The translations under genes and the position numbers were made by a program. Positions 1 to 64,000 of a stretch of 64,000 nucleotides of DNA are shown one piece after another. Each line of letters opens with the position of its first letter. The stretch's first letter is position 1. Source of the DNA: Phytoseiulus persimilis (lineage: Eukaryota; Arthropoda; Arachnida; Mesostigmata; Phytoseiidae). The stretch spans positions 30,526,723 through 30,590,722 of the forward strand of contig CM075103.1 in assembly GCA_037576195.1 (NCBI GenBank). The letters are read 5' to 3'. The notes beneath the pieces are model-generated. The model had not been told where the DNA came from. It did not search any database and saw only the letters and a program-made list of their open reading frames with translations.

Positions 1-766
1 ACGTCCTGAGACACGCAGGAGTACACGAACGAACACCATGTTCGGAACCAAACAGCACAATCTTTGTGTGCTTTTTCACCGGACTGAATGACAACATAGC
101 GGAAGACCACCTGAGGGCATGAACCGGCCAACAGGGGCAAACTTCGAGCAGCCGATCCTCCTCCAGGGCCTCGAGCCCTTTCGATACCGGCTTTGGATTA
201 TCTAACTCATCCGGTTTGATCCACTTCCGGTATTGAATCCAAGATTGGAATGCGATGGAGTATGATGAGATCATAGCCATCATTGAGTCAGGTTTGTCCC
301 TCCATCAGTCGTAATCATCCGTCGTTGAGCGACTTACCAAAATCCCTGTCTGAACCGTGATGTGTTTGGTGTCACTCTGCCAGCACCATGCCTCGAAACG
401 ATGCAGTCCTTGACTCTGTTTCGTAAGTTGCAGGAGCTGAGGACTGTATCGATTCAAAGTTTCAATCGTGATCCGAAGATTCGAGAGAAGCTAGAATTCA
501 ATCAATAACGCACCGAGACCAGAGCTCCGCAGGACGCTCGTCTATGCTTTTACTGGAAAGCCGGCCCGTGGAGCGGCTTACGGGTTGAGCCGCGGCGGAG
601 TCCGCGTGAACTCCCGAGGATTAAAGAGTGTTTCGGTCGGCCGGATGTGAGTCGGAAAGGAGTCGAGAGCTCTCTCTGATCCAGTCCTCAAGAGATGCTC
701 GTCTTGTCGTGGATACGATAGGTTCCAACCCTCACTCACGCTTCGAGTTCCTACGACGTGAGGGGA
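1..766. other. Upstream region / probable 5' UTR of MFS gene
   Basis: No convincing coding frame is seen. ORFs on both strands here are short or are shadows of the downstream gene. The last ~200 bases, GC-rich and leading into a strong start context, are the likely 5' UTR. No clear TATA box was recognised. Confidence 0.4.
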
Positions 767-2377
767 ATGGCGACAGTTCCTCATCATTCGGAAGAGTCGT
801 CGGCCACTCCGGCGCGAGAACCATTCGACGCTGCATTCCCGCCGACAGTGGAATCTTCTGCGGAGACGACGATAGAACTCGGTGATGCAGTTCGAGACGC
901 GAGAGAGTCGAAGCCTTCTTTCGTCCAGCGACTCAGAACCTTCGGTGCGATAGAAGCCTACCTCTTCCTGAATGTGTTCAGTATGGCCTCGAAAAACTTC
1001 ACGGATGTCAAGTTGACCTTCGTCAAAGCCTGTGTGACAGAGGTTGGACTGGGCTACGAGGAGTGCGTTTCCTTGGACGAGCACACTGAGGAATTCAATG
1101 AAGCCGACAGAATCGCTTCGTACTACCTCATGGTGGGTAGTTGGATGTCGACAGCCGTAGCGATGGTCACGGGAATCCTGATCGGCTCGTTCTGTGATAA
1201 ATATCAGAAAAAAGTTCCTCTTCTCCTCGCGCCCCTGGGTTTTGCCATCGAAACAGCTTCCTCGATCTTCTGTGCGGTGTTCATCGACTCTCCAGTGATG
1301 ATCTTGGCCATATCCAAGATCCCAGCAGGTCTTTTCGGAGGTCTCATGATTGTGATATCGGGCACATACGCATACGTCAGCCAGGAGACTGCTGTGAAAG
1401 CAAGACAAATACGGTTTGCGGTCCTGCAGATGTTGCTCCTAGCCGGAGTCACGATTGGCACGGTCGCGGGCGGCTGGCTGTTCCAAGAGAGGCATTATGT
1501 ATTGGTGTACAGTGTGTCCATCGCAGCAAACGTCATCGCGATTATCCTCCTGGCTCTTTTCATGGATAACAGGGGCTCGAGAACAACACATATGACCTAC
1601 GGTGAGATCGCAAAAGCGTTCTTCAGCTTCAACTGTGTGAAAGAGAGTTATCGCCTCGTCGCCGCTCCGAGAGGAGGCAACGCGCGCTTGCAAATCTGGC
1701 TCCTCATCATCGCTTCCTTCGTCTCTGACATCCCTCTTGTGGGAACGCGTGCTTTGGTCTTGTTCTACGTCAAGAAACGCTATTCGTGGGACACGGAAAC
1801 TATCGCATACGTGACTGGAGCACTGCGGCTCGGAACAGCTTTCGTGACGATCGCCGGAGTTCGACTTTTCACGAAAAAGCTCAAGTTGGGAGACACAATC
1901 ATTGCTCTCATCGGCTTCGTCTCTCTCGCGGTGCACTACCTCGGCCGCGGCTTCGCAACATCGGGTTTCATGTACGCAATGTCGTACGTGATTGGCGGTC
2001 TGAACGGCTGCTCGAAGTCGGCGTCGGACAACCTATTAACCCGGCTGCTGAACGAAGACGAGATCGGGAAAATCTTTGTTTTCAAATCTCTTGTTGAGTC
2101 CACCACTCCGGCTGTGGGCACTTCATTTTTCACCCTGGTCACACAGAAGTTCGATGCAAAGATACCAGGCGCGATGTTCATCTCTGCTGGGATACTGATC
2201 GCTATTCCTCTATTGATCATGGTTTGGATAATGATTTTCGGGTCGATTGCAACGCCGGAAGTCCAGATTCGGGAGAGTTTGGACTCGGCGGCAGGAGCCG
2301 GGAAGGTGGATATGAGCGACGACGGAGCGATCGTGCTCAGCGAGATCCGTAGGAGCAGTTTCGTCTATCGATTTTGA
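767..2377 (+). CDS. Major facilitator superfamily transporter, SLC46/proton-coupled folate transporter-like
   Basis: A single uninterrupted 536-aa frame. The frame also opens at a GTG nine bases earlier, but the first ATG (767, purine at -3 and G at +4) is the credible eukaryotic start. About 60 polar N-terminal residues precede 12 hydrophobic segments (roughly residues 65-85, 118-142, 147-170, 173-200, 217-238, 244-266, 307-335, 345-368, 373-395, 400-420, 440-462, 472-498). The loop after the second segment reads GSFCDKYQKK, a variant of MFS motif A (GxxxDRxGRR), as in SLC46 proteins. The family carries folates, heme-related or other solutes across plasma or lysosomal membranes, usually with protons; the substrate cannot be read here. 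A polar C-tail of ~45 residues ends the protein. It is intronless and intact, unlike everything around it. Confidence 0.85.
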   Translation: MATVPHHSEESSATPAREPFDAAFPPTVESSAETTIELGDAVRDARESKPSFVQRLRTFGAIEAYLFLNVFSMASKNFTDVKLTFVKACVTEVGLGYEECVSLDEHTEEFNEADRIASYYLMVGSWMSTAVAMVTGILIGSFCDKYQKKVPLLLAPLGFAIETASSIFCAVFIDSPVMILAISKIPAGLFGGLMIVISGTYAYVSQETAVKARQIRFAVLQMLLLAGVTIGTVAGGWLFQERHYVLVYSVSIAANVIAIILLALFMDNRGSRTTHMTYGEIAKAFFSFNCVKESYRLVAAPRGGNARLQIWLLIIASFVSDIPLVGTRALVLFYVKKRYSWDTETIAYVTGALRLGTAFVTIAGVRLFTKKLKLGDTIIALIGFVSLAVHYLGRGFATSGFMYAMSYVIGGLNGCSKSASDNLLTRLLNEDEIGKIFVFKSLVESTTPAVGTSFFTLVTQKFDAKIPGAMFISAGILIAIPLLIMVWIMIFGSIATPEVQIRESLDSAAGAGKVDMSDDGAIVLSEIRRSSFVYRF

Positions 2378-2501
2378 GGGACGGACAGAAAAACTGTGAT
2401 CTCAATCATTTCTAGCTGGTAGGTATGTGCTCACAAGCAGGGCTGTCGAAGGAGCAGAATGGAAAGTGGATAATGAATGAATTGTGAGCGAATAGAGAGC
2501 G

Positions 2502-2507
2502 AATAAA
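2502..2507 (+). terminator. Polyadenylation signal AATAAA of the MFS gene
   Basis: An AATAAA hexamer lies 125 bases after the TGA stop, giving a short 3' UTR. Confidence 0.6.
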
Positions 2508-2509
2508 GT

Positions 2510-4530
2510 TTCATCGCTGTGCAATTCATGCTCTACGTCAGGTATGCACGACTCGAGGTGTCCAAGATATAGAACTCGAAAATCTGGGACGAGTTTTAAG
2601 CTAACAGGGCAGCATCAGCTGACACTCGCAAGAGGATGAAAACATCCCAACGCGGAGCCATGCGCACTAGGCCAACCGTCCTTCAATATATCAAATGAGT
2701 TCGTAGGAGGAGAGCTGAGGTGGATTTCATACGAAAGCAGAGAACCCCAGAGTCAGATACTATAATCGGCAGAATTCGACAAATGACCAGACATGGATGG
2801 CCAAGATCTATCCTGGAAGCGATAGAGACATGCAACACATACAGTTCAGCACCCGATAGAATGATTCAACTCAAAATACTGTTCGAATGCGATAAGCTAG
2901 AGCTTTCGAATTCGGCAAGAGTTGAACATCGCTGGGAAACCTCCCGCAAACTGGTGCAAGAACGTATTAGAACACTCACTGATAGGAGATGGGAAGGAGG
3001 AATTGTAAAGTAATCCAGCCTGAAAGGATTCAGGCTAAACAAAATGAAAAGAGGGGCATGACAGACCATATGTACGATATCTCCAGCGGTAGCACTCTCA
3101 TTGCCAGCACACGAGCTGGATTTTTGAGCACCAACTTCTTCATGTGTTTTCTTCGATGAGACACAAAACATTGTGCATGAAGAGCTTCGATTTGTGGCCC
3201 ACATGGAAAACGATTTTCGATTTGCTCCGCGGTTTCGTGGTCGATCCCTGGGATTGAAGTCGAGTATGGCACGCAATGCTGCCCAGTTTCTCACTTTCAT
3301 CACATCGAATGAGAGTAAAGCATCGATTCCTTCCGACCGATGAGATAACTCCGATGTGACGCCCCCAATATCCCCATCAGCCGCATGGGACCATCGTCGT
3401 GAACGGAATTTCTCGTTTTGAATCAGAATGCTCATCCAGTCAGATATGGTGTTCCTATGATGACTCATGGAGACGCTTCTAACACTGATCCCATTCATAT
3501 ATGGGAATCGTCTAAGAGGGGAGAAACGAAATGAGTTAAGATCATCAGTCAATCGTTTCCGTGACCACTTCTTGGGAGGTCTGACGTCAGGAGTTGCCAA
3601 CGTTCCGCAAATCCCGAGAAAACTTCGAAAAATTTAATCCGCAGAGAGTTCAGTGGTGGAAAATGAAATGACACTACGAAATCAACATAATCTAGGGTGA
3701 AGCGGATGGATCACTATGATGGCAGGGAGAACAGCACATACTATGATTTGATTCAACCCATACATCCTCCAGGACTGAGAGCTTCCGCTATTACCCGAGA
3801 TCTTTCGCGCGCCGCCTCGACCACATTGCTCATCATATGAACTTTGATCAGCGCTTCGAGGCTCTCGGAGCCAGACTTTGTTCTGGGGATCGTGACGATT
3901 TTTCATGATTGGTCCAGATCCACATTCTCTCACGAAATTCGAGTCACTCACTGTGTGTCTGAATCGATTCTAGTCAGTTCCTGAGGTGCTCCTCTAGCAT
4001 TGGATGCATGGGGTTTCCTTTCGATTCCCAATAAATCTGTGTTTGTCTTCGTGCAGACCAAGCTGAGGAGGCGACACGTAGCAGAAAAAGATTGAGTACT
4101 GCGGGTCACAGGAGCACCGCCAAACAGGACCGCGGCTCCGATGGGAACCCGCGGGAAGCTTCCTAAAAGGTTTTGTACCGTTCTTCCGTTTTATTTGGGA
4201 GGATAATCACAATCATGCCGTATTCATGGGATTTTTCTTCAAAACAGGATTTCGGGGATGATTGAAACGTAGTTGAGGGTTTTCGGGGTCGCTAGGCACG
4301 TTGCATGCGTTAGTTTCACTCAATCTATCCATCCCGACGCGGAATTCGTTGAGGAGGCCAGATTCATGATAGTGATCTCGGCGTCGTCATCCGACATTTT
4401 GGGAAACCAAGATTCTTGAGGCGGTTGGCACGTAGTCGGGGGTTTTCGGGGTCGCTGAGCTCGATGCAGGCGTTAGCTTCACTAGATCTATTCATCTTGA
4501 CGCGGGTTCGTATCCCCCATCGGTTCGGAT
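2510..4530. other. Intergenic DNA with unassigned ORFs and two diverged repeats
   Basis: Minus-strand frames at 2866-3600 and 3030-3272 and a plus frame at 2720-3013 (GTG start only) resemble no family I know and lack gene signals; they may be old transposon remains. Two diverged ~75-bp repeats occur at about 4269-4345 and 4431-4507, both containing the phrase TTTTCGGGGTCGCT. The second ends with GGGTTCGTATCCCC, close to a pol III B box, so a tRNA-derived repeat is possible. Confidence 0.3.
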
Positions 4531-4538
4531 ATTAGGAT

Positions 4539-5115
4539 TTATTGAAGCACCCATTGAGCATTGCGGGGCAGTACTCGTTGTTTGAAATTAGCATCGCTTG
4601 GCCGGTTCGATTCTGGCACGTTCATCATGGCTGCGTAGGGAAATAGTCTTTCAACCTCCGCGCTAGACGGCAGTGCCGTGTTGAGTTGCCTGAAGAGGGC
4701 TAAGATGGGCTCGTATCGGGGCAGCATGGTGAGCCTGGTGTCCGGGTCGTGAAGATACTGCCACATGGGATTCTCGGGAGGGTCGGATGGCGTCATCAAG
4801 AAGGGCCCCGGGGCTGACGACGATGGTGCTGCTGACACCTTTGACTCCACCGCCTCCATTATCGTGAACTTCAGGAACCCGCCCACGCCTGCTATGATAC
4901 GTTCCCTGTAATTTTACTTGGACGGTCCAATGTTATACACTTACAAGTCCTCAAATGGCCTTATCTTCGAACGGCTCACTCTCATGAATTCTTCGCCTTC
5001 GTTGTTTTCGCTTTGAGCATATTCAAGACTTGCTCCTGAGCGGAGTTTGGCCTCATCGTCCATCCTCGGAAACGAATATCTGCTTCCCGTCAGCATTGTC
5101 TGAATTAGAAGCTGA
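4539..5115 (-). pseudogene. hAT transposase C-terminal fragment (hAT-1)
   Basis: The last ~115 residues match the hAT dimerisation domain: an aromatic/proline segment PRYEPILALFRQLNTALP is followed by SSAEVERLFPYAA and a conserved tail with RPSDANFKQR. This domain ends hAT transposases and mediates oligomerisation. Upstream on the minus strand a frame reading RVSRSKIRPFEDL meets a good donor (GTAAGTG) and re-enters frame after TTACAG, which suggests a ~40-bp intron at 4906-4945 and the join FEDL/ERIIAGVGGF. The catalytic RNase H-like core was not found nearby, so this is a remnant. The palindrome-rich DNA at 5816-5945 may be its 5' terminal region. Confidence 0.65.
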
Positions 5116-6494
5116 TGTGTCTCATCCTCTCATATTTGCCTCAATGCCCTGCCTTGTCGTTCATGAGTCATGAATTCATGAACCATGACCTGAGTGTACT
5201 CCCTCAACGATCTAGGGACCGCGAAGAATTTTCGTCCCCCTCCCCGTTCCCGAGAGTGCTGCTGAGCAGAGCCTGCTGCCTTATTGTCGGACGGCGACCG
5301 CGCGACCGAGTGAGCTTTTCAACCCAGAGCTGGACCTCCGACGTCAATGCTCGCCGATTTTCCGTGTCAGAGTTACAACGATTCTGAATGATTTTCGACG
5401 TCATTCCCACTGAACATCGCCGTTACACAGCTGCTGTGCCGAGCTGAAAGTATCAGCTTGTGTCGAATACCAGATCTCAGTCTGATCCCTGATCTAGCCC
5501 TTGAGGTACGACGCTTCCTCAAAAATAGTTTGTCTCCCGCAGGCGCTCATTGTCCCATCCCTTTGGGTCTATGTACACTCATTTGAATTCTTGCCTCTCT
5601 CACGTGGCTCTTACAAATATCCGTGAAACTACTTGTCCTTCACTCGAATCGCTGGGCGTTTTTACAGAGGAACAAACCATGGGTTCAGCAACCCGGCCGT
5701 ACAACCTGCATACACCATCGGCAGCAAGGGTGCGCGTGCATTTGCAGATGGAGTGATGGTGTCCATGCATGGCTCCCGAAGTGATCAAGTGTCTCGTGGG
5801 TAGGCTTTGCAGCGGCTAGTTAACCGCGGTTAATAACCACAAGAAACGCAAATAGTTTGGGGTCATTAACCGTAATAACCGCAAGCGAATGGACGTTATA
5901 ACCGCAATTTTCAACCGAACTAAAAATCGAGGGTTAATCTTATCTGACAAGCACATGATTGTTCGGGAAAGCGTCTCATCTGATGAGCATACTCAGGAGG
6001 ACTGAGATCTGGAATTAGTAGTTGTTGATTGAACAGAGATGAACTGACAGACGTGAAAGATGCTCTCAGCATTCAGCTCGGCTCAGCGGATGTGCAGAGA
6101 CAATGCTCCGCGGAAATGTGATCTAATGATATTCGAGCTGAAGCGTCGGGAATCATGAGACGATCGACTCTGCTCGGCATATTTGGTTTGCACGTCGAAC
6201 TAGTGTGATGGCTCCCGTTAAACGAAGTTCTTATGTGGTTACGAAATGAGGTTTCGACCAGCAATCATTCCTGGAGATCTCACATATCACCTACAGCTTC
6301 TTGATGTTTCCATTAGCAAGCCGCCAAATGACTCTATGAGAGAGCACTGTACGCGGTGGACTCAAACTTCCAGACAGAAGGTCTACGCATCCGGTGAGAT
6401 CAAGAAACCAAGCACAGTGAAAGTAGCTATTATGTGCGTCGCATTCGCATGTTAAGGCATCCATTGAAAAATCGTGATGGAGTCCTCCAACATA
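5116..6494. other. Non-coding stretch with TAACCG-rich palindromic tract
   Basis: No gene was recognised; the short ORFs are incidental. At about 5816-5945 there is a tract built on TAACCG motifs, including the perfect palindrome TTAACCGCGGTTAA. Such tracts are typical of subterminal regions of some hAT transposons, so it could be the 5' end of the minus-strand hAT remnant at 4.5-5.1 kb (inference). Confidence 0.35.
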
Positions 6495-6499
6495 ACGGG

Positions 6500-6878
6500 T
6501 GTGGCGGATAGTTTACTGACTAAGTGAAGACACTGGGGTGACTTTAGCACTCGTGGAACTTGTCCGCGCACGGGAGCGATTTGTTCTCGTCTGCTCGGTC
6601 GGCGGTCCCGAGAGAGCGTCTCCGTGGCGTCGACTCCGGCGGATTCCGTCGGATTCCGTATGACGTCATGTCCGCCAACCGAGGCCCGTGCTGGATGAAC
6701 CGATATTTTATTGCTTTAAAGCTGCCTTGGGTCTCCCGTGGCACAATACATCGACATTAGGTGAATCGTTGGAACTACATATTCGAAATGGGTCCTCTAT
6801 CGCCGACCCGTGTCTCCTCGATTCTCATGTTAGTGTGTGTATTGTGTGGTGACTGAGTGTTAAGCTGCTCCAAGCACA
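6500..6878 (-). repeat. BEL-4 3' LTR
   Basis: Matches 29643-30021 almost base for base, ending ...CTCCAAGCACA on the plus strand. The BEL-4 pol reading frame runs into this LTR. Confidence 0.85.
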
Positions 6879-7621
6879 ACGGGTCGCTGTTTTGATTGTG
6901 CAGGATCGTGCATTGGCCGGGTCGACTCCTTCGGGGAAAGCTATCACTCGGCATAATGGCCAGACCGCTCTGCTAGAAGCGGGATCCTCCAGTAAGCAGA
7001 TGTCGCCCAGCTGAAGAGGTCGAATCGCAGTTTTTGGCTGCTTTTGAGCTGTCTTCAGGTATCGCAAGTATTCTCCTTGATATCGTTTCCAGAATGCGTT
7101 CAGGAGGCGCTGTTGGTATTTGTATCGTTTCGAGAAGATTATTCTGTCTTGGTGAGCTTTTGAATTTGGGGTCATTGTGTATTGAGGCAACACCGTTTCT
7201 CCCTGAAATCCGTAAAGCAGATCCAGCGGACTCAGCGCTTTCGGTTCATCGGCGTCTGTTGTCACTGTTGTTACTGGTCTACGGTTGATCGCCAGTTCAA
7301 TCCCGCTCAGGATGATTTCCAGATCTCTGAAATAGGGATCGAAGTTCCGAGGATTTTCCTGAGCGGGCGTTTAACACATTGGATTTCGGGTTCAAACCAT
7401 CCTCCGAAGCAGCTCGCCGTTGGGGTGTTGAAATTCCATTCGATGAAGTTATCTGCGAGCATCTTCTTCACTGCTCCGTCCCGAATGTGTTCATACATTG
7501 CTTTCAGCTCTTTGGAAGCCCTCTGGAAGGATAGCCCGTTATCCGAGACTATAACTCTAACGAATGGGAATCTGTTGATGAATTTTTGAAGTGCTCCCAA
7601 GACTTCCACGGTTGACAGGTC
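6879..7621 (-). pseudogene. BEL-4 integrase, C-terminal half
   Basis: Two minus-strand frames carry the second half of a BEL integrase. The first (7621-7307) has VTDLST, the second catalytic Asp in VIVSDNGLSF, and the region before the catalytic Glu (CFGGWFEPEIQ; the usual WE is altered to FE). The second (7265-6879) has PLDLLYGF, LNAFWKRYQGEYL, LGDICLLEDP and WPLCRVI, the conserved C-terminal domain. A frameshift separates them. The missing N-terminal half, ending in VHLELTTDL, lies 18.3 kb away at 25.95-26.06 kb on the other side of BEL-3. Confidence 0.8.
7616..7621 (+). repeat. Target-site duplication CAGGTC, left copy of BEL-3
   Basis: CAGGTC abuts the left LTR of BEL-3 and recurs at 25940-25945 next to the right LTR. 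Both lie in the same integrase codons (TDL) of BEL-4. Confidence 0.8.
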
Positions 7622-7925
7622 TGTTACGAATGCTGAAAGACGCATCGTAGGTATTTATAATTCCGTAATAAAGAGCCCGGCTCCGAACCGCTTCTCGCTC
7701 GGCTCTCTCGAGATGCCGTCGGGTTCCTCCTCTCCCGGCTGGGGGAGCCGTTGGAGAGCTCGACGTGCCTCTCTCTGACACACACAGTCGAACCTACGAG
7801 ACCTTCGCGTCTCTCTTCCAGCCGACCGAGAAAGTAGGTTTTGAGTCGGTTCGCTACCTTCTCCAATTCCGGCTTTTCCTTGTGTGTACCCCCACTCCCA
7901 GCCAGGTTCCACCCGATTGGTAACG
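7622..7925 (+). repeat. BEL-3 5' LTR
   Basis: Starts TGTTACGAATGC and ends GATTGGTAAC. It contains TATTTATAA followed by AATAAAG, and matches 25638-25939 with only a few differences, suggesting recent insertion. Confidence 0.8.
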
Positions 7926-7926
7926 T

Positions 7927-7944
7927 TGGTGTCAGACTGCAAGA
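7927..7944 (+). other. BEL-3 tRNA primer-binding site
   Basis: TGGTGTCAGACTGC begins just after the 5' LTR. The same TGGTGTCAGA core occurs beside the BEL-4 LTR, and a related TCAGAAGTGGGAT occurs beside the Ty3 LTR, so several elements here may use a tRNA ending TCTGACACCA. Confidence 0.6.
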
Positions 7945-8127
7945 GCCGCGCCACGTCGCCGCTTCCTCCTGCATCCCGATCAACGAATCGGCAAGTCACG
8001 ACTCGTGCCCGCGTACCAGCGGCTAAATCTTCGAAGTATACACAGCAACAGGGCTATCCCGCACGATCCGGCGCGCCACCCCTCCTCACAACGTCGACCC
8101 AGACGTATTTTCGCCGGAAAGTTATCA

Positions 8128-8132
8128 CACTC
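8128..8132 (+). repeat. Target-site duplication CACTC, left copy of BEL-1
   Basis: CACTC precedes the outermost BEL-1 LTR at 8133 and recurs at 21923-21927 after the opposite outer LTR. Five bases fits BEL/Pao insertion. Confidence 0.7.
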
Positions 8133-8487
8133 TCTTGCCAAACCCGTCCGGGATCCTTGACGAAAGACACAGAATGTTGGTCTACTGGCCGCAGCCGCCT
8201 GTCAGGTCTCCGCGAAGCGAACTTGGTTAAAGAAATTGCAAGCGTGTTGCTCACGGTCGAGTCGCAACTTGTGTGTTGTCGGCTGTTCGCAGACAGTCGA
8301 CCGCAGTGATGTTCGCTTCACGAAGCCGACGTGCAACGTTGGCGCGTTTATTTCGGATGGACAAAGATGCACCCTCGGCTCTCTATCCTCTGGCCGTAAC
8401 ACTACTCTAGTAGCGTTTCTGGGACTCTGAGCTGGAGCTTGCCGAAACTCCACGGTCTGCGGAGAGACCTTCGGAGATTCCGCAACA
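8133..8487 (-). repeat. BEL-1 LTR-A (outer 3' LTR)
   Basis: Homologous to 21534-21922 and 11896-12267. It ends GATTCCGCAACA on the plus strand, and its start has mutated from TGTTGCC to TCTTGCC. The minus strand holds an AATAAA within AAATAAACGCG. Confidence 0.8.
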
Positions 8488-8890
8488 CTCCCGGCAACCG
8501 CCGCAGCGGTTCGGACCCTGTTAACATTTGGGACCATTTTGTCGTGTATACATCAGACGTCTTTCTTCGGGTCCATACAAAACTTGGAATACACTTGAAC
8601 ATTCTTCATACAGTCATTCAAAAAATTCACATTGCATATATTTCACATTGTTTGGCATATTTTTTTCCTGCTTCGGGATGGATGACTTTCTAACCCGCGG
8701 TACAATTTCTCGAGATCGACAACCGGGAACGCCTGTGAGAAACACGAGTCTGTTTCGGAAACGCGAGAACCACTCATGCAAGTCAGCCGAGTTGAGCGCG
8801 CGATTTTTCAGTGACAAATCAGAACCACGCATAGTTCTCTGAGATTCCAATGGTCCCGCCTTTCGCAAGTTTTCTCCCCCCTTGATAAAG

Positions 8891-8897
8891 TATAAAG
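8891..8897 (+). promoter_or_regulatory. TATA box of antisense gene, copy A
   Basis: TATAAAG within GATAAAGTATAAAGCCTAGA, 95 bases before the ATG. The stretch is identical in copy B (12639-12645). Confidence 0.55.
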
Positions 8898-8985
8898 CCT
8901 AGATCCGCAGACCTCTGAGACATGCTTACTCTCCGGGTTCCCGAGCCGAACGCTTCCGAAACTCGCTTCGCACGCTACCAACCCG

Positions 8986-9837
8986 ATGGCTGAATCACAC
9001 CCGCACCGTGCCTCGCCGACCCAACTCAGTGCGACTGAGTTCATCGTCACCGAAGACGACCTGGAATTCACCCCGGACGACCCCACCGACGGTGTATCGT
9101 TCGCGGCACGCCTCCACCAGGAAATCCCGCGGTACCGCCAGCAGCAGTACCGAACCTCACCCTGCGGGGTGCTGGCCGCTCTGAGGTTCGCCACATCCGA
9201 GGAGTTCCGGATCCTTCCCGCCGCCGACCGTGCCCAGCTGGTGGCGTTCTACTTCATCGAGACGCTCACCCCGGCGCAACAAGGGATCCTGCGCGACACA
9301 ACCCGTGCCCTACGGGGCACGGGCTGCCCCGACGCCGCCGTTGCCGTCATCGATGCCTTGGCCCTGTGTGGACGGCATCTTCCACTACCCTCCGTCGCCG
9401 ACGCCAGCCGGTTCCGCCGCACGTTCCTCGAGGAAGCGGTGCGCCGCCGGAACGACGCCGCCCGACTACAGAATGAGGAGAACGAGGAGCACGAGCGCGT
9501 GTAACAGGAAGAAGCAAGGCTCATGCGTGAGCCGCGGACCGCCGCCGAGGCACACCGTCAACAAGAAGCCTTCACGCCTGCCGAACAACTTCGACTCGAG
9601 AACGAAGCCCGCTCCACGGAGATGCGTCTCCGCACCGCCGAGGCACGCCTTTACCAAATCGCTCCCGACACCGACCCAGCCGACGCATCAGCCGCCGCCG
9701 CCCCAGCAGTCCGTCCGCGGACCACCATCGCAACACCGGCCGCCACATCAGCCGCACCAGCCGCTTTACCTGCCGACGGGCCCTACTACAAGGTCCAACT
9801 CCCGGATGGCACCGTCCGACTGATGCGGCCGGCCTAG
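8986..9837 (+). pseudogene. Antisense accessory ORF of BEL-1, copy A (interrupted by TAA)
   Basis: Homologue of the 289-aa ORF at 12717. It begins MAESHPHRASPTQ and keeps the helical core (EIPRYRQQQYRTSPCGVLAA, AADRAQLVAFYF, LTPAQQGILRDTTRALRG), the charged coiled-coil segment and the C-terminal end DGTVRLMRPA. One in-frame TAA at 9502-9504 splits it in two; a few codons here are absent from copy B. It runs opposite to the element's gag-pol. I recognise no family. Confidence 0.65.
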
Positions 9838-9852
9838 CGTTAGCCTACCGTT

Positions 9853-9858
9853 AATAAA
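9853..9858 (+). terminator. Polyadenylation signal of antisense gene, copy A
   Basis: AATAAA 16 bases after the stop codon, conserved in position with copy B. Confidence 0.5.
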
Positions 9859-9913
9859 CGTAATTTTTGTACAATTTCACTTGGTCTGCCTGCTTCCTAC
9901 CCGCTAGATACTT

Positions 9914-11176
9914 TTAATATTGAGCCGGATCGAGTTTATGCAAAAGTTGAATGGGTCTTTTCAAAGTTCTCTCATTGGGCAATCTGATTATGCAAGTACG
10001 CATCTTGCCGTCTCCTCCGCTGCCCGCGCATAAAGACTGCACTCTAGCGATCGGCCAATAGGTTCTCGATGGCGCTGGATCGTCAAGCAGCACTACGTCT
10101 CCGACTTCGATCGATCTGCTGCGAATCGGTTTAGCTCCTAGATTGAACTTAAGTTTAAATAGATACTCCCGGCGAAACCTATTCCAGAACGCATTCAGGA
10201 TATTTTGCTGGAATTTCCATCGTTCGGACAAGATTGTGGCTGTCGCCGATTCCGATGTTTCCAAGATCTCGTTCAGCTCCGGCAACGCTGGACGCGTTGT
10301 GTTGCCATACAGCAAATCTGCCGGAGTCACTGGCAAAGTTTCATTCGGATCGTTGCTGACGCATCCCAACGGTCGATCATTCACGATTTTTTCGATGTCC
10401 GTGAGAATTGTCTCGAGCTCCCTGAATGATGGTAAATTCTTCCCTAGAACCTTCCGCAAAGGTTTTTTCATCCTCTCGAAGAGTCTTTCCACGAACCCGT
10501 TCCTCCATGGTGCTCTTTCCCTATTGAACTTCCAGTCTTCCTTATGCTTTGAGAGAAAACTCTGAGTCTCCTCAGATCTCGCCAAGTCGTACAAAAGTTC
10601 GATTTCTTTCGCCGCCCTTCGAAAGGATGACGCATTATCCGAAAAGAAGCAAACCACCGTCGGATTTCGATTGTAGAACCTCCTCATTGCCAAAAGAAAT
10701 TCGTACGTCGACAGATTCTCGACCAGCTCCATTCTGACAGCTCTTGAAACCGAGCAGCAGAACAACATGATGAACGCCGTGGCTTTCTTGCCATTATGAT
10801 CTCTTATCCAGATCGGACCTGCCGCGTCCACCCCCGTAGTACTGAAAGTTGGAACTGTCTCGACTCTGAAATTTGGCAAATCCGGAGTAGACTCCGCAGC
10901 CGGTTGAGCTCTGAACTTCGCGCACACTTTGCTTCGACTGATTGCTTTTTCCGCCGCGCGCCGACCCCGCAGAATCAGAAAACGCCTTCTGATTCGCTGC
11001 ATAACACCCGGTATGCTGCCCGCATGCATGCACACTTTTTCGTGAGTCCAACGAACCTTCAAATCAACCAGAGCATCCTCCCCAGGCAGTATTATCGGAT
11101 TCGTCGTCTCGAAGTCAACATTTTTGAGATTGTTCAGCCTGGAGCGGCACCTAATCAGGCCCTGCTTGTCCACCAA
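9914..11176 (-). CDS. BEL-1 integrase region, second copy (5'-truncated)
   Basis: A 420-residue open frame covers the end of the pol polyprotein. The zinc-binding region (HEKVCMHAG ... SRSKVCAKFRA) is followed by the DDE core: first Asp in GVDAAGPIWI, second in CFFSDNASSF, Glu in WRNGFVERLFE. The BEL C-terminal domain follows (TPADLLYGN, NAFWNRFRREYL, VGDVVLLDDP, YWPIARVQ), ending DPAQY-stop. This enzyme inserts retrotransposon cDNA into the genome. It is more intact than the other BEL-1 copy but starts abruptly at MVDKQGLIRCR where BEL-5 DNA begins, so it is a fragment without RT. Confidence 0.85.
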   Translation of the reverse strand: MVDKQGLIRCRSRLNNLKNVDFETTNPIILPGEDALVDLKVRWTHEKVCMHAGSIPGVMQRIRRRFLILRGRRAAEKAISRSKVCAKFRAQPAAESTPDLPNFRVETVPTFSTTGVDAAGPIWIRDHNGKKATAFIMLFCCSVSRAVRMELVENLSTYEFLLAMRRFYNRNPTVVCFFSDNASSFRRAAKEIELLYDLARSEETQSFLSKHKEDWKFNRERAPWRNGFVERLFERMKKPLRKVLGKNLPSFRELETILTDIEKIVNDRPLGCVSNDPNETLPVTPADLLYGNTTRPALPELNEILETSESATATILSERWKFQQNILNAFWNRFRREYLFKLKFNLGAKPIRSRSIEVGDVVLLDDPAPSRTYWPIARVQSLCAGSGGDGKMRTCIIRLPNERTLKRPIQLLHKLDPAQY

Positions 11177-11895
11177 TGGATTGTGTCAAGAGATTTCAGG
11201 TTGTGAGCGTTTCTAATTTAAATCAAGGCGCCATTCCAACGGCGTGAGCGCAACACGTCAGCTTGCCTTCTACGAAAATAAAAGAAAGAGATGTGCGTGT
11301 AGAAGAATTCAACGTGTTCTTCGTAATTCCTAGAAACTAGTGAAATTCCCGCATATTTCCCACATTATGGTGCCTTGACCAGGATCCAAAGCGGTCCTGA
11401 CAGTTTTGAGCAATCTCATCAATAGAACTTGAAAAGATGCCGGTCGAACATTCTCCACCCAAAGGTCCAGACGGATCGGCAGACCCATCGGCGCAGGATC
11501 CTTCACCGATCTCGCTCAATGCAGACGGCGAGAGACAGCGAAAAATCACTCTGAAGACCCAACGTCGCCTCCGAACAATCAGGAAAAACGCGATGGGGAG
11601 TGAATTGAGCACCATTCGGGACCTTCACTCGGACGACCCGGTGTTCCGAGCAGGCTGTACACCAGATAGCATGACACAGCGTATTGCTCAACATGCGGCA
11701 GCAATTCACTCCTCCAACGAAAGGATAAGTTCTCTGATCGAGGAAGAAAGTGAATGGGAGAGCGAGGGCCCAGCCTCCGAGGAGTTTGCCAGAGATGCTG
11801 TCGCCGCACTCGCTGCCGTGGAGGCTGCAAATCGCCGACTCCAACCAGTTGCTAAGTCGACAGCCGTGCCGATCGCATCTCTACCGGTCGCAACA
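11177..11895 (+). mobile_element. BEL-5 fragment: LTR remnant, primer site and gag start
   Basis: Plus-strand DNA unrelated to BEL-1 sits between the second integrase copy and LTR-B. It holds an AATAAAAG motif near 11278, a TGGTGCCTTGACCAGG primer-site-like stretch near 11369 and a gag-like ORF from 11437. The rest of BEL-5 is not identified, although the frame can be followed for 24 codons after 21922. Confidence 0.5.
11437..11895 (+). pseudogene. BEL-5 gag N-terminus (truncated by LTR-B)
   Basis: An ATG follows the primer-site-like sequence by about 65 bases. The 153 residues have a proline-rich start (EHSPPKGPDG), a basic stretch (RKITLKTQRRLRTIRK) and a long acidic/alanine helical region (SSLIEEESEWESE, AVAALAAVEAANRRL), the composition seen at the N-terminus of BEL/Pao Gag. 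The frame then enters BEL-1 LTR-B DNA. Family assignment is by position and composition only. Confidence 0.4.
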
Positions 11896-12267
11896 TGTTG
11901 CCGAACCCGCTCGGGATCCTTGAGGAAAGACACAGAATGTTGGTCTGCTGGCCGCAGCCGCCTGTCAGGTCTCCGCGAAGCGAACTTGGTTAAAGAAATT
12001 GCAAGCGTGTCGCTTGCACCGAGTGCGTGTTGCAACTTGTGTGTTGTCGGCTGTTCGCAGACAGTCGACCACACCGCAGTGATGTTCGCTTCACGAAGCC
12101 GACGTGCAACGTTGGCTCGTTTATTTCGGATGGACAGATATGCACTCTCGGCCCTCTATCCACTGGCCGTAATAATACTCTAGTAGCGTTTCTGGAACGC
12201 TAGAGACTCTGAGCTCCAGAGCGGTGCTCTGGAGCTTGCCGAAGCTCCACGGTCTCTGGAGAGACCT
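11896..12267 (-). repeat. BEL-1 LTR-B (internal LTR)
   Basis: Homologous to the two outer LTRs from TGTTGCC onward. Its inner end lacks about 28 bases, including the terminal GATTCCGCAACA, and runs straight into the promoter region of antisense gene copy B. Confidence 0.75.
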
Positions 12268-12638
12268 TGCCGCAGCGGTTCTGACCCTGTTAACATATGA
12301 GGTGGACGTCTCTCTTCGGGTCCATACAACACTTGAATTACACTCGAACCTTCTTCATACAGTCCTTCAACAGATTCACATTGCATATATTTCACATTGG
12401 TTGGCATATTTTCTTCCTGCTTCGGGATGGACGACTTTCTAAACCCGCGGTACAATTTCTTGAGATCGACGACCGCGAACGCTTGTGAGAAACGCGAGCC
12501 TGTTTCGGAAACACGAGAACCACTTATGCAAGCCAGCCGAGTTGAGCGCGCGATTTTCAGTGACAAATCAGCACCACGCATCGTTCTCTGAGATTTCAAT
12601 GGACCCGCCTTTCGGAAGTTTTCTCCACCTTGATAAAG

Positions 12639-12645
12639 TATAAAG
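12639..12645 (+). promoter_or_regulatory. TATA box of antisense gene, copy B
   Basis: TATAAAG 78 bases before the ATG. About 370 bases between LTR-B and this box are well conserved with copy A, suggesting a maintained promoter. Confidence 0.6.
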
Positions 12646-12716
12646 CCTAGATCCGCAGACCTCTGAGACATGCTTACTCTCCGGCTTCCTTCCCGAGACG
12701 AAACGCTTCCTCCACG

Positions 12717-13586
12717 ATGGTAGAATCACACCCGCGCCGTGCCTCGCCGACTTCCCTCAGTGGGCCTGAGTTCACCGTTACCGAAGACGACCTGGAACTC
12801 ACCCCAGCCGACCCCACCGACGGTGTCTCGTTCGCGGCACACCTCCACCAAGAAATCCCAAGGTACCGCCAGCTGCAGTACCGAACCTCACCCTGCGGGG
12901 TGCTGGCCGCTCCGTGGTTCGCCACGTCCGAGGAGTTCCGGATCCTTCCCGCCGCCGACCGTGCCCAGCTGGTGGCGTTCTACTTCAACGAGATGCTCAC
13001 CCCGGCGCAACAAGGGATCTTGCGCGACACAACCCGTGCTCTGCGTGGCACGGGCTGCCCCGACGCCGCCGTTGCCGCCATCAATGCATTGGCGTTGTGT
13101 GGACGACATCTTCCACTCCCCTCCGTCGCCAACGCCAGCCGGTCCCACCGCACATTCCTCGAGGAAGCGGTGCGCCGCCGGAACGACGCCGCCCGATTCC
13201 AGAATGAGGAGAACGAGGAACGAGAACGGCTCATGCGTGAGCCGCTCGCGACACCCCGTCAACACGAAGCCCCCACGCCTGCCGAACAACCTCGACCCGA
13301 GACCGAAGCCCGCTCTACGGAGGTGCGTCTCCGCGCCGCCGCCGAGGCCCGCCTTCACCAACACGCCTCCGACACCGCCCCAGCCGACGCATCAGCCGCC
13401 CCCGCAGTCCGTCCGCGGACCACCATCGCAGCACCGGCCGCCCCATCCGACGCATCAGCCGCCGCCGCCCCAGCAGTCCGTCCGCGGACCACCATATCAG
13501 CCGCACCAGCCGCTTTACCTGCCGACGGGCCCGACTACGAAGTCCGACTCCCGGACGGCACCGTCCGATTGATGCGGCTAGCTTAG
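12717..13586 (+). CDS. Antisense accessory ORF of BEL-1, copy B (intact, 289 aa)
   Basis: A complete plus-strand ORF between the integrase end and the 3' LTR of a minus-strand retrotransposon. It has a good ATG context (CCACGATGG), an upstream TATA box and an AATAAA 16 bases after the stop, so it looks like a compact independent transcription unit. Residues ~20-150 are predicted mainly helical (EIPRYRQLQYRTSPCGVLAA, AADRAQLVAFYF, TPAQQGILRDTTRALRG). Residues ~150-215 are charged and may form a coiled coil (RRRNDAARFQNEENEE). An Ala/Pro-rich linker with two VRPRTTI repeats leads to the conserved end EVRLPDGTVRLMR. No membrane segment, zinc finger or catalytic motif is visible. Its function is unknown. 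Antisense genes occur in some retroviruses and plant LTR elements; I know of none like this in BEL/Pao. Confidence 0.7.
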   Translation: MVESHPRRASPTSLSGPEFTVTEDDLELTPADPTDGVSFAAHLHQEIPRYRQLQYRTSPCGVLAAPWFATSEEFRILPAADRAQLVAFYFNEMLTPAQQGILRDTTRALRGTGCPDAAVAAINALALCGRHLPLPSVANASRSHRTFLEEAVRRRNDAARFQNEENEERERLMREPLATPRQHEAPTPAEQPRPETEARSTEVRLRAAAEARLHQHASDTAPADASAAPAVRPRTTIAAPAAPSDASAAAAPAVRPRTTISAAPAALPADGPDYEVRLPDGTVRLMRLA

Positions 13587-13601
13587 CGTTGGCCCACCGT
13601 A

Positions 13602-13607
13602 AATAAA
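13602..13607 (+). terminator. Polyadenylation signal of antisense gene, copy B
   Basis: AATAAA 16 bases after the TAG stop, followed by a T-rich tract; conserved in copy A. Confidence 0.55.
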
Positions 13608-13662
13608 CACGATTTTTGTACAATTTCACATGGTCTGCCTACTTCCTACCCGCTAGATACTT

Positions 13663-14620
13663 TTAATATTGAGCCGGATCGAGTTTATACAAAAGTTGAA
13701 TGGGTCTTTTCAAAGTTCTCTCATTGGGCAATCTGATTATGCAAGTACGCATCTTGCCGTCTCCTCCGCTGCCCGCGCATAAAGACTGCACTCTAGCGAT
13801 CGGCCAATAGGTTCTCGATGGCGCTGGATCGTCAAGCAGCACTACGTCTCCGACTTCGATCGATCTGCTGCGAATCGGTTTAGCTCCTAGATTGGACTAA
13901 AGTTTAGATAGATACTCCCGGCGAAACCTATTCCAGAACGCATTCAGGATATTTTGCTGGAATTTCCATCGTTCGGACAAGATTGTGGCTGTCGCCGATT
14001 CCGATGTTTCCAAGATCTCGTTCAGCTCCGGCAACGCTGGACGCGTTGTGTTGCCATACAGCAAATCTGCCGGAGTCACTGGCAAAGTTTCATTCGGATC
14101 GTTGCTGACGCATCCCAACGGTCGATCATTCACGCTTTTTCGATGTCCGTGAGAATTGTCTCGAGCTCCCTGAATGATGGTAAATTCTTCCCTAGAACCT
14201 TCCGCAAAGGTTTTTTTTATCGTCCCGAAGAGTCTTTCTACGAACCCCTTCCTCCATGGTGCTCTTTCCCTATTGAACTTCCAGTCTTCCTTATGCTTCG
14301 AGAGAAAACTCTGAGTCTCCTCAGATCTCGCCAAGTCGAACAAAAGTTTGATTTCTTTCGCCGCCCTTCGAAAGGACGACGCATTATCCGAAAAGAAACA
14401 AACCACCGTTGGATTCCGATTGTAGAACCTCCTCATTGCCAGAAGAAATTCGTATGTCGACAGATTCTCGACCAGCTCCATTCTGACCGCCCTCGAAACC
14501 GAGCAGCAGAACAACATGATGAACGCCGTGGCTCTCTTGCCATTATGATCTCTTATCCAGATCGGACCTGCCGCGTCCACCCCCGTAGTACTGAAAGTTG
14601 GAACTGTCTCGACTCTGAAA
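13663..14620 (-). pseudogene. BEL-1 integrase catalytic core and C-terminus, first copy
   Basis: Nearly identical to 9914-10875. It retains the DDE positions (GVDAAGPIWI, CFFSDNASSF, WRKGFVERLFG) and the C-terminal domain. A frameshift after the catalytic Glu and a compensating one before VNDRPLGC scramble about 30 residues, and a TAG follows RREYLSKL. The N-terminal part of the same protein lies at 16852-17200, separated by the Spy element inserted between GAAA and TTTG. Confidence 0.8.
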
Positions 14621-15420
14621 GGGTCTCGGCAGTTCTTCGGCACTTTTGGCCTTGGGTCGGGGATTCGAATGAGATATATTGTTGTGGATACCCCATCCCA
14701 AGAGAACACTTTCTCTCCAGTCGGCGGGCTAATAGCTGCCTTGGTTTTTTTTTTTTAGTATGAAACATCTTCTGGACCGATGAAAATCGAGCGAGATTTG
14801 GAAACTTAAAATGCTCATATCTCCGTTATCTGAAGGAGTTCAGAGCTCATAAAGTGGGTTTTGGAAAGCTCGTGAATCCAGCTTCCTGATGCGTACGTCA
14901 GAGTTTTTCCACGATCAATTTTAATACCTTAAAAATGACCATCTTCAAAGTGAATGTTTCTAACCCACTTCCTGGAGGTTGACCACTTTCTAGTTTGTGT
15001 CATATTATGCCCCCCTTCAGTGCGAGCACAATGCGATAGATAGATCAAAAAAATATTTGGGGGACCAAGGTGAGAAAACTAAAAAACTGTCGTTGGTCAC
15101 CCTGGATCCATCGAGTTTCATGCTCAAACTCCAGAATATTTGATGGTGGAAGGCCCCGAGCCAGGGAAAATCATATTCTGAGCCGTGGAGTACACGGAAT
15201 CAGCCGCTCAGACACCCAAAAGTTTGGTCAGATCGATCCCGGAATCACCTGTCCAGACCCCAAAAGTATGGTCAGATTGGCCCCGGAATCACCTTCCAGC
15301 TTTTGAAAAGTATGGTCAGATCGGTCCCGGAATCACTCCCCCATAGTCAGAAAAGTATGGTCAGATCGGTCCCGGAATCACCCCTCCAGACTTGCAAAAG
15401 TATGGTCAGATTGGTCGAGA
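14621..15420 (+). repeat. Left inverted arm of Spy-like element
   Basis: Reverse-complementary to ~16067-16851 apart from small indels such as an extra GTTCTT near the tip. The inner ~180 bases contain a ~38-bp tandem unit with the phrase GTATGGTCAGAT. Confidence 0.75.
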
Positions 15421-15914
15421 TTGGATGGAGGACTCGGAACTCACGACTCCAACAGATCAAGGCCACCGACCTAACCGACTTCCCGGGCCTGACGCGTGAG
15501 GATTTACTCCTGTTGACTTCAGGACCGTTCCAACTCAAGCTGGCATGCTCGTACTTGGCGGAACTCCTGACACCCGACAATAATGCCCTACTGAGGTTTG
15601 TCAAAGAAACACCCAATATCGTTCGTCTAGGAAACAGGTCGCGCCATTGTGGACCCAGCAGCAGAAAAAACTACCATGTATTCATCGATTACGAACCAAA
15701 CCTGCATCAACTCGACGGCATTCGGAGATACTGGGGTGACTGTCCTAATGGGGCACGGACAGTGGGCTGCTGTTCGCATGTGGCCGCGTGCATCTACTAC
15801 CTGTCTTTCGCCAGGCATGAGCCGCGAATTCGGCTGCCGGCACCAGAGCTAACGGATCTCTTCATGCCATCTGGAGACGATACAGAGTCAGAAGACGAGG
15901 GAACCAACACTTGA
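15421..15914 (+). pseudogene. Transposase C-terminal fragment of Spy-like element (SWIM-like CxH)
   Basis: The open frame runs from inside the left arm to a TGA at 15914. The informative part reads LTREDLLLLTSGPFQLKLAC, then DCPNGARTVGCCSHVAACIY followed by YLSFARH, and an acidic end. A Cys-rich GARTxGCC-H-A block followed by YL..ARH is characteristic of transposase-linked proteins of the ISL2EU/Spy group as I recall them, and resembles a SWIM zinc-binding motif. The DDE catalytic core is missing, so the element is non-autonomous. The tandem MVRSVPES peptides at its N-terminus are translated minisatellite, not protein sequence. Confidence 0.55.
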
Positions 15915-16066
15915 GGAGCGAGAATAAACGAAACCGCTCGAGACCACTGAACGTGTTCTCTTTTTTTGCTCGAGGTCGATTTCTCCGAGAGCGTCTCGGC
16001 TCATAACATGATTCTTTTCTGCTTTGGGCCTGACACGGTCAGATTATTTTGGAGTTTGTTCGGGAT

Positions 16067-16851
16067 CGACCAATCTCACCATACATTTGCAAGTCTGGAG
16101 GGGTGATTCCGGGATCGATCTGACCATACTTTTCTGACTATGGGGGAGTGATTCCGGGACCGATCTGACCATACTTTTCAAAAGCTGGAAGGTGATTCCG
16201 GGGCCAATCTGACCATACTTTTGGGGTCTGGACAGGTGATTCCGGGATCGATCTGACCAAACTTTTGGGTGTCTGAGCGGCTGATTCCGTGTACTCCACG
16301 GCTCAGAATATGATTTTCCCTGGCTCGGGGCCTTCCACCATCAAATATTCTGGAGTTTGAGCATGAAACTCGATGGATCCAGGGTGACCAACGACAGTTT
16401 TTTAGTTTTTTCACCTTGGTCCCCCAAATATTTTTTTGATCTATCTATCGCATTGTGCTCGCACTGAAGGGGGGCATAATATGACACAAACTAGAAAGTG
16501 GTCAACCTCCAGGAAGTGGGTTAGAAACATTCACTTTGAAGATGGTCATTTTTAAGGTATTAAAATTGATCGTGGAAAAACTCTGACGGACGCATCAGAG
16601 AGCTGGATTCACGAGCTTTCCAAAACCCACTTCATGAGCTCTGAACTCTTTCAGATAACGGAGATATGAGCATTTTAAGTTTCCAAATCTCGCTCGATTT
16701 TCATCGGTCCAGAAGATGTTTCATACTATAAAAAAAAAACAAGGCAGCTAGTAGCCCGCCGACTGGGCAGAAAGTGTTCTCTTGGGATGGGGTATCCACA
16801 ACAATATATCTCATTCGAATCCCTGACCCAAGGCCAAAAGTGCCGAGACCC
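16067..16851 (-). repeat. Right inverted arm of Spy-like element
   Basis: Inverted copy of 14621-~15420, ending at the TTT of the target. Confidence 0.75.
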
Positions 16852-18560
16852 TTTGGCAAATCCGGAGGAGACTCCGCAGCTGGCTGAGCTCTGAACTTCG
16901 CGCACACTTTGCTCCGACTGATTGCTTTTTTCGCCGAGCGCCGACCCCGCAGAATCAGAAAACGCCTTCTGATCCGCTGCATAACACCCGGTATGCTGCC
17001 CGCATGCATGCACACTTTTTCGTGAGTCCAACGAACGTTCAGATCAACCAGAGCATCCTCCCCCGGAAGTATTATCGGATTCGTCGTCTCGAAGTCAACA
17101 TTTTTGAGATTGTTCAATCTCGAACGGCACCTAATCAGGCCCTGTTTGTCCACGAATGGATTATACTGATATAGTTGGCTTCGCTTCGACAAATTCTCGA
17201 ACCCGGCTTCAAGCTCCGCATGGAAGTACTGGCTCTGGATGTTCTTCAGAATAGTTGTCTCGGCGTTGGTGTATTCTTTTGTGGCGATCGACGCCAACCA
17301 TTGCGGTTTCAGCTCCCGCCTGAATGACCTCCAGCGCCGCAAATATGCGACAACCCTGACTGTCTTTGCCCACGATGACATGGGCTTAATGTCGATTGGG
17401 TCCTGTTTCACCGCGACCGTTCCTACGAAACATTGAGACCGTTCCTCGTTTGCGACTTCGAACTCATATTCGCTCGGATTCAGGCTATGATCTTGCGGTT
17501 TTCTGCCGGATTTTAACCATGCTGGACCGTACAACCAAAAATTCCGAAGCTCTTTTGAATCCAGCGCTGAGTTCCTGGAAAGCAAGTCGCAACTGTTTTG
17601 CTCCGACCGGACATAGCTCCACTGACTCGCCTCGGAAGACGCTTGGATTTCCCTTACCCGGTTTTCGACGAACGCCTTCCATCTTTCTGGCTTGTCTCGA
17701 ATCCAGGCTAGCACGCATGCATTGTCGCACCAGTAATGGATCGACGCGAACGGCAAGCCAACTTCCAGGGTGATCTTTTTCGCGATCCTTACTGCCAAAA
17801 CCGCGCCCAACAACTCTAGCCTGTGGATTGACCAATTCCCCTTCAACAGAGCCACTCGCCCTTTCGCCATGATCAACGAGATTTTGATCTGATTCCGATT
17901 CGAAACATCCCTCGCGTATGCCACGCACCCATGACCTGTGAGGCTTGCATCGCAAAACACGTGCAGCTCTCGCACCGCAGTGCCTCGGCTACCTTTTGCC
18001 GCCAGAAAGTCCCTCGCTATGCTAACGTGCTTGATATTTTCGAGTCTGCGCGTGACATCTCTGTACTGTTCGAGATCTTCCCCAGCCAGAACCTGGTTCC
18101 AATCTAGCTTCTTCTGCCAATGATGCTGAAGTAAACACTTCATGCCCAACGAGATCGGCGCCACGATTCCCAACGGATCGAAAACCTGGCTAGCTCCCTT
18201 GAGCAGAGATCGTTTGGTTGGAACGCTTGTTTCGAAAAACGCGATCGTCTTTGAGACATCTATGTGCATCGTGTCTTCTTTCTGATTCCATCTCACTCCG
18301 AGAAACTTGAAATTCTCGTCGTCGAACGTGACTGTCGCGTCAGGGTATAGATGTTGTATGAATCTACCCAACTCCGCAGAGTTCGTCGCCCATTTTTCAA
18401 CGGAAAGCAGCCTGCCTTGAACGACTCGTGTAAGATTTCAACAACTTTTTCTCCGATCCCGGCGTTCTCTGCGCCTGCGATCAAATCATCTACGAGTTTT
18501 TTCTACATAGAAATACTTTTTCATGAGCTCAAGTAACTCCTTGTCCTGCGGCCGATTCCT
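16852..18560 (-). pseudogene. BEL-1 RT C-terminus, RNase H and integrase N-terminus
   Basis: The RT catalytic region is read in a shifted frame as LVDDLIAGAENAGIG (family YxDD has L for Y) near 18470-18500. The frame then reverts to FLGVRWNQKEDTM and ASQVFDPLGIVAPISLGMK, which are BEL/Pao signatures. RNase H follows (VFCDASLTGHGCVAYA, HRLELLGAVLAVRIAK). The integrase zinc region (HEKVCMHAGSIPG, SKVCAKF) ends at DLPK where Spy begins. At least two frameshifts flank the catalytic Asp pair, so no active enzyme is made. Confidence 0.8.
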
Positions 18561-18563
18561 GAT

Positions 18564-19427
18564 CTAATTCTCCGAATGGAGCCTGATGCCTGCACAGGGC
18601 TGGTAAGGCGCACTGACCACCCCGAAAGATAACCTACACGACTGCACTTCCCTGAGAGGGGCTCTCGGATTCTTATTTATGCCTAACGGCCACACGAATT
18701 TCAGAAACTTCCTATGTTCCAGAGTCATCTCGAACTGAAGGTACGCTTTCTCTATGTCAGCTGTGATCGCAATCGGAAGCTGCCAAAATTGGAGTATGAC
18801 TGAGACGATGTCTGCGATGAGATTCTCGCCTTGAAACAACACGTCGTTCAAGCCAGCTTCGTTCCTCGAACGTGCACTTGCATCGTTCACCACTCTCACT
18901 TCCATCTTGGCTTCCGCCGGAGCTTGTTTTTTGAACACCGCGAGCAGCGGTAGATAATGACATTGTTCCCCCGATTTCGGGGATTCCGCTAACGCAATGA
19001 AACCCTGATCCAACAGGTCAACCATTTCGGCATCAACTGCCTCTAAGAGCGCTTGATTTTTTCTTGTCTGAGCCAAAAAACTTTTCAGACGCCGCAGCGT
19101 CAGCTCGCGGTTGTCTCCCAACGTATCTTTGTTCGGTTTTAGCGGTAAATGGATAATGTATCTGCCGTCCGGTTTTCTCTGGGTGGTTGTACGGACGAAT
19201 CCCGTCAACTCTTCGTTAGGAAGTTCATCATTTTCCTTGGAATACGGTTCGATCCCGAGGACCTCCGTATCCCACGGAAACGAGATGTCGTCTGGATCGT
19301 ATTTCGAACGAACTGTCGCCGCGAGAGACACCGTCGCGCTGACGCCTCGCTGGCTTTCCGCTCTGCCGTTCCATGACTTTCTCTTTTGTTGGATCACTTT
19401 CAAGAGTGCTGGATTCAACTTGATTTC
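18564..19427 (-). pseudogene. BEL-1 reverse transcriptase N-terminal part
   Basis: In frame with the upstream zinc-knuckle/protease ORF after one TAG. It contains YIIHLPLKPNKDTLGDNRE (BEL RT entry), CHYLPLLAVFKKQAPAEAK and VRVVNDASARSRNEAGLNDV with the first catalytic-site region, then ITADIEKAYLQFEM and FLKFVWPLGI. These are fingers/palm motifs; the A-motif Asp is in TADIEKAYLQ. It terminates at a TAG just before the frameshifted LVDD motif. Confidence 0.8.
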
Positions 19428-20441
19428 CTAATGTTGGCCCGTTCCGCATAGAAAATACCCAAACAGGGTTTCGATCGCAACGAACCCCCCCACCTTTTTG
19501 GTGTTCGTTCCCACGATAGGATATATATAATCTACTCCGACCAACATATTGATCTCTGCCGACCAAGCTGCATCGTTTCGATCCGCGATCGGCTTTAGGT
19601 TTTCCGTGAAGTTAGCTTCCGGGAGAGCACCCTCAACCACGTTCGGAAACGCTTTCGCGTAAATGACCATGTGGTTGTCAGAGAATCTGCTCTTCAGTGT
19701 GATCTCTACGATCCTTCCTTCGCACTTCTTAGGATGCGCCTGGCCTGCCGCCTGCAGATAGAAATTTTCAGAGCCCACCTTCCTCGACTTCAACAAGTTC
19801 GCGAACTTATCGGAAATGAGAGTCTTCTGGGACCCCGTATCCAGAAAGATTCTACCTAACGCGACGCATTCCTCGGAAAGCATTCCTCGGTAACCCGCAG
19901 GCAATCTTTTCTCCGAGATGTTAGTGATCTTTATAGAGTTCACGCAGGAAACGTCCGCTCCATTTCCCGCCGGCGCCACTGCCGCAGCCCCGCTCGGTTC
20001 CACGCAGAGTAACTTATGGTGACCCTTGCCACATTTTGCACACCCCCTAGCCTTGCATTTATCGGCTCTGTGATTCCGATCCAGACATTTGAAACAGGCG
20101 TTTCCTGTCGTCGCACGCTTCCTCCGCTCTTCCGGAGACATCGGTTTCCTACACTTACCGCTAAGATGCTGTCCTGAGCAAAAGTTGCACGAATGATCCG
20201 CGGACGAAGATGCAGTGACCGCAAAAGCATGTCGATTGCTTACTGAACCTGTTGGCCCCGCAGGGCTGAACCTAGGCTTGATCTTTCGGCTGAACTGACT
20301 TTGCTGTGATGGCATTCTAGGTGACGTATCAGCCCCAGATTTACCCATTCCGTTGCTCGGAACGGGGCTCGAGTTTGTTCTAAACACGGACGGTGATAAC
20401 TTCCTTCCTTGAAACTGTTCAGCTTCCAGAAAGTCCAGAAG
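19428..20441 (-). pseudogene. BEL-1 zinc knuckles and aspartic protease
   Basis: Three Cys/His knuckles occur in order: CNFCSGQHLSGKC, CFKCLDRNHRADKC and CAKCGKGHHKLLC, typical of BEL Gag nucleocapsid. A retropepsin-like site follows (GRIFLDTGSQKTLIS, Asp-Thr-Gly), then PNVVEGALPEANF and INMLVGVDYIYPIVG, the conserved A17-type region. It lies in the same frame as the preceding gag and following RT, with stop codons at both ends, so one long gag-pol frame has been interrupted. Confidence 0.8.
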
Positions 20442-21416
20442 TTATTTTAACCTACAACTTCGATTTTCTTCGTCCTGCCAACCTGCTGCGTCGTCGAATC
20501 CTCGCCTGCGACCATACGGCAGTGCTTTCATAATCGATCTAGTGGGGAAAGGAGACAGACCTTCGTGGTTGTATCCCAGCGCGATGAGTGACTGAATATT
20601 CTGAGTGACATCCGTCACGAATTTCACGAAATTCCCACTGTCGTTGAGATTTCTTCTGTTGCAAGCTTCTACCACGTTGTCCAGCAGACGATCTTCTGCC
20701 ACCGCGGTTTGACCGAAGAGCTTGTACACCGTGTCCCTTGTTACATCGTTGTTGTCACTATTCAGCTCCAAACTTGCGGTGCAGTTGGCCACGTCCCTAC
20801 CGGTGGTCTCCCTCAGCAGATGAAACTTCTCGAGAGGATCGATGTCTACGAATAGACGGAACGCATTCTGCCGCTCCTTGAATTTGACTGGATCTCCGTC
20901 GAACTTCGGGACCCTTCTGATCAACTCGTCCCACGACGTGCGCAGAAACGTGGTCATCCTCGGCGCCTCCGGCAGTCTCGTGCCCGAAACCTGCGGATCG
21001 ATGAGCGAACTCTAGTGTTGGATCGACATCGAACTGCCTCGCGATCTCTCCTCCCGGTAGGCCTCCGGGTCATTCTCCCGCAGGAATTCCTCGACGTCGA
21101 ATTTCAGATCGACCACCTTGGCCTCGTACTCGATCTCCTTGGCTAGCTCGACCTCCAATTGATCTGAAGTCATGCTTCCAGCTTCCACCACGGCTCTGGT
21201 CGCAAGCGAGAGCCGTGTTGCTTGCGCCTGCAAGCCACCCATCGCCGCGCGTACTCCCGCAATGGTTCGCTCGGATGCATCACGTGCTAGTACTTCTCGT
21301 ACTCGCGTGCACGCCCGTGTAGTCAACTGTCCCGCAAGAGTCAACTCCCGTTGACGCAATACGATCCTCGTATCTTCGGGCGACAACTCCGCTCCAGCCA
21401 CTTGTTTGCTGGCCAT
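20442..21416 (-). pseudogene. BEL-1 Gag, N-terminal and DUF1759-like part
   Basis: The first ATG after the primer site starts MASKQVAGAELSPEDTRIVL. A long helical region follows (VRAAMGGLQAQATRLSL, ELAKEIEYEAKVVDLKFDVE). After one in-frame TAG at 21012 comes the conserved BEL gag domain: RRVPKFDGDPVKFKERQNAF, PLEKFHLLRETTGRDV and LNDSGNFVKFVTDVTQNIQ. A TAA at 20442 ends this segment, and the frame continues into the zinc knuckles. Confidence 0.75.
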
Positions 21417-21533
21417 GACGAAGGGGAAAACACCGCAGTGTCGGTTTCAAACCTCTTGACTTCAGTTGATGACTCAGCACCACGTGTCGCGTGCCGGCGT
21501 GCGTGGGTTCTTCTTTCACAATTCTGACGCCAC

Positions 21534-21922
21534 TGTTGCCAAACCCGCCCGGGATCCTTGAGGAAAGACACAGAATGTTGGTCTGCTGGCCGCAGCCGCC
21601 TGTCAGGTCTCCGCGAAGCGAACTTGGTTACAGAAATTGCAAGCGTGTCGCTTGCACCGAGTGCGTGTTGCAACTCGTGTGTTGTCGGCTGTTCGCAGAG
21701 AGTCGACCTCACCGCAGTGATGTTCGCTCCATGAAGCCGACGTGCAGCGTTGGCTCGTTTATTCCGGATGGACAAAGATGCACTCTCGGCTCTTTATCCT
21801 CTGGCCGTAATACTACTCTAGTAGCGTTTCTGGGACGCTGGGGACTCTGCGCTCCAGAGCGGTGCTCTGGAGCTTACCGAAACTCCACGGTCTGCGGAGA
21901 GACCTTGGAAGATTCCGCAACA
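21534..21922 (-). repeat. BEL-1 5' LTR
   Basis: A 389-bp LTR starting TGTTGCC and ending CCGCAACA on the plus strand, followed by CACTC. On the minus strand TGGCGTCAGAATTG lies one base past its end, as a primer site should. Confidence 0.8.
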
Positions 21923-21927
21923 CACTC
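21923..21927 (+). repeat. Target-site duplication CACTC, right copy of BEL-1
   Basis: Matches 8128-8132 exactly. Confidence 0.7.
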
Positions 21928-22135
21928 CGCGCCCCATCCCGGTCAACGTACCGCAACCATCTCGCGTGCGCCCCGCAGCGATCTCAACAGCTAAGTAGAC
22001 TCATTTCCCAAAGGGGCCTAGGTTCGATCAGGCTCCGCAACAATCAGGCTCCCGTGTCCAGCGTCCGCACCTGGTCGGTTTTAGTCTATAGCCAGAATCC
22101 CCCTGAACTCCGTTTCAAACTCAATCAAATCCGCA

Positions 22136-22999
22136 ATGGATGACAAAGGGGACAACGATAGAGGTGACGAAACATTCACAGCAGCCATCGCTGAAAGCTC
22201 AGAAAGTAACCAGATCTTTCTTGAGAGGCAAACGCTGACCCTCAGGCGCAGCCAATTCACAAGAATCGCCTCTAGGGCCGAAGCTCTCGACGGGCAGGCG
22301 GAACATTCCCTCACCCAGCTCAAAACTGCACAACGCCTGGCACTTTCGCTCGACAAGGCGTTCACGGAACTGACCGGCCCGTTCACCCGTCTCACCTCGT
22401 CCCCGGCCATCATGGCCGATAGGAAGAAGATCCAGGCAGAGTTCGCCAAACACGATCAGTATTCCGAGAAAATGGACACAGTCGCAGAGGACCTGCAGGA
22501 GAAAATCGAAAACCTGACACAGCTTCTCGGCGCCCAGTCGACTACAGGTAACTCCCCCCAGCAGGAAGCCTCGCTAGATCCGTTCCAGTCGGATGCCGAC
22601 CCTCAACCGGACGGGCTGCAGTTCCACGCCGGCGCAGAGGAAGCGAGTCCCACCTACTCCGAAATCACTCAACAATACAGTGGACCTGAGAGAGACTCCT
22701 ACATCGACATCGCGCCAGAAGCAAACCCCGGAGTCCCGACCACGTCGAGCCCGAATCCACAGGTACCTCAGCAGACCCCGTCACAGCCAATCTACGTAGC
22801 CCGCGACCCGGCGGCCTCCGTCCCCAGGTTCAACGGCGACCCGGTGCGCTGGGACGAGTTTTGGCATCTTTTCCAGTACTACGTCGACTCCAAACCATTG
22901 GAAGTGACGGAAAAGTGCCGAATCCTCAATAACGCGCTCATCGGGAAGGCGGAAGACCGGTCTACCACCTCAAGATTTGCGCCGAGAACTAAGAGCTGA
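22136..22999 (+). pseudogene. BEL-3 Gag N-terminal part
   Basis: ATG start, 287-residue frame. The N-terminal half is helical (EALDGQAEHSLTQLKTAQRL, DTVAEDLQEKIENLTQLLGA), followed by a Pro/Ser-rich linker. It then enters the conserved gag domain, SVPRFNGDPVRWDEFWHLFQ and EKCRILNNALIGKAED, equivalent to BEL-1 FDGDPVKFKERQNAF. A frameshift after GKAED ends it. The remaining gag continues in other frames to ~23.5 kb (SYIKKFNAVWGEQVAQGNHC). Confidence 0.75.
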
Positions 23000-23556
23000 T
23001 GAAGGAGATCGTGCAAAGAGAGTTCCAGGACAACGCCCAAGCCAGAAGGACTCACGTGCGGAGGATCAACGAACTGCTCAGATCAAGGGATCTCCACAGA
23101 GACGATTAGTTGCTCGATTTCCTTACCTCCCCAAAGCAGCACACGCAGTCCTTGTTTATGTTAGGTTCCGACTGATTATGCATCGCTCACGGCGGCATCA
23201 GCGCCCACAGTCATGGAAACGCTCCCCGGGAGCTACATTAAAAAATTCAACGCCGTCTGGGGCGAGCAAGTCGCGCAAGGAAATCACTGCGAGCTAGAGC
23301 TCTTGATGAACTTCTCAGAACGCGAGGCCTACCTCATTAAAAGCTGCGAGAGGTACGGCAGAGGCTACGAAAATGACGGCCACCAGCAGAATCGTAGGGG
23401 CCAGAACTCGAAAACGGGCAGAATCTTCGTCCGGTCGATCAGAAACCGGAATATAATCAGAAATCGCAATGCTCCTTCGCCGGCGGCGTCGGATCGGTTG
23501 ACCACTCTTGCATTTTTTGTGCAAAAGATCATGCCAGCACCAAGTGTTCAGAAAAA

Positions 23557-24300
23557 ATGTCAAACGAGGAGAGACGACGAACGGCGGAGTCGGAAAACGC
23601 GTGCTTGAGGTGCCTTCGGCGCAACCACTCAGCCCGAAAATGTCGAGCGCGCGTCCCCAACTGCTCGGTCTGCAACGGCAACCACTCCAACCTAGTCTGC
23701 TCCCGGCAAAGAGAGCAACGGCCCGCGGATGAAGTCGTGGTGGCATCCCCCTGCCTCCCGTTGCCCTCCGGAGACGCCGCGAACAGCGCCTTCCTCCAGA
23801 CGGGTTACGTGTGGGTCAGTGCGGGTAAGAACCGCAAGACCATCTGCAGAGCCATACTCGACCCAGGCAGCCAAGTTTCTATAGTCTCAGACAGGATAGT
23901 ACAATTGCTCAAGTTGAGCCCGGTGGATCAAAGTCTAACCAGTTTCCACGGGGTGGCCGGAAGTGTGTCGGATGGCCAAAAAACTAAATTTGGTCGAATT
24001 CAAAATCAGGAGTCGGTTCTCTCGCGCCGCGGTATCAGCGCGTTGCCTCGCAGTGCCCAAAGTTATCGAGGGCGTCCTGCCGAGGGCCGTACTGAGCGTG
24101 CCAATGCCGGAGCTCGCGGACGAGAGGCTCGACTCATTCCCGGATGAGATAGATCTCCTCCTTGGCGCCGACGTACTTCCGTATGTCTACCGCGGCACAT
24201 ACAGAAAAAAGGGCGGTCTCTTGGCGTACTCAACCATCTTCGGATGGTTCCTATGGGGCAGCGACGGTCTAAATCAATTCGGCGACTCGGTTGTCACGTC
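23557..24300 (+). pseudogene. BEL-3 zinc knuckles and protease region
   Basis: CLRCLRRNHSARKC and CSVCNGNHSNLVC are nucleocapsid knuckles. A protease-type site follows (CRAILDPGSQVSIVSDRIVQ, with Pro replacing Thr in DTG as is usual in BEL). The next segment is in another frame: VIEGVLPRAVLS, LLLGADVLPYVY and LAYSTIFGWFLWGS, the conserved post-protease region. RT is deleted beyond this point. Confidence 0.75.
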
Positions 24301-24639
24301 GTTGGGTGTCATCAAGTCAGTGCGCGAAACCAGTCAATCATCTCAAACGCCAACGAGCCCAGGACCCTCTGCCCGGCCAACCGTCTGTACGGTTGCAGTT
24401 CACAGACGGGACTCCCGGACACGAAACAGATCACCAAAGAAGCGGAAGCCGCGACGGCGATTGTCTTCTCCGAGAGATGGCGTCGGCAGCAAGCCACGCT
24501 CCGCGGATTCTGGAAAACATTCCACGTCGAAAACCTCCAACATCTGCGCTCATACCACTTCGCCAACCCGGCGCGCGATCGCCCGCTCAGAGCCGGAGAC
24601 GTGTGCCGTCTGCACTCGGCCGACTCCTCCAGAGCCTAG
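24301..24639 (+). pseudogene. BEL-3 integrase C-terminal domain
   Basis: The frame resumes inside the integrase C-terminus: NEPRTLCPANRLYG (cf. LTPADLLYG), AIVFSERWRRQQATLRGFWK, LRAGDVCRLHS, then a TAG. RT, RNase H and the integrase core (about 2.5 kb expected) are missing, so this is an internal deletion derivative. Confidence 0.75.
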
Positions 24640-25060
24640 AGGCGGCTTTGCGTGGTGGAATCGCTTCACGGCGGGGAGGGAACCGATCGTCGCCAACGAT
24701 CGTGTTGGATCCGCACCACCGAGGGCAAGCGCTTGCGCCATCATCATCGGGCCTAGGTATACCTGAGTTGAAAAATAGAAAATAAACGAGGCCCGCATCT
24801 CGGGCCTGGGTCAGCAGCAGGGCGGCCTCGAAACCGGCCAGCCATGTTTCAGGCTGGGCGGTCCGTCGGCTTAACCGACTCAACGCCAGGTACTTCGCCC
24901 GCTCCCCAGCGGTGAGGGTCGGCCAAGCTGCCCCTGCAAGGGCGCGAGCCTCCTCCGCGGAGAGCTCGGCCACCTCCGGGTTGTGAACCCGCATCCACAA
25001 CAAAAGCACCCCCGTAGGGGAGCTGGCGAAGGAAAGACTACGGCGACCGGAGCGTTCCAT
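24587..25060 (-). CDS. Antisense ORF in BEL-3 3' region with HMG-box-like segment
   Basis: A 157-aa minus-strand ORF from ATG 25060, between BEL-3 pol and its 3' LTR and antisense to the element. Residues ~16-70 read TGVLLLWMRVHNPEVAELSA, then EEARALAGAAWPTLTAGERA, then KYLALSRLSRR. The pattern of hydrophobics, the Trp after G-A-A and the ER-x-KY phrase resemble an HMG-box DNA-binding fold. The C-terminal third overlaps the end of the plus-strand integrase frame and may not be real protein. A TTATATTTC stretch lies ~20 bases before the ATG; no minus-strand AATAAA is seen. The position matches the BEL-1 antisense gene but the sequence is unrelated. Confidence 0.4.
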   Translation of the reverse strand: MERSGRRSLSFASSPTGVLLLWMRVHNPEVAELSAEEARALAGAAWPTLTAGERAKYLALSRLSRRTAQPETWLAGFEAALLLTQARDAGLVYFLFFNSGIPRPDDDGASACPRWCGSNTIVGDDRFPPRREAIPPRKAASRLWRSRPSADGTRLRL

Positions 25061-25637
25061 TGCGAAATGAAATATAAGTGTCGTACCGTTTCGATCTCTA
25101 GAGTTCAGGCGAGGGAAAAAGCAAAAGTATTCAGGTCACTTCATCACATTCGGCGTTCAAGGGACATCAAAATGCCTTCGACCGAGCGTTGCGGTTAGGG
25201 TTTGTTCTCGACTCTCGGGAGCTGAGGCTGTAGTCGCGTCGTCTCTCCTCGTGAAATAGGCTCGTCCATAGTTAGGCTGCAGGGAGGTAACCAAAAAAAG
25301 CGTTTTCAGTGCTTGGTGGAACACCGTGCCTCCCGAGCTCCCCGCTTCCCAGCTGACGTCCTCGCCACGGACACGTCACTCCGTCCCCTCGTCCGGAACT
25401 GCAATGCGTTTGCGACGCGCAGTGTCCCCGGCGGAACACGGAGAATCAGATGCCGAACCTACGGCTCCCCCTTCCGGCACCGGACCAGCCTTGGCTGGTC
25501 GCGCAGAGTCCGCGTCGGCCGAACTGTTCCCGCTACCGTGCGAATTCGTGATTACGTAGTCCGAGGTATCGATCTGCGATCGCTCTCATCCCCCTCTGCC
25601 CGAGTTGTCATTTCGAGCGTATACGCTCCCGGGGCAA

Positions 25638-25939
25638 TGGTACGAATGCTGAAAGACGCATCGTAGGTATTTATAATTCCGTAATAAAGAGCCCGGCTCC
25701 GAACCGCTTCTCGCTCGGCTCTCTCGAGATGCCGTCGGGTTCCTCCTCTCCCGGCTGGGGAAGCCGTTGGAGAGCTCGACGTGCATCTCTCTGACACACA
25801 GTCGAACCTGCGAGACCTTCGCGTCTCTCTTCCAGCCGATCGAGAAAGTAGGTTTTGAGTCGGTTCGCTACCTTCTCCGATTCCGGCCTTTCCTTGTCTG
25901 TACCCCCACTACCAGCCAGGTTCCACCCGATTGGTAACA
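25638..25939 (+). repeat. BEL-3 3' LTR
   Basis: 302-bp match to 7622-7925, ending GATTGGTAACA; followed by CAGGTC. Confidence 0.8.
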
Positions 25940-26062
25940 CAGGTCTGTTGTGAGTTCGAGATGTACTAGGCGTGTGATTGCGCTCGTGAAGTGTAGGAAG
26001 TAACCTTTGGCGACTACTCCTGTTTCTTTTTTGCATCGAATCGGTCTGGCGAAATCGCATCC
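25940..26062 (-). pseudogene. BEL-4 integrase, N-terminal part of catalytic core
   Basis: On the minus strand this reads CDFARPIRCKKETGVVAKGY then FLHFTSAITRLVHLELTTDL, the start of a BEL integrase core with the first catalytic Asp in CDF (family GVDFAGP). It stops exactly at BEL-3; the continuation DLSTVEVLGAL is at 7621 downward. Confidence 0.75.
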
Positions 26063-26261
26063 TGTGTGCGTGAATGGCGGAGCTTCTTCTATTCTGAAGC
26101 TCGGAAGTGCTGCGATCGGCAGTGAACCTCACACACTGTGGAAAATTTTGCAGACTGCGCATGACTTGACCAGCTGCCTCGCTTGCTGAGCTTTCTCGAG
26201 AGTGTTTGCCCCTGTGCTGATATCGTCCATTCAGAAGTGATCCTGCACTCCCTGGATGAAC

Positions 26262-26395
26262 TCTTCGTGTTCGGGACCAATCTGAGCTTTACTTTCCAAC
26301 TCTGGAGGGGTGGTTCCGGGACCAATCTGACCATACTTCTCCGAATCTGGCGGAACGATCACGAGACCAATTTAACCATACTTTTCAAAACCATG
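26262..26395. repeat. Remnant of Spy-type ~38-bp repeats inside BEL-4
   Basis: Three diverged units with TTCCGGGACCAATCTGACCA sit where BEL-4 RT should be. They mark an old Spy-family insertion accompanied by loss of RT/RNase H. Confidence 0.5.
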
Positions 26396-27653
26396 ATGCT
26401 GATTCAGTCAGGAAAGTGAAAAGCGCTTCGATGACACGGAACGCCGTCAAACCGCGCACAGCGCGGCCGACTCCAGTCGGCCGAAGGCCCGCTGGTGTTC
26501 TGATGTTATCTTCGAACGGTAGATGAATTTTGTACTCTCCTGTTGGTTCTCGGGTTGTTGTTGCCTTGGAGTTTTCTACAAGAGCTTTGTTTAGTTCGTC
26601 TTCCTCGTGATTTCTCTCTTCATCGTCTTCGAAACCGGCTTCGTTTGACCTCAACAACCATTTGATGTCTTCTAGCATTTTTGCCCTTTTGCTGACTCTC
26701 GAGTCATCGACGATTCCGTTGCGTGTTTCCGTGGATGGCTGGCTCTCTTTCGTGACGTCTGCGAGGGGTGATGCTGCCTGCACGATCTCAAAGCCGCAGA
26801 GCCCCGATAGTGCTCCAGAACTCTGTGACTTCCTTGCATTTCCGCCGCAGATCCAGCCGAACAACGAATCGGAGGCGAAAAGATTTCCAATTGATTGTGG
26901 GTTTTCGAACTCGATCTCCGCCATCTTCTCGCAACCCAACAGAATATCGATCCATTCCCGACTTTCACCGTCTGTGTTGTCCGCCATTGGGCCCAACCCG
27001 AGGTCTAGATTCATGATCGGGAACTTTGCTTTCGTGAGGCATTTCAGTTCGATGGCTTTCACGTGGAGAACTTTTCCTGGTTTTTGTCTGCTATGTAGTG
27101 CAATGTTATGCACCTCACAGTTGAAGACGTTGGTGGCTCGACCACCTGCCGTTGAGATGGCCTTGTCTACGTGGCTCTCTGGAATGGAACCCAGTTTCTT
27201 GATCATGGAATGAGTAATATGGGAGGATTGAGAACCGGGGTCCAGTAGGATGCGGCAGAGAACTCTCCTGTCTCCCACAGTTGCATGCATGTGGGCTGTC
27301 CATAAGTATGCAACATGTTCTTGTAATTCGACTTTGAGATTCAGGAGAGAAACTGTCGGTCTCTGCTCGATGGCATCTACTGGAGCCTCATTGCATAATA
27401 TCGAGTAGTGTTTTCCCTTGCAGAACCGACACAGGTGTTTGAAGGATTGTCTGCAGTCCTTGGCCTCGTGACTTCGCTTCAAGCATTTGAGGCAAGCGTT
27501 GTTCGCGAGGCACCTTTCCTTACGTTCTTGCGCTGAAAGTGACGCCGAGCATCTGAAGGAGGGATGGTCCCCCTCGCAGAAGACGCACTTGTATTTTTTC
27601 GGCGGCTCTTTCGGAACGGGTCTGCTTGGGGTTGCTGAGTGAACCGATGCCAC
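26396..27653 (-). pseudogene. BEL-4 zinc knuckles, protease and start of RT
   Basis: Knuckles CVFCEGDHPSFRC, CLKCLKRSHEAKDC and CRFCKGKHYSILC are followed by the protease-type site LCRILLDPGSQSSHIT, the segment LDLGLGPMADN, WIDILLGCEKMAEIEF and SDSLFGWICGG, then the RT entry TTREPTGEYKIHLPFEDNI. The RT is cut there. The frame is 422 residues long and mostly intact. Confidence 0.8.
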
Positions 27654-27987
27654 GTGGAAGTTATTCGACGTGATCTTGTACGAGTAATTCGCGTTAGAGT
27701 TGTTTGTGCCGGATGGTTTGCTTGGATCGTCCTTGCTGCATTGCGTTTGACGATATGGGCTTTCCCCGTCGGAAGTTGAAGGGAGGTTTGGACACTGAGC
27801 CGTCGGCGATTAGCGTTCCTATGATGCTAGATTCTGCTTCCAGGAAGGACATTAGGGCTCCGAGCTTGCTCGTGGACGTGTTTCCGTATTTGTCCCTGTA
27901 TGTCTCTAGAAATTTGACCCTTATGTTCCACCCCAGTTTTCCGATGACCTTGTTAGCGTATGCAGGTGTGAGAGTAATGTATGTGTC

Positions 27988-29395
27988 TTATAGAGATATT
28001 AAGGCTAGAATGTGTTGAGAAATCGAATTGACGAAGTGGGGTAACTTATCGTTGCGGATTTCACCTCCGGACGACAGGATCTGATCCATGGCACGTAGAT
28101 GGCTGTCTTTCGCGAGGCTCTCTCTTCCAAACTGTTTTTCCAGCAGTTGTTTCGTCGGGAGGTAGTTTTCGGCTCTGAGATTCAGGTGTTTGATGCTGTG
28201 ATAGGCTCTACCCGACAAGGACTCATGGAGCAGGAGGATCTTCTGGAGTTCGGAGATCTGACGTTCGTGTACGAATGTATTGAAAGTGTCCATGAATTTT
28301 CGAGACTCTTTGACGTCTGCGTTGAACGTTGGCAGTTTGAAATTCTTGGAGGGCTCTGGAAGAAAATTCTCTGGATTCGCTGCCAGGGCTGCAGTGCTCC
28401 AGCCTGCTAGAGCCTGATTCGAGCGATTTTGTGACTCGCTGGGAACGCTGGGTGCCGCTTCGATAGCTTACATGTGGGTTAGCAGCCTTCGGCCTCCGTC
28501 CGCTGAATTTTCCGTGACCATGACTGAAGGAGGCGCAGTCAGGGGAATCTCCGGCTCGGTTTGATTCGCCGCTGGAGCCGTCGGTTGCGGCGTGGATGAT
28601 TGCCATTCTTGATGGTTTGACGTTTGTAGGTCCATCGGAGTATGGGTAGAATGCACCCATCCTTGAGATAATTGTTCTATTCGGGACCCGAAAGTTGAAT
28701 CCGTGACTGTTGACAGTCGGTTGTTGATAATGAACGTTTTGAGATCACTGAGGTAACTTGTGCAGTCTGCAAGCTCCTCTTCGATTGCAACAAAGTCGTC
28801 TAGAGGGGGGTCGACCCCCAGGTCTGGAGCTAACTCGACCATTTCGCTGGTTAACTTTTCCCACTCCGGGACCACTTTGTTGAGAAGGTTTCTGGGATAC
28901 GGTCAGGCGAATGGCATCCCTGGGTTCGAGGTCTTCGGTGTAGAATGAATTCGCTCTTGTTGTGTGAGCTTTCACTCTGGCTTTGAGGAACTTGAGTCTA
29001 CCCTCCATTTTTCTCCACATCACGGTTGGCTCCGCTGACATATGGTTGGTTCTGTGGTTTAGAGACTCTGCTCCGACTCGGAATGTGTCTGTGTTATAGC
29101 TGCTCCGGTCGTTTCTTTGAGGATTTTCGGGAACTGGTCGTGGGGCTGTTTGAGGAACCGCTGATGCTGTCCCGGCTGTGGAGGTTGTCGCTAGAATCCT
29201 CTGTGGGCCTCGCTTTATCCTCGTGGATTCGCTGAAATCTTCTGAAATCTGCTGGATGCAAGTAGACTCGTCTTCGACGACGAAGACTTTGGGGCCGGCT
29301 GTACTGGGCTCGTAGATCTGCCTGTTCAGAATTTCCCCGATTTCCAGGGTCTCCCGGTCTCCTACTTCGGAACCGCTACTGCTCGCACTAGACAT
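27988..29395 (-). pseudogene. BEL-4 Gag (three frame-shifted pieces)
   Basis: It starts MSSASSSGSEVGDRETLEIG about 250 bases after the LTR. A later frame (28875-28468) has a helical PEWEKLTSEMVELAPDLGV stretch and Pro/Ser-rich linker. The conserved BEL gag domain is at 28293-27988 (FNTFVHERQISELQKILLLH, ESLSGRAYHSIKHLNLRAEN, LLEKQFGRESLAKDSHLRAM). Frameshifts separate the pieces. Confidence 0.75.
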
Positions 29396-29642
29396 TTTGA
29401 TCTGTTTTCGATGCCCTGTTAGGCGATCCGAGATTCACTGTTGTTGCTTCGACTGTGAGTCCGGCAACTTGAATTCTGAGCCTTGAACTCAACACTGCAC
29501 TTGATCGTTGGTGGCGGTTTATCGAGCCGTTAGGCCTACCTGCATTGATCGGATGAGATAGAGTTGTTGCGCTTGGCGTTATCTGTCCCGATGCCGAACG
29601 GGTGATCGGGCATGCGATCGTTGGTTTCTTCTGACACCAATA

Positions 29643-30021
29643 TGTGGCGGACAGTTTACTGACTAAGTGGAGACACTGGGGTGACTTTGGCACTCGTGGA
29701 ACTTGTCCGCGCACGGGAGCGAGTTGTTCTCGTCTGCTCGGTCGGCGGTCTCGAGAGAGCGTCTCCGTGGCGTCGACTCCGGCGGATTCCGTCGGATTCC
29801 GTATGACGTCATGACCGCCAACCGACGCCCGTGCTGGATGAACCGATATTTTATTGCTTTAAAGCTGCCTTGGGTCTCCCGTGGCACAATACATCGACAT
29901 TACGTAAATCGTTGGAACTACATATTTGAAATGGGTCCTCTATCGCCGACCCGTGTCTCCTCGATTCTCATGTTAGTGTGTGTATTGTGTGGTGACTGAG
30001 TCTTAAGCTGCTCCAAGCACA
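29643..30021 (-). repeat. BEL-4 5' LTR
   Basis: Matches 6500-6878. On the minus strand TGGTGTCAGAAG, a primer site, lies three bases downstream of its inner end. Confidence 0.85.
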
Positions 30022-30189
30022 ACGGGGAGCCCCCGTTTGCCACAACGGGGATCTCTGACGCTCGGGCACAGCAACGATGATCTCAGAGCCGAAAGCAGCG
30101 ACTTGGTGTCCGAGAAAGCTGCGAGCTGCTCGAGGGAGGACACTCATGAGGGCATTGACAGTTTGAGACTGGTTCCCAAAGAAGTACAA

Positions 30190-30490
30190 GTGTCAGGGAA
30201 CGGATTTCACTCAAGAGGCTTCAAGTACCTGGCTCAACTTTTCTTCATTAGCAGCACCGATGCCGCCTCTTGTCGCCGGAAGGATCGAATATAATCCTTT
30301 TTTTTGGAATCCGCGACGAACGCCTCGCGGTCGTTGCTGTGTCGTAGTGTTTTCCGGCTTGGTGTGACGTTGTGTCTGGTGTTGCGGTGCAGCTGACGGA
30401 TCTCGGCCTGGGTGGGTCTGTGGTGGTGGAGGGGTGTTCTGACTGTTCCCGAGACGATTCTTCGTTCGTGTCACCTGGAATCTCAGCATT
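30190..30490 (-). repeat. Ty3 element 3' LTR (extent approximate)
   Basis: Starts TGTCAGGGAACGG on the plus strand. The inner limit is set by the pol stop at 30493; a purine-rich GGGGCGGGGACA on the minus strand just before it is the probable polypurine tract. Confidence 0.6.
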
Positions 30491-30492
30491 CG

Positions 30493-32697
30493 TTAATGTC
30501 CCCGCCCCGGTGCCCCGAGAAACAGTATCAATGACAGTACCTCTGACTGAACAGCTGCGTCAATCTGACTTTCGATTTGCGCTGTCTCGCGCCCGAACAA
30601 GCGCAATTGGCCGACATGTGCCACGGTTGAGTAGGGATGATTATCGTCAAGTGAGACCAATGCGTAGGTGTCGTGCTTCAAGGTTCTGGTGATCATCAGT
30701 GGCCCTCGGTACAACGGATCTAGCTTGCGGGATGATCCGTCGGCCGTTCTAGGCGACGTTGTGAACCATACAAGGTCACCCACGTTGAGTTTTTCGGCGG
30801 CGACATGTCGTCGGTTGTAGTGCTTCTGCGCCTCCCTGAATGACGACGCTACTCGTGCTCTGGCTTCGAGTCTAAGATTTTCTGGCTCGCTCCTACCCTG
30901 GGTCGATGGGTGTGTGATGGAACTCAGGAGGCGATCTGGAATCACTGGGTTGTATCCGCAGTGCAAACGAATGGGAGTCTCTCCCGTGGAGCTGTTCACG
31001 GATGTGTTCAAGAGCAATTGAACTTTTTTCAGGAGCCGATCCCACGTTCCTGTTTCTTGTGCGTGCAACAGTTTTGCCAAGAGAGGGGTAAGGATTCCGT
31101 TAACTCTCTCTACTTCTCCGTTTCCCTGAGGTCGCCTCGGGCAGTTCCGATGGTGCGTGATGCTGAGTCTCTTGAGGATTTTTTGGAAGGCCGTCGCTGT
31201 GAAGGCGGAGCCCCTGTCTGACGTGATTCTAGCTGGGGTTCCCCAGTCGTGCATGAATTTTTCCATGGCTGCAATGGTCTCTTTCGTTGATGTATTTCGG
31301 ACTGCTTCGAGATATGCGATTTTTGTCAACCGATCGACTATGACGAGTACGTGGGTGTTTTTGGCGAATGTCGTTGGGTACGGGCCGACGTGATCGACAT
31401 GAATCCAGTCGAATGGTTTGTCCGGAGTCGGGATGGATTGTAAGAATCCAGGCTGTTTGCCGGATTTTCTGCGATGGGCGAGACACGGTATGCATCTGGA
31501 AATATGGTCCTTCACGTATCTCGTCATGCGCGCGAACCAGCACTGTCGCATGATGATTTGCTTAGTTCGCTCAACCCCGTAGTGTCCCTGGAGATCGTGG
31601 GCTCGGACTGTAATTGCTTTTCTCTGACTGTCTGGGATAACGAATAGCTTCGCTGAGCCCACCTTGTGGTGAAGACATCCTTCAACGAGTGCGAAGGATT
31701 TCACGGTGCCCATTTCTGTTCGCGATCGTTGCTCTTCTGGTTTGCTTAGGATGTCGATCTTTTCTCGAACTTCTGAATCCTCTCTTTGGATGGCAAGTAT
31801 TTCCTCTCGCAAAGTGACCGGGGTTGCCTGCACTGCGGTTGCAGCTGGCACGGGGCTCTCGATCATCCATTGATCCAGAGTTGTGTCCTCCTGTTCTTCC
31901 TCCGAACAGTCTTCTGACAATCCCCAGAATATTTTTTCGGTGGCTGTGGTTGGTTCCTCGACGGGGTTTCTTGATAGCGAGTCGACGTGCGCCATGCGAG
32001 CTCCCGATCTATGCTCTACCGTGAATTGGAACTCTTGAATCAATGCGCACCACCGTGAGAGCTGTGGATTTCTCGTAGTTTGAGCGTTAATACTGAGGAG
32101 TGCCTGGCAATCCGTCACCAATTTAAACCTGCGCCCGACCAGGAATGTACGGAGCTTCTCGAATGCAAACGTTATGGCCAGAAGCTCCAGCCTGGAGGAG
32201 TTGTAGGACGCCTCCGTGGCGCTGCATTTGCGGGACACGCATCGAACGAGGTGGAGCTTATTGTCGCTTCCCGGCTGAAACATCATGGCAGCGAGTCCAA
32301 TGACGGAGGCGTCACTATGGAGCTCAACCGGCAGTGAAGGGTTGAACAATGCCAATACGGGCGGTTCTGTCATAGTTTTCTTCAGAGCATCAAAGGCGGC
32401 AGCTTGCGCGTCGCTCCAGGCGAATTTGGTCTTTGTGGAGGTGAGCGTACTAAGAGGAGCCGCCTTCTCCGCGAAGCCAGGCACGAACCGTCGAAAGAAG
32501 CCACACAGACCCAGAAACTGTCTGACCTGCGTGGCGTTTTGTGGCGTTCTGAAATCGACGATCGCTCTTATCTTGTCCTGGGTTGGCTCGATCTTCCCCT
32601 CTCGGATAATTAGGCCCATAAACGTGACCTCTCGGAATCCGAAGCGACATTTTTGCGGGTTCAGTGTCAATTTCGCCTTCCTTAGTTTGCGGAACAC
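30493..32697 (-). CDS. Ty3/Gypsy Pol: RT thumb, RNase H and integrase
   Basis: A 734-residue open frame. Order: RT connection (CRFGFREVTFMGLIIREGKI, RQFLGLCGFFRRFVPGFAEK); RNase H (VELHSDASVIGLAAMMFQ, SRLELLAITFAFEKLRTFLV, KLVTDCQALLSI); integrase zinc finger (HDLQGHYGVERTK, then CIPC); DDE core with Asp in WIHVDHVGPYP, Asp in RITSDRGSAFTA and Glu in PQGNGEVERVN; GPY/F-like end (KLDPLYRGPLMITRTL). The start codon is simply the first Met after a frame break. The integrase part looks intact, but the polyprotein cannot be complete because the RT palm is damaged upstream. Confidence 0.85.
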   Translation of the reverse strand: MFRKLRKAKLTLNPQKCRFGFREVTFMGLIIREGKIEPTQDKIRAIVDFRTPQNATQVRQFLGLCGFFRRFVPGFAEKAAPLSTLTSTKTKFAWSDAQAAAFDALKKTMTEPPVLALFNPSLPVELHSDASVIGLAAMMFQPGSDNKLHLVRCVSRKCSATEASYNSSRLELLAITFAFEKLRTFLVGRRFKLVTDCQALLSINAQTTRNPQLSRWCALIQEFQFTVEHRSGARMAHVDSLSRNPVEEPTTATEKIFWGLSEDCSEEEQEDTTLDQWMIESPVPAATAVQATPVTLREEILAIQREDSEVREKIDILSKPEEQRSRTEMGTVKSFALVEGCLHHKVGSAKLFVIPDSQRKAITVRAHDLQGHYGVERTKQIIMRQCWFARMTRYVKDHISRCIPCLAHRRKSGKQPGFLQSIPTPDKPFDWIHVDHVGPYPTTFAKNTHVLVIVDRLTKIAYLEAVRNTSTKETIAAMEKFMHDWGTPARITSDRGSAFTATAFQKILKRLSITHHRNCPRRPQGNGEVERVNGILTPLLAKLLHAQETGTWDRLLKKVQLLLNTSVNSSTGETPIRLHCGYNPVIPDRLLSSITHPSTQGRSEPENLRLEARARVASSFREAQKHYNRRHVAAEKLNVGDLVWFTTSPRTADGSSRKLDPLYRGPLMITRTLKHDTYALVSLDDNHPYSTVAHVGQLRLFGRETAQIESQIDAAVQSEVLSLILFLGAPGRGH

Positions 32698-33720
32698 AAT
32701 CTCTCTCTTCTCAGGGAGCCGAGGATCAGCGAGACGAGGTGATTGAAGATCGCCGGGCCGTTTTTGAATCCGAACATCATTCTCCTGAACTCCCCACTCG
32801 AATCGGGGGTAATGAAGGCTGTGTACTGCCGCGAATCCCGAGACAGGGGGACCTGCATGAAGCCCTGCTTGAAGTCAAGCTGGGCAAACCAACTGGCGTC
32901 CGACAGGTCCATCAGCTCGTCCTCGAGATTTGGTATGGGCCAGTGGAGATCGACTGCAGCATTGTTCAATTTTCGGGCGTCAATGACAACACGTTTTTTC
33001 GAGGACTTACCCGGGGACAGTCGGGTAACCACGAATGCTGGGCCCGCGAATGGGCTTTTGGTGTCGGTGACGATGCCGGCCGCCTTCCCCTCTTGCACCT
33101 GATTTTCCATGAATCTCCGGTCCTCCGGAGCGAGGCGATAGGGTTTCGATCTAGCTGGAAGCGCACCGGGCTTAAGCCGAATCTCCGCCTCCAGCACGTC
33201 CGTGCAGCCGATCTCTTGAAGTGAGAATGAGAAAACATCCCTGAATTCGTTTACCAACTGGACCACTTGAGACCTTTGCGTTTTGGATAATGTGGGACCC
33301 AACTCTATCTCCTCCTCTTTAATATTTCGTTGACACCCCACTCTGCCAATGACTCGACCCACAACCACGGGTTCCGCCTGAGTGCCGACCGACGAGGACT
33401 GATCGAGCATTCGGGCCCTCGGAACATGCTCCTCGGCCAACACCTTACACTTCCCCAGGCGTTCGCCTGCGCTTATATTCAAACTCTGAACCCCTCGATT
33501 TTCGATGGGAAGCTCAATGACTCCGCTTGTGTCGCTGTGATAGACGTAGTCGCGGTCGGTCGCGCGAACGACGATCGCCGAAGAGGGCTCTGTGGTCGCA
33601 CGAACCATGGCGACTGAACCAGAACGGACCTCGACGTCGTCCAACACGCGAGGGCGAGCCGACCGCGCTCTGCGAATCTTTTCGAACGTCGACTCTGGCG
33701 GTCCGACGAAGAACTCGTCT
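32682..33720 (-). pseudogene. Ty3/Gypsy protease tail and RT fingers/palm, catalytic motif deleted
   Basis: Reads VNEFRDVFSFSLQEIGCTDV, the RT entry typical of Ty3, then KKRVVIDARKLNNAAVDLHW, WPIPNLEDELMDL and FAQLDFKQGFMQVPLSRDSR with the first catalytic Asp, and RRMMFGFKNGPAIFNHLVSL. After ILGSLRREI the sequence jumps to VFRKLRKAKLTLNPQKCRFG in another frame. The ~25-30 residues that should hold the YxDD pair are missing. Confidence 0.8.
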
Positions 33721-35041
33721 TAGAATCGCAAAAGCGTGAGGTGAGGCAAGTCAAGGAACGTGCGGCCGACGCACATGTCCTCGGAATGGCGCCATCTGGC
33801 ACCACCATCGCCTCCAAGTTCTGAGCAACTCCCTCCTCCACCTGTAATGAATTCAAGACAACGCTTCCCAAGGTGTGCGTCGCGGGCGTAGAAACATGGC
33901 CGGCTCCGAATATCGGCACGGACTCTCGTTTAATTCTCAGATCCATCTCTATCGCTTTGCTTGCTCTGATCAGGACTGCAGAGCAGCCGGTATCCATCAG
34001 TCCACTCACCTTGAACCGGTTGTTTACGGTACACTTCTTGATGTATTTTGCGCCTAGGGCGGAATTTATGATCTGAGTGGTGTAATTTTCTCGGCGTTCG
34101 GGACCGTTGACAGATCGACGCGGGCAGTCTCGGATGAAGTGTCCCGTCCGCTCGCACCCCCAGCAAGCAGGAGTCACACCGCCCGGACGATCGGCGCCGA
34201 GTGGGCGACCTCCGGTCAACGCGAGCGGTCTCCGTGCAGGGAGCCGTCGATTCGCCACAAAGTCCCGGTACCCGGCCGGCACCGACCCCGCCGCGGGCTG
34301 GACCGTGCCTCCGACGTCACCCGAACCGTCCGCCCGGTACGCCCGGAACGGCGTCGGCTCGCGCCGATCTCCCCAATCCCTGAACGGCCAACGACCGGGA
34401 CTGCCCTGCACCGGGCTCCGCGCGTCCGACCCCTGGGACTCGCCCCGCTGGCCACCGCCAGCGAGCTCCCGCGGCGTCCGGGATGGATCCATTCCGATCA
34501 TTTGTGCAGCTCTACCTATGTCAGCGATAAGGGCAACGGCACTCGCGGACGGGTGATGCGTCAAGGCCAGTTTAACCGGTACGAATACGTCGTGCAAACC
34601 CTGCACGACATGGTCAAAGGCGTCGACGAACGGTATTCCCGCCGCTTGTGCGAGACTCGCCTTCTCATATACGTAGGTCTCCATCGGCATGTCGGCGCTC
34701 TGGCGAAATGTGAAGAAGCCGCTGGCCGTACATCCCGGTTGAATGAACGCGATCGTGAAACGAGCCGCGAAAGATGAGTCATCCTCTTCGTCAAACGTCT
34801 CGAAAGAGCACTCCGAGTTCTCGAAGTGGAACCACGTGGCGGCCCGGCCGGACAAATGCGACTGTGCGAAAGCAACGGCGGCCTCCTCTCCGAACCGTGA
34901 GCTTGCAACTTCGCCCCGGATCATCATGAGCCACTGACGGGCGGCCAATCCCTTCGAGACCCCGTCGTATGTCGAAATCCTTGGTCCACGACGCGGGACC
35001 GCTCTCTGCCGGCTCGACATTGCCTCCAACAACCCCGTCAA
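33720..35041 (-). pseudogene. Ty3/Gypsy Gag and protease
   Basis: The gag frame (GPRISTYDGVSKGLAARQWL, SHLSGRAATWFHF) ends in a single CCHC knuckle, CWGCERTGHFIRDC, after a Pro/Gly/Arg-rich linker. A protease follows with FKVSGLMDTGCSAVLIRASK (Asp-Thr-Gly). A frameshift near 33.75 kb passes reading to the RT frame. The frame opens at an ATG near the primer site. Confidence 0.8.
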
Positions 35042-35250
35042 CTGCTACGTGAGGCTTGAGAGCTTCTCCTCCATGGCGATGTCGGCGAGCTGTTCACTCT
35101 CGGAATCTAATCTACCGGCCGATACTCACAAGGTTCGGTCTCCCCCACTGGGATCTATCCCACTTCTGAGCTGTCAGGGAACGGATTTCACTCAAGAGGC
35201 TTCAAGTACCTGGCTCAACTTTTCTTTATTAGCAGCACCGATGCCGTAAG

Positions 35251-36140
35251 GCCGGCGCGACGACGTGTGCATGTATTTTTGGAGAGGGCTCTCTTGGAAG
35301 GTGCGCGGTTGGACGTCTCTAACAATGGCGGGGTGGCGCGCGTTCCTACAGCATCCTCTATCACAAGGGAATCAGGACATCGAGAAATCTGAGAGCATCG
35401 CGGGAGGTTGGACCCGAAGTTTCTGACAATATTCATCGGATAGGAAGCTCTTCAATACAAGTGATTTAGGTTGTTCTAGATTATTCAATTGTGTCGAAAA
35501 TTTCGTGACTTGCGATTAGGCTTCGCAGCGGTTATTCCACCGCGAGCTATCGAGAGCGTATCTCGGCGACTCACAGGAGCAGGTTTTCCAAATCAGCTGC
35601 TCCTCCCGAGATCGCGACTTCGGAGAGAGTGGGCGCCACTCCTCCGTGCTATTCTTTACACGGTGTAAACATTGTCGTTCCCCATCGGAAGCTTCCGCAC
35701 GTGGTCTGCTCGTTTCGCCTCGGAGCTGTCGTGAGCAATGGTTCTCGCCTGAAACCATTCTGTGACTGTGAGCGCTTTGAAAATGTTTTCGCGCAGAGAT
35801 GAGCATGAGGAGTTCCGCACCCTTCGTAACCCAAAGATTTGGGTATGGTAATGGTATCAAAAGGGCTCAGATAAGGCTCGATGCATCATTTGTCTCAGAG
35901 TGAGTTCTCGAGGCTTCTTCCAGCGAACAATGATGAGTGATCGAACAGCGGAGCTCATATCCACTGGTGCATCCTAGGGATTCGTTCGATCATCAGTTCG
36001 CTATCGCGTATTCTTCACCTCATAGATCCTAATAATCTCACCGATGACTTGCGAGAACGAAACATGCAGCAGCTAAGATTTCCAGATTCTGAAAAGTGCC
36101 AGCACGAGTAAGCTCATAGTACACTTGGAGAAACAACAAC
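35251..36140. other. No recognised gene
   Basis: Short ORFs only (for example 35516-35860 minus), without motifs. Possibly the 5' part and terminal region of the hAT remnant that follows. Confidence 0.3.
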
Positions 36141-38179
36141 TTGGAGATCGATAAGTTCAGTCCGGTTCCCGAATCTAGAGGACAGGCCACGCTCCATCGA
36201 TTTGTCGTCGATACATCAGTCCAAGGGAATCCGCATGAAATTCCAGAAGAGGAGGAACTTTGGGATAACACGGGAGCTTCAAACACATGCAGGCCGTTGA
36301 AGAAAACAAAGCAAGCGCCAATCGATAGTTTCCTCACCAGGAAGCACAGTCTCCGGAGCGAAATTCTTCGTCTGGTTTCCGAACCGAATATAAGCTTGAA
36401 TCAAATTATTCCGGATCTTTTGAGGAGAGTGTTGAGTCTTGCATACCCCGCTGATCCGCCACCTCCCAAGTCAATCGCCACGGTAAGGGAGATTATACAT
36501 GAGGAAGCAGCGAAAGTTCGGAATGATCTACGGATGTCGCTCACGGATGTTCGCCAGAAAGGTTCGACTATTTTCACGGGAATGTCTTCATCTATCGAGC
36601 TCATTCCGATGCCCTATCTTTCCAGTAACCGTCGTTACTATATATAACGTTATTATATAACATCCATAGGTCACAGAGTCTCTCTTTCGTTCGATGAGAC
36701 TACCGTTCTCGGGACAGACCGATACCTCACCGTTAACTTACATCATTCTGAACAAATCTTCGGGGCTTCCGAAATCGCTCCTCTCGGCCTTGTTAGAGTC
36801 GAAAATCGAGCCACGGGAGAATCTTCGGGAGACATCATCAACCAGCGATTACGTCCCTTCGGTCTCTCGACGAAACATGTGATGGCGGCCGCGACTGGTG
36901 GAGCCTCTAATGCCCTAAGGGCAGTCGACAAGATGGGCCTTGGAAGACAGAAATGCTACGCCCACGGGCTAGATCTTGTGGTGAAGAAATCCATCTACGG
37001 TTGGACGGCTACGGCATTCGATTTATCGATTCTCGGATCCTCGACTCCCCAATCGGATAACGAGCTGGACGAGGAACTGGACGAGCTCGCGACGAGCGAA
37101 TCAATCGAATCAGGAGGGGTAAACGCACCCGAGACGACATCAGACGGCGACGAATTTACGCTTGATGATAGAAGGGAGCAACTCACGGCAACAGTGCACC
37201 TCGGTGAAGCTCTCGAGCGTCTCCGAAAGAAAGCACGCGATTTCCGAAAAAAACCCAATCTCATGGACGAGATCCGGTGATTGACCGCCAGCGGAGACTA
37301 CAATGGACGGCAACTGCTCGTCAGAATCGACGGTAAAACTCGATGGAATTCGACTCCGGTGATGATCGAGCGTGCCCTAGGAATTCTCCCAGCGATGAAC
37401 TGAGTGCTTTGTCGCCACGGGGATACCATAAACACGGATGATTCTCGTGCTTTGAGGAGTGTCGCAACCGTGCTCTCCCCTTTCAAACGAACCATTCTGA
37501 GCCTCTGTGATAACAAGACTACGCTCAGCAATGCCGACAGGATCTTCACATGCCTCCTTAATAATCTCCAGGATTCGAGAACCGAGCTAGCTCTCCTCCT
37601 GCGAGAGAATTCGATGGAAGAAATCCCTAAAAGGAGGACAATCTTGTCTACGGCACAAGCGTACTATAGGATCCTAGGTATGACTTCAACTTCGAAAGGA
37701 TGTGTGGCCTGAAAGAACCTTCGGATGAGGAGCTCCTCAATGTTTTCGCACCAATCACAGATGCACATGAACCCATCGCCCCCCCAGAGCCCGATTCCGT
37801 TCCGCGAATTTCAGTGAGTTGAATGAGCCGATGCAAGTCCAGTCAAGCAGAATTTTTTCCGCCATTGAAAATGTTCCACTTCCAGAAAAACATCTCATGG
37901 GATCCCATTAACGAGCATCCCGCGACTGCAAGAGCCGCGATCGACAGAAGACTGACCTTGGCACGAGGATTCAGGCTTCATGAAGCCGGAGGCGGTCATG
38001 GCCGTCTCCTCGACCGATGCCTAAAAGCTTTATCGGGAATCCCGCCGACATCCGTACAGGCCGAAAGAGACTCCAGTTCGGTTCGATTCTTGTTGGGGGA
38101 GAACCGTGCGAGGATGGAACCGAGCACCCTCGACGATATATTCTTCTTGCGAAAAGCATTCCAGAACGAACTCTCGTGA
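36141..38179 (+). pseudogene. hAT transposase remnant (hAT-2)
   Basis: Several plus-strand frames line up as one hAT transposase. ILRLVSEPNISLNQI and VLSLAYPADPPPPKSIATV are followed by REIIHEEAAKVRNDLRM and RQKG. The core has SLSFDETTVLGTDRYLTVNL (first catalytic region), NALRAVDKMGLGRQKCYAHG and LDLVVKKS; next come DGKTRWNSTPVMIERAL, VLSPFKRTILSLCDNKTTLS and NRIFTCLLNNLQ-like sequence. The dimerisation domain is SGIPPTSVQAERDSSSVRF. Stops and frame changes at ~37280, ~37400 and ~37690 break it. A GT...AG interval from ~36562 to the CATAG at ~36670 could be an intron. No ATG fits the first frame (TTG only), and no terminal repeats were found. Confidence 0.75.
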
Positions 38180-40900
38180 CGCGAAAATTGTGTTACAGAG
38201 AACTTGTCTCTTCACCATGTTCCGCAGTCGTTGTGTACATATATTGTCCAGTATCTCTCACAAGCTGATGCTTTCTTAACGTTAATCATGAACTTCCCTT
38301 GGGCAAGGTTGCTCCACTAAGAAGCATACTCATTTGTTCGTTCTGTCGTATTTCTGCCTATTTTCGCTTCATCTATGCCGACACTGCGCTGTACTTCACT
38401 GCGCGAACAAGACTTTGTATAATCGTATGGGTTCAACCCTTCTCGCGTTAGAGGAGTGGATATCCCTTTCAGTCAGTTCCTATGCTTATCTCAGGGATCC
38501 GTCGTGAGTCACGACTCGTGACTCCAGAGACTAGACCCTAGAACGTGAGGATTCAGCGGTGAGAGAGGGTAGTTAGGATTCGGGTAACTGGGATGGGACG
38601 GTATGAGCGTTCGCGTATCTGCTCATTGAGTAGAACATCGGTTTCTGTGGCCTGTCGCGTCGACAGTCTTCGGACTGTGTCCACAACCTCGGTGACCGGC
38701 CGGGAGCTCCAGCTGATCGGCCCGTTTGCGAGCCGACGCGCACGGAACCCACACACGTGGGACGGCGATGAAATTATCATGCTTCAGTTGGATTGGTCTA
38801 TTGAAGCGTCGTTGTTGTTGGGCTGTGTGAGTCACAGCAGATCGCTGTTGTCATCACTACCTCTTTCCAAGTCCTGTGACCCTCGGCATCAAACCATGAT
38901 TCAGAGCTTCTTTCCTCGTGATCACAATGGTGGCGAGGTTGAATCTCGCCACCATGGCGACGCACAGCTGACTCGGGTTCGATTCAGCCTGATCTTCCCG
39001 AAGTCCTCCTGGCTCATAAACAGATCTGGCGTAGTGTTAGCAGGCCTCATCCCAGGCCCAGAGTTCGATTCCCTGGGTTCGAGGGAAGCCGGCACTGGAA
39101 TGTGCGCCGTCAACCGTAACACCAGCAGAGCACGCTAGTGGCCGAGGTAGAGGGCAATATCGACGGTCGCAGCAAAGGCATCGCTGGTCGTCCTGTCATT
39201 GTGCGATCTTACCATCCCAAGCCCCTAGACGTCGATCCAGTCCCTCAGATCCTCCTCGAACAAGCGATCAGGATGTTGTATCGTTGTATAGTTGTATAGT
39301 TTCAAGGAATCACCGCATAATGATCCAGTCGAGTAAAAGTCGACGATTCCAGATGGCGATTTCTTCGAGAAGCACTCGCTTGACCTACGGCATCTGATTC
39401 GTCCACTCATTCCACGAAATATTCGGATGTTAGACTGATGTGCAGATTCGAGTTATGCTCGAGAGCCCATCGGCTCATGGATCGTGCCCTGCTGCGGATG
39501 CGGACCGACTCCGTTGGCCACGAGTTGTCCACCAAGCTTAGTGATGTTATTGTTGATCCGCTGGTATTCCGGTTTTAGGGGTGCAGCTTGGCCCGTGCGA
39601 AGTTCGAGCATCACGAACTCATACCTTGCTGATGTAGCTGGACGCGTTTGATCGTTTCGAGATGTGAAAATGCTGGACCCGTACAAGGACATTTGCAGCA
39701 TGGTGCTATCTCTCGAGACTTGGTGGTTCGTGTTCCGAAGTTGCGGTAATGGGTCCTTGACTTTCTGCGGTATGCATATCCGTCAATCAAGCCACGTGCG
39801 GATCACGACGGTGTGATTGCCAGGCTCTCAGCCGATCGAAGTACGCGTCGCACATCGTCAACTTGGTTAGATCCTTCCCGGCCAGTTAAGAACTCCAGCC
39901 ATTCTCGCTAGAAGCTATGCTCGAGATAGAAGAAACATCTCTTTCACATCGTCAGCCAGGAAGCAGTTCTCGTCGACCGCAGCCTCAAGGGCCAGACGCA
40001 GGAACCCGCATGGATGGAGCACGGCTGCCGTAGGAGCGGCTTAGGCTCTCGGATGCAGATGATCCAGCGTTCGCGTACACGTTTCTGTCGTCTCGTCGTG
40101 CAAGAGGAAGAACCTATGTTATGTGCATCGCCAACAGGCCTGGCGCACTTTTTCGATGCCCTACTTCGAGAGACCTCAGACCGATACAGCAGTTTCATCA
40201 CTCCCTCGAGCTTGGTACTCCCTCTCCACTGCCCCAATAGGCGAGTGATGTGGCTAGAAGAGTGGCCTCCATGCGGACAAGGAGCCCCATGGCCCGCAAA
40301 AGGTCCGGCCCTCCAAGGCGATGATGAAGGAATTCGGAGGGCCGCGATAGCGTGACAACGAGGTTGAATTTTTCGAGTCCAAGTTTCGAGTGCCTGTTAA
40401 ACCCAAACGTTGTTTGTGCGTGGTCGCAAAGTGCGAAATGAAGGTGCCATTATTCTGCAAACTTGATTGGAACTCATTAACGACTCCACACATCGATCTC
40501 ATCAAAGACCACTATCATGGAAGCGAGCTGCTGACGGGTGCCGGTAAAGCAAATAATGGATAGGTACCTATCACGTCACTCGACAATGCCGCAAAGCACG
40601 ACCCCGAGTGGTTCCAGTTTCGTTGCGGCGATCTTCCGGCACATCACGCGAATCCTCGCCGGTAGAACGTGAGTCTACTTTAGAAGTCAGACTTCTAATG
40701 CCATCCCATCATCTTCTTGTCTCGCGTCGTAAAACCCTTGGATTCGCCCCGCCACGATTTCCACGGACTCATTGATAATATCAAGCACGGGGGGATACGC
40801 GAAATAATTGCCGATCAGCACAGACATTTTTTCGCTTTCTCCTCATGAAGAACTGTTCACGTTTGCTTCACTTGTCCTTCGGTCACGATGATAATATGGT
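38180..40900. other. Long stretch without a confident gene; SINE-like and unassigned exons
   Basis: Around 38930-39110 lie a hairpin (GGTGGCGAG and its complement) and two B-box-like motifs (GGGTTCGATTC, GAGTTCGATTCCC). The second is preceded by TGGCGTAGTGTTAGC, a good A-box match, so a tRNA-derived SINE or tRNA relic is likely at 39020-39110. The minus frame 39453-39701 (YGSSIFTSRNDQTRPATSAR) has protein-like composition but no recognised family. Confidence 0.35.
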
Positions 40901-40908
40901 AGGAGGGG

Positions 40909-41121
40909 TCACAAGGAATTATTTCGCTTTACGCTCTTTTTGTATCGAAGATCTGACATCCAAAATATTCTCTGAAATCGTCGCGACAACCCCACCCGCA
41001 AATCTTTTTCTCTGCCCATCAGGAGAAATACGACATTTTCAGGCTTGAGATCTCTGTGCACGGTGAGTCCGTTACCGCGTTGGGCTTGAATCGACGGCAA
41101 GATCGCGGCGTTTGTCCACAA
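40909..41121 (-). pseudogene. Protein kinase catalytic-loop fragment
   Basis: The minus frame contains GLTVHRDLKPENVVFLL, a perfect Ser/Thr kinase catalytic loop (HRDLKPEN), preceded by AAILPSIQAQRGN as expected for the helix before it. The DFG motif that should follow is not present, and the sequence becomes unlike kinase, so this is a fragment. The phrase RDLKPENVVF is reminiscent of SNRK-type kinases, but one motif is too little for assignment. Confidence 0.4.
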
Positions 41122-41135
41122 AAAAAAAACAGGAA

Positions 41136-41704
41136 CGGTTCATCCACGGGTTGAACCGGGTCGCAGAAATGCGAACAACCTAGCGTCAAGCCGGGATACA
41201 GACAAAATTCGTCCCACCCAAAGCCCCCCTCAATTTGTTTTCGACAGTTCTATCTTCAGTGCTCCGGAATGCCTCTCGAGAATATGATATCGATGCATGT
41301 TCGGCCACGTGTTGTCAATATCTCAGGATCTGTTATTAGTTCAACATTTTCAAATGGATTTCGCATAAATTCGATATTTTTTTTCTTTTCGAGGGGGTCT
41401 TCCAGGTTCCAATTGAAATCACCGCATAGAATCAGTGAAGTTCTCTGGTTTTGTATACCAGGAGACAGAACATGGTCATATTTCAGCAGGAACTCTTCAA
41501 TGAGTTCGAGCGATGTTCCCGGATTTATGTATACAGTCGCAAGGACGGTTAGTTGGTTACGTAGGAGTATTTTACAGGCACGAATGTCACCAGGATCTTC
41601 ATCAATGAGATCTGGTGCAATTGTGGGAGTTGCTTGCGTAGGTGCTCCTCTGCGTTCGTGAATAGCAGCTCCACCTGTCGACCACGGGGTCAACCGTGGA
41701 CCCC
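41136..41704 (-). mobile_element. AP-endonuclease-coding repeat with hairpin ends, copy 1
   Basis: Shares most of its sequence with 63360-64000. On the plus strand it begins CGGTTCATCCACGGGTTGAA (stem GGTTCA/TGAACC) and ends near CCACGGGGTCAACCGTGG (stem CCACGG/CCGTGG). The same termini on both copies, in unrelated surroundings, argue for a mobile unit. It does not show ordinary terminal inverted repeats; the class is unclear. Confidence 0.45.
41256..41693 (-). pseudogene. Exonuclease/endonuclease/phosphatase (EEP) fragment
   Basis: A 145-residue frame with GGAAIHERRGAPTQATP, QLTVLATVYINPGTSLELIE, ILCGDFNWN (the conserved Asp/Asn pair of AP-type endonucleases) and LTTRGRTCIDIIFSR. This is the middle and later part of an EEP domain as found in LINEs; the N-terminal catalytic Glu and final His are missing. 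Copy 2 at 63706-63990 covers the same region. Confidence 0.6.
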
Positions 41705-41764
41705 CTGAGCGACTTCGTTGGAGTTTATGGACTGCCGTGCCCCAGTGGGTCGATCACCGACCAT

Positions 41765-41924
41765 CGAATTCTTGGAGCGATTCCGGGACCAATCTGACCT
41801 TCACTTTTCAAGTCTGGAGGGGTGATTCCGGGACCGATCTGACCATTACTCTCCCAGGTCTGAGGGGTGATTTCGGGCCCGATCTGACCATTACTTCTCA
41901 AGTCTGGAGAGGTGATTCCGGGAC
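41765..41924. repeat. Spy-derived ~40-bp minisatellite, block 1
   Basis: About four units of the form TGATTCCGGGACCAATCTGA with CAAGTCTGGAGG spacers, the same motif found in the inner arms of the Spy element at 15.3 and 16.1 kb. Confidence 0.7.
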
Positions 41925-42030
41925 TAGACATCATTTTCCGTAGTACGGCAATAAAGTTCCCGTACCAGCCGGTACAGAAATTAATTTTTCGTACCCTGGA
42001 TCCGAGGATCCTTACTACTTAAGATCGGCT
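41925..42030 (+). repeat. Single terminus of a second hAT family related to the giant element
   Basis: TAGACATCATTTTCCG starts here exactly as at the giant hAT ends (43529). The following subterminal DNA uses GTAC palindromes (GTACCAGCCGGTAC) in place of AGTCCG. No matching opposite end was found. It interrupts the minisatellite. Confidence 0.5.
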
Positions 42031-42059
42031 CCGTCCGTCAGTTCGTCCGAATTCCTCCT

Positions 42060-42460
42060 GGAATACATGGGGGTGATTCCGGCAACAATCTGAGCATACT
42101 TATCTGAGTCTGGAGGAGTGATTCCGGGACCAATTTGAGCATACTTTTCCGAGTCTGGTGGGTTGATTCCAGGACGCGTATGACAATATCTTGCTGAGTC
42201 TGGAGGAGTGATTCCGGCACCAATCTGACCATTACTTTCCAAGTCTGAAGGGGTGATTCCGGGACCAATCTGACCTTCACATTTCAAGTCTGGAGGGGTG
42301 ATTCCGGGGCCGATCTCACCATTACTTTCCAAGTCTGGAGAGTTGCTTCCGGGATCAATCTGACCATTACTTTCCAAGTCCCGAGGAGGGATCCCGGGAC
42401 CAATCTGACCTTCACTTTTCAAGTCTGGAGGTGTGATTCCGGAAGCGATCTGAACGATAC
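42060..42460. repeat. Spy-derived ~40-bp minisatellite, block 2
   Basis: About ten tandem units with GATTCCGGGACCAATCTGA and AAGTCTGGAGG, diverged by a few bases each. The ORF through it is simply translated repeat. Confidence 0.7.
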
Positions 42461-42559
42461 TTCACCTACCATCACTTCATTGTCATTGACCTATGACGAG
42501 ACACCGAGATTCACCACATGAAATTTAACTTGAATTCAAATCTCCCTCGCTCCGGAAAG

Positions 42560-43183
42560 AATCTTAAAGGCCTCCCGCTGCGATTTTTTCGTTCCACTCC
42601 CACTTACACCCCAGTAAACACGCCCGAAGAAAAGCGCATTTCTGCGCTAAAAACAAAACGAAAGCCTACCTAAGAATGAGACTTCTCCGAACCGAATTCG
42701 ATTATGACGCACTGACGGTCGACCACGACCACGAAAACCGAGCACTCCTTGGAGTCTACTACCGGAAGCTATTCCAAAAAGTTAAGACCATACAGGATAA
42801 GGCCTGGGAGGACGGGATGGAAAAGAGGTCCACTCTCGAGCTGTACCGAGCCCACAAAGAGTTAAAGACCACAACCACCCACATATATGACAATAGTAGA
42901 GGATCCTCCCTGCTAGCCCTAGCGAGAGCTGGAACCCTCCCAACAAAATGTCACAATACCATCTTCCAAGCTGCCCCAGACACATTCTGCGACCGATGTG
43001 GACCCCGAAACAACCGCACACGTGATCTTCGGATGCAATGAATTTTTCTACACCAACGAAGACCTCTTAGCTCGCCTCGGCCTAAGCAGCGAGCTGAATC
43101 ATGCATTGGTGAACAAGACCAAGGGACTTCTCGAAGAATGGGAACGCAACAAGAAAGGATCCGCTGAGCATGCTCGCGCCTGA
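42560..43183 (+). pseudogene. LINE ORF2 C-terminus with CCHC-like knuckle
   Basis: The frame reads RMRLLRTEFDYDALTVDHDH, KAWEDGMEKRSTLELYRAHK, YDNSRGSSLLALARAGTLPT and FCDRCG. One frameshift later it reads DPETTAHVIFGCNEFFYT. The Cys-x2-Cys...His-x4-Cys arrangement after an NS-x-GS-LL-AR-G block is the usual end of non-LTR retrotransposon ORF2 proteins. The remainder of the LINE is not next to it, consistent with 5' truncation. Confidence 0.7.
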
Positions 43184-43216
43184 ATTGGAAGGTTGATTTA
43201 TAAATACAAAAAATCA

Positions 43217-43251
43217 GATCCAATGAACCATGAACCATGAACCGATGAACA
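43217..43251 (+). repeat. LINE 3' tail of ATGAACC repeats
   Basis: Three tandem ATGAACC units plus a variant follow the LINE C-terminal ORF; tandem-repeat tails end several LINE clades. Confidence 0.6.
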
Positions 43252-43520
43252 AGAAGGATGATCCTCGGAGGTCTCGTCAAGTCGCGTAAGTACTGGTTGC
43301 TTGAGCAGCCCAAATCACTTCATGCTCTCAAACGCAGTTTGAGTTTGAGGCACAGGCGACTTGTTGTATCACAGGAGCCTCGATTGACACGCTTGTTGGG
43401 CATCTGGACTCCCAGTAATCGATGTAGCTTCCGGCAATCAAGGCCGTGATCGCGAATTCATGAGGGTGAAAACGGCCACCCCTAATCGCCATTTCACCTC
43501 TAATCGCCCTGCCCAAGAGA

Positions 43521-43528
43521 ATGGCGGC
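43521..43528 (+). repeat. 8-bp target-site duplication, left (ATGGCGGC)
   Basis: ATGGCGGC directly precedes the TAGACATC end and recurs at 57781-57788. Eight bases is the hAT signature. Confidence 0.95.
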
Positions 43529-43578
43529 TAGACATCATTTTCCGGAGTCCGGAATCCGCCGCGGACCGACCGGTCCGG
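43529..43578 (+). repeat. Left terminal inverted repeat of giant hAT
   Basis: Pairs with 57731-57780 with one mismatch (GGAAT against GGGAT). Further in, CGGACTGGCCAGTCCG palindromes recur every ~30-35 bases up to ~43745. Confidence 0.9.
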
Positions 43579-43599
43579 CATCTGGATTTTCGGACCACC

Positions 43600-44935
43600 T
43601 GATCCGCATCGGACCGGCCAGTCCGATAAATGATTTTCCGGACTGGCTAGTCCGATAAATGATTTTTCGGACTGACCAGTCCGATGAATGATTTTCCGGA
43701 CTGGCCAGTCCGATAAATGATTCTCCGGACTGGCCAGTCCGATAAATCATTTGCCCTGGTCCGATGGTCCGGAGAGTGATTTTCTGTTAGGAGAGACCCT
43801 GCTGAGGGATTTCACACCGATTTAGCCCTGATTCCGCTGATCGGGATATTCTCCACTGAGACATTTAGCACCGCACTGCCGATCGGATGGGGTCAGACTG
43901 CCGAGTCCGGAAAATCATCGGCCCCAGACCGATGATTTATCGGACTACCCAGTCCGATAAATCATTTGCCCTGGTCTGATGGTCCGGAGAGTGATTTTCT
44001 GTTAGGAGAGACCCTGCTGAGGGATTCCACACCGATTTAGCCCTGATTCCGCTGATCGGGGTATTCTCCACTGAGACATTTAGCACCACACTGCCGATCG
44101 GATGGGGTCAGACTGCCGAGTCCGGAAAATCATCGGCCCCAGACGATGATTTATCGGACTACCCAGTCCGATAAATCATTTGCCCTGGTCCGATGGTCCG
44201 GAGAGTGATTTTCCGTTAGGAGAGACCCTGCTGAGGGATTTCACACCGATTCAGCCCTGATTCCGCTGATCGGGATATCCCCCACTGAGACATTTAGCAC
44301 CGCACTGCCGATCGGATGGGGTCAGACTGCCGAGTCCGGAAAATCATCGGCCCCAGACCGATGATATATCGGACTACCCAGTCCGATAAATCATTTGCCC
44401 TGGTCCGATGGTCCGGAGAGTGATTTCCCATTAGGAGAGACCCTGCTGAGGGATTCCACACCGATTCAGCCCTGATTCCGCTGACCGGGATATTCTCCAC
44501 TGAGACATTTAGCACCGCACTGCCGATCGGATGGGGTCAGACTGACGAGTCCGGAAAATCATCGGCCCCAGACCGATGATTCATCGGACTACCCAGTCCG
44601 ATAAATCATTTGCCCTGGTCCGATGGTCCGGAGAGTGATTTCCTGTTAGGAGAGACCCTGCTGAGGGATTTCACACCGATTTAGCCCTGATTCCGCTGAT
44701 CGGGGTATTCTCTACTGAGACATTTAGCACCACACTGCCGATCGGATGGGGTCAGACTGCCGAGTCCGGAAAATCATCGGCCCCAGACTGATGATTTATC
44801 GGACTACCCAGTCCGATAAATCATTTGCCCTGGTCCGATGGTCCGGAGAGTGATTTCCTGTTAGGAGAGACCCTGCTGAGGGATTTCACACCGATTCAGC
44901 CCTGATTCCGCTGATCGGGATATCCCCCACACTGT
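43600..44935 (-). repeat. Left satellite arm, ~215-bp monomer, about 5 units
   Basis: Spacing between successive ACTGAGACATTTAGCACC motifs is 215, 214, 215 and 215 bases (43856, 44071, 44285, 44500, 44715). Orientation is opposite to the right arm. It ends abruptly in unique DNA at ~44935. The outer part is made of shorter ~30-bp units. Confidence 0.9.
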
Positions 44936-45354
44936 GACAACCACTCCAGACTACCGAGTCTCATACCGATCGGATCAAGTGTAGCGAAAACGTGACCCGA
45001 GACGTCTTCCAGAATCTCGCGGCGACAGAATTGTAAACAGGTATCTTGCCGGATTCCGTTCCCACTTCGAGGGAGGTGTGATACACACTGACTGCAGCGA
45101 CTGTTTTCGAATCTGAGTTATAAATTCGATCGGAACGGTGTCTCCGAGCACGATTGGCTCGGAGAAGTTGTCGCAGAAATTCGGCGCCGTGGGAAAAGAT
45201 CTCCAAGAGTACGATCTGTGGAGAGACGTCGCTCCTGCCGTGGAGAATGAGTCGCGCGATGAGACTGCTATACGAATCAGTTTGAGAGAATCGCGCGCTG
45301 CGAACGGACCTCCAAGTTATTTGCATTCCCTTGTATTGCGTGTTCGTGATCGAA

Positions 45355-47860
45355 ATGAGTAATAGGAGTGAGGACACTCAGTCGTTCCTGATGTCTTCTG
45401 AGGCGTCCACCGCTAGCAGAGGTCGCCCGACCAAACGAAAAGGTATTGACGCTTTTCCTGACTGAGACGTATGAAATATCATTTGATGAGCCAGTGTAGC
45501 TCGCCCAGTTCTCGAGGAATGCACGCCGATTGTACCCTTCCCGCAATCAAATGAGATTGTTCTGCAGATCCAGTCTACGATAAGTTCAATCCCATCATTC
45601 TGAACGAATTGTACGAGTGCTTGTCTTGTGCAAAACGCATAAAAAACCTCAAAACAGGAGCAAGAAAGGGCTCACTTCGCACGTCATCTGGCACGAGAAG
45701 CAGGGTGATCTGAAGAAGGAGGAAGAAAACCAGGGCGTGGATCGTGGCCTCCCTGATGACGGTTCTGAATGTTCCCTGCAGAGCATTCGGGTCACCCGTA
45801 ATGAAGGCTCTCTTCGCCTGTGCGAGACTGTTGCCCATGAACGAGCACATTGCTCGCCACCTCAGTGACTCTGAGTTCCTGTACGTAGGCTTTACCCTGA
45901 TTTTCGCAGAAGACGACGAGATGTGTGAATGAGAACTTGACGCTCCCAAGTCAGAGTAGGGCGACGGGATCGCGAGTGGTTTCGGATGATCTGTGGCTTG
46001 AATCCTGTACGTTGCAGGAGAGCTGAAGGTCTGATCATGGCCGACATTTCGAAACTCCGCGAGGAGGGTGCAATTTTCACCCTGACGGCGGACGAATGGT
46101 CCTGGCAAAGGAAACGTTTCCTAGGTAAGCGTCTCCAGCGCGATGCCGGAATCGACTCGAGAGTACATAGAAGATTGTCGCTCATACAGCAGGCTTTCCC
46201 AGGCGTCACTCTTCATTGTTCCGCCGCCATGCCCAGCATCGGATCGAAATCCATCGAACTCCTGTCGCGGTTCAGAGAACGTGCGACTGGGGAGCATCTG
46301 CACGAGGTTCTCCTCCAGTCTCTCTACAGCTTCGGTTGGGCGCGGGAAGACATCCGAGGCCTGACATCAGACGGTGCATCTGTGATGCGCAAGCTGGGTC
46401 GCCTGCTCGTTGACGGTGCCGCCCCGAAACCGTTTTTACACCACCAAACGTGCTTCGCGCATGCCCTGCATCTGGCAGTTCTGGACACTTTCAAGAGCGA
46501 TGTTATAATTGAGGATCTGGAACTCGAGGACGATGACCTCGGTTCAGAGCTCTGGCGCCTGGCTGGCATCACGAGTGAGAACCACGAAGAAGAAGGTTGG
46601 CCCTCGTTTCATCGATTTCCACACCATTATTCCCTCGTTTTACGCGGCCCTCCGACAATTGAGAACGGAATGATTCCAGTCAATGTGTGGAGCTGTAAGC
46701 GTTATTCAATTTTCTCGTAACAGATCTCTCTGCAGAAGAGTCAGCGGATGAGGAGCCCCCGCGATATCACGGGTCAGTGGGAGTGCTGGGGAACAAAGTG
46801 CGTGATGTATGCCGCGTTTTCCATCGGAGTCCAGTTCTCAACGACATCATGCTGAGCTACTCCGAGAACAACGTCAAAAGTACCAAATTGGTGCTCGACG
46901 TACCAACCCGGTGGAACAGTACCTTGAGAATGTTGAGGACCTTCATGCAACACGAGACCACTCTGCGCAGATATTTCGAAGCCGAGTACCCGCGAGCAGG
47001 CTTCCCTCTGAACGTGGCCGAGATGGCTGCGATGAAAGAGGTGATCGCCGGTCTAACTCACGTGGAAAAGGCGGTGCAGCAGCGCTTCTCGCTCGAGGCG
47101 GTATCGTTGACGTCGGCCGACCTGAGTCTCCAGGTGAGCTTCCAAGAAGCTCTGCTATAGTTTCAGCATCTGTGTTACGAGATGCCGCCGTGTGGGTGAG
47201 ACATCAACTCATTCCATGTTCCAGGTGATGCTTCGAAAACTCTCGCAAGACTCCTCGAGCTTCTCTCCGGTGCTCCGGACAAAAATGTTACATCCGTATT
47301 CTACAAAGGCGGACGGTAGCATCGAAGCTCGCGAGTTCGTCTTAAGAGTCGAAGAGAATACACCGCTTGATGGATATCTAGAGGAGGTCCGTCAGAAGCT
47401 CCTCGAGGAAGTTAGACATTCTATCCTCAGGACATTCCCTGATATCTCGGATCTGATCTCTGAGATAGCCAAGTTCCGAGAGCTGGAAGGAAACCCACCC
47501 GAGAACAGACCTCTCGATGCAGCGCTCGGAGAGATGGACGAGCTTGTCCAGTTCATGAATGCAACGGAAGCTAGTCGCGTGATGCAAGGACATCCGAAGT
47601 TGATGGAGTGTCTCTGTGAGAATGGCATGGAATCTCTCGCACAGACGTTAGCCTCGATGCTCCGAACTCTGCAGGCAACCAGCGTACCAGCGGAGCGTGC
47701 ATTCAGTAAGGCGTGTCATGCTCGTCGTTATTGTCAAGAGCGGCAGGACGACGAACGATTCACGAACTTCCTCTTCTATAAAAATTTTCTGAGGATGAAT
47801 ATAAACCGGGGGAACCGTTCAATAGTTTGGAGACAGAGGATGAAAATCGAATTGGAATAA
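45355..47860 (+). CDS. hAT transposase of the giant element, multi-exon
   Basis: Exon 1 (ATG 45355) encodes RGRPTKRK, an AT-hook, and meets a donor at 45443. Acceptor at 45567 leads to ELYECLSCAKRIKNLKTG and, one frame over, LTSHVIWHEKQ: together a BED/C2H2-like finger with an apparent frameshift. Core: REEGAIFTLTADEWSWQRKR ends at donor 46125; a 78-bp intron rejoins it to RFL/GVTLHCSAAMPSI, the canonical hAT DDE region. GLTSDGASVMRKLGR and QTCFAHALHLAVLD follow. A ~128-bp interval (46596-46723) and a 91-bp intron (47134-47224) restore frame into LVLDVPTRWNSTLRML and QVMLRKLSQD. The end has QATSVPAERAFSKACHARR, the dimerisation domain. Exons between 45700 and 46020 are uncertain. Splice sites are inferred. 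Confidence 0.85.
46125..46202 (+). other. Predicted 78-bp intron in hAT transposase
   Basis: GTAAGC...TTTCCCAG. Its length is a multiple of three, so the unspliced frame stays open. Removal joins KRFL directly to GVTLHC as in other hAT transposases. Confidence 0.7.
47134..47224 (+). other. Predicted 91-bp intron in hAT transposase
   Basis: CAG|GTGAGC...TTCCAG|GTG; removal bypasses a TAG and joins DLSLQ to VMLRK in phase 0. Confidence 0.7.
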
Positions 47861-48179
47861 ATTGATATCGTTACAGACTCAAAGTCGTCCCGTGTATCCT
47901 TCTCTCTTTCCTCCAGGACTCCGCGTGTTTTCCCCCGGAAATCTCGCTTATACGTGATCTCCAGCGTTCGCTATTTCCCACTCGATCGATTCTTCCTCCA
48001 GTCGAATCCCCACGAACCTTAATCGAAGTAGAAAAGGCACAATCGAAATCCTCATTCATCGATCTTGGAAGCAAATCCAAACCGATGAAGAATACTCAGG
48101 AGTTATTGATTCTCCTCCCTTACACCGCTCAGAGTTGTGGGTATAACCGAAATACGACGGGGGGTCGCTAGAAAGTGGT

Positions 48180-51100
48180 TGATTGTCTCAGTGGAGAATA
48201 TCCCGATCAGCAGAATCAGGGCTAAATCGGTGTGAAATCCCTCAGCAGGGTCTCTCCTAACAGAAAATCACTCTCCGGACCATCGGACCAGGGCAAATGA
48301 TTTATCGGACTGGGTAGTCCGATAAATCATCAGTCTGGGGCCGATGATTTTTTCCGGACTCGGCAGTCTGACCCCATCCGATCGGCAGTACGGTGCTAAA
48401 TCTCAGTGGAGAATGTCCGATCAGCGGAATCAGGGCTAAATCGGTGTGAAATCCCTCAGCAGGGTCTCTCCTAACAGAAAATCACTCTCCGGACCATCGG
48501 ACCAGGGCAAATGATTTATCGGACTGGGGTAGTCCGATAAATCATCAGTCTGGGGCCGATGATTTTCCGGACTCGGCAGTCTGACCCCATCCGATCGGCA
48601 GTACGGTGCTAAATGTCTCAGTGGAGAATGTCCCGATCAGCGGAATCAGGGCTAAATCGGTGTGAAATCCCTCAGCAGGGTCTCTCCTAACAGAAAATCA
48701 CTCTCCGGACCATCGGACCAGGGAAAATGATTTTCCGGACTCGGCAGTCTGACCCCATCCGATCGGCAGTACGGTGCTAAATGTCTCAGTGGAGAATATC
48801 CCGATCAGCGGAATCAGGGCTAAATCGGTGTGAAATCCCTCAGCAGGGTCTCTCCTAACAGAAAATCACTCTCCGGACCATCAGACCAGGGCAAATGATT
48901 TATCGGACTGGGTAGTCCGATAAATCATCAGTCTGGGGCCGATGATTTTCCGGACTCGGCAGTCTGACCCCATCCGATCGGCAGTACGGTGCTAAATGTC
49001 TCAGTGGAGAATGTCCCGATCAGCGGAATCGGGGCTAAATCGGTGTGAAATCCCTCAGCAGGGTCTCTCCTAACAGAAAATCACTCTCCGGACCATCGGA
49101 CCAGGGCAAATGATTTATCGGACTGGGTAGTCCGATAAATCATCAGTCTGGGGCCGATGATTTTCCGGACTCGGCAGTCTGACCCCATCCGATCGGCAGT
49201 ACGGTGCTAAATGTCTCAGTGGAGAATGTCCCGATCAGCGGAATCAGGGCTAAATCGGTGTGAAATCCCTCAGCAGGGTCTCTCCTAACAGAAAATCACT
49301 CTCCGGACCATCGGACCAGGGCAAATGATTTATCGGACTGGGTAGTCCGATAAATCATCGGTCTGGGGCCGATGATTTTCCGGACTCGGCAGTCTGGTCC
49401 TATCCGATCGGCAGTGCGGTGCTAAATGTCTCAGTGGAGAATACCCCGATCAGCGGAATCAGGGCTAAATCGGTGTGGAATCCCTCAGCAGGGTCTCTCC
49501 TAACAGAAAATCACTCTCCGGACCATCAGACCAGGGCAAATGATTTATCGGACTGGGTAGTCCGATAAATCATCGGTCTGGGGCCGATGATTTTCCGGAC
49601 TCGGCAGTCTGACCCCATCCGATCGGCAGTGTGGTGCTAAATGTCTCAGTGGAGAATGTCCCGATCAGCGGAATCAGGGCTAAATCGGTGTGAAATCCCT
49701 CAGCAGGGTCTCCTCTCTCCTAACAGAAAATCACTCTCCGGACCATCAGACCAGGGCAAATGATTTATCGGACTGGGTAGTCCGATAAATCATCGGTCTG
49801 GGGCCGATGATTTTCCGGACTCGGCAGTCTGACCCCATCCGATCGGCAGTACGGTGCTAAATGTCTCAGTGGAGAATGTCCCGATCAGCGGAATCAGGGC
49901 TAAATCGGTGTGAAATCCCTCAGCAGGGTCTCTCCTAACAGAAAATCACTCTCCGGACCATCGGACCAGGGCAAATGATTTATCGGACTGGGTAGTCCGA
50001 TAAATCATCAGTCTGGGGCCGATGATTTTCCGGACTCGGCAGTCTGACCCCATCCGATCGGCAGTACGGTGCTAAATGTCTCAGTGGAGAATGTCCCGAT
50101 CAGCGGAATCAGGGCTAAATCGGTGTGAAATCCCTCAGCAGGGTCTCTCCTAACAGAAAATCACTCTCCGGACCATCGGACCAGGGAAAATGATTTTCCG
50201 GACTCGGCAGTCTGACCCCATCCGATCGGCAGTACGGTGCTAAATGTCTCAGTGGAGAATATCCCGATCAGCGGAATCAGGGCTAAATCGGTGTGAAATC
50301 CCTCAGCAGGGTCTCTCCTAACAGAAAATCACTCTCCGGACCATCAGACCAGGGCAAATGATTTATCGGACTGGGTAGTCCGATAAATCATCAGTCTGGG
50401 GCCGATGATTTTCCGGACTCGGCAGTCTGACCCCATCCGATCGGCAGTACGGTGCTAAATGTCTCAGTGGAGAATGTCCCGATCAGCGGAATCGGGGCTA
50501 AATCGGTGTGAAATCCCTCAGCAGGGTCTCTCCTAACAGAAAATCACTCTCGGGACCATCGGACCAGGGCAAATGATTTATCGGACTGGGTAGTCCGATA
50601 AATCATCAGTCTGGGGCCGATGATTTTCCGGACTCGGCAGTCTGACCCCATCCGATCGGCAGTACGGTGCTAAATGTCTCAGTGGAGAATGTCCCGATCA
50701 GCGGAATCAGGGGCTAAATCGGTGTGAAATCCCTCAGCAGGGTCTCTCCTAACAGAAAATCACTCTCCGGACCATCGGACCAGGGAAAATGATTTTCCGG
50801 ACTGGGTAGTCCGATAAATCATCGGTCTGGGGCCGATGATTTTCCGGACTCGGCAGTCTGGTCCTATCCGATCGGCAGTGCGGTGCTAAATGTCTCAGTG
50901 GAGAATACCCCGATCAGCGGAATCAGGGCTAAATCGGTGTGAAATCCCTCAGCAGGGTCTCTCCTAACAGAAAATCACTCTCCGGACCATCGGACCAGGG
51001 CAAATGATTTATCGGACTGGGTAGTCCGATAAATCATCGGTCTGGGGCCGATGATTTTCCGGACTCGGCAGTCTGACCCCATCCGATCGGCAGTACGGTG

Positions 51101-54100
51101 CTAAATGTCTCAGTGGAGAATGTCCCGATCAGCGGAATCAGGGCTAAATCGGTGTGAAATCCCTCAGCAGGGTCTCTCCTAACAGAAAATCACTCTCCGG
51201 ACCATCGGACCAGGGAAAATGATTTTCCGGACTGGGTAGTCCGATAAATCATCGGTCTGGGGCCGATGATTTTCCGGACTCGGCAGTCTGGCCCCATCCG
51301 ATCGGCAGTGTGGTGCTAAATGTCTCAGTGGAGAATACCCCGATCAGCGGAATCAGGGCTAAATCGGTGTGGAATCCCTCAGCAGGGTCTCTCCTAACAG
51401 AAAATCACTCTCCGGACCATCAGACCAGGGCAAATGATTTATCGGACTGGGTAGTCCGATAAATCATCGGTCTGGGGCCGATGATTTTCCGGACTCGGCA
51501 GTCTGGCCCCATCCGATCGGCAGTGTGGTGCTAAATGTCTCAGTGGAGAATATCCCGATCAGCGGAATCAGGGCTAAATCGGTGTGAAATCCCTCAGCAG
51601 GGTCTCTCCTAACAGAAAATCACTCTCCGGACCATCGGACCAGGGAAAATGATTTTCCGGACTCGGCAGTCTGACCTCATCCGATCGGCAGTACGGTGCT
51701 AAATGTCTCAGTGGAGAATATCCCGATCAGCGGAATCAGGGCTAAATCGGTGTGAAATCCCTCAGCAGGGTCTCTCTCCTAACAGAAAATCACTCTCCGG
51801 ACCATCAGACCAGGGCAAATGATTTATCGGACTGGGTAGTCCGATAAATCATCGGTCTGGGGCCGATGATTTTCCGGACTCGGCAGTCTGACCCCATCCG
51901 ATCGGCAGTACGGTGCTAAATGTCTCAGTGGAGAATATCCCGATCAGCGGAATCAGGGCTAAATCGGTGTGGAATCCCTCAGCAGGGTCTCTCCTAACAG
52001 AAAATCACTCTCCGGACCATCAGACCAGGGCAAATGATTTATCGGACTGGGTAGTCCGATAAATCATCAGTCTGGGGCCGATGATTTTCCGGACTCGGCA
52101 GTCTGACCCCATCCGATCGGCAGTACGGTGCTAAATGTCTCAGTGGAGAATGTCCCGATCAGCGGAATCAGGGCTAAATCGGTGTGAAATCCCTCAGCAG
52201 GGTCTCTCCTAACAGAAAATCACTCTCCGGACCATCGGACCAGGGCAAATGATTTATCGGACTGGGTAGTCCGATAAATCATCAGTCTGGGGCCGATGAT
52301 TTTCCGGACTCGGCAGTCTGGCCCCATCCGATCGGCAGTGTGGTGCTAAATGTCTCAGTGGAGAATATCCCGATCAGCGGAATCAGGGCTAAATCGGTGT
52401 GGAATCCCTCAGCAGGGTCTCTCCTAACAGAAAATCACTCTCCGGACCATCAGACCAGGGCAAATGATTTATCGGACTGGGTAGTCCGATAAATCATCGG
52501 TCTGGGGCCGATGATTTTCCGGACTCGGCAGTCTGGCCCCATCCGATCGGCAGTGTGGTGCTAAATGTCTCAGTGGAGAATATCCCGATCAGCGGAATCA
52601 GGGCTAAATCGGTGTGGAATCCCTCAGCAGGGTCTCTCCTAACAGAAAATCACTCTCCGGACCATCAGACCAGGGCAAATGATTTATCGGACTGGGTAGT
52701 CCGATAAATCATCGGTCTGGGGCCGATGATTTTCCGGACTCGGCAGTCTGACCCCATCCGATCGGCAGTGTGTGGTGCTAAATGTCTCAGTGGAGAATAT
52801 CCCGATCAGCGGAATCAGGGCTAAATCGGTGTGGAATCCCTCAGCAGGGTCTCTCCTAACAGAAAATCACTCTCCGGACCATCAGACCAGGGCAAATGAT
52901 TTATCGGACAGGGTAGTCCGATAAATCATCGGTCTGGGGCCGATGATTTTCCGGACTCGGCAGTCTGGCCCCATCCGATCGGCAGTGTGGTGCTAAATGT
53001 CTCAGTGGAGAATATCCCGATCAGCGGAATCAGGGCTAAATCGGTGTGGAATCCCTCAGCAGGGTCTCTCCTAACAGAAAATCACTCTCCGGACCATCAG
53101 ACCAGGGCAAATGATTTTCCGGACTGGGTAGTCCGATAAATCATCGGTCTGGGGCCGATGATTTTCCCGGACTCGGCAGTCTGGCCCCATCCGATCGGCA
53201 GTGTGGTGCTAAATGTCTCAGTGGAGAATATCCCGATCAGCGGAATCAGGGCTAAATCGGTGTGGAATCCCTCAGCAGGGTCTCTCCTAACAGAAAATCA
53301 CTCTCCGGACCATCAGACCAGGGCAAATGATTTATCGGACTGGGTAGTCCGATAAATCATCGGTCTGGGGCCGATGATTTTCCGGACTCGGCAGTCTGAC
53401 CCCATCCGATCGGCAGTACGGTGCTAAATGTCTCAGTGGAGAATGTCCCGATCAGCGGAATCAGGGCTAAATCGGTGTGAAATCCCTCAGCAGGGTCTCT
53501 CCTAACAGAAAATCACTCTCCGGACCATCGGACCAGGGCAAATGATTTATCGGACTGGGTAGTCCGATAAATCATCAGTCTGGGGCCGATGATTTTCCGG
53601 ACTCGGCAGTCTGACCCCATCCGATCGGCAGTACGGTGCTAAATGTCTCAGTGGAGAATGTCCCGATCAGCGGAATCAGGGCTAAATCGGTGTGAAATCC
53701 CTCAGCAGGGTCTCTCCTAACAGAAAATCACTCTCCGGACCATCAGACCAGGGCAAATGATTTATCGGACTGGGTAGTCCGATAAATCATCGGTCTGGGG
53801 CCGATGATTTTCCGGACTCGGCAGTCTGACCCCATCCGATCGGCAGTGTGGTGCTAAATGTCTCAGTGGAGAATGTCCCGATCAGCGGAATCAGGGCTAA
53901 ATCGGTGTGAAATCCCTCAGCAGGGTCTCTCCTAACAGAAAATCACTCTCCGGACCATCAGACCAGGGCAAATGATTTATCGGACTGGGTAGTCCGATAA
54001 ATCATCGGTCTGGGGCCGATGATTTTCCGGACTCGGCAGTCTGGTCCTATCCGATCGGCAGTGCGGTGCTAAATGTCTCAGTGGAGAATACCCCGATCAG

Positions 54101-57100
54101 CGGAATCAGGGCTAAATCGGTGTGGAATCCCTCAGCAGGGTCTCTCCTAACAGAAAATCACTCTCCGGACCATCAGACCAGGGCAAATGATTTATCGGAC
54201 TGGGTAGTCCGATAAATCATCGGTCTGTGGCCGATGATTTTCCGGACTCGGCAGTCTGACCCCATCCGATCGGCAGTGTGGTGCTAAATGTCTCAGTGGA
54301 GAAAGTCCCGATCAGCGGAATCAGGGCTTAATCGGTGTGGAATCCCTCAGCAGGGTCTCTCCTAACAGAAAATCACTCTCCGGACCATCGGACCAGGGCA
54401 AATGATTTATCGGACTGGGTAGTCCGATAGATCATCGGTCTGGGGCCGATGATTTCCCGGACTCGGCAGTCTGACCCCATCCGATCGGCAGTGTGGTGCT
54501 AAATGTCTCAGTGGAGAAAGTCCCGATCAGCGGAATCAGGGCTTAATCGGTGTGGAATCCTCAGCAGGGTCTCTCCTAACAGAAAATCACTCTCCAGACC
54601 ATCGGACCAGGGCAAATGATTTTCGGACTGGGTAGTCCGATAAATCATCGGTCTGGGGCCGATGATTTTCGGACTCGGCAGTCTGGTCCCTATCCGATCG
54701 GCAGTGCGGTGCTAAATGTCTCAGTGGAGAATACCCCGATCAGCGGAATCAGGGCTAAATCGGTGTGGAATCCCTCAGCAGGGTCTCTCCTAACAGAAAA
54801 TCACTCTCCGGACCATCAGACCAGGGCAAATGATTTATCGGACTGGGTAGTCCGATAAATCATCGGTCTGGGGCCGATGATTTTCCGGACTCGGCAGTCT
54901 GACCCCATCCGATCGGCAGTGCGGTGCTAAATGTCTCAGTGGAGAATACCCCGATCAGCGGAATCAGGGCTAAATCGGTGTGGAATCCCTCAGCAGGGTC
55001 TCTCCTAACAGAAAATCACTCTCCGGACCATCAGACCAGGGCAAATGATTTATCGGACTGGGTAGTCCGATAAATCATCGGTCTGGGGCCGATGATTTTC
55101 CGGACTCGGCAGTCTGACCCCATCCGATCGGCAGTGCGGTGCTAAATGTCTCAGTGGAGAATACCCCGATCAGCGGAATCAGGGCTAAATCGGTGTGGAA
55201 TCCCTCAGCAGGGTCTCTCCTAACAGAAAATCACTCTCCCAGACCATCGGACCAGGGCAAATGATTTATCGGACTGGGTAGCCCGATAAATCATCGGTCT
55301 GGGGCCGATGATTTTCCGGACTCGGCAGTCTGACCCCATCCGATCGGCAGTGCGGTGCTAAATGTCTCAGTGGAGAATACCCCGATCAGCGGAATCAGGG
55401 CTAAATCGGTGTGGAATCCCTCAGCAGGGTCTCTCCTAACAGAAAATCACTCTCCGGACCATCAGACCAGGGCAAATGATTTATCGGACAGGGTAGTCCG
55501 ATAAATCATCGGTCTGGGGCGATGATTTTCCGGACTCGGCAGTCTGACCCCATCCGATCGGCAGTGCGGTGCTAAATGTCTCAGTGGAGAATACCCCGAT
55601 CAGCGGAATCAGGGCTAAATCGGTGTGGAATCCCTCAGCAGGGTCTCTCCTAACAGAAAATCACTCTCCGGACCATCAGACCAGGGCAAATGATTTATCG
55701 GACAGGGTAGTCCGATAAATCATCGGTCTGGGGCCGATGATTTTCCGGACTCGGCAGTCTGACCCCATCCGATCGGCAGTGCGGTGCTAAATGTCTCAGT
55801 GGAGAATACCCCGATCAGCGGAATCAGGGCTAAATCGGTGTGGAATCCCTCAGCAGGGTCTCTCCTAACAGAAAATCACTCTCCGGACCATCAGACCAGG
55901 GCAAATGATTTATCGGACAGGGTAGTCCGATAAATCATCGGTCTGGGGCCGATGATTTTCCGGACTCGGCAGTCTGACCCCATCCGATCGGCAGTGCGGT
56001 GCTAAATGTCCTCAGTGGAGATATCCCCGATCAGCGGAATCAGGGCTAAATCGGTGTGGAATCCCTCAGCAGGGTCTCTCCTAACAGAAATCACTCTCCG
56101 GACCATCAGACCAGGGCAAATGATTTATCGGACTGGGTAGTCCGATAAATCATCGGTCTGGGGCCGATGATTTTCCGGACTCGGCAGTCTGACCCCATCC
56201 GATCGGCAGTGCGGTGCTAAATGTCTCAGTGGAGAATATCCCGATCAGCGGAATCAGGGCTAAATCGGTGTGGAATCCCTCAGCAGGGTCTCTCCTAACA
56301 GAAAATCACTCTCCGGACCATCAGACCAGGGCAAATGATTTATCGGACTGGGTAGTCCGATAAATCATCGGTCTGGGGCCGATGATTTTCCGGACTCGGC
56401 AGTCTGACCCCATCCGATCGGCAGTGCGGTGCTAAATGTCTCAGTGGAGAATATCCCGATCAGCGGAAATCAGGGCTAAATCGGTGTGGAATCCCTCAGC
56501 AGGGTCTCTCCTAACAGAAAATCACTCTCCGGACCATCAGACCAGGGCAAATGATTTATCGGACTGGGTAGTCCGATAAATCATCGGTCTGGGGCCGATG
56601 ATTTTCCGGACTCGGCAGTCTGACCCCATCCGATCGGCAGTGCGGTGCTAAATGTCTCAGTGGAGAATATCCCGATCAGCGGAATCAGGGCTAAATCGGT
56701 GTGGAATCCCTCAGCAGGGTCTCTCCTAACAGAAAATCACTCTCCGGACCATCAGACCAGGGCAAATGATTTATCGGACTGGGTAGTCCGATAAATCATC
56801 GGTCTGGGGCCGATGATTTTCCGGACTCGGCAGTCTGACCCCATCCGATCGGCAGTGCGGTGCTAAATGTCTCAGTGGAGAATACCCCGATCAGCGGAAT
56901 CAGGGCTAAATCGGTGTGGAATCCCTCAGCAGGGTCTCTCCTAACAGAAAATCACTCTCCGGACCATCAGACCAGGGCAAATGATTTATCGGACTGGGTA
57001 GTCCGATAAATCATCGGTCTGGGGCCGATGATTTTCCGGACTCGGCAGTCTGGTACCCTATCCGATCGGCAGTGCGGTGCTAAATGTCTCAGTGGAGAAT

Positions 57101-57640
57101 ACCCCGATCAGCGGAATCAGGGCTAAATCGGTGTGGAATCCCTCAGCAGGGTCTCTCCTAACAGAAAATCACTCTCCGGACCATCAGACCAGGGCAAATG
57201 ATTTATCGGACTGGGTAGTCCGATAAATCATCGGTCTGGGGCCGATGATTTTCCGGACTCGGCAGTCTGGTCCTATCCGATCGGCAGTGTGGTGCTAAAT
57301 GTCTCAGTGGAGAATACCCCGATCAGCGGAATCAGGGCTAAATCGGTGTGGAATCCCTCAGCAGGGTCTCTCCTACAGAAAATCACTCTCCAGACCATCG
57401 GACCAGGGCAAATGATTTATCGGACTGGGTAGTCCGATAAATCATCGGTCTGGGGCCGATGATTTTCCGGACATCGGCAGTCTGGTCCTATCCGATCGGC
57501 AGTGCGGTGCTAAATGTCTCAGTGGAGAATACCCCGATCAGCGGAATCAGGGCTAAATCGGTGTGAAATCCCTCAGCAGGGTCTCTCCTAACAGAAAATC
57601 ACTCTCCGGACCATCGGACCAGGGCAAATGATTTATCGGA
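48180..57640 (+). repeat. Right satellite arm, ~215-bp monomer, about 44 units
   Basis: Successive CTCAGTGGAGAAT motifs begin 215 bases apart (48187, 48402, 48617, then 48785 after a 168-bp short unit, 49000, 49215...). Several short units (~168 bp) lack the hairpin. Unit variants shift along the array: GCAGTACGGTGC dominates early, GCAGTGTGGTGC in the middle, GCAGTGCGGTGC late. ORFs inside (for example 53158-53355, 54616-54858) are translated repeat, not genes. Confidence 0.95.
48297..48330 (+). repeat. Hairpin within the satellite monomer (example)
   Basis: Arm ATGATTTATCGGACT, spacer GGGT, then the exact reverse complement of the arm. It recurs in nearly every full-length unit of both arms. 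The CGGACT/AGTCCG core is the same as in the CGGACTGGCCAGTCCG palindromes near the transposon tips. Confidence 0.85.
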
Positions 57641-57730
57641 CTGGCTAGTCCGGAAAATGATTTATCGGACTGGCCGGTCCGATGCGGACCAGTCAGTCCG
57701 ACGCGGACCAGCCGTCCGAAAATTCCAATT

Positions 57731-57780
57731 CCGGACCGGTCGGTCCGCGGCGGATCCCGGACTCCGGAAAATGATGTCTA
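57731..57780 (-). repeat. Right terminal inverted repeat of giant hAT
   Basis: Reverse complement of 43529-43578 with one mismatch. Confidence 0.9.
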
Positions 57781-57788
57781 ATGGCGGC
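57781..57788 (+). repeat. 8-bp target-site duplication, right (ATGGCGGC)
   Basis: Identical to 43521-43528. Confidence 0.95.
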
Positions 57789-57811
57789 AACGACAAGAGC
57801 CGAAACCAGCC

Positions 57812-58556
57812 GTGAGTGAAATTTCCCGATCGTTTTGCGGGTACCATATCTCTCAAGTCATGAAAGCTCTCGGTTCGAGTTTGATGCAGAGTCGAGCGCG
57901 AATATCCTCCCAGACAAAGCCGGATGTTTCAAATCTGCTTTCCTTACAGACCATCGAAACGGATTCCTCAGGTAGCCTCTCGAGAAAAAAACGATCGACA
58001 AAGTCGCCAGCGGAAACCCGTAAAGGGACGTTCCAAATCGTCGCGTTGGGTCACGGGAATCAATTAGTGGCCTTAGAAACGGGCTGGCTGGCGGATCAGA
58101 GGAAGCTCGCTGATGACCTCCAGGAATACGCGGACTTCATCGCCTGCGGCGTGGACGAGATGGCGCCAGAGGGTCGTCTACGCCTGCAAAGACTACGTCA
58201 CCCCAACCTGGCAGCGGTGTCGCAAGATAAGCGAGACCGGAGGCGTCGTCTCCGTGGAACTGATTGACCAGGGTCGGCAGCGAACGGTCCGGAAAGACGA
58301 GGTGCTAGAGCTCTCGTCTCTTTACAAGTGCTGGACCGTCAGAGCTGCCGATCTGGATATCGTTGGCTTCGAGGTCGCCTCGACTTCTATGGGGAGCTTG
58401 GAGGCTCATGTTTCTCGAGAAGACATACGACCTCTCCTATGAATGTCAGCGGAGGGGCCTCTGATGAGGGACCGCCTCAGAGTTTCAGAAATGAAACTTA
58501 ACGGCAAGTCCGTTCTTGACGATCTGGTGGCGGTGGGAATCCTGCTCAGGAAATAG
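57812..58556 (+). pseudogene. Tudor-domain gene fragment (frameshift and stop)
   Basis: After ~115 residues without recognised domain (KGTFQIVALGHGNQLVALET, DDLQEYADFIACGVDEMAPE) a -1 shift near 58166 leads to RVVYACKDYVTPTWQRCRKI then VVSVELIDQGRQRTV. This has the Tudor pattern: entry of the ligand-binding barrel, W-x-R-C, then the V-x-LIDxG strand. After RPLL and one TGA the same frame continues as RLRVSEMKLNGKSVLDDLVA and VGILLRK, like the C-terminal part of an extended Tudor module. Tudor proteins bind methylarginine and often act in the piRNA pathway. The giant hAT lies just upstream, in a frame that stays open across the target site. AATAAA is at 58601. Whether a longer functional gene exists elsewhere is unknown. 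Confidence 0.45.
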
Positions 58557-58600
58557 GTTCAGGATTCATATTTGTAGCGTTATAGCGGTGATAGCTTCAG

Positions 58601-58606
58601 AATAAA
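58601..58606 (+). terminator. Polyadenylation signal after Tudor fragment
   Basis: AATAAA 45 bases downstream of the last in-frame stop. Confidence 0.4.
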
Positions 58607-58981
58607 TTTCGGTGACGTCAGAAACATCGATGATTTCTTTGTTCCAACATCTGGAAGTGTGCCCGCTGAGCGAATCGGCAGCCGCAAACCGGACATATCG
58701 GCCTCGGGAGTTGCCTCCTTCAACTCAAGAATGGTTCTGATCCCTGCTTGGCCAAGAGGCTTGTGGGGACACTGAATCGATCAGTTCTGAGCCTATTGGA
58801 GAGTTGATGCTACCCAGGCTTCGAGTCCTGAGAAGAAAACGAGTCTCCAGATGTGCCGCCAGATTGTTGGATTGTCTACGTGGTAATGTCTCACGTTGAA
58901 ACTCTGGAACTTATCCGAAAATCGCAAACCGCGGTAAGGAATTCTGCCGCATACATTAGCTACAGCTGAAAGAAAATATTC

Positions 58982-59319
58982 ATGGAAATCGATGCATCGG
59001 GCGAGGAGGAATCACCCAAACAAGAATCCGATCTAGCCTCCGATGTTTCGAGCCCGGATTTCAACAACCCCGACCGATGGGTTTCACGTAGTTTTCAGAC
59101 GATTCCTCGACACTGGAACGAGGCAGAGAGTTGATTTTTCTTTCCCAGAAAGATCTATCCAGCCGAGGAGCGCTACTCATGGAGATCGACGAACGCTTAC
59201 CCGTCGCAACAGTTCCTCAAGAATGAGTTACTCTCCAAGGTGCAGGGGCTCCCTCCTTTCAGCGCACTGCAGAGAAGCTTAGTTTCGTATGCTCGGCTCT
59301 TCGCTCACCTGCTCAGCTA
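58982..59319 (+). other. Possible coding exons, unidentified
   Basis: An ATG frame reads MEIDASGEEESPKQESDLAS and on to FNNPDRW before a stop. A good acceptor (TTTCTTTCCCAG) at ~59150 opens a second frame, KIYPAEERYSWRSTNAYPSQ and QFLKNELLSKVQGLPPFSAL. The composition is protein-like but no domain is recognised, and the linking donor is uncertain. Confidence 0.2.
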
Positions 59320-61040
59320 GCTTCGGGCACTTGAGATCATTGAATCATGTGTTCGAAGACTTTCGATGAGCGAATAATCAGTATGAAGGAGGAGTTTATC
59401 CCTCAAAATTTGGGGAGGAATGATTCGGATTATACTCATGTTCACAATGAATGTAGCCTGACTTTCGACCTTTCTCATGAAGAAATCCCAAGGGTCTGTC
59501 ACGAACCCCTTCTTCCTCATTCTTTCTCGAGCAGTAATCAAGCTCCGATCAAGCGGAGTCGGACTTCAGTGAGGAGCTCTTCGTTTCAAACATTTTTTTC
59601 TGTTATTTGTTCCGAGTTTCAGCAGAATTACTACCATGCATGAGATGGCACGCATGCAGACTGTCGTTAGAGAAGGTGGGATCTCGGGTTCGAATGTTTG
59701 AATGTGATTGGTCCCCGTGTCCCGAATACGGGGATCGATTTGAGCAGAATATTCTCTCCAGCGCGGAGTGATCGAACCCGAGTTTTGGGAATCAAAAAAA
59801 TATATCCTTCTCCAACCCTTTCTTCAAAAGCAACGGCCGCAGTTCAAGAAGGTCAGTCACTGGGGCTCCTATCTCTCCATCAAACTCGCGTTCACGGCCG
59901 TCGACTTCCGTCTCATAACTGTGAGAGACGCAGTCGCCCTCTTGGACGAAATCGATCTCTCGTATGAATTTTTTTCTCCGAATCTGCTGGCATGGGGCGC
60001 CCTTGGCTCCGGCGCAGGCGAATGAGTCCTGTGAAATATCTTCGCCTGCCGTCAAACACGATCGTCTGCGGCTTTGCTTTCAGCATTTGACTTCGGAGAC
60101 TTCAGATGATCCACGAACTCTCGACTCAAGAGTGGGTCATTATGAACAGGGTCGTTTCGCAAGCCCACCGTGGAGACTTTAAAGACATGAATAAACGCCA
60201 CGAAGAGAGCCGGCTTCCGTCGACTTCCTTGAATGGCAGAAATTTTGACGAGACATGATCCTATCCTCGAAGAAAAAAATCGGAGTTCCCGAGCCCCCCC
60301 TTGCGATTTTTTGGGAAAATTCAGAAATCGCGGAGTTTCCGACACTAATATGGAAAATGCTCACGGGGTTCGTTCTTGTTCGCTATGTATCGCCTGTTTC
60401 GTCATGAAGACAGGCACTCATCGGTGTCAACAGAACAGGCAACTTCGATTTCTTTCTGGCCTTAGCTGCATTGGCGCCCATGGGAGATCGACTTCACCCG
60501 CGAAGGATGCGGTTTCAATAAGCTTATCTCCAATCCTTGATTCCATTAGTTAACTGGATCTAGATTCTCATATCGGGATTCGGTCAACACTCGATGGGTA
60601 AGCGTCCGACGATTTTCACTATGAAGAGCTCGGCAGCCGTATGGATCGTCCTCGAGAGAACCCTCCACAAGAGCTTTCTCTCGAGGGGGCTGACGGATCG
60701 AGCGAAGCATTCCAGCAAGGGGTTCGAGAAAACCGAGTTGTTTTTTTCGTAACCTCAATTTTGATAGCCCTCGATGAGAAGCCCCTCTTAGCTTCTGCCG
60801 GTCTACGCCGCTGACGCAGGTGAAGAGGGTGTAACCACAACTAGGATTCCTGCGAAAGAATTCGGAATTCTTTGGAGTAGTGCAGAGCCGACATCTCTCT
60901 CCCCTAGAACTCGGGCTCAGATTCACCATAAATGAGGAAGCTCCGGTGCGTTGGAATCACTCTCGTGCTTTTTCTGTACGATTCAGAACTTTACGATCCG
61001 GTTCTCACTTTTCTGACTCAGTCAGAAGATAAGCGTAGAG
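59320..61040. other. No recognised gene
   Basis: Short frames only. The plus frame 59768-60025 (QKQRPQFKKVSHWGSYLSIK, DAVALLDEIDLSYEF) and minus frame 60546-60929 have mixed composition; neither shows a known motif. Confidence 0.3.
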
Positions 61041-61581
61041 ATGGATTGTCGCAAGCAAACCCTGTTCCATCAACTCATTCGCAGCATGGGCAACAATGTA
61101 AGTAGAGTTCTACCTGTGAAGAGATCCGAAGCTCTAGAACATACCATCCCTCGTCAGACACTGCGTTTAAGATAGAAGAAGATTGATTCGAACCGTCTTT
61201 TTCCAGGGCGACGTCCTGAACTTCCTGCACCCGGTCAAACCGTGTGGATTTGGCTCGAGGTCCTCTTCGGCCCCCTTGGCCAAAGTTCGGTACAATGTGG
61301 AAGGCCGTTGCTCTCACACTGTTCCTTATCCACGTGCCAAACTCGATGGATTCAGTACCCTCTGTAGTGCTTCATGCGGGAATGTCCCACTGGCGTACAG
61401 AAGCAAGAGGAGAAGTGTGACGGGGAACCGAAGAAGCGATAGTGAAACCCTCCAAAGAACCCGACAGACGCTGTCTCATACGGTGGGACCATTTCTCGCC
61501 GACACTAAAAAGTACAACATCGGAATTGCTGCATTCAACGTCGACCCGGAAGACAACACCAAGTTGCACTTCGGAACTTGA
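61041..61581 (+). CDS. Hypothetical two-exon gene
   Basis: ATG 61041 opens MDCRKQTLFHQLIRSMGNN, which meets a consensus donor GTAAGTAG at 61098. A pyrimidine-rich acceptor CTTTTTCCAG at 61206 rejoins phase 0 to GDVLNFLHPVKPCGFGSRSS and on to a TGA at 61581 (KKYNIGIAAFNVDPEDNTKL near the end). The splice signals are good, but the protein is unfamiliar. An alternative frame in exon 2 starts MWKAVALTLFLIHVPNS, which resembles a secretory signal peptide and then VPSVVLHAGM; which frame is real is unclear. Confidence 0.3.
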
Positions 61582-61916
61582 TTTACCTGACAAACTACTC
61601 GAAGGATGAGTCTCTTTTCTGTCGAGCAAATGTTATGCTCATCTTCTCTTGCAACAGTAGTTATCATCGTCCGCTTGCGCTTTGTGTGTTGCTTGCGCAA
61701 GAAGCAACCTAGCCGACAGGACAGTGGACATGCCTATGGAAGCCTGGGAAGGTCCAAGTGATGACGAAGCAGAACAATAGAAGTAGAGGGCTGCGCTTGA
61801 AAAAGATGTGCTCATTGACATGAACGTAGACATCATGATGGTATGCGAAACGCGTCTTATGAATGACGAGAAAGCACCACTCATTGAGGGATACAAACAT
61901 AATATCCAGCAACCGG

Positions 61917-62198
61917 CGAAGCTCGGCTCGTTGGCCGTGGGGCATAAACCAACGCCTTAGGTGCCTACGCTAAGCTAGCAATCGCGGGTTCGATCCCCGG
62001 CCGCAACAAAAATTTCTCATGTGGTAAAAAGAGGATTTAATTTGTATCAGAATTAAATCTGAACCATCTTAAGACCTAAGCCCACCGCCCGCAGTGGGAT
62101 TTGCGAGGCGATAGGGAGTGTTACTGAAGCAATACCGAAAGGTGATCCCAGGACACTTCTGAGGGCTGGCTGAGAGGTTCTGCCGGAAAACAAAGACA
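61917..62198 (+). mobile_element. tRNA-derived SINE, plus orientation
   Basis: The head contains an A-box-like TGGCCGTGGGGC and a B box GGGTTCGATCCCC. The body ends AGGTTCTGCCGGAAAACAAAGACA. A 12-bp duplication, AGCAACCGGCGA, flanks it inside the LINE endonuclease frame. Confidence 0.8.
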
Positions 62199-62321
62199 AA
62201 AAGCAACCGGCGAGGCCCGACTGGGAAAAACTCGAATGGTGGCGTAGCTATCCTATACAGGGAAAACTATGTCGAAGACTGGAACCACAAAGGCAATGAC
62301 TTCATTCCCAAGCAACGTGGA

Positions 62322-62604
62322 TTTTTTTTTTTTTTTGTTTTCCGGCTGAACCTCTCAGCCAGCCCTCAGAAGTGTCCCGGAATCACCTTTTCGGTATTGC
62401 TTCAGTGACACTCCCTATCGCCTCGCAAATCCCATTGCGGGCGGTGGGCTTGGGTCTTAAGATGGTTCAGATTAATTCTGATATAAATTAAATCCTCTTT
62501 TTAACCACATAAGAAATTTGTTGTCCCGGCCGGGGATCGAACCCGCGATTGCTAGCTTAGCGTGGCACCCAAGGCGTTGGTTTATGCCACACGGCCAACG
62601 AGCC
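62322..62604 (-). mobile_element. tRNA-derived SINE, minus orientation
   Basis: Reverse-complement copy of the SINE at 61917. It has a poly-A tail (T run on the plus strand at 62323-62337) and B box GGTTCGATCCCC read on the minus strand. The 14-bp AAGCAACGTGGATT lies at both sides. Confidence 0.85.
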
Positions 62605-63359
62605 GGTAAGCAACGTGGATTGGCAGACATATATGAAACATAGAACAGTAAGGGAAAACAAAACCCTCACCAGATCCATGAGCAACTCATCAAGCAAAAG
62701 TGCTCGCCGCTAGATAAGGATTATCATAGGTGGTGACGCCAATGCGCAGATCTCCTGCCTCGATGGAAAATCACACAAAAGAGGACAGATCCCCGAGGAG
62801 TTTTCCATTGAGAACGGACTCACTATACTAAACATGACTGAGCGATGCGAAGGCAAATTCACGAGGGGAGTCAGCGATAGACTACTTTCTTGTGAACGGA
62901 GCGGCGCTGAGTCAGATAGACTCCATGACCATCGACGAAGACAGGATCATAGCAAGTTCGCGAGGAAGTGCAGAGAGAAATAAAGCAACGTGACCACCAA
63001 ATATGCCTGGATATCCTCCGAAATGGTCTCCTGATTCCAGACGACGGCTTGACAGCTCACCTAACTGGCGTAGGAATTGAGTTGCTGGAAGCAAGCAAGA
63101 CCACCGACCACAAAGACCCGTGGTGAGGAAGCAGAGATCCCACAGGAATCGTTACAGACCCAGAAGAGGTCAAGAGAGCGATGAGTACCATCCAAGACCG
63201 CACAGGATATGGCCTCGATGGAATCCCTGCGAAAGTCTTGAAAAACCTGCAGGATGAAGGTGCAAGGCAAATCACTGAACAGAATGTTTTCCGGAGCCGA
63301 AGACATACCAGAGGACTGGAAACAGGGAAGAGTGTCCCTCATAGAAATAAAGCCAGGGG

Positions 63360-64000
63360 CGGTTCATCCACGGGTTGAACCGGGCGCAGGAATGCGAACA
63401 ACCTAGCGTCAAGCCGGGATATATGTAGACAAAATTCGTCGATAAATGAATTGGGAAGTACGGTGGATTGGTTTTGAAACACCTAGCAAAAACGAGACGA
63501 CGATTTTTTTGGAGGGGGTGTACCACCCCCTCGAGAGGGGGAGATCCTTCACCACATCGAAATTTCTTTTCAACGGCGGTGGCATGTGTCCAGAATTTCT
63601 CGAGTGCTTCCGCCTAAATTCCGATGTCTCAGGATCGGTTATCAGTTCAAGATTTTCGAAATGATTTTTCGATATTTCTTTCTTTTTGAGGCGGTCTTCC
63701 AGGTTTCAACGGAAATCACCGCATAGAATCAATGAAGTTCTCTGGTTCTGTATACCAGGGGACAGAACATGGTGATATTTCAGTAGGAACTCTTTAATGA
63801 ATTCGAACGATGTTCCCGGATTTATATATACAGTCGCAAGGACGGTTAGTTGGTTACGTAGGAGTATTTTACAGGCACGAGTATCACCGAGATCTTCATC
63901 AATGAGATCTGGTGTAATTGTGGGAGTGGCTTGCGTAGGTGCTCCTCTGCGTTCGTGAATAGCAACTCCACCTGTCGACCACGGGATCAACCGTGGACCC
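63360..64000 (-). mobile_element. AP-endonuclease-coding repeat with hairpin ends, copy 2 (reaches window end)
   Basis: Begins GGTTCATCCACGGGTTGAAC as copy 1 does and ends at ATCAACCGTGGACCC at the window edge. The minus frame 63990-63706 encodes GGVAIHERRGAPTQATPTIT, QLTVLATVYINPGTSFEFIK and SLILCGDF, then shifts. The middle ~190 bases, including a GGGGGTGTACCACCCCC palindrome near 63521, are absent from copy 1. Confidence 0.5.

Follow-up and report, generated by a model that had tools for sequence, protein, structure and literature searches.

Within the window, the 64,000-nucleotide stretch of Phytoseiulus persimilis DNA that was analysed, positions 43529-57780 are occupied by a hAT element of 14,252 bp, in which a core with a damaged transposase gene lies between two inverted arms of tandem repeats. 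The features of the element are listed below.

43521-43528, no strand: left target-site duplication ATGGCGGC, 8/8 identical to 57781-57788
43529-43578, plus strand: left terminal inverted repeat of 50 bp
43610-43752, plus strand: outer subterminal palindromic tandem repeats of 29 bp, 4.9 copies (TRF)
43717-44930, minus strand: left arm, a 140-bp end unit and 5 full units of ~215 bp (unit tiling; TRF period 215)
44931-48190, plus strand: core between the arms, common to the copies L052, L056 and L057 at 94-97% DNA identity
45357-46017, plus strand: 5′ portion of the transposase gene, whose BED-type CxxC...HxxxH segment has lost its frame here, with a stop codon at 45711-45713; start codon and exon limits placed by eye
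46019-47860, plus strand: 3′ part of the hAT transposase gene in 4 predicted exons, 514 aa, one open frame after splicing, with Hermes matches
48191-51112, plus strand: two rounds of a 7-unit block; units R02-R04 equal R09-R11, and the deletion units R03, R10 and R17 (the last in the next block) lie 7 apart
48191-57661, plus strand: right arm, 45 tandem units, of which 41 are full length, 3 carry a 47-bp deletion and 1 is of 140 bp (unit tiling; TRF)
57626-57681, plus strand: 29-bp subterminal repeat of the right side, 1.9 copies (TRF)
57731-57780, minus strand: right terminal inverted repeat of 50 bp
57781-57788, no strand: right target-site duplication ATGGCGGC, 8/8 identical to the left

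The outer 50 bases of the two ends are alike at 49/50 positions and the outer 70 bases at 63/70, and the exact tip TAGACATCATTTTCC stands at 43529 on the plus strand and at 57766-57780 on the minus strand. The consensus of hAT terminal repeats begins near YARNG, which the focal tip, TAGAC, matches at 4/5 positions. When the two flanks were joined, they had 30 other matches in the genome, all of which crossed the junction (29 over query positions 24-200 and one over 83-200), and the six that were fetched were all paralogous empty sites with a single ATGGCGGC. The focal copy would have inserted, by cut-and-paste with an 8-bp duplication, into one copy of a multi-copy host segment. An earlier note on this DNA had described a hAT element with firm boundaries, and the exact tips, the inverted repeat, the duplication and the empty sites all bear this out. 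A third exact tip lies at 41925 in the window, and the sequence after it is like the tip of a related family in locus L028.

Exact 17-base tips occur 34 times in the 181-Mb genome (14 + 20), two of them belonging to the focal element, and the reversed control gave none. Similar tips were found near other hAT-like genes of the same genome by a search that tolerated up to 3 mismatches and also returned clear non-tips. Fourteen two-ended copies were examined, the focal one included: 10 are flanked by exact 8-bp duplications, 3 by duplications at 7/8, and one (L065) by flanks that agree at 0/8. For locus L063 the outer ends (21252709 and 21261271; 1/8) were left out of the 14 and the inner 535-bp element (7/8) was used, while weak tip matches within L069 and L071 were set aside and one-tip loci were not counted. 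Among 182 swapped flank pairs from the 14 elements, which served as the chance control, none reached 7/8 and the best was 6/8. The absence of other copies with such tips and 8-bp duplications had been proposed as a refutation of the element; such copies were looked for and are present, so that refutation fails.

The transposase of the focal copy matched four PDB sequences only, two of them named Hermes transposase and two named just transposase, which we take to be Hermes as well. The best E for the Hermes chains was 1.5e-6 with phmmer and 8e-10 with a profile built from five relatives. In a five-row transposase alignment, the acidic residues of TADEW and TSDGASVM are invariant, as is an RW pair, and PF05699, the C-terminal dimerisation region, matched near the C-terminus under its curated cut-off (E 0.038 and 0.093). 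The closest transposase match, at 39% over 99%, comes from Galendromus occidentalis, in a record that also has a reverse-transcriptase match. The Hermes matches place the gene among hAT transposases and its 3′ part is open when spliced, so the spliced hAT transposase reported earlier stands to that extent, but its BED-finger segment is out of frame. Inspection by eye placed CxxC and HxxxH in separate reading frames of the focal gene, the 5′ exon holds one stop, and length differences from L052 and L056 lie near 45646 and 45726. Pfam gave no zf-BED match in the focal copy; the relative P0003 has one at E 8.8e-9. Damage to the transposase gene extends to each of the core-bearing copies checked, namely the focal one and three others.

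TRF found the 215-bp period on both sides of the focal core. The direct repeats amount to 5.65 units on one side versus 45, the last partial, in inverse orientation on the other. Unit tiling and TRF agree that a subterminal repeat has expanded into the inverted arrays of the two arms, as had been proposed together with counts of about 5 and about 44 that the tiling upholds. The two arms pair at 96% over up to 787 nt, and the right array is 9.5 kb long as assembled, with a mean unit identity of 97.17%. As in foldback-type elements, the inverted arms are long, are made of internal direct tandem repeats and vary in length, since total unit-equivalents range from 0.40 to 49.59 over the 14 copies; as in a satellite, the right arm is a long tandem array of alike monomers. 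Assembly of a tandem array is difficult when its units are nearly identical, and the length of this one could partly be an artefact. We consider this quite unlikely, as most units of the right arm are distinguishable (mean identity 97.2%), the 47-bp deletion variants stand at ordered spacings, and the two ends, the duplication and the empty sites give a consistent picture.

The 10-base terminal-repeat motif ATTTTCCGGA occurs 53 times in the element, 8 times in the left arm and 45 times in the right, and is absent from the core and from the 49.7 kb of flanks; it is present in 43 of the 46 full-length focal units. The subterminal repeat bearing it is probably a transposase-binding region. Because nearly every unit carries this motif of the terminal repeat, the 215-bp unit may first have arisen as a cluster of putative transposase-binding sites. 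The two-ended relative L068 has 0.40 unit-equivalents and no exact ATTTTCCGGA, yet it is flanked by an 8/8 duplication, indicating that the exact form of the motif is not essential to the family.

The array is not the normal form of the element. The other copies examined hold 0-2.65 unit-equivalents per arm, and their short arms consist of the terminal repeat, palindromic repeats of 29 bp and no more than 2.65 units of the 215-bp repeat. Copies of 470-663 bp that contain hardly anything beyond such arms have transposed too. Even the core-bearing relatives have few units per arm: ~1.8-2.0 in L052, 1.65 and 2.62 in L056, and 2.65 in the sole arm kept by L057. The 45-unit array is private to the focal copy among the copies examined. 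A 20-base probe from the unit had 72 exact matches, 48 of them in the focal element, and a reversed control had 2; among the matches listed (100 of 142), the longest run outside the focal element was 3 units, inside L057, and no free array was seen away from the transposon. The listed part of the 172 whole-unit matches (40 of 97 candidates scored) likewise held no longer run. The locus had been suggested to give a concrete route from transposon to satellite DNA; a completed route is not seen, there being no free array among the matches listed.

The same data bear on whether a hAT element captured a pre-existing satellite or landed beside one. Capture of existing tandem repeats has been proposed for some MITEs and Helitrons in the available part of one report (PMC12628747), but here the unit is present at more than one unit-equivalent in total, and in both orientations, in 12 of the 13 other two-ended copies (the exception being L068), it has the motif ATTTTCCGGA in common with the terminal repeat, and no free array stands among the matches listed. 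We regard capture as extremely unlikely.

The long arms might instead be functional, with dozens of putative binding sites gathering transposase and being favoured for raising mobility. The 53 copies of ATTTTCCGGA are consistent with this, as are, in the parts of the cited papers available to us, the transposase THAP-binding sites identified in the TIR tandem repeats of Galileo (PMC3688188) and the ~220 bp that Hermes needs at each end, across which putative BED sites are scattered (PMC10368747). Like the focal element, Hermes has a hAT transposase, and its N-terminal BED domain reads short subterminal repeats; unlike it, those repeats are short, scattered AAGT/AAGC motifs, and the available text mentions no tandem 215-bp units (PMC10368747). 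The same source states that Hermes retained ~70% activity when the tested left-end putative BED sites were mutated. Moreover, transposition does not require long arms: five copies of 470-663 bp, each flanked by an exact duplication, have just 3-5 ATTTTCCGGA motifs and no more than 1.24 unit-equivalents in either orientation. Long arms occur in one copy only among those examined, and the transposase gene of that copy is itself out of frame. Selection for mobility thus seems unlikely. Still less likely, to our mind, is that the expanded copy acts in trans as a sink that would titrate the family’s transposase through putative binding. Its 53 motifs fit such a role, the 13 other two-ended copies having 0-9 each, but with the transposase gene damaged in the four checked core-bearing copies there may no longer be a transposase to titrate.

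Repeats of other kinds accompany related hAT-like loci. Short palindromic repeats with periods of 19-30 bp lie by the tips of L019, L022 and L028 (in L019 also 56 bp), and L016 has a 31-bp palindromic repeat at which no tip was found; a unit of the 215-bp type is absent from these four loci (3.3-3.6 kb each). Counts of ATT(T)(T)CCG in nine hAT-like loci were mixed and carry no weight here: set against 200 simple shuffles, L019, L022 and L024 exceeded every one, L018 and L028 tied with the highest, and the remaining four fell below the highest.

The order of units within the right array retains signs of how it grew. Identity was 97.95 at lag 1 and 97.79 at lag 7 versus a permuted mean of 97.17, and none of 5000 permutations was as high for either. 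The duplicated 7-unit blocks and the greater likeness of adjacent units suggest growth by unequal exchange or replication slippage within each arm, and expansion in one arm is best read as having gone by block duplication. The left unit Lf2 is identical to the right-arm units R32 and R33, and there was perhaps one exchange between the two inverted arms. A single founder for the focal array was considered and rejected as a demonstrated reading: in the unit tree, which left out 5 units shorter than 165 bp and is weakly resolved (8/48 inner branches starred), right-arm units need 6 label changes. Since focal units form no single clade, the tree gives no support to a single founder amplified in one recent burst. 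Nor need the expansion be very recent, given that the mean identity of right-arm units (97.17%) is close to that of the core versus L052 (96.71%).

We therefore favour, as the likely reading, a copy of a hAT family in which a subterminal unit derived from putative binding sites expanded within the arms by recombination, giving an incipient satellite that is still inside its transposon. Once duplicated, the unit would have expanded through recombination although movement did not need more units. There is a small but real chance that the transposase itself took part, such that a satellite has been caught at birth in a hAT element, with nicking or binding at internal motifs driving unequal repair and arm expansion; the unit would then amplify because it carries the terminal-repeat motif. 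The pedigree of such a satellite would still be visible within one genome, in the empty site, the short-armed relatives, the MITEs, the copies with a core and the 45-unit arm with its higher-order blocks.

The view that no hAT of this form had been described was too strong. Mite-specific literature searches yielded nothing useful among the items listed. The comparisons that follow draw on the available parts of the cited papers. The Atlantic cod hAT MITE gadMor-hAT-1784 has TIRs that measure ~600 bp in the consensus and are made of 167-169-bp tandem repeats, accumulates at inversion breakpoints with mean lengths of 1,334-5,838 bp, and includes one subfamily that persists as tandem repeats of a single arm (PMC12368964). 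Like the focal element it is a hAT with long inverted arms built from tandem repeats, but its consensus has no ORF, whereas the focal copy keeps a recognisable though damaged transposase gene between its arms, along with an exact 8-bp duplication, empty-site paralogues and an array within one delimited element. Repeat growth by the same process is known from Tetris and from Galileo. In Tetris, a foldback transposon of Drosophila virilis, the TIRs contain varying numbers of ~220-bp tandem repeats (TIR-220) that expand within element copies to arrays of up to 66 copies, and the repeat unit and the outer TIR have sequence in common, as here (PMC4079207). Tetris differs in being apparently non-autonomous, with its transposase source not found and its superfamily unassigned in the text available (PMC4079207). 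D. virilis also had 39 contigs of TIR-220 only, yet fiber-FISH saw no TIR-220-only array (PMC4079207); for the focal unit, in contrast, no free array stood among the matches listed. In Galileo, tandem repeats of ~140-210 bp expanded inside the TIRs, unequally between arms, and in D. willistoni in the longest copy only (PMC4168063, PMC3573991), much as in the focal element. Galileo, however, belongs to the P superfamily, is reported in those sources with at most 9 repeats per region, and in its longest D. willistoni copy is without a transposase segment.

Connections between transposable elements and satellite DNA are often deduced from decayed sequence. In this case one assembly contains the short arms, an expanded arm, the empty target sites and related families of hAT elements, which allows the order of events to be followed. 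With the focal copy, the foldback-like growth of arms known in Galileo and Tetris is seen also in a hAT element that retains a recognisable transposase gene. It also calls for caution, in that repeat finders could count a single 9.5-kb array as a satellite though it is one transposon copy. If the transposase-driven reading were true, the origin of a satellite would be the work of a transposase and not a passive process.

The transposon at 43529-57780 of the window (G000:C3:30526723-30590722; the genome comprises 181 Mb in 127 contigs, and the four large contigs encountered measure 54.7, 52.0, 38.9 and 28.1 Mb) is a foldback-like hAT element with one ballooned arm. A search for COX1 gave no match in the assembly. 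The element is 14,252 bp long, bears the tip TAGACATCATTTTCC at both ends, and has terminal repeats that are identical at 49 of the 50 outermost bases. The octamer ATGGCGGC flanks it on the left and right alike, forming an 8-bp duplication. From left to right, a terminal repeat, 29-bp repeats, the left arm, the core, the right arm, further 29-bp repeats and the second terminal repeat follow one another.

Layout of the focal element between its terminal repeats (window positions)
43610-43752: 29-bp palindromic repeats, left side
43717-44930: left arm, five full units of the ~215-bp repeat and a 140-bp end unit
44931-48190: core
48191-57661: right arm, 45 units in the orientation opposite to the left arm
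Between right arm and terminal repeat: short stretch of 29-bp repeats, right side

The right arm comprises 41 full-length units, three with a shared 47-bp deletion at one position, and a 140-bp end unit in last place. The two arms can pair over up to 787 nt with 96% complementarity.

We searched the genome for the empty site using both flanks joined through one copy of the octamer. This query returned 32 matches. Two were to the flanks of the focal element itself, and each of the remaining 30 spans the junction, 27 of them over bases 24-200 at 92-97% identity, two over the same span at 81%, and one over bases 83-200 at 97%. The majority lie at the extreme end of contig C1 (54.59-54.74 Mb), at C1:47.16-47.23 Mb and on contig C121. 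All six matches that we fetched carry a single ATGGCGGC with no insert, and, as far as ~63.0 kb, the window's right flank aligns blockwise with the C1 end at 93-97% identity. A single octamer together with multi-copy flank matches shows that the focal element inserted in one copy of a multi-copy segment. By eye, the octamer looks like the start codon of a short segment gene (ATG GCG GCA ACG ACA AGA GCC, with GTGAGT shortly after). The right-flank segment (57781-63018; locus L082; C1:54.59-54.74 Mb) is itself multi-copy and clustered at the extreme C1 end and on C121; one C1 copy contains a 222-aa frame whose sole match, below the cut-off at E 0.0064, is to the weak SH3-like model Myosin_N.

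The exact 17-base tip has 34 matches genome-wide vs 0 for a reversed control. Among the fetched stretches, we counted 14 elements with both ends, the focal one among them, of 470 bp to 14.25 kb; their target-site duplications match at 8/8 bases in ten, 7/8 in three and 0/8 in the copy at locus L065. The copies other than the focal one hold 0-1.83 and 0.40-1.97 unit-equivalents (repeat content in 215-bp units) in the two orientations. Much of the core is kept in three other copies: L052 (3,766 bp, 8/8 duplication), which has ~1.8-2.0 units per arm and is without 516 bp of the core; L056, whose right tip is gone, with 1.65 and 2.62 units; and L057, whose other end is gone, with 2.65 units. The cores of these three are 94.4-96.7% identical to the focal core, and core pieces also occur in L011 (88%) and L073 (84%). 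Short arms thus prevail among the copies examined, only one of which has the long array. Family tips at L061 (C4:1807905) and L062 (C4:1822593) have opposite, outward orientations, and the 12 bases next to one are the reverse complement of those next to the other, which suggests a ~15-kb inverted duplication taking in element ends.

A 20-base unit probe allowing up to two mismatches gave 142 matches genome-wide vs 2 for a reversed control. Of 72 exact matches, 48 lie in the focal element, and the longest run outside it among the 100 matches listed was three, in L057; a whole-unit search agrees, among the matches listed of 172 (40 of 97 candidates scored). No free satellite of the 215-bp unit was seen among the probe and whole-unit matches listed, and an array of diverged units may exist elsewhere in the genome.

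Mean unit identity is 97.17% within the right arm (minimum 92.75%), 95.40% within the left and 95.96% between arms. Identity averages 97.95% between adjacent units and 97.79% at a distance of seven; neither value was reached in 5000 random orders. Right-arm units R02-R04 are identical in sequence to R09-R11, and the 47-bp deletion units R03, R10 and R17 are spaced seven apart; unequal exchange or slippage that duplicates blocks leaves such a pattern. R32 and R33 have one identical counterpart in the left arm, which points either to exchange between the arms or to a recent shared origin. A tree built from 58 of the 63 units is weakly resolved and recovers neither arm as a single clade.

The 3′ part of the transposase gene (46019-47860) encodes 514 aa once three predicted introns are removed, with a short stretch at ~47281-47334 out of step with L052, L056 and L057. 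Among known proteins, the closest to the transposase comes from the mite Galendromus occidentalis (39% identity over 99%). The PDB matches of the 3′ part are Hermes-type chains only (best E 1.5e-6), as are those of a five-relative profile (best E 8e-10); a PF05699 match scores below its cut-off. In the 5′ part, a BED-like finger is divided between two frames, and the length differences of the focal copy there are absent from L052 and L056. All four core-bearing copies checked have damaged genes: a stop codon at 45711-45713 in the focal copy, a frame change followed by 27 in-frame stops in L056, one stop in each of two parts plus a deletion of coding sequence in L052, and loss of the 5′ part in L057. 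Present-day mobility of the family is thus unproven. By eye, a 210-aa frame at 36648-37280 with ATGGASNAL and CYAHGLDLVVKK is another hAT-like transposase fragment.

Another inverted-arm structure lies at 14637-16846 of the window. Its arms measure 675 nt (complementary at 99%) and 117 nt (at 96%), they surround a centre of 647 nt, and each side has about five tandem copies of a 45-bp repeat. It includes a 256-aa frame (15144-15914), of which the part at 15444-15914 matched nothing in Pfam at E 0.01. The 45-bp repeat recurs at 41779-42462; at 41925-42072, between two blocks of it, an exact TAGACATCATTTTCC followed by GTACGG-type palindromes apparently marks a terminus of a related hAT family, one whose tip is seen in L028. 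The repeat is very common genome-wide (at least 212 matches from 40 of 2204 first-look candidates scored), with dense multi-kb runs, for example at C2:51644356-51654213, C2:29133542-29138655 and C1:28919175-28931296, and arrays in L063 and L065, and may have become a satellite by spreading out of inverted-arm elements.

In the literature searched, outside which most subscription papers fell, we did not find described the combination, in one genome, of a hAT copy whose transposase gene is still recognisable, whose 45-unit arm contains higher-order blocks and whose target duplication is exact, together with empty paralogous sites and relatives that have short arms. Elements of the ballooned-arm kind are already known: Tetris with its TIR-220 (PMC4079207), Galileo (PMC4168063, PMC3573991) and, within hAT, the cod gadMor-hAT-1784, for which breakpoint accumulations of kilobase scale are described, so that kilobase arrays of hAT arm repeats are previously published (PMC12368964). 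Reviews catalogue many transposon-born satellites (PMC9659126, PMC12628747).

Bases 9-18 of the terminal repeat, ATTTTCCGGA, form a motif with eight copies in the left arm, 45 in the right arm, 0 in the core and 0 in 49.7 kb of flanks; 43 of 46 full-length units contain it. The 13 other two-ended copies have 0-9 each; L068 has an 8/8 duplication though it lacks an exact ATTTTCCGGA. A search around the genome's other hAT-like genes, allowing up to three mismatches in the first 15 bases, found tips such as TAGACATGAATTTCCG, TAGACCCCATTTTCCG, TAGACTCCATTTCCCG and TAGACATCATTTTCCG, followed by differing palindromes. The Hermes BED domain recognises short subterminal repeats (PMC10368747) and Galileo has THAP sites situated within its TIR repeats (PMC3688188); by analogy with these two systems, the repeat of the focal element probably began as transposase-binding sites.
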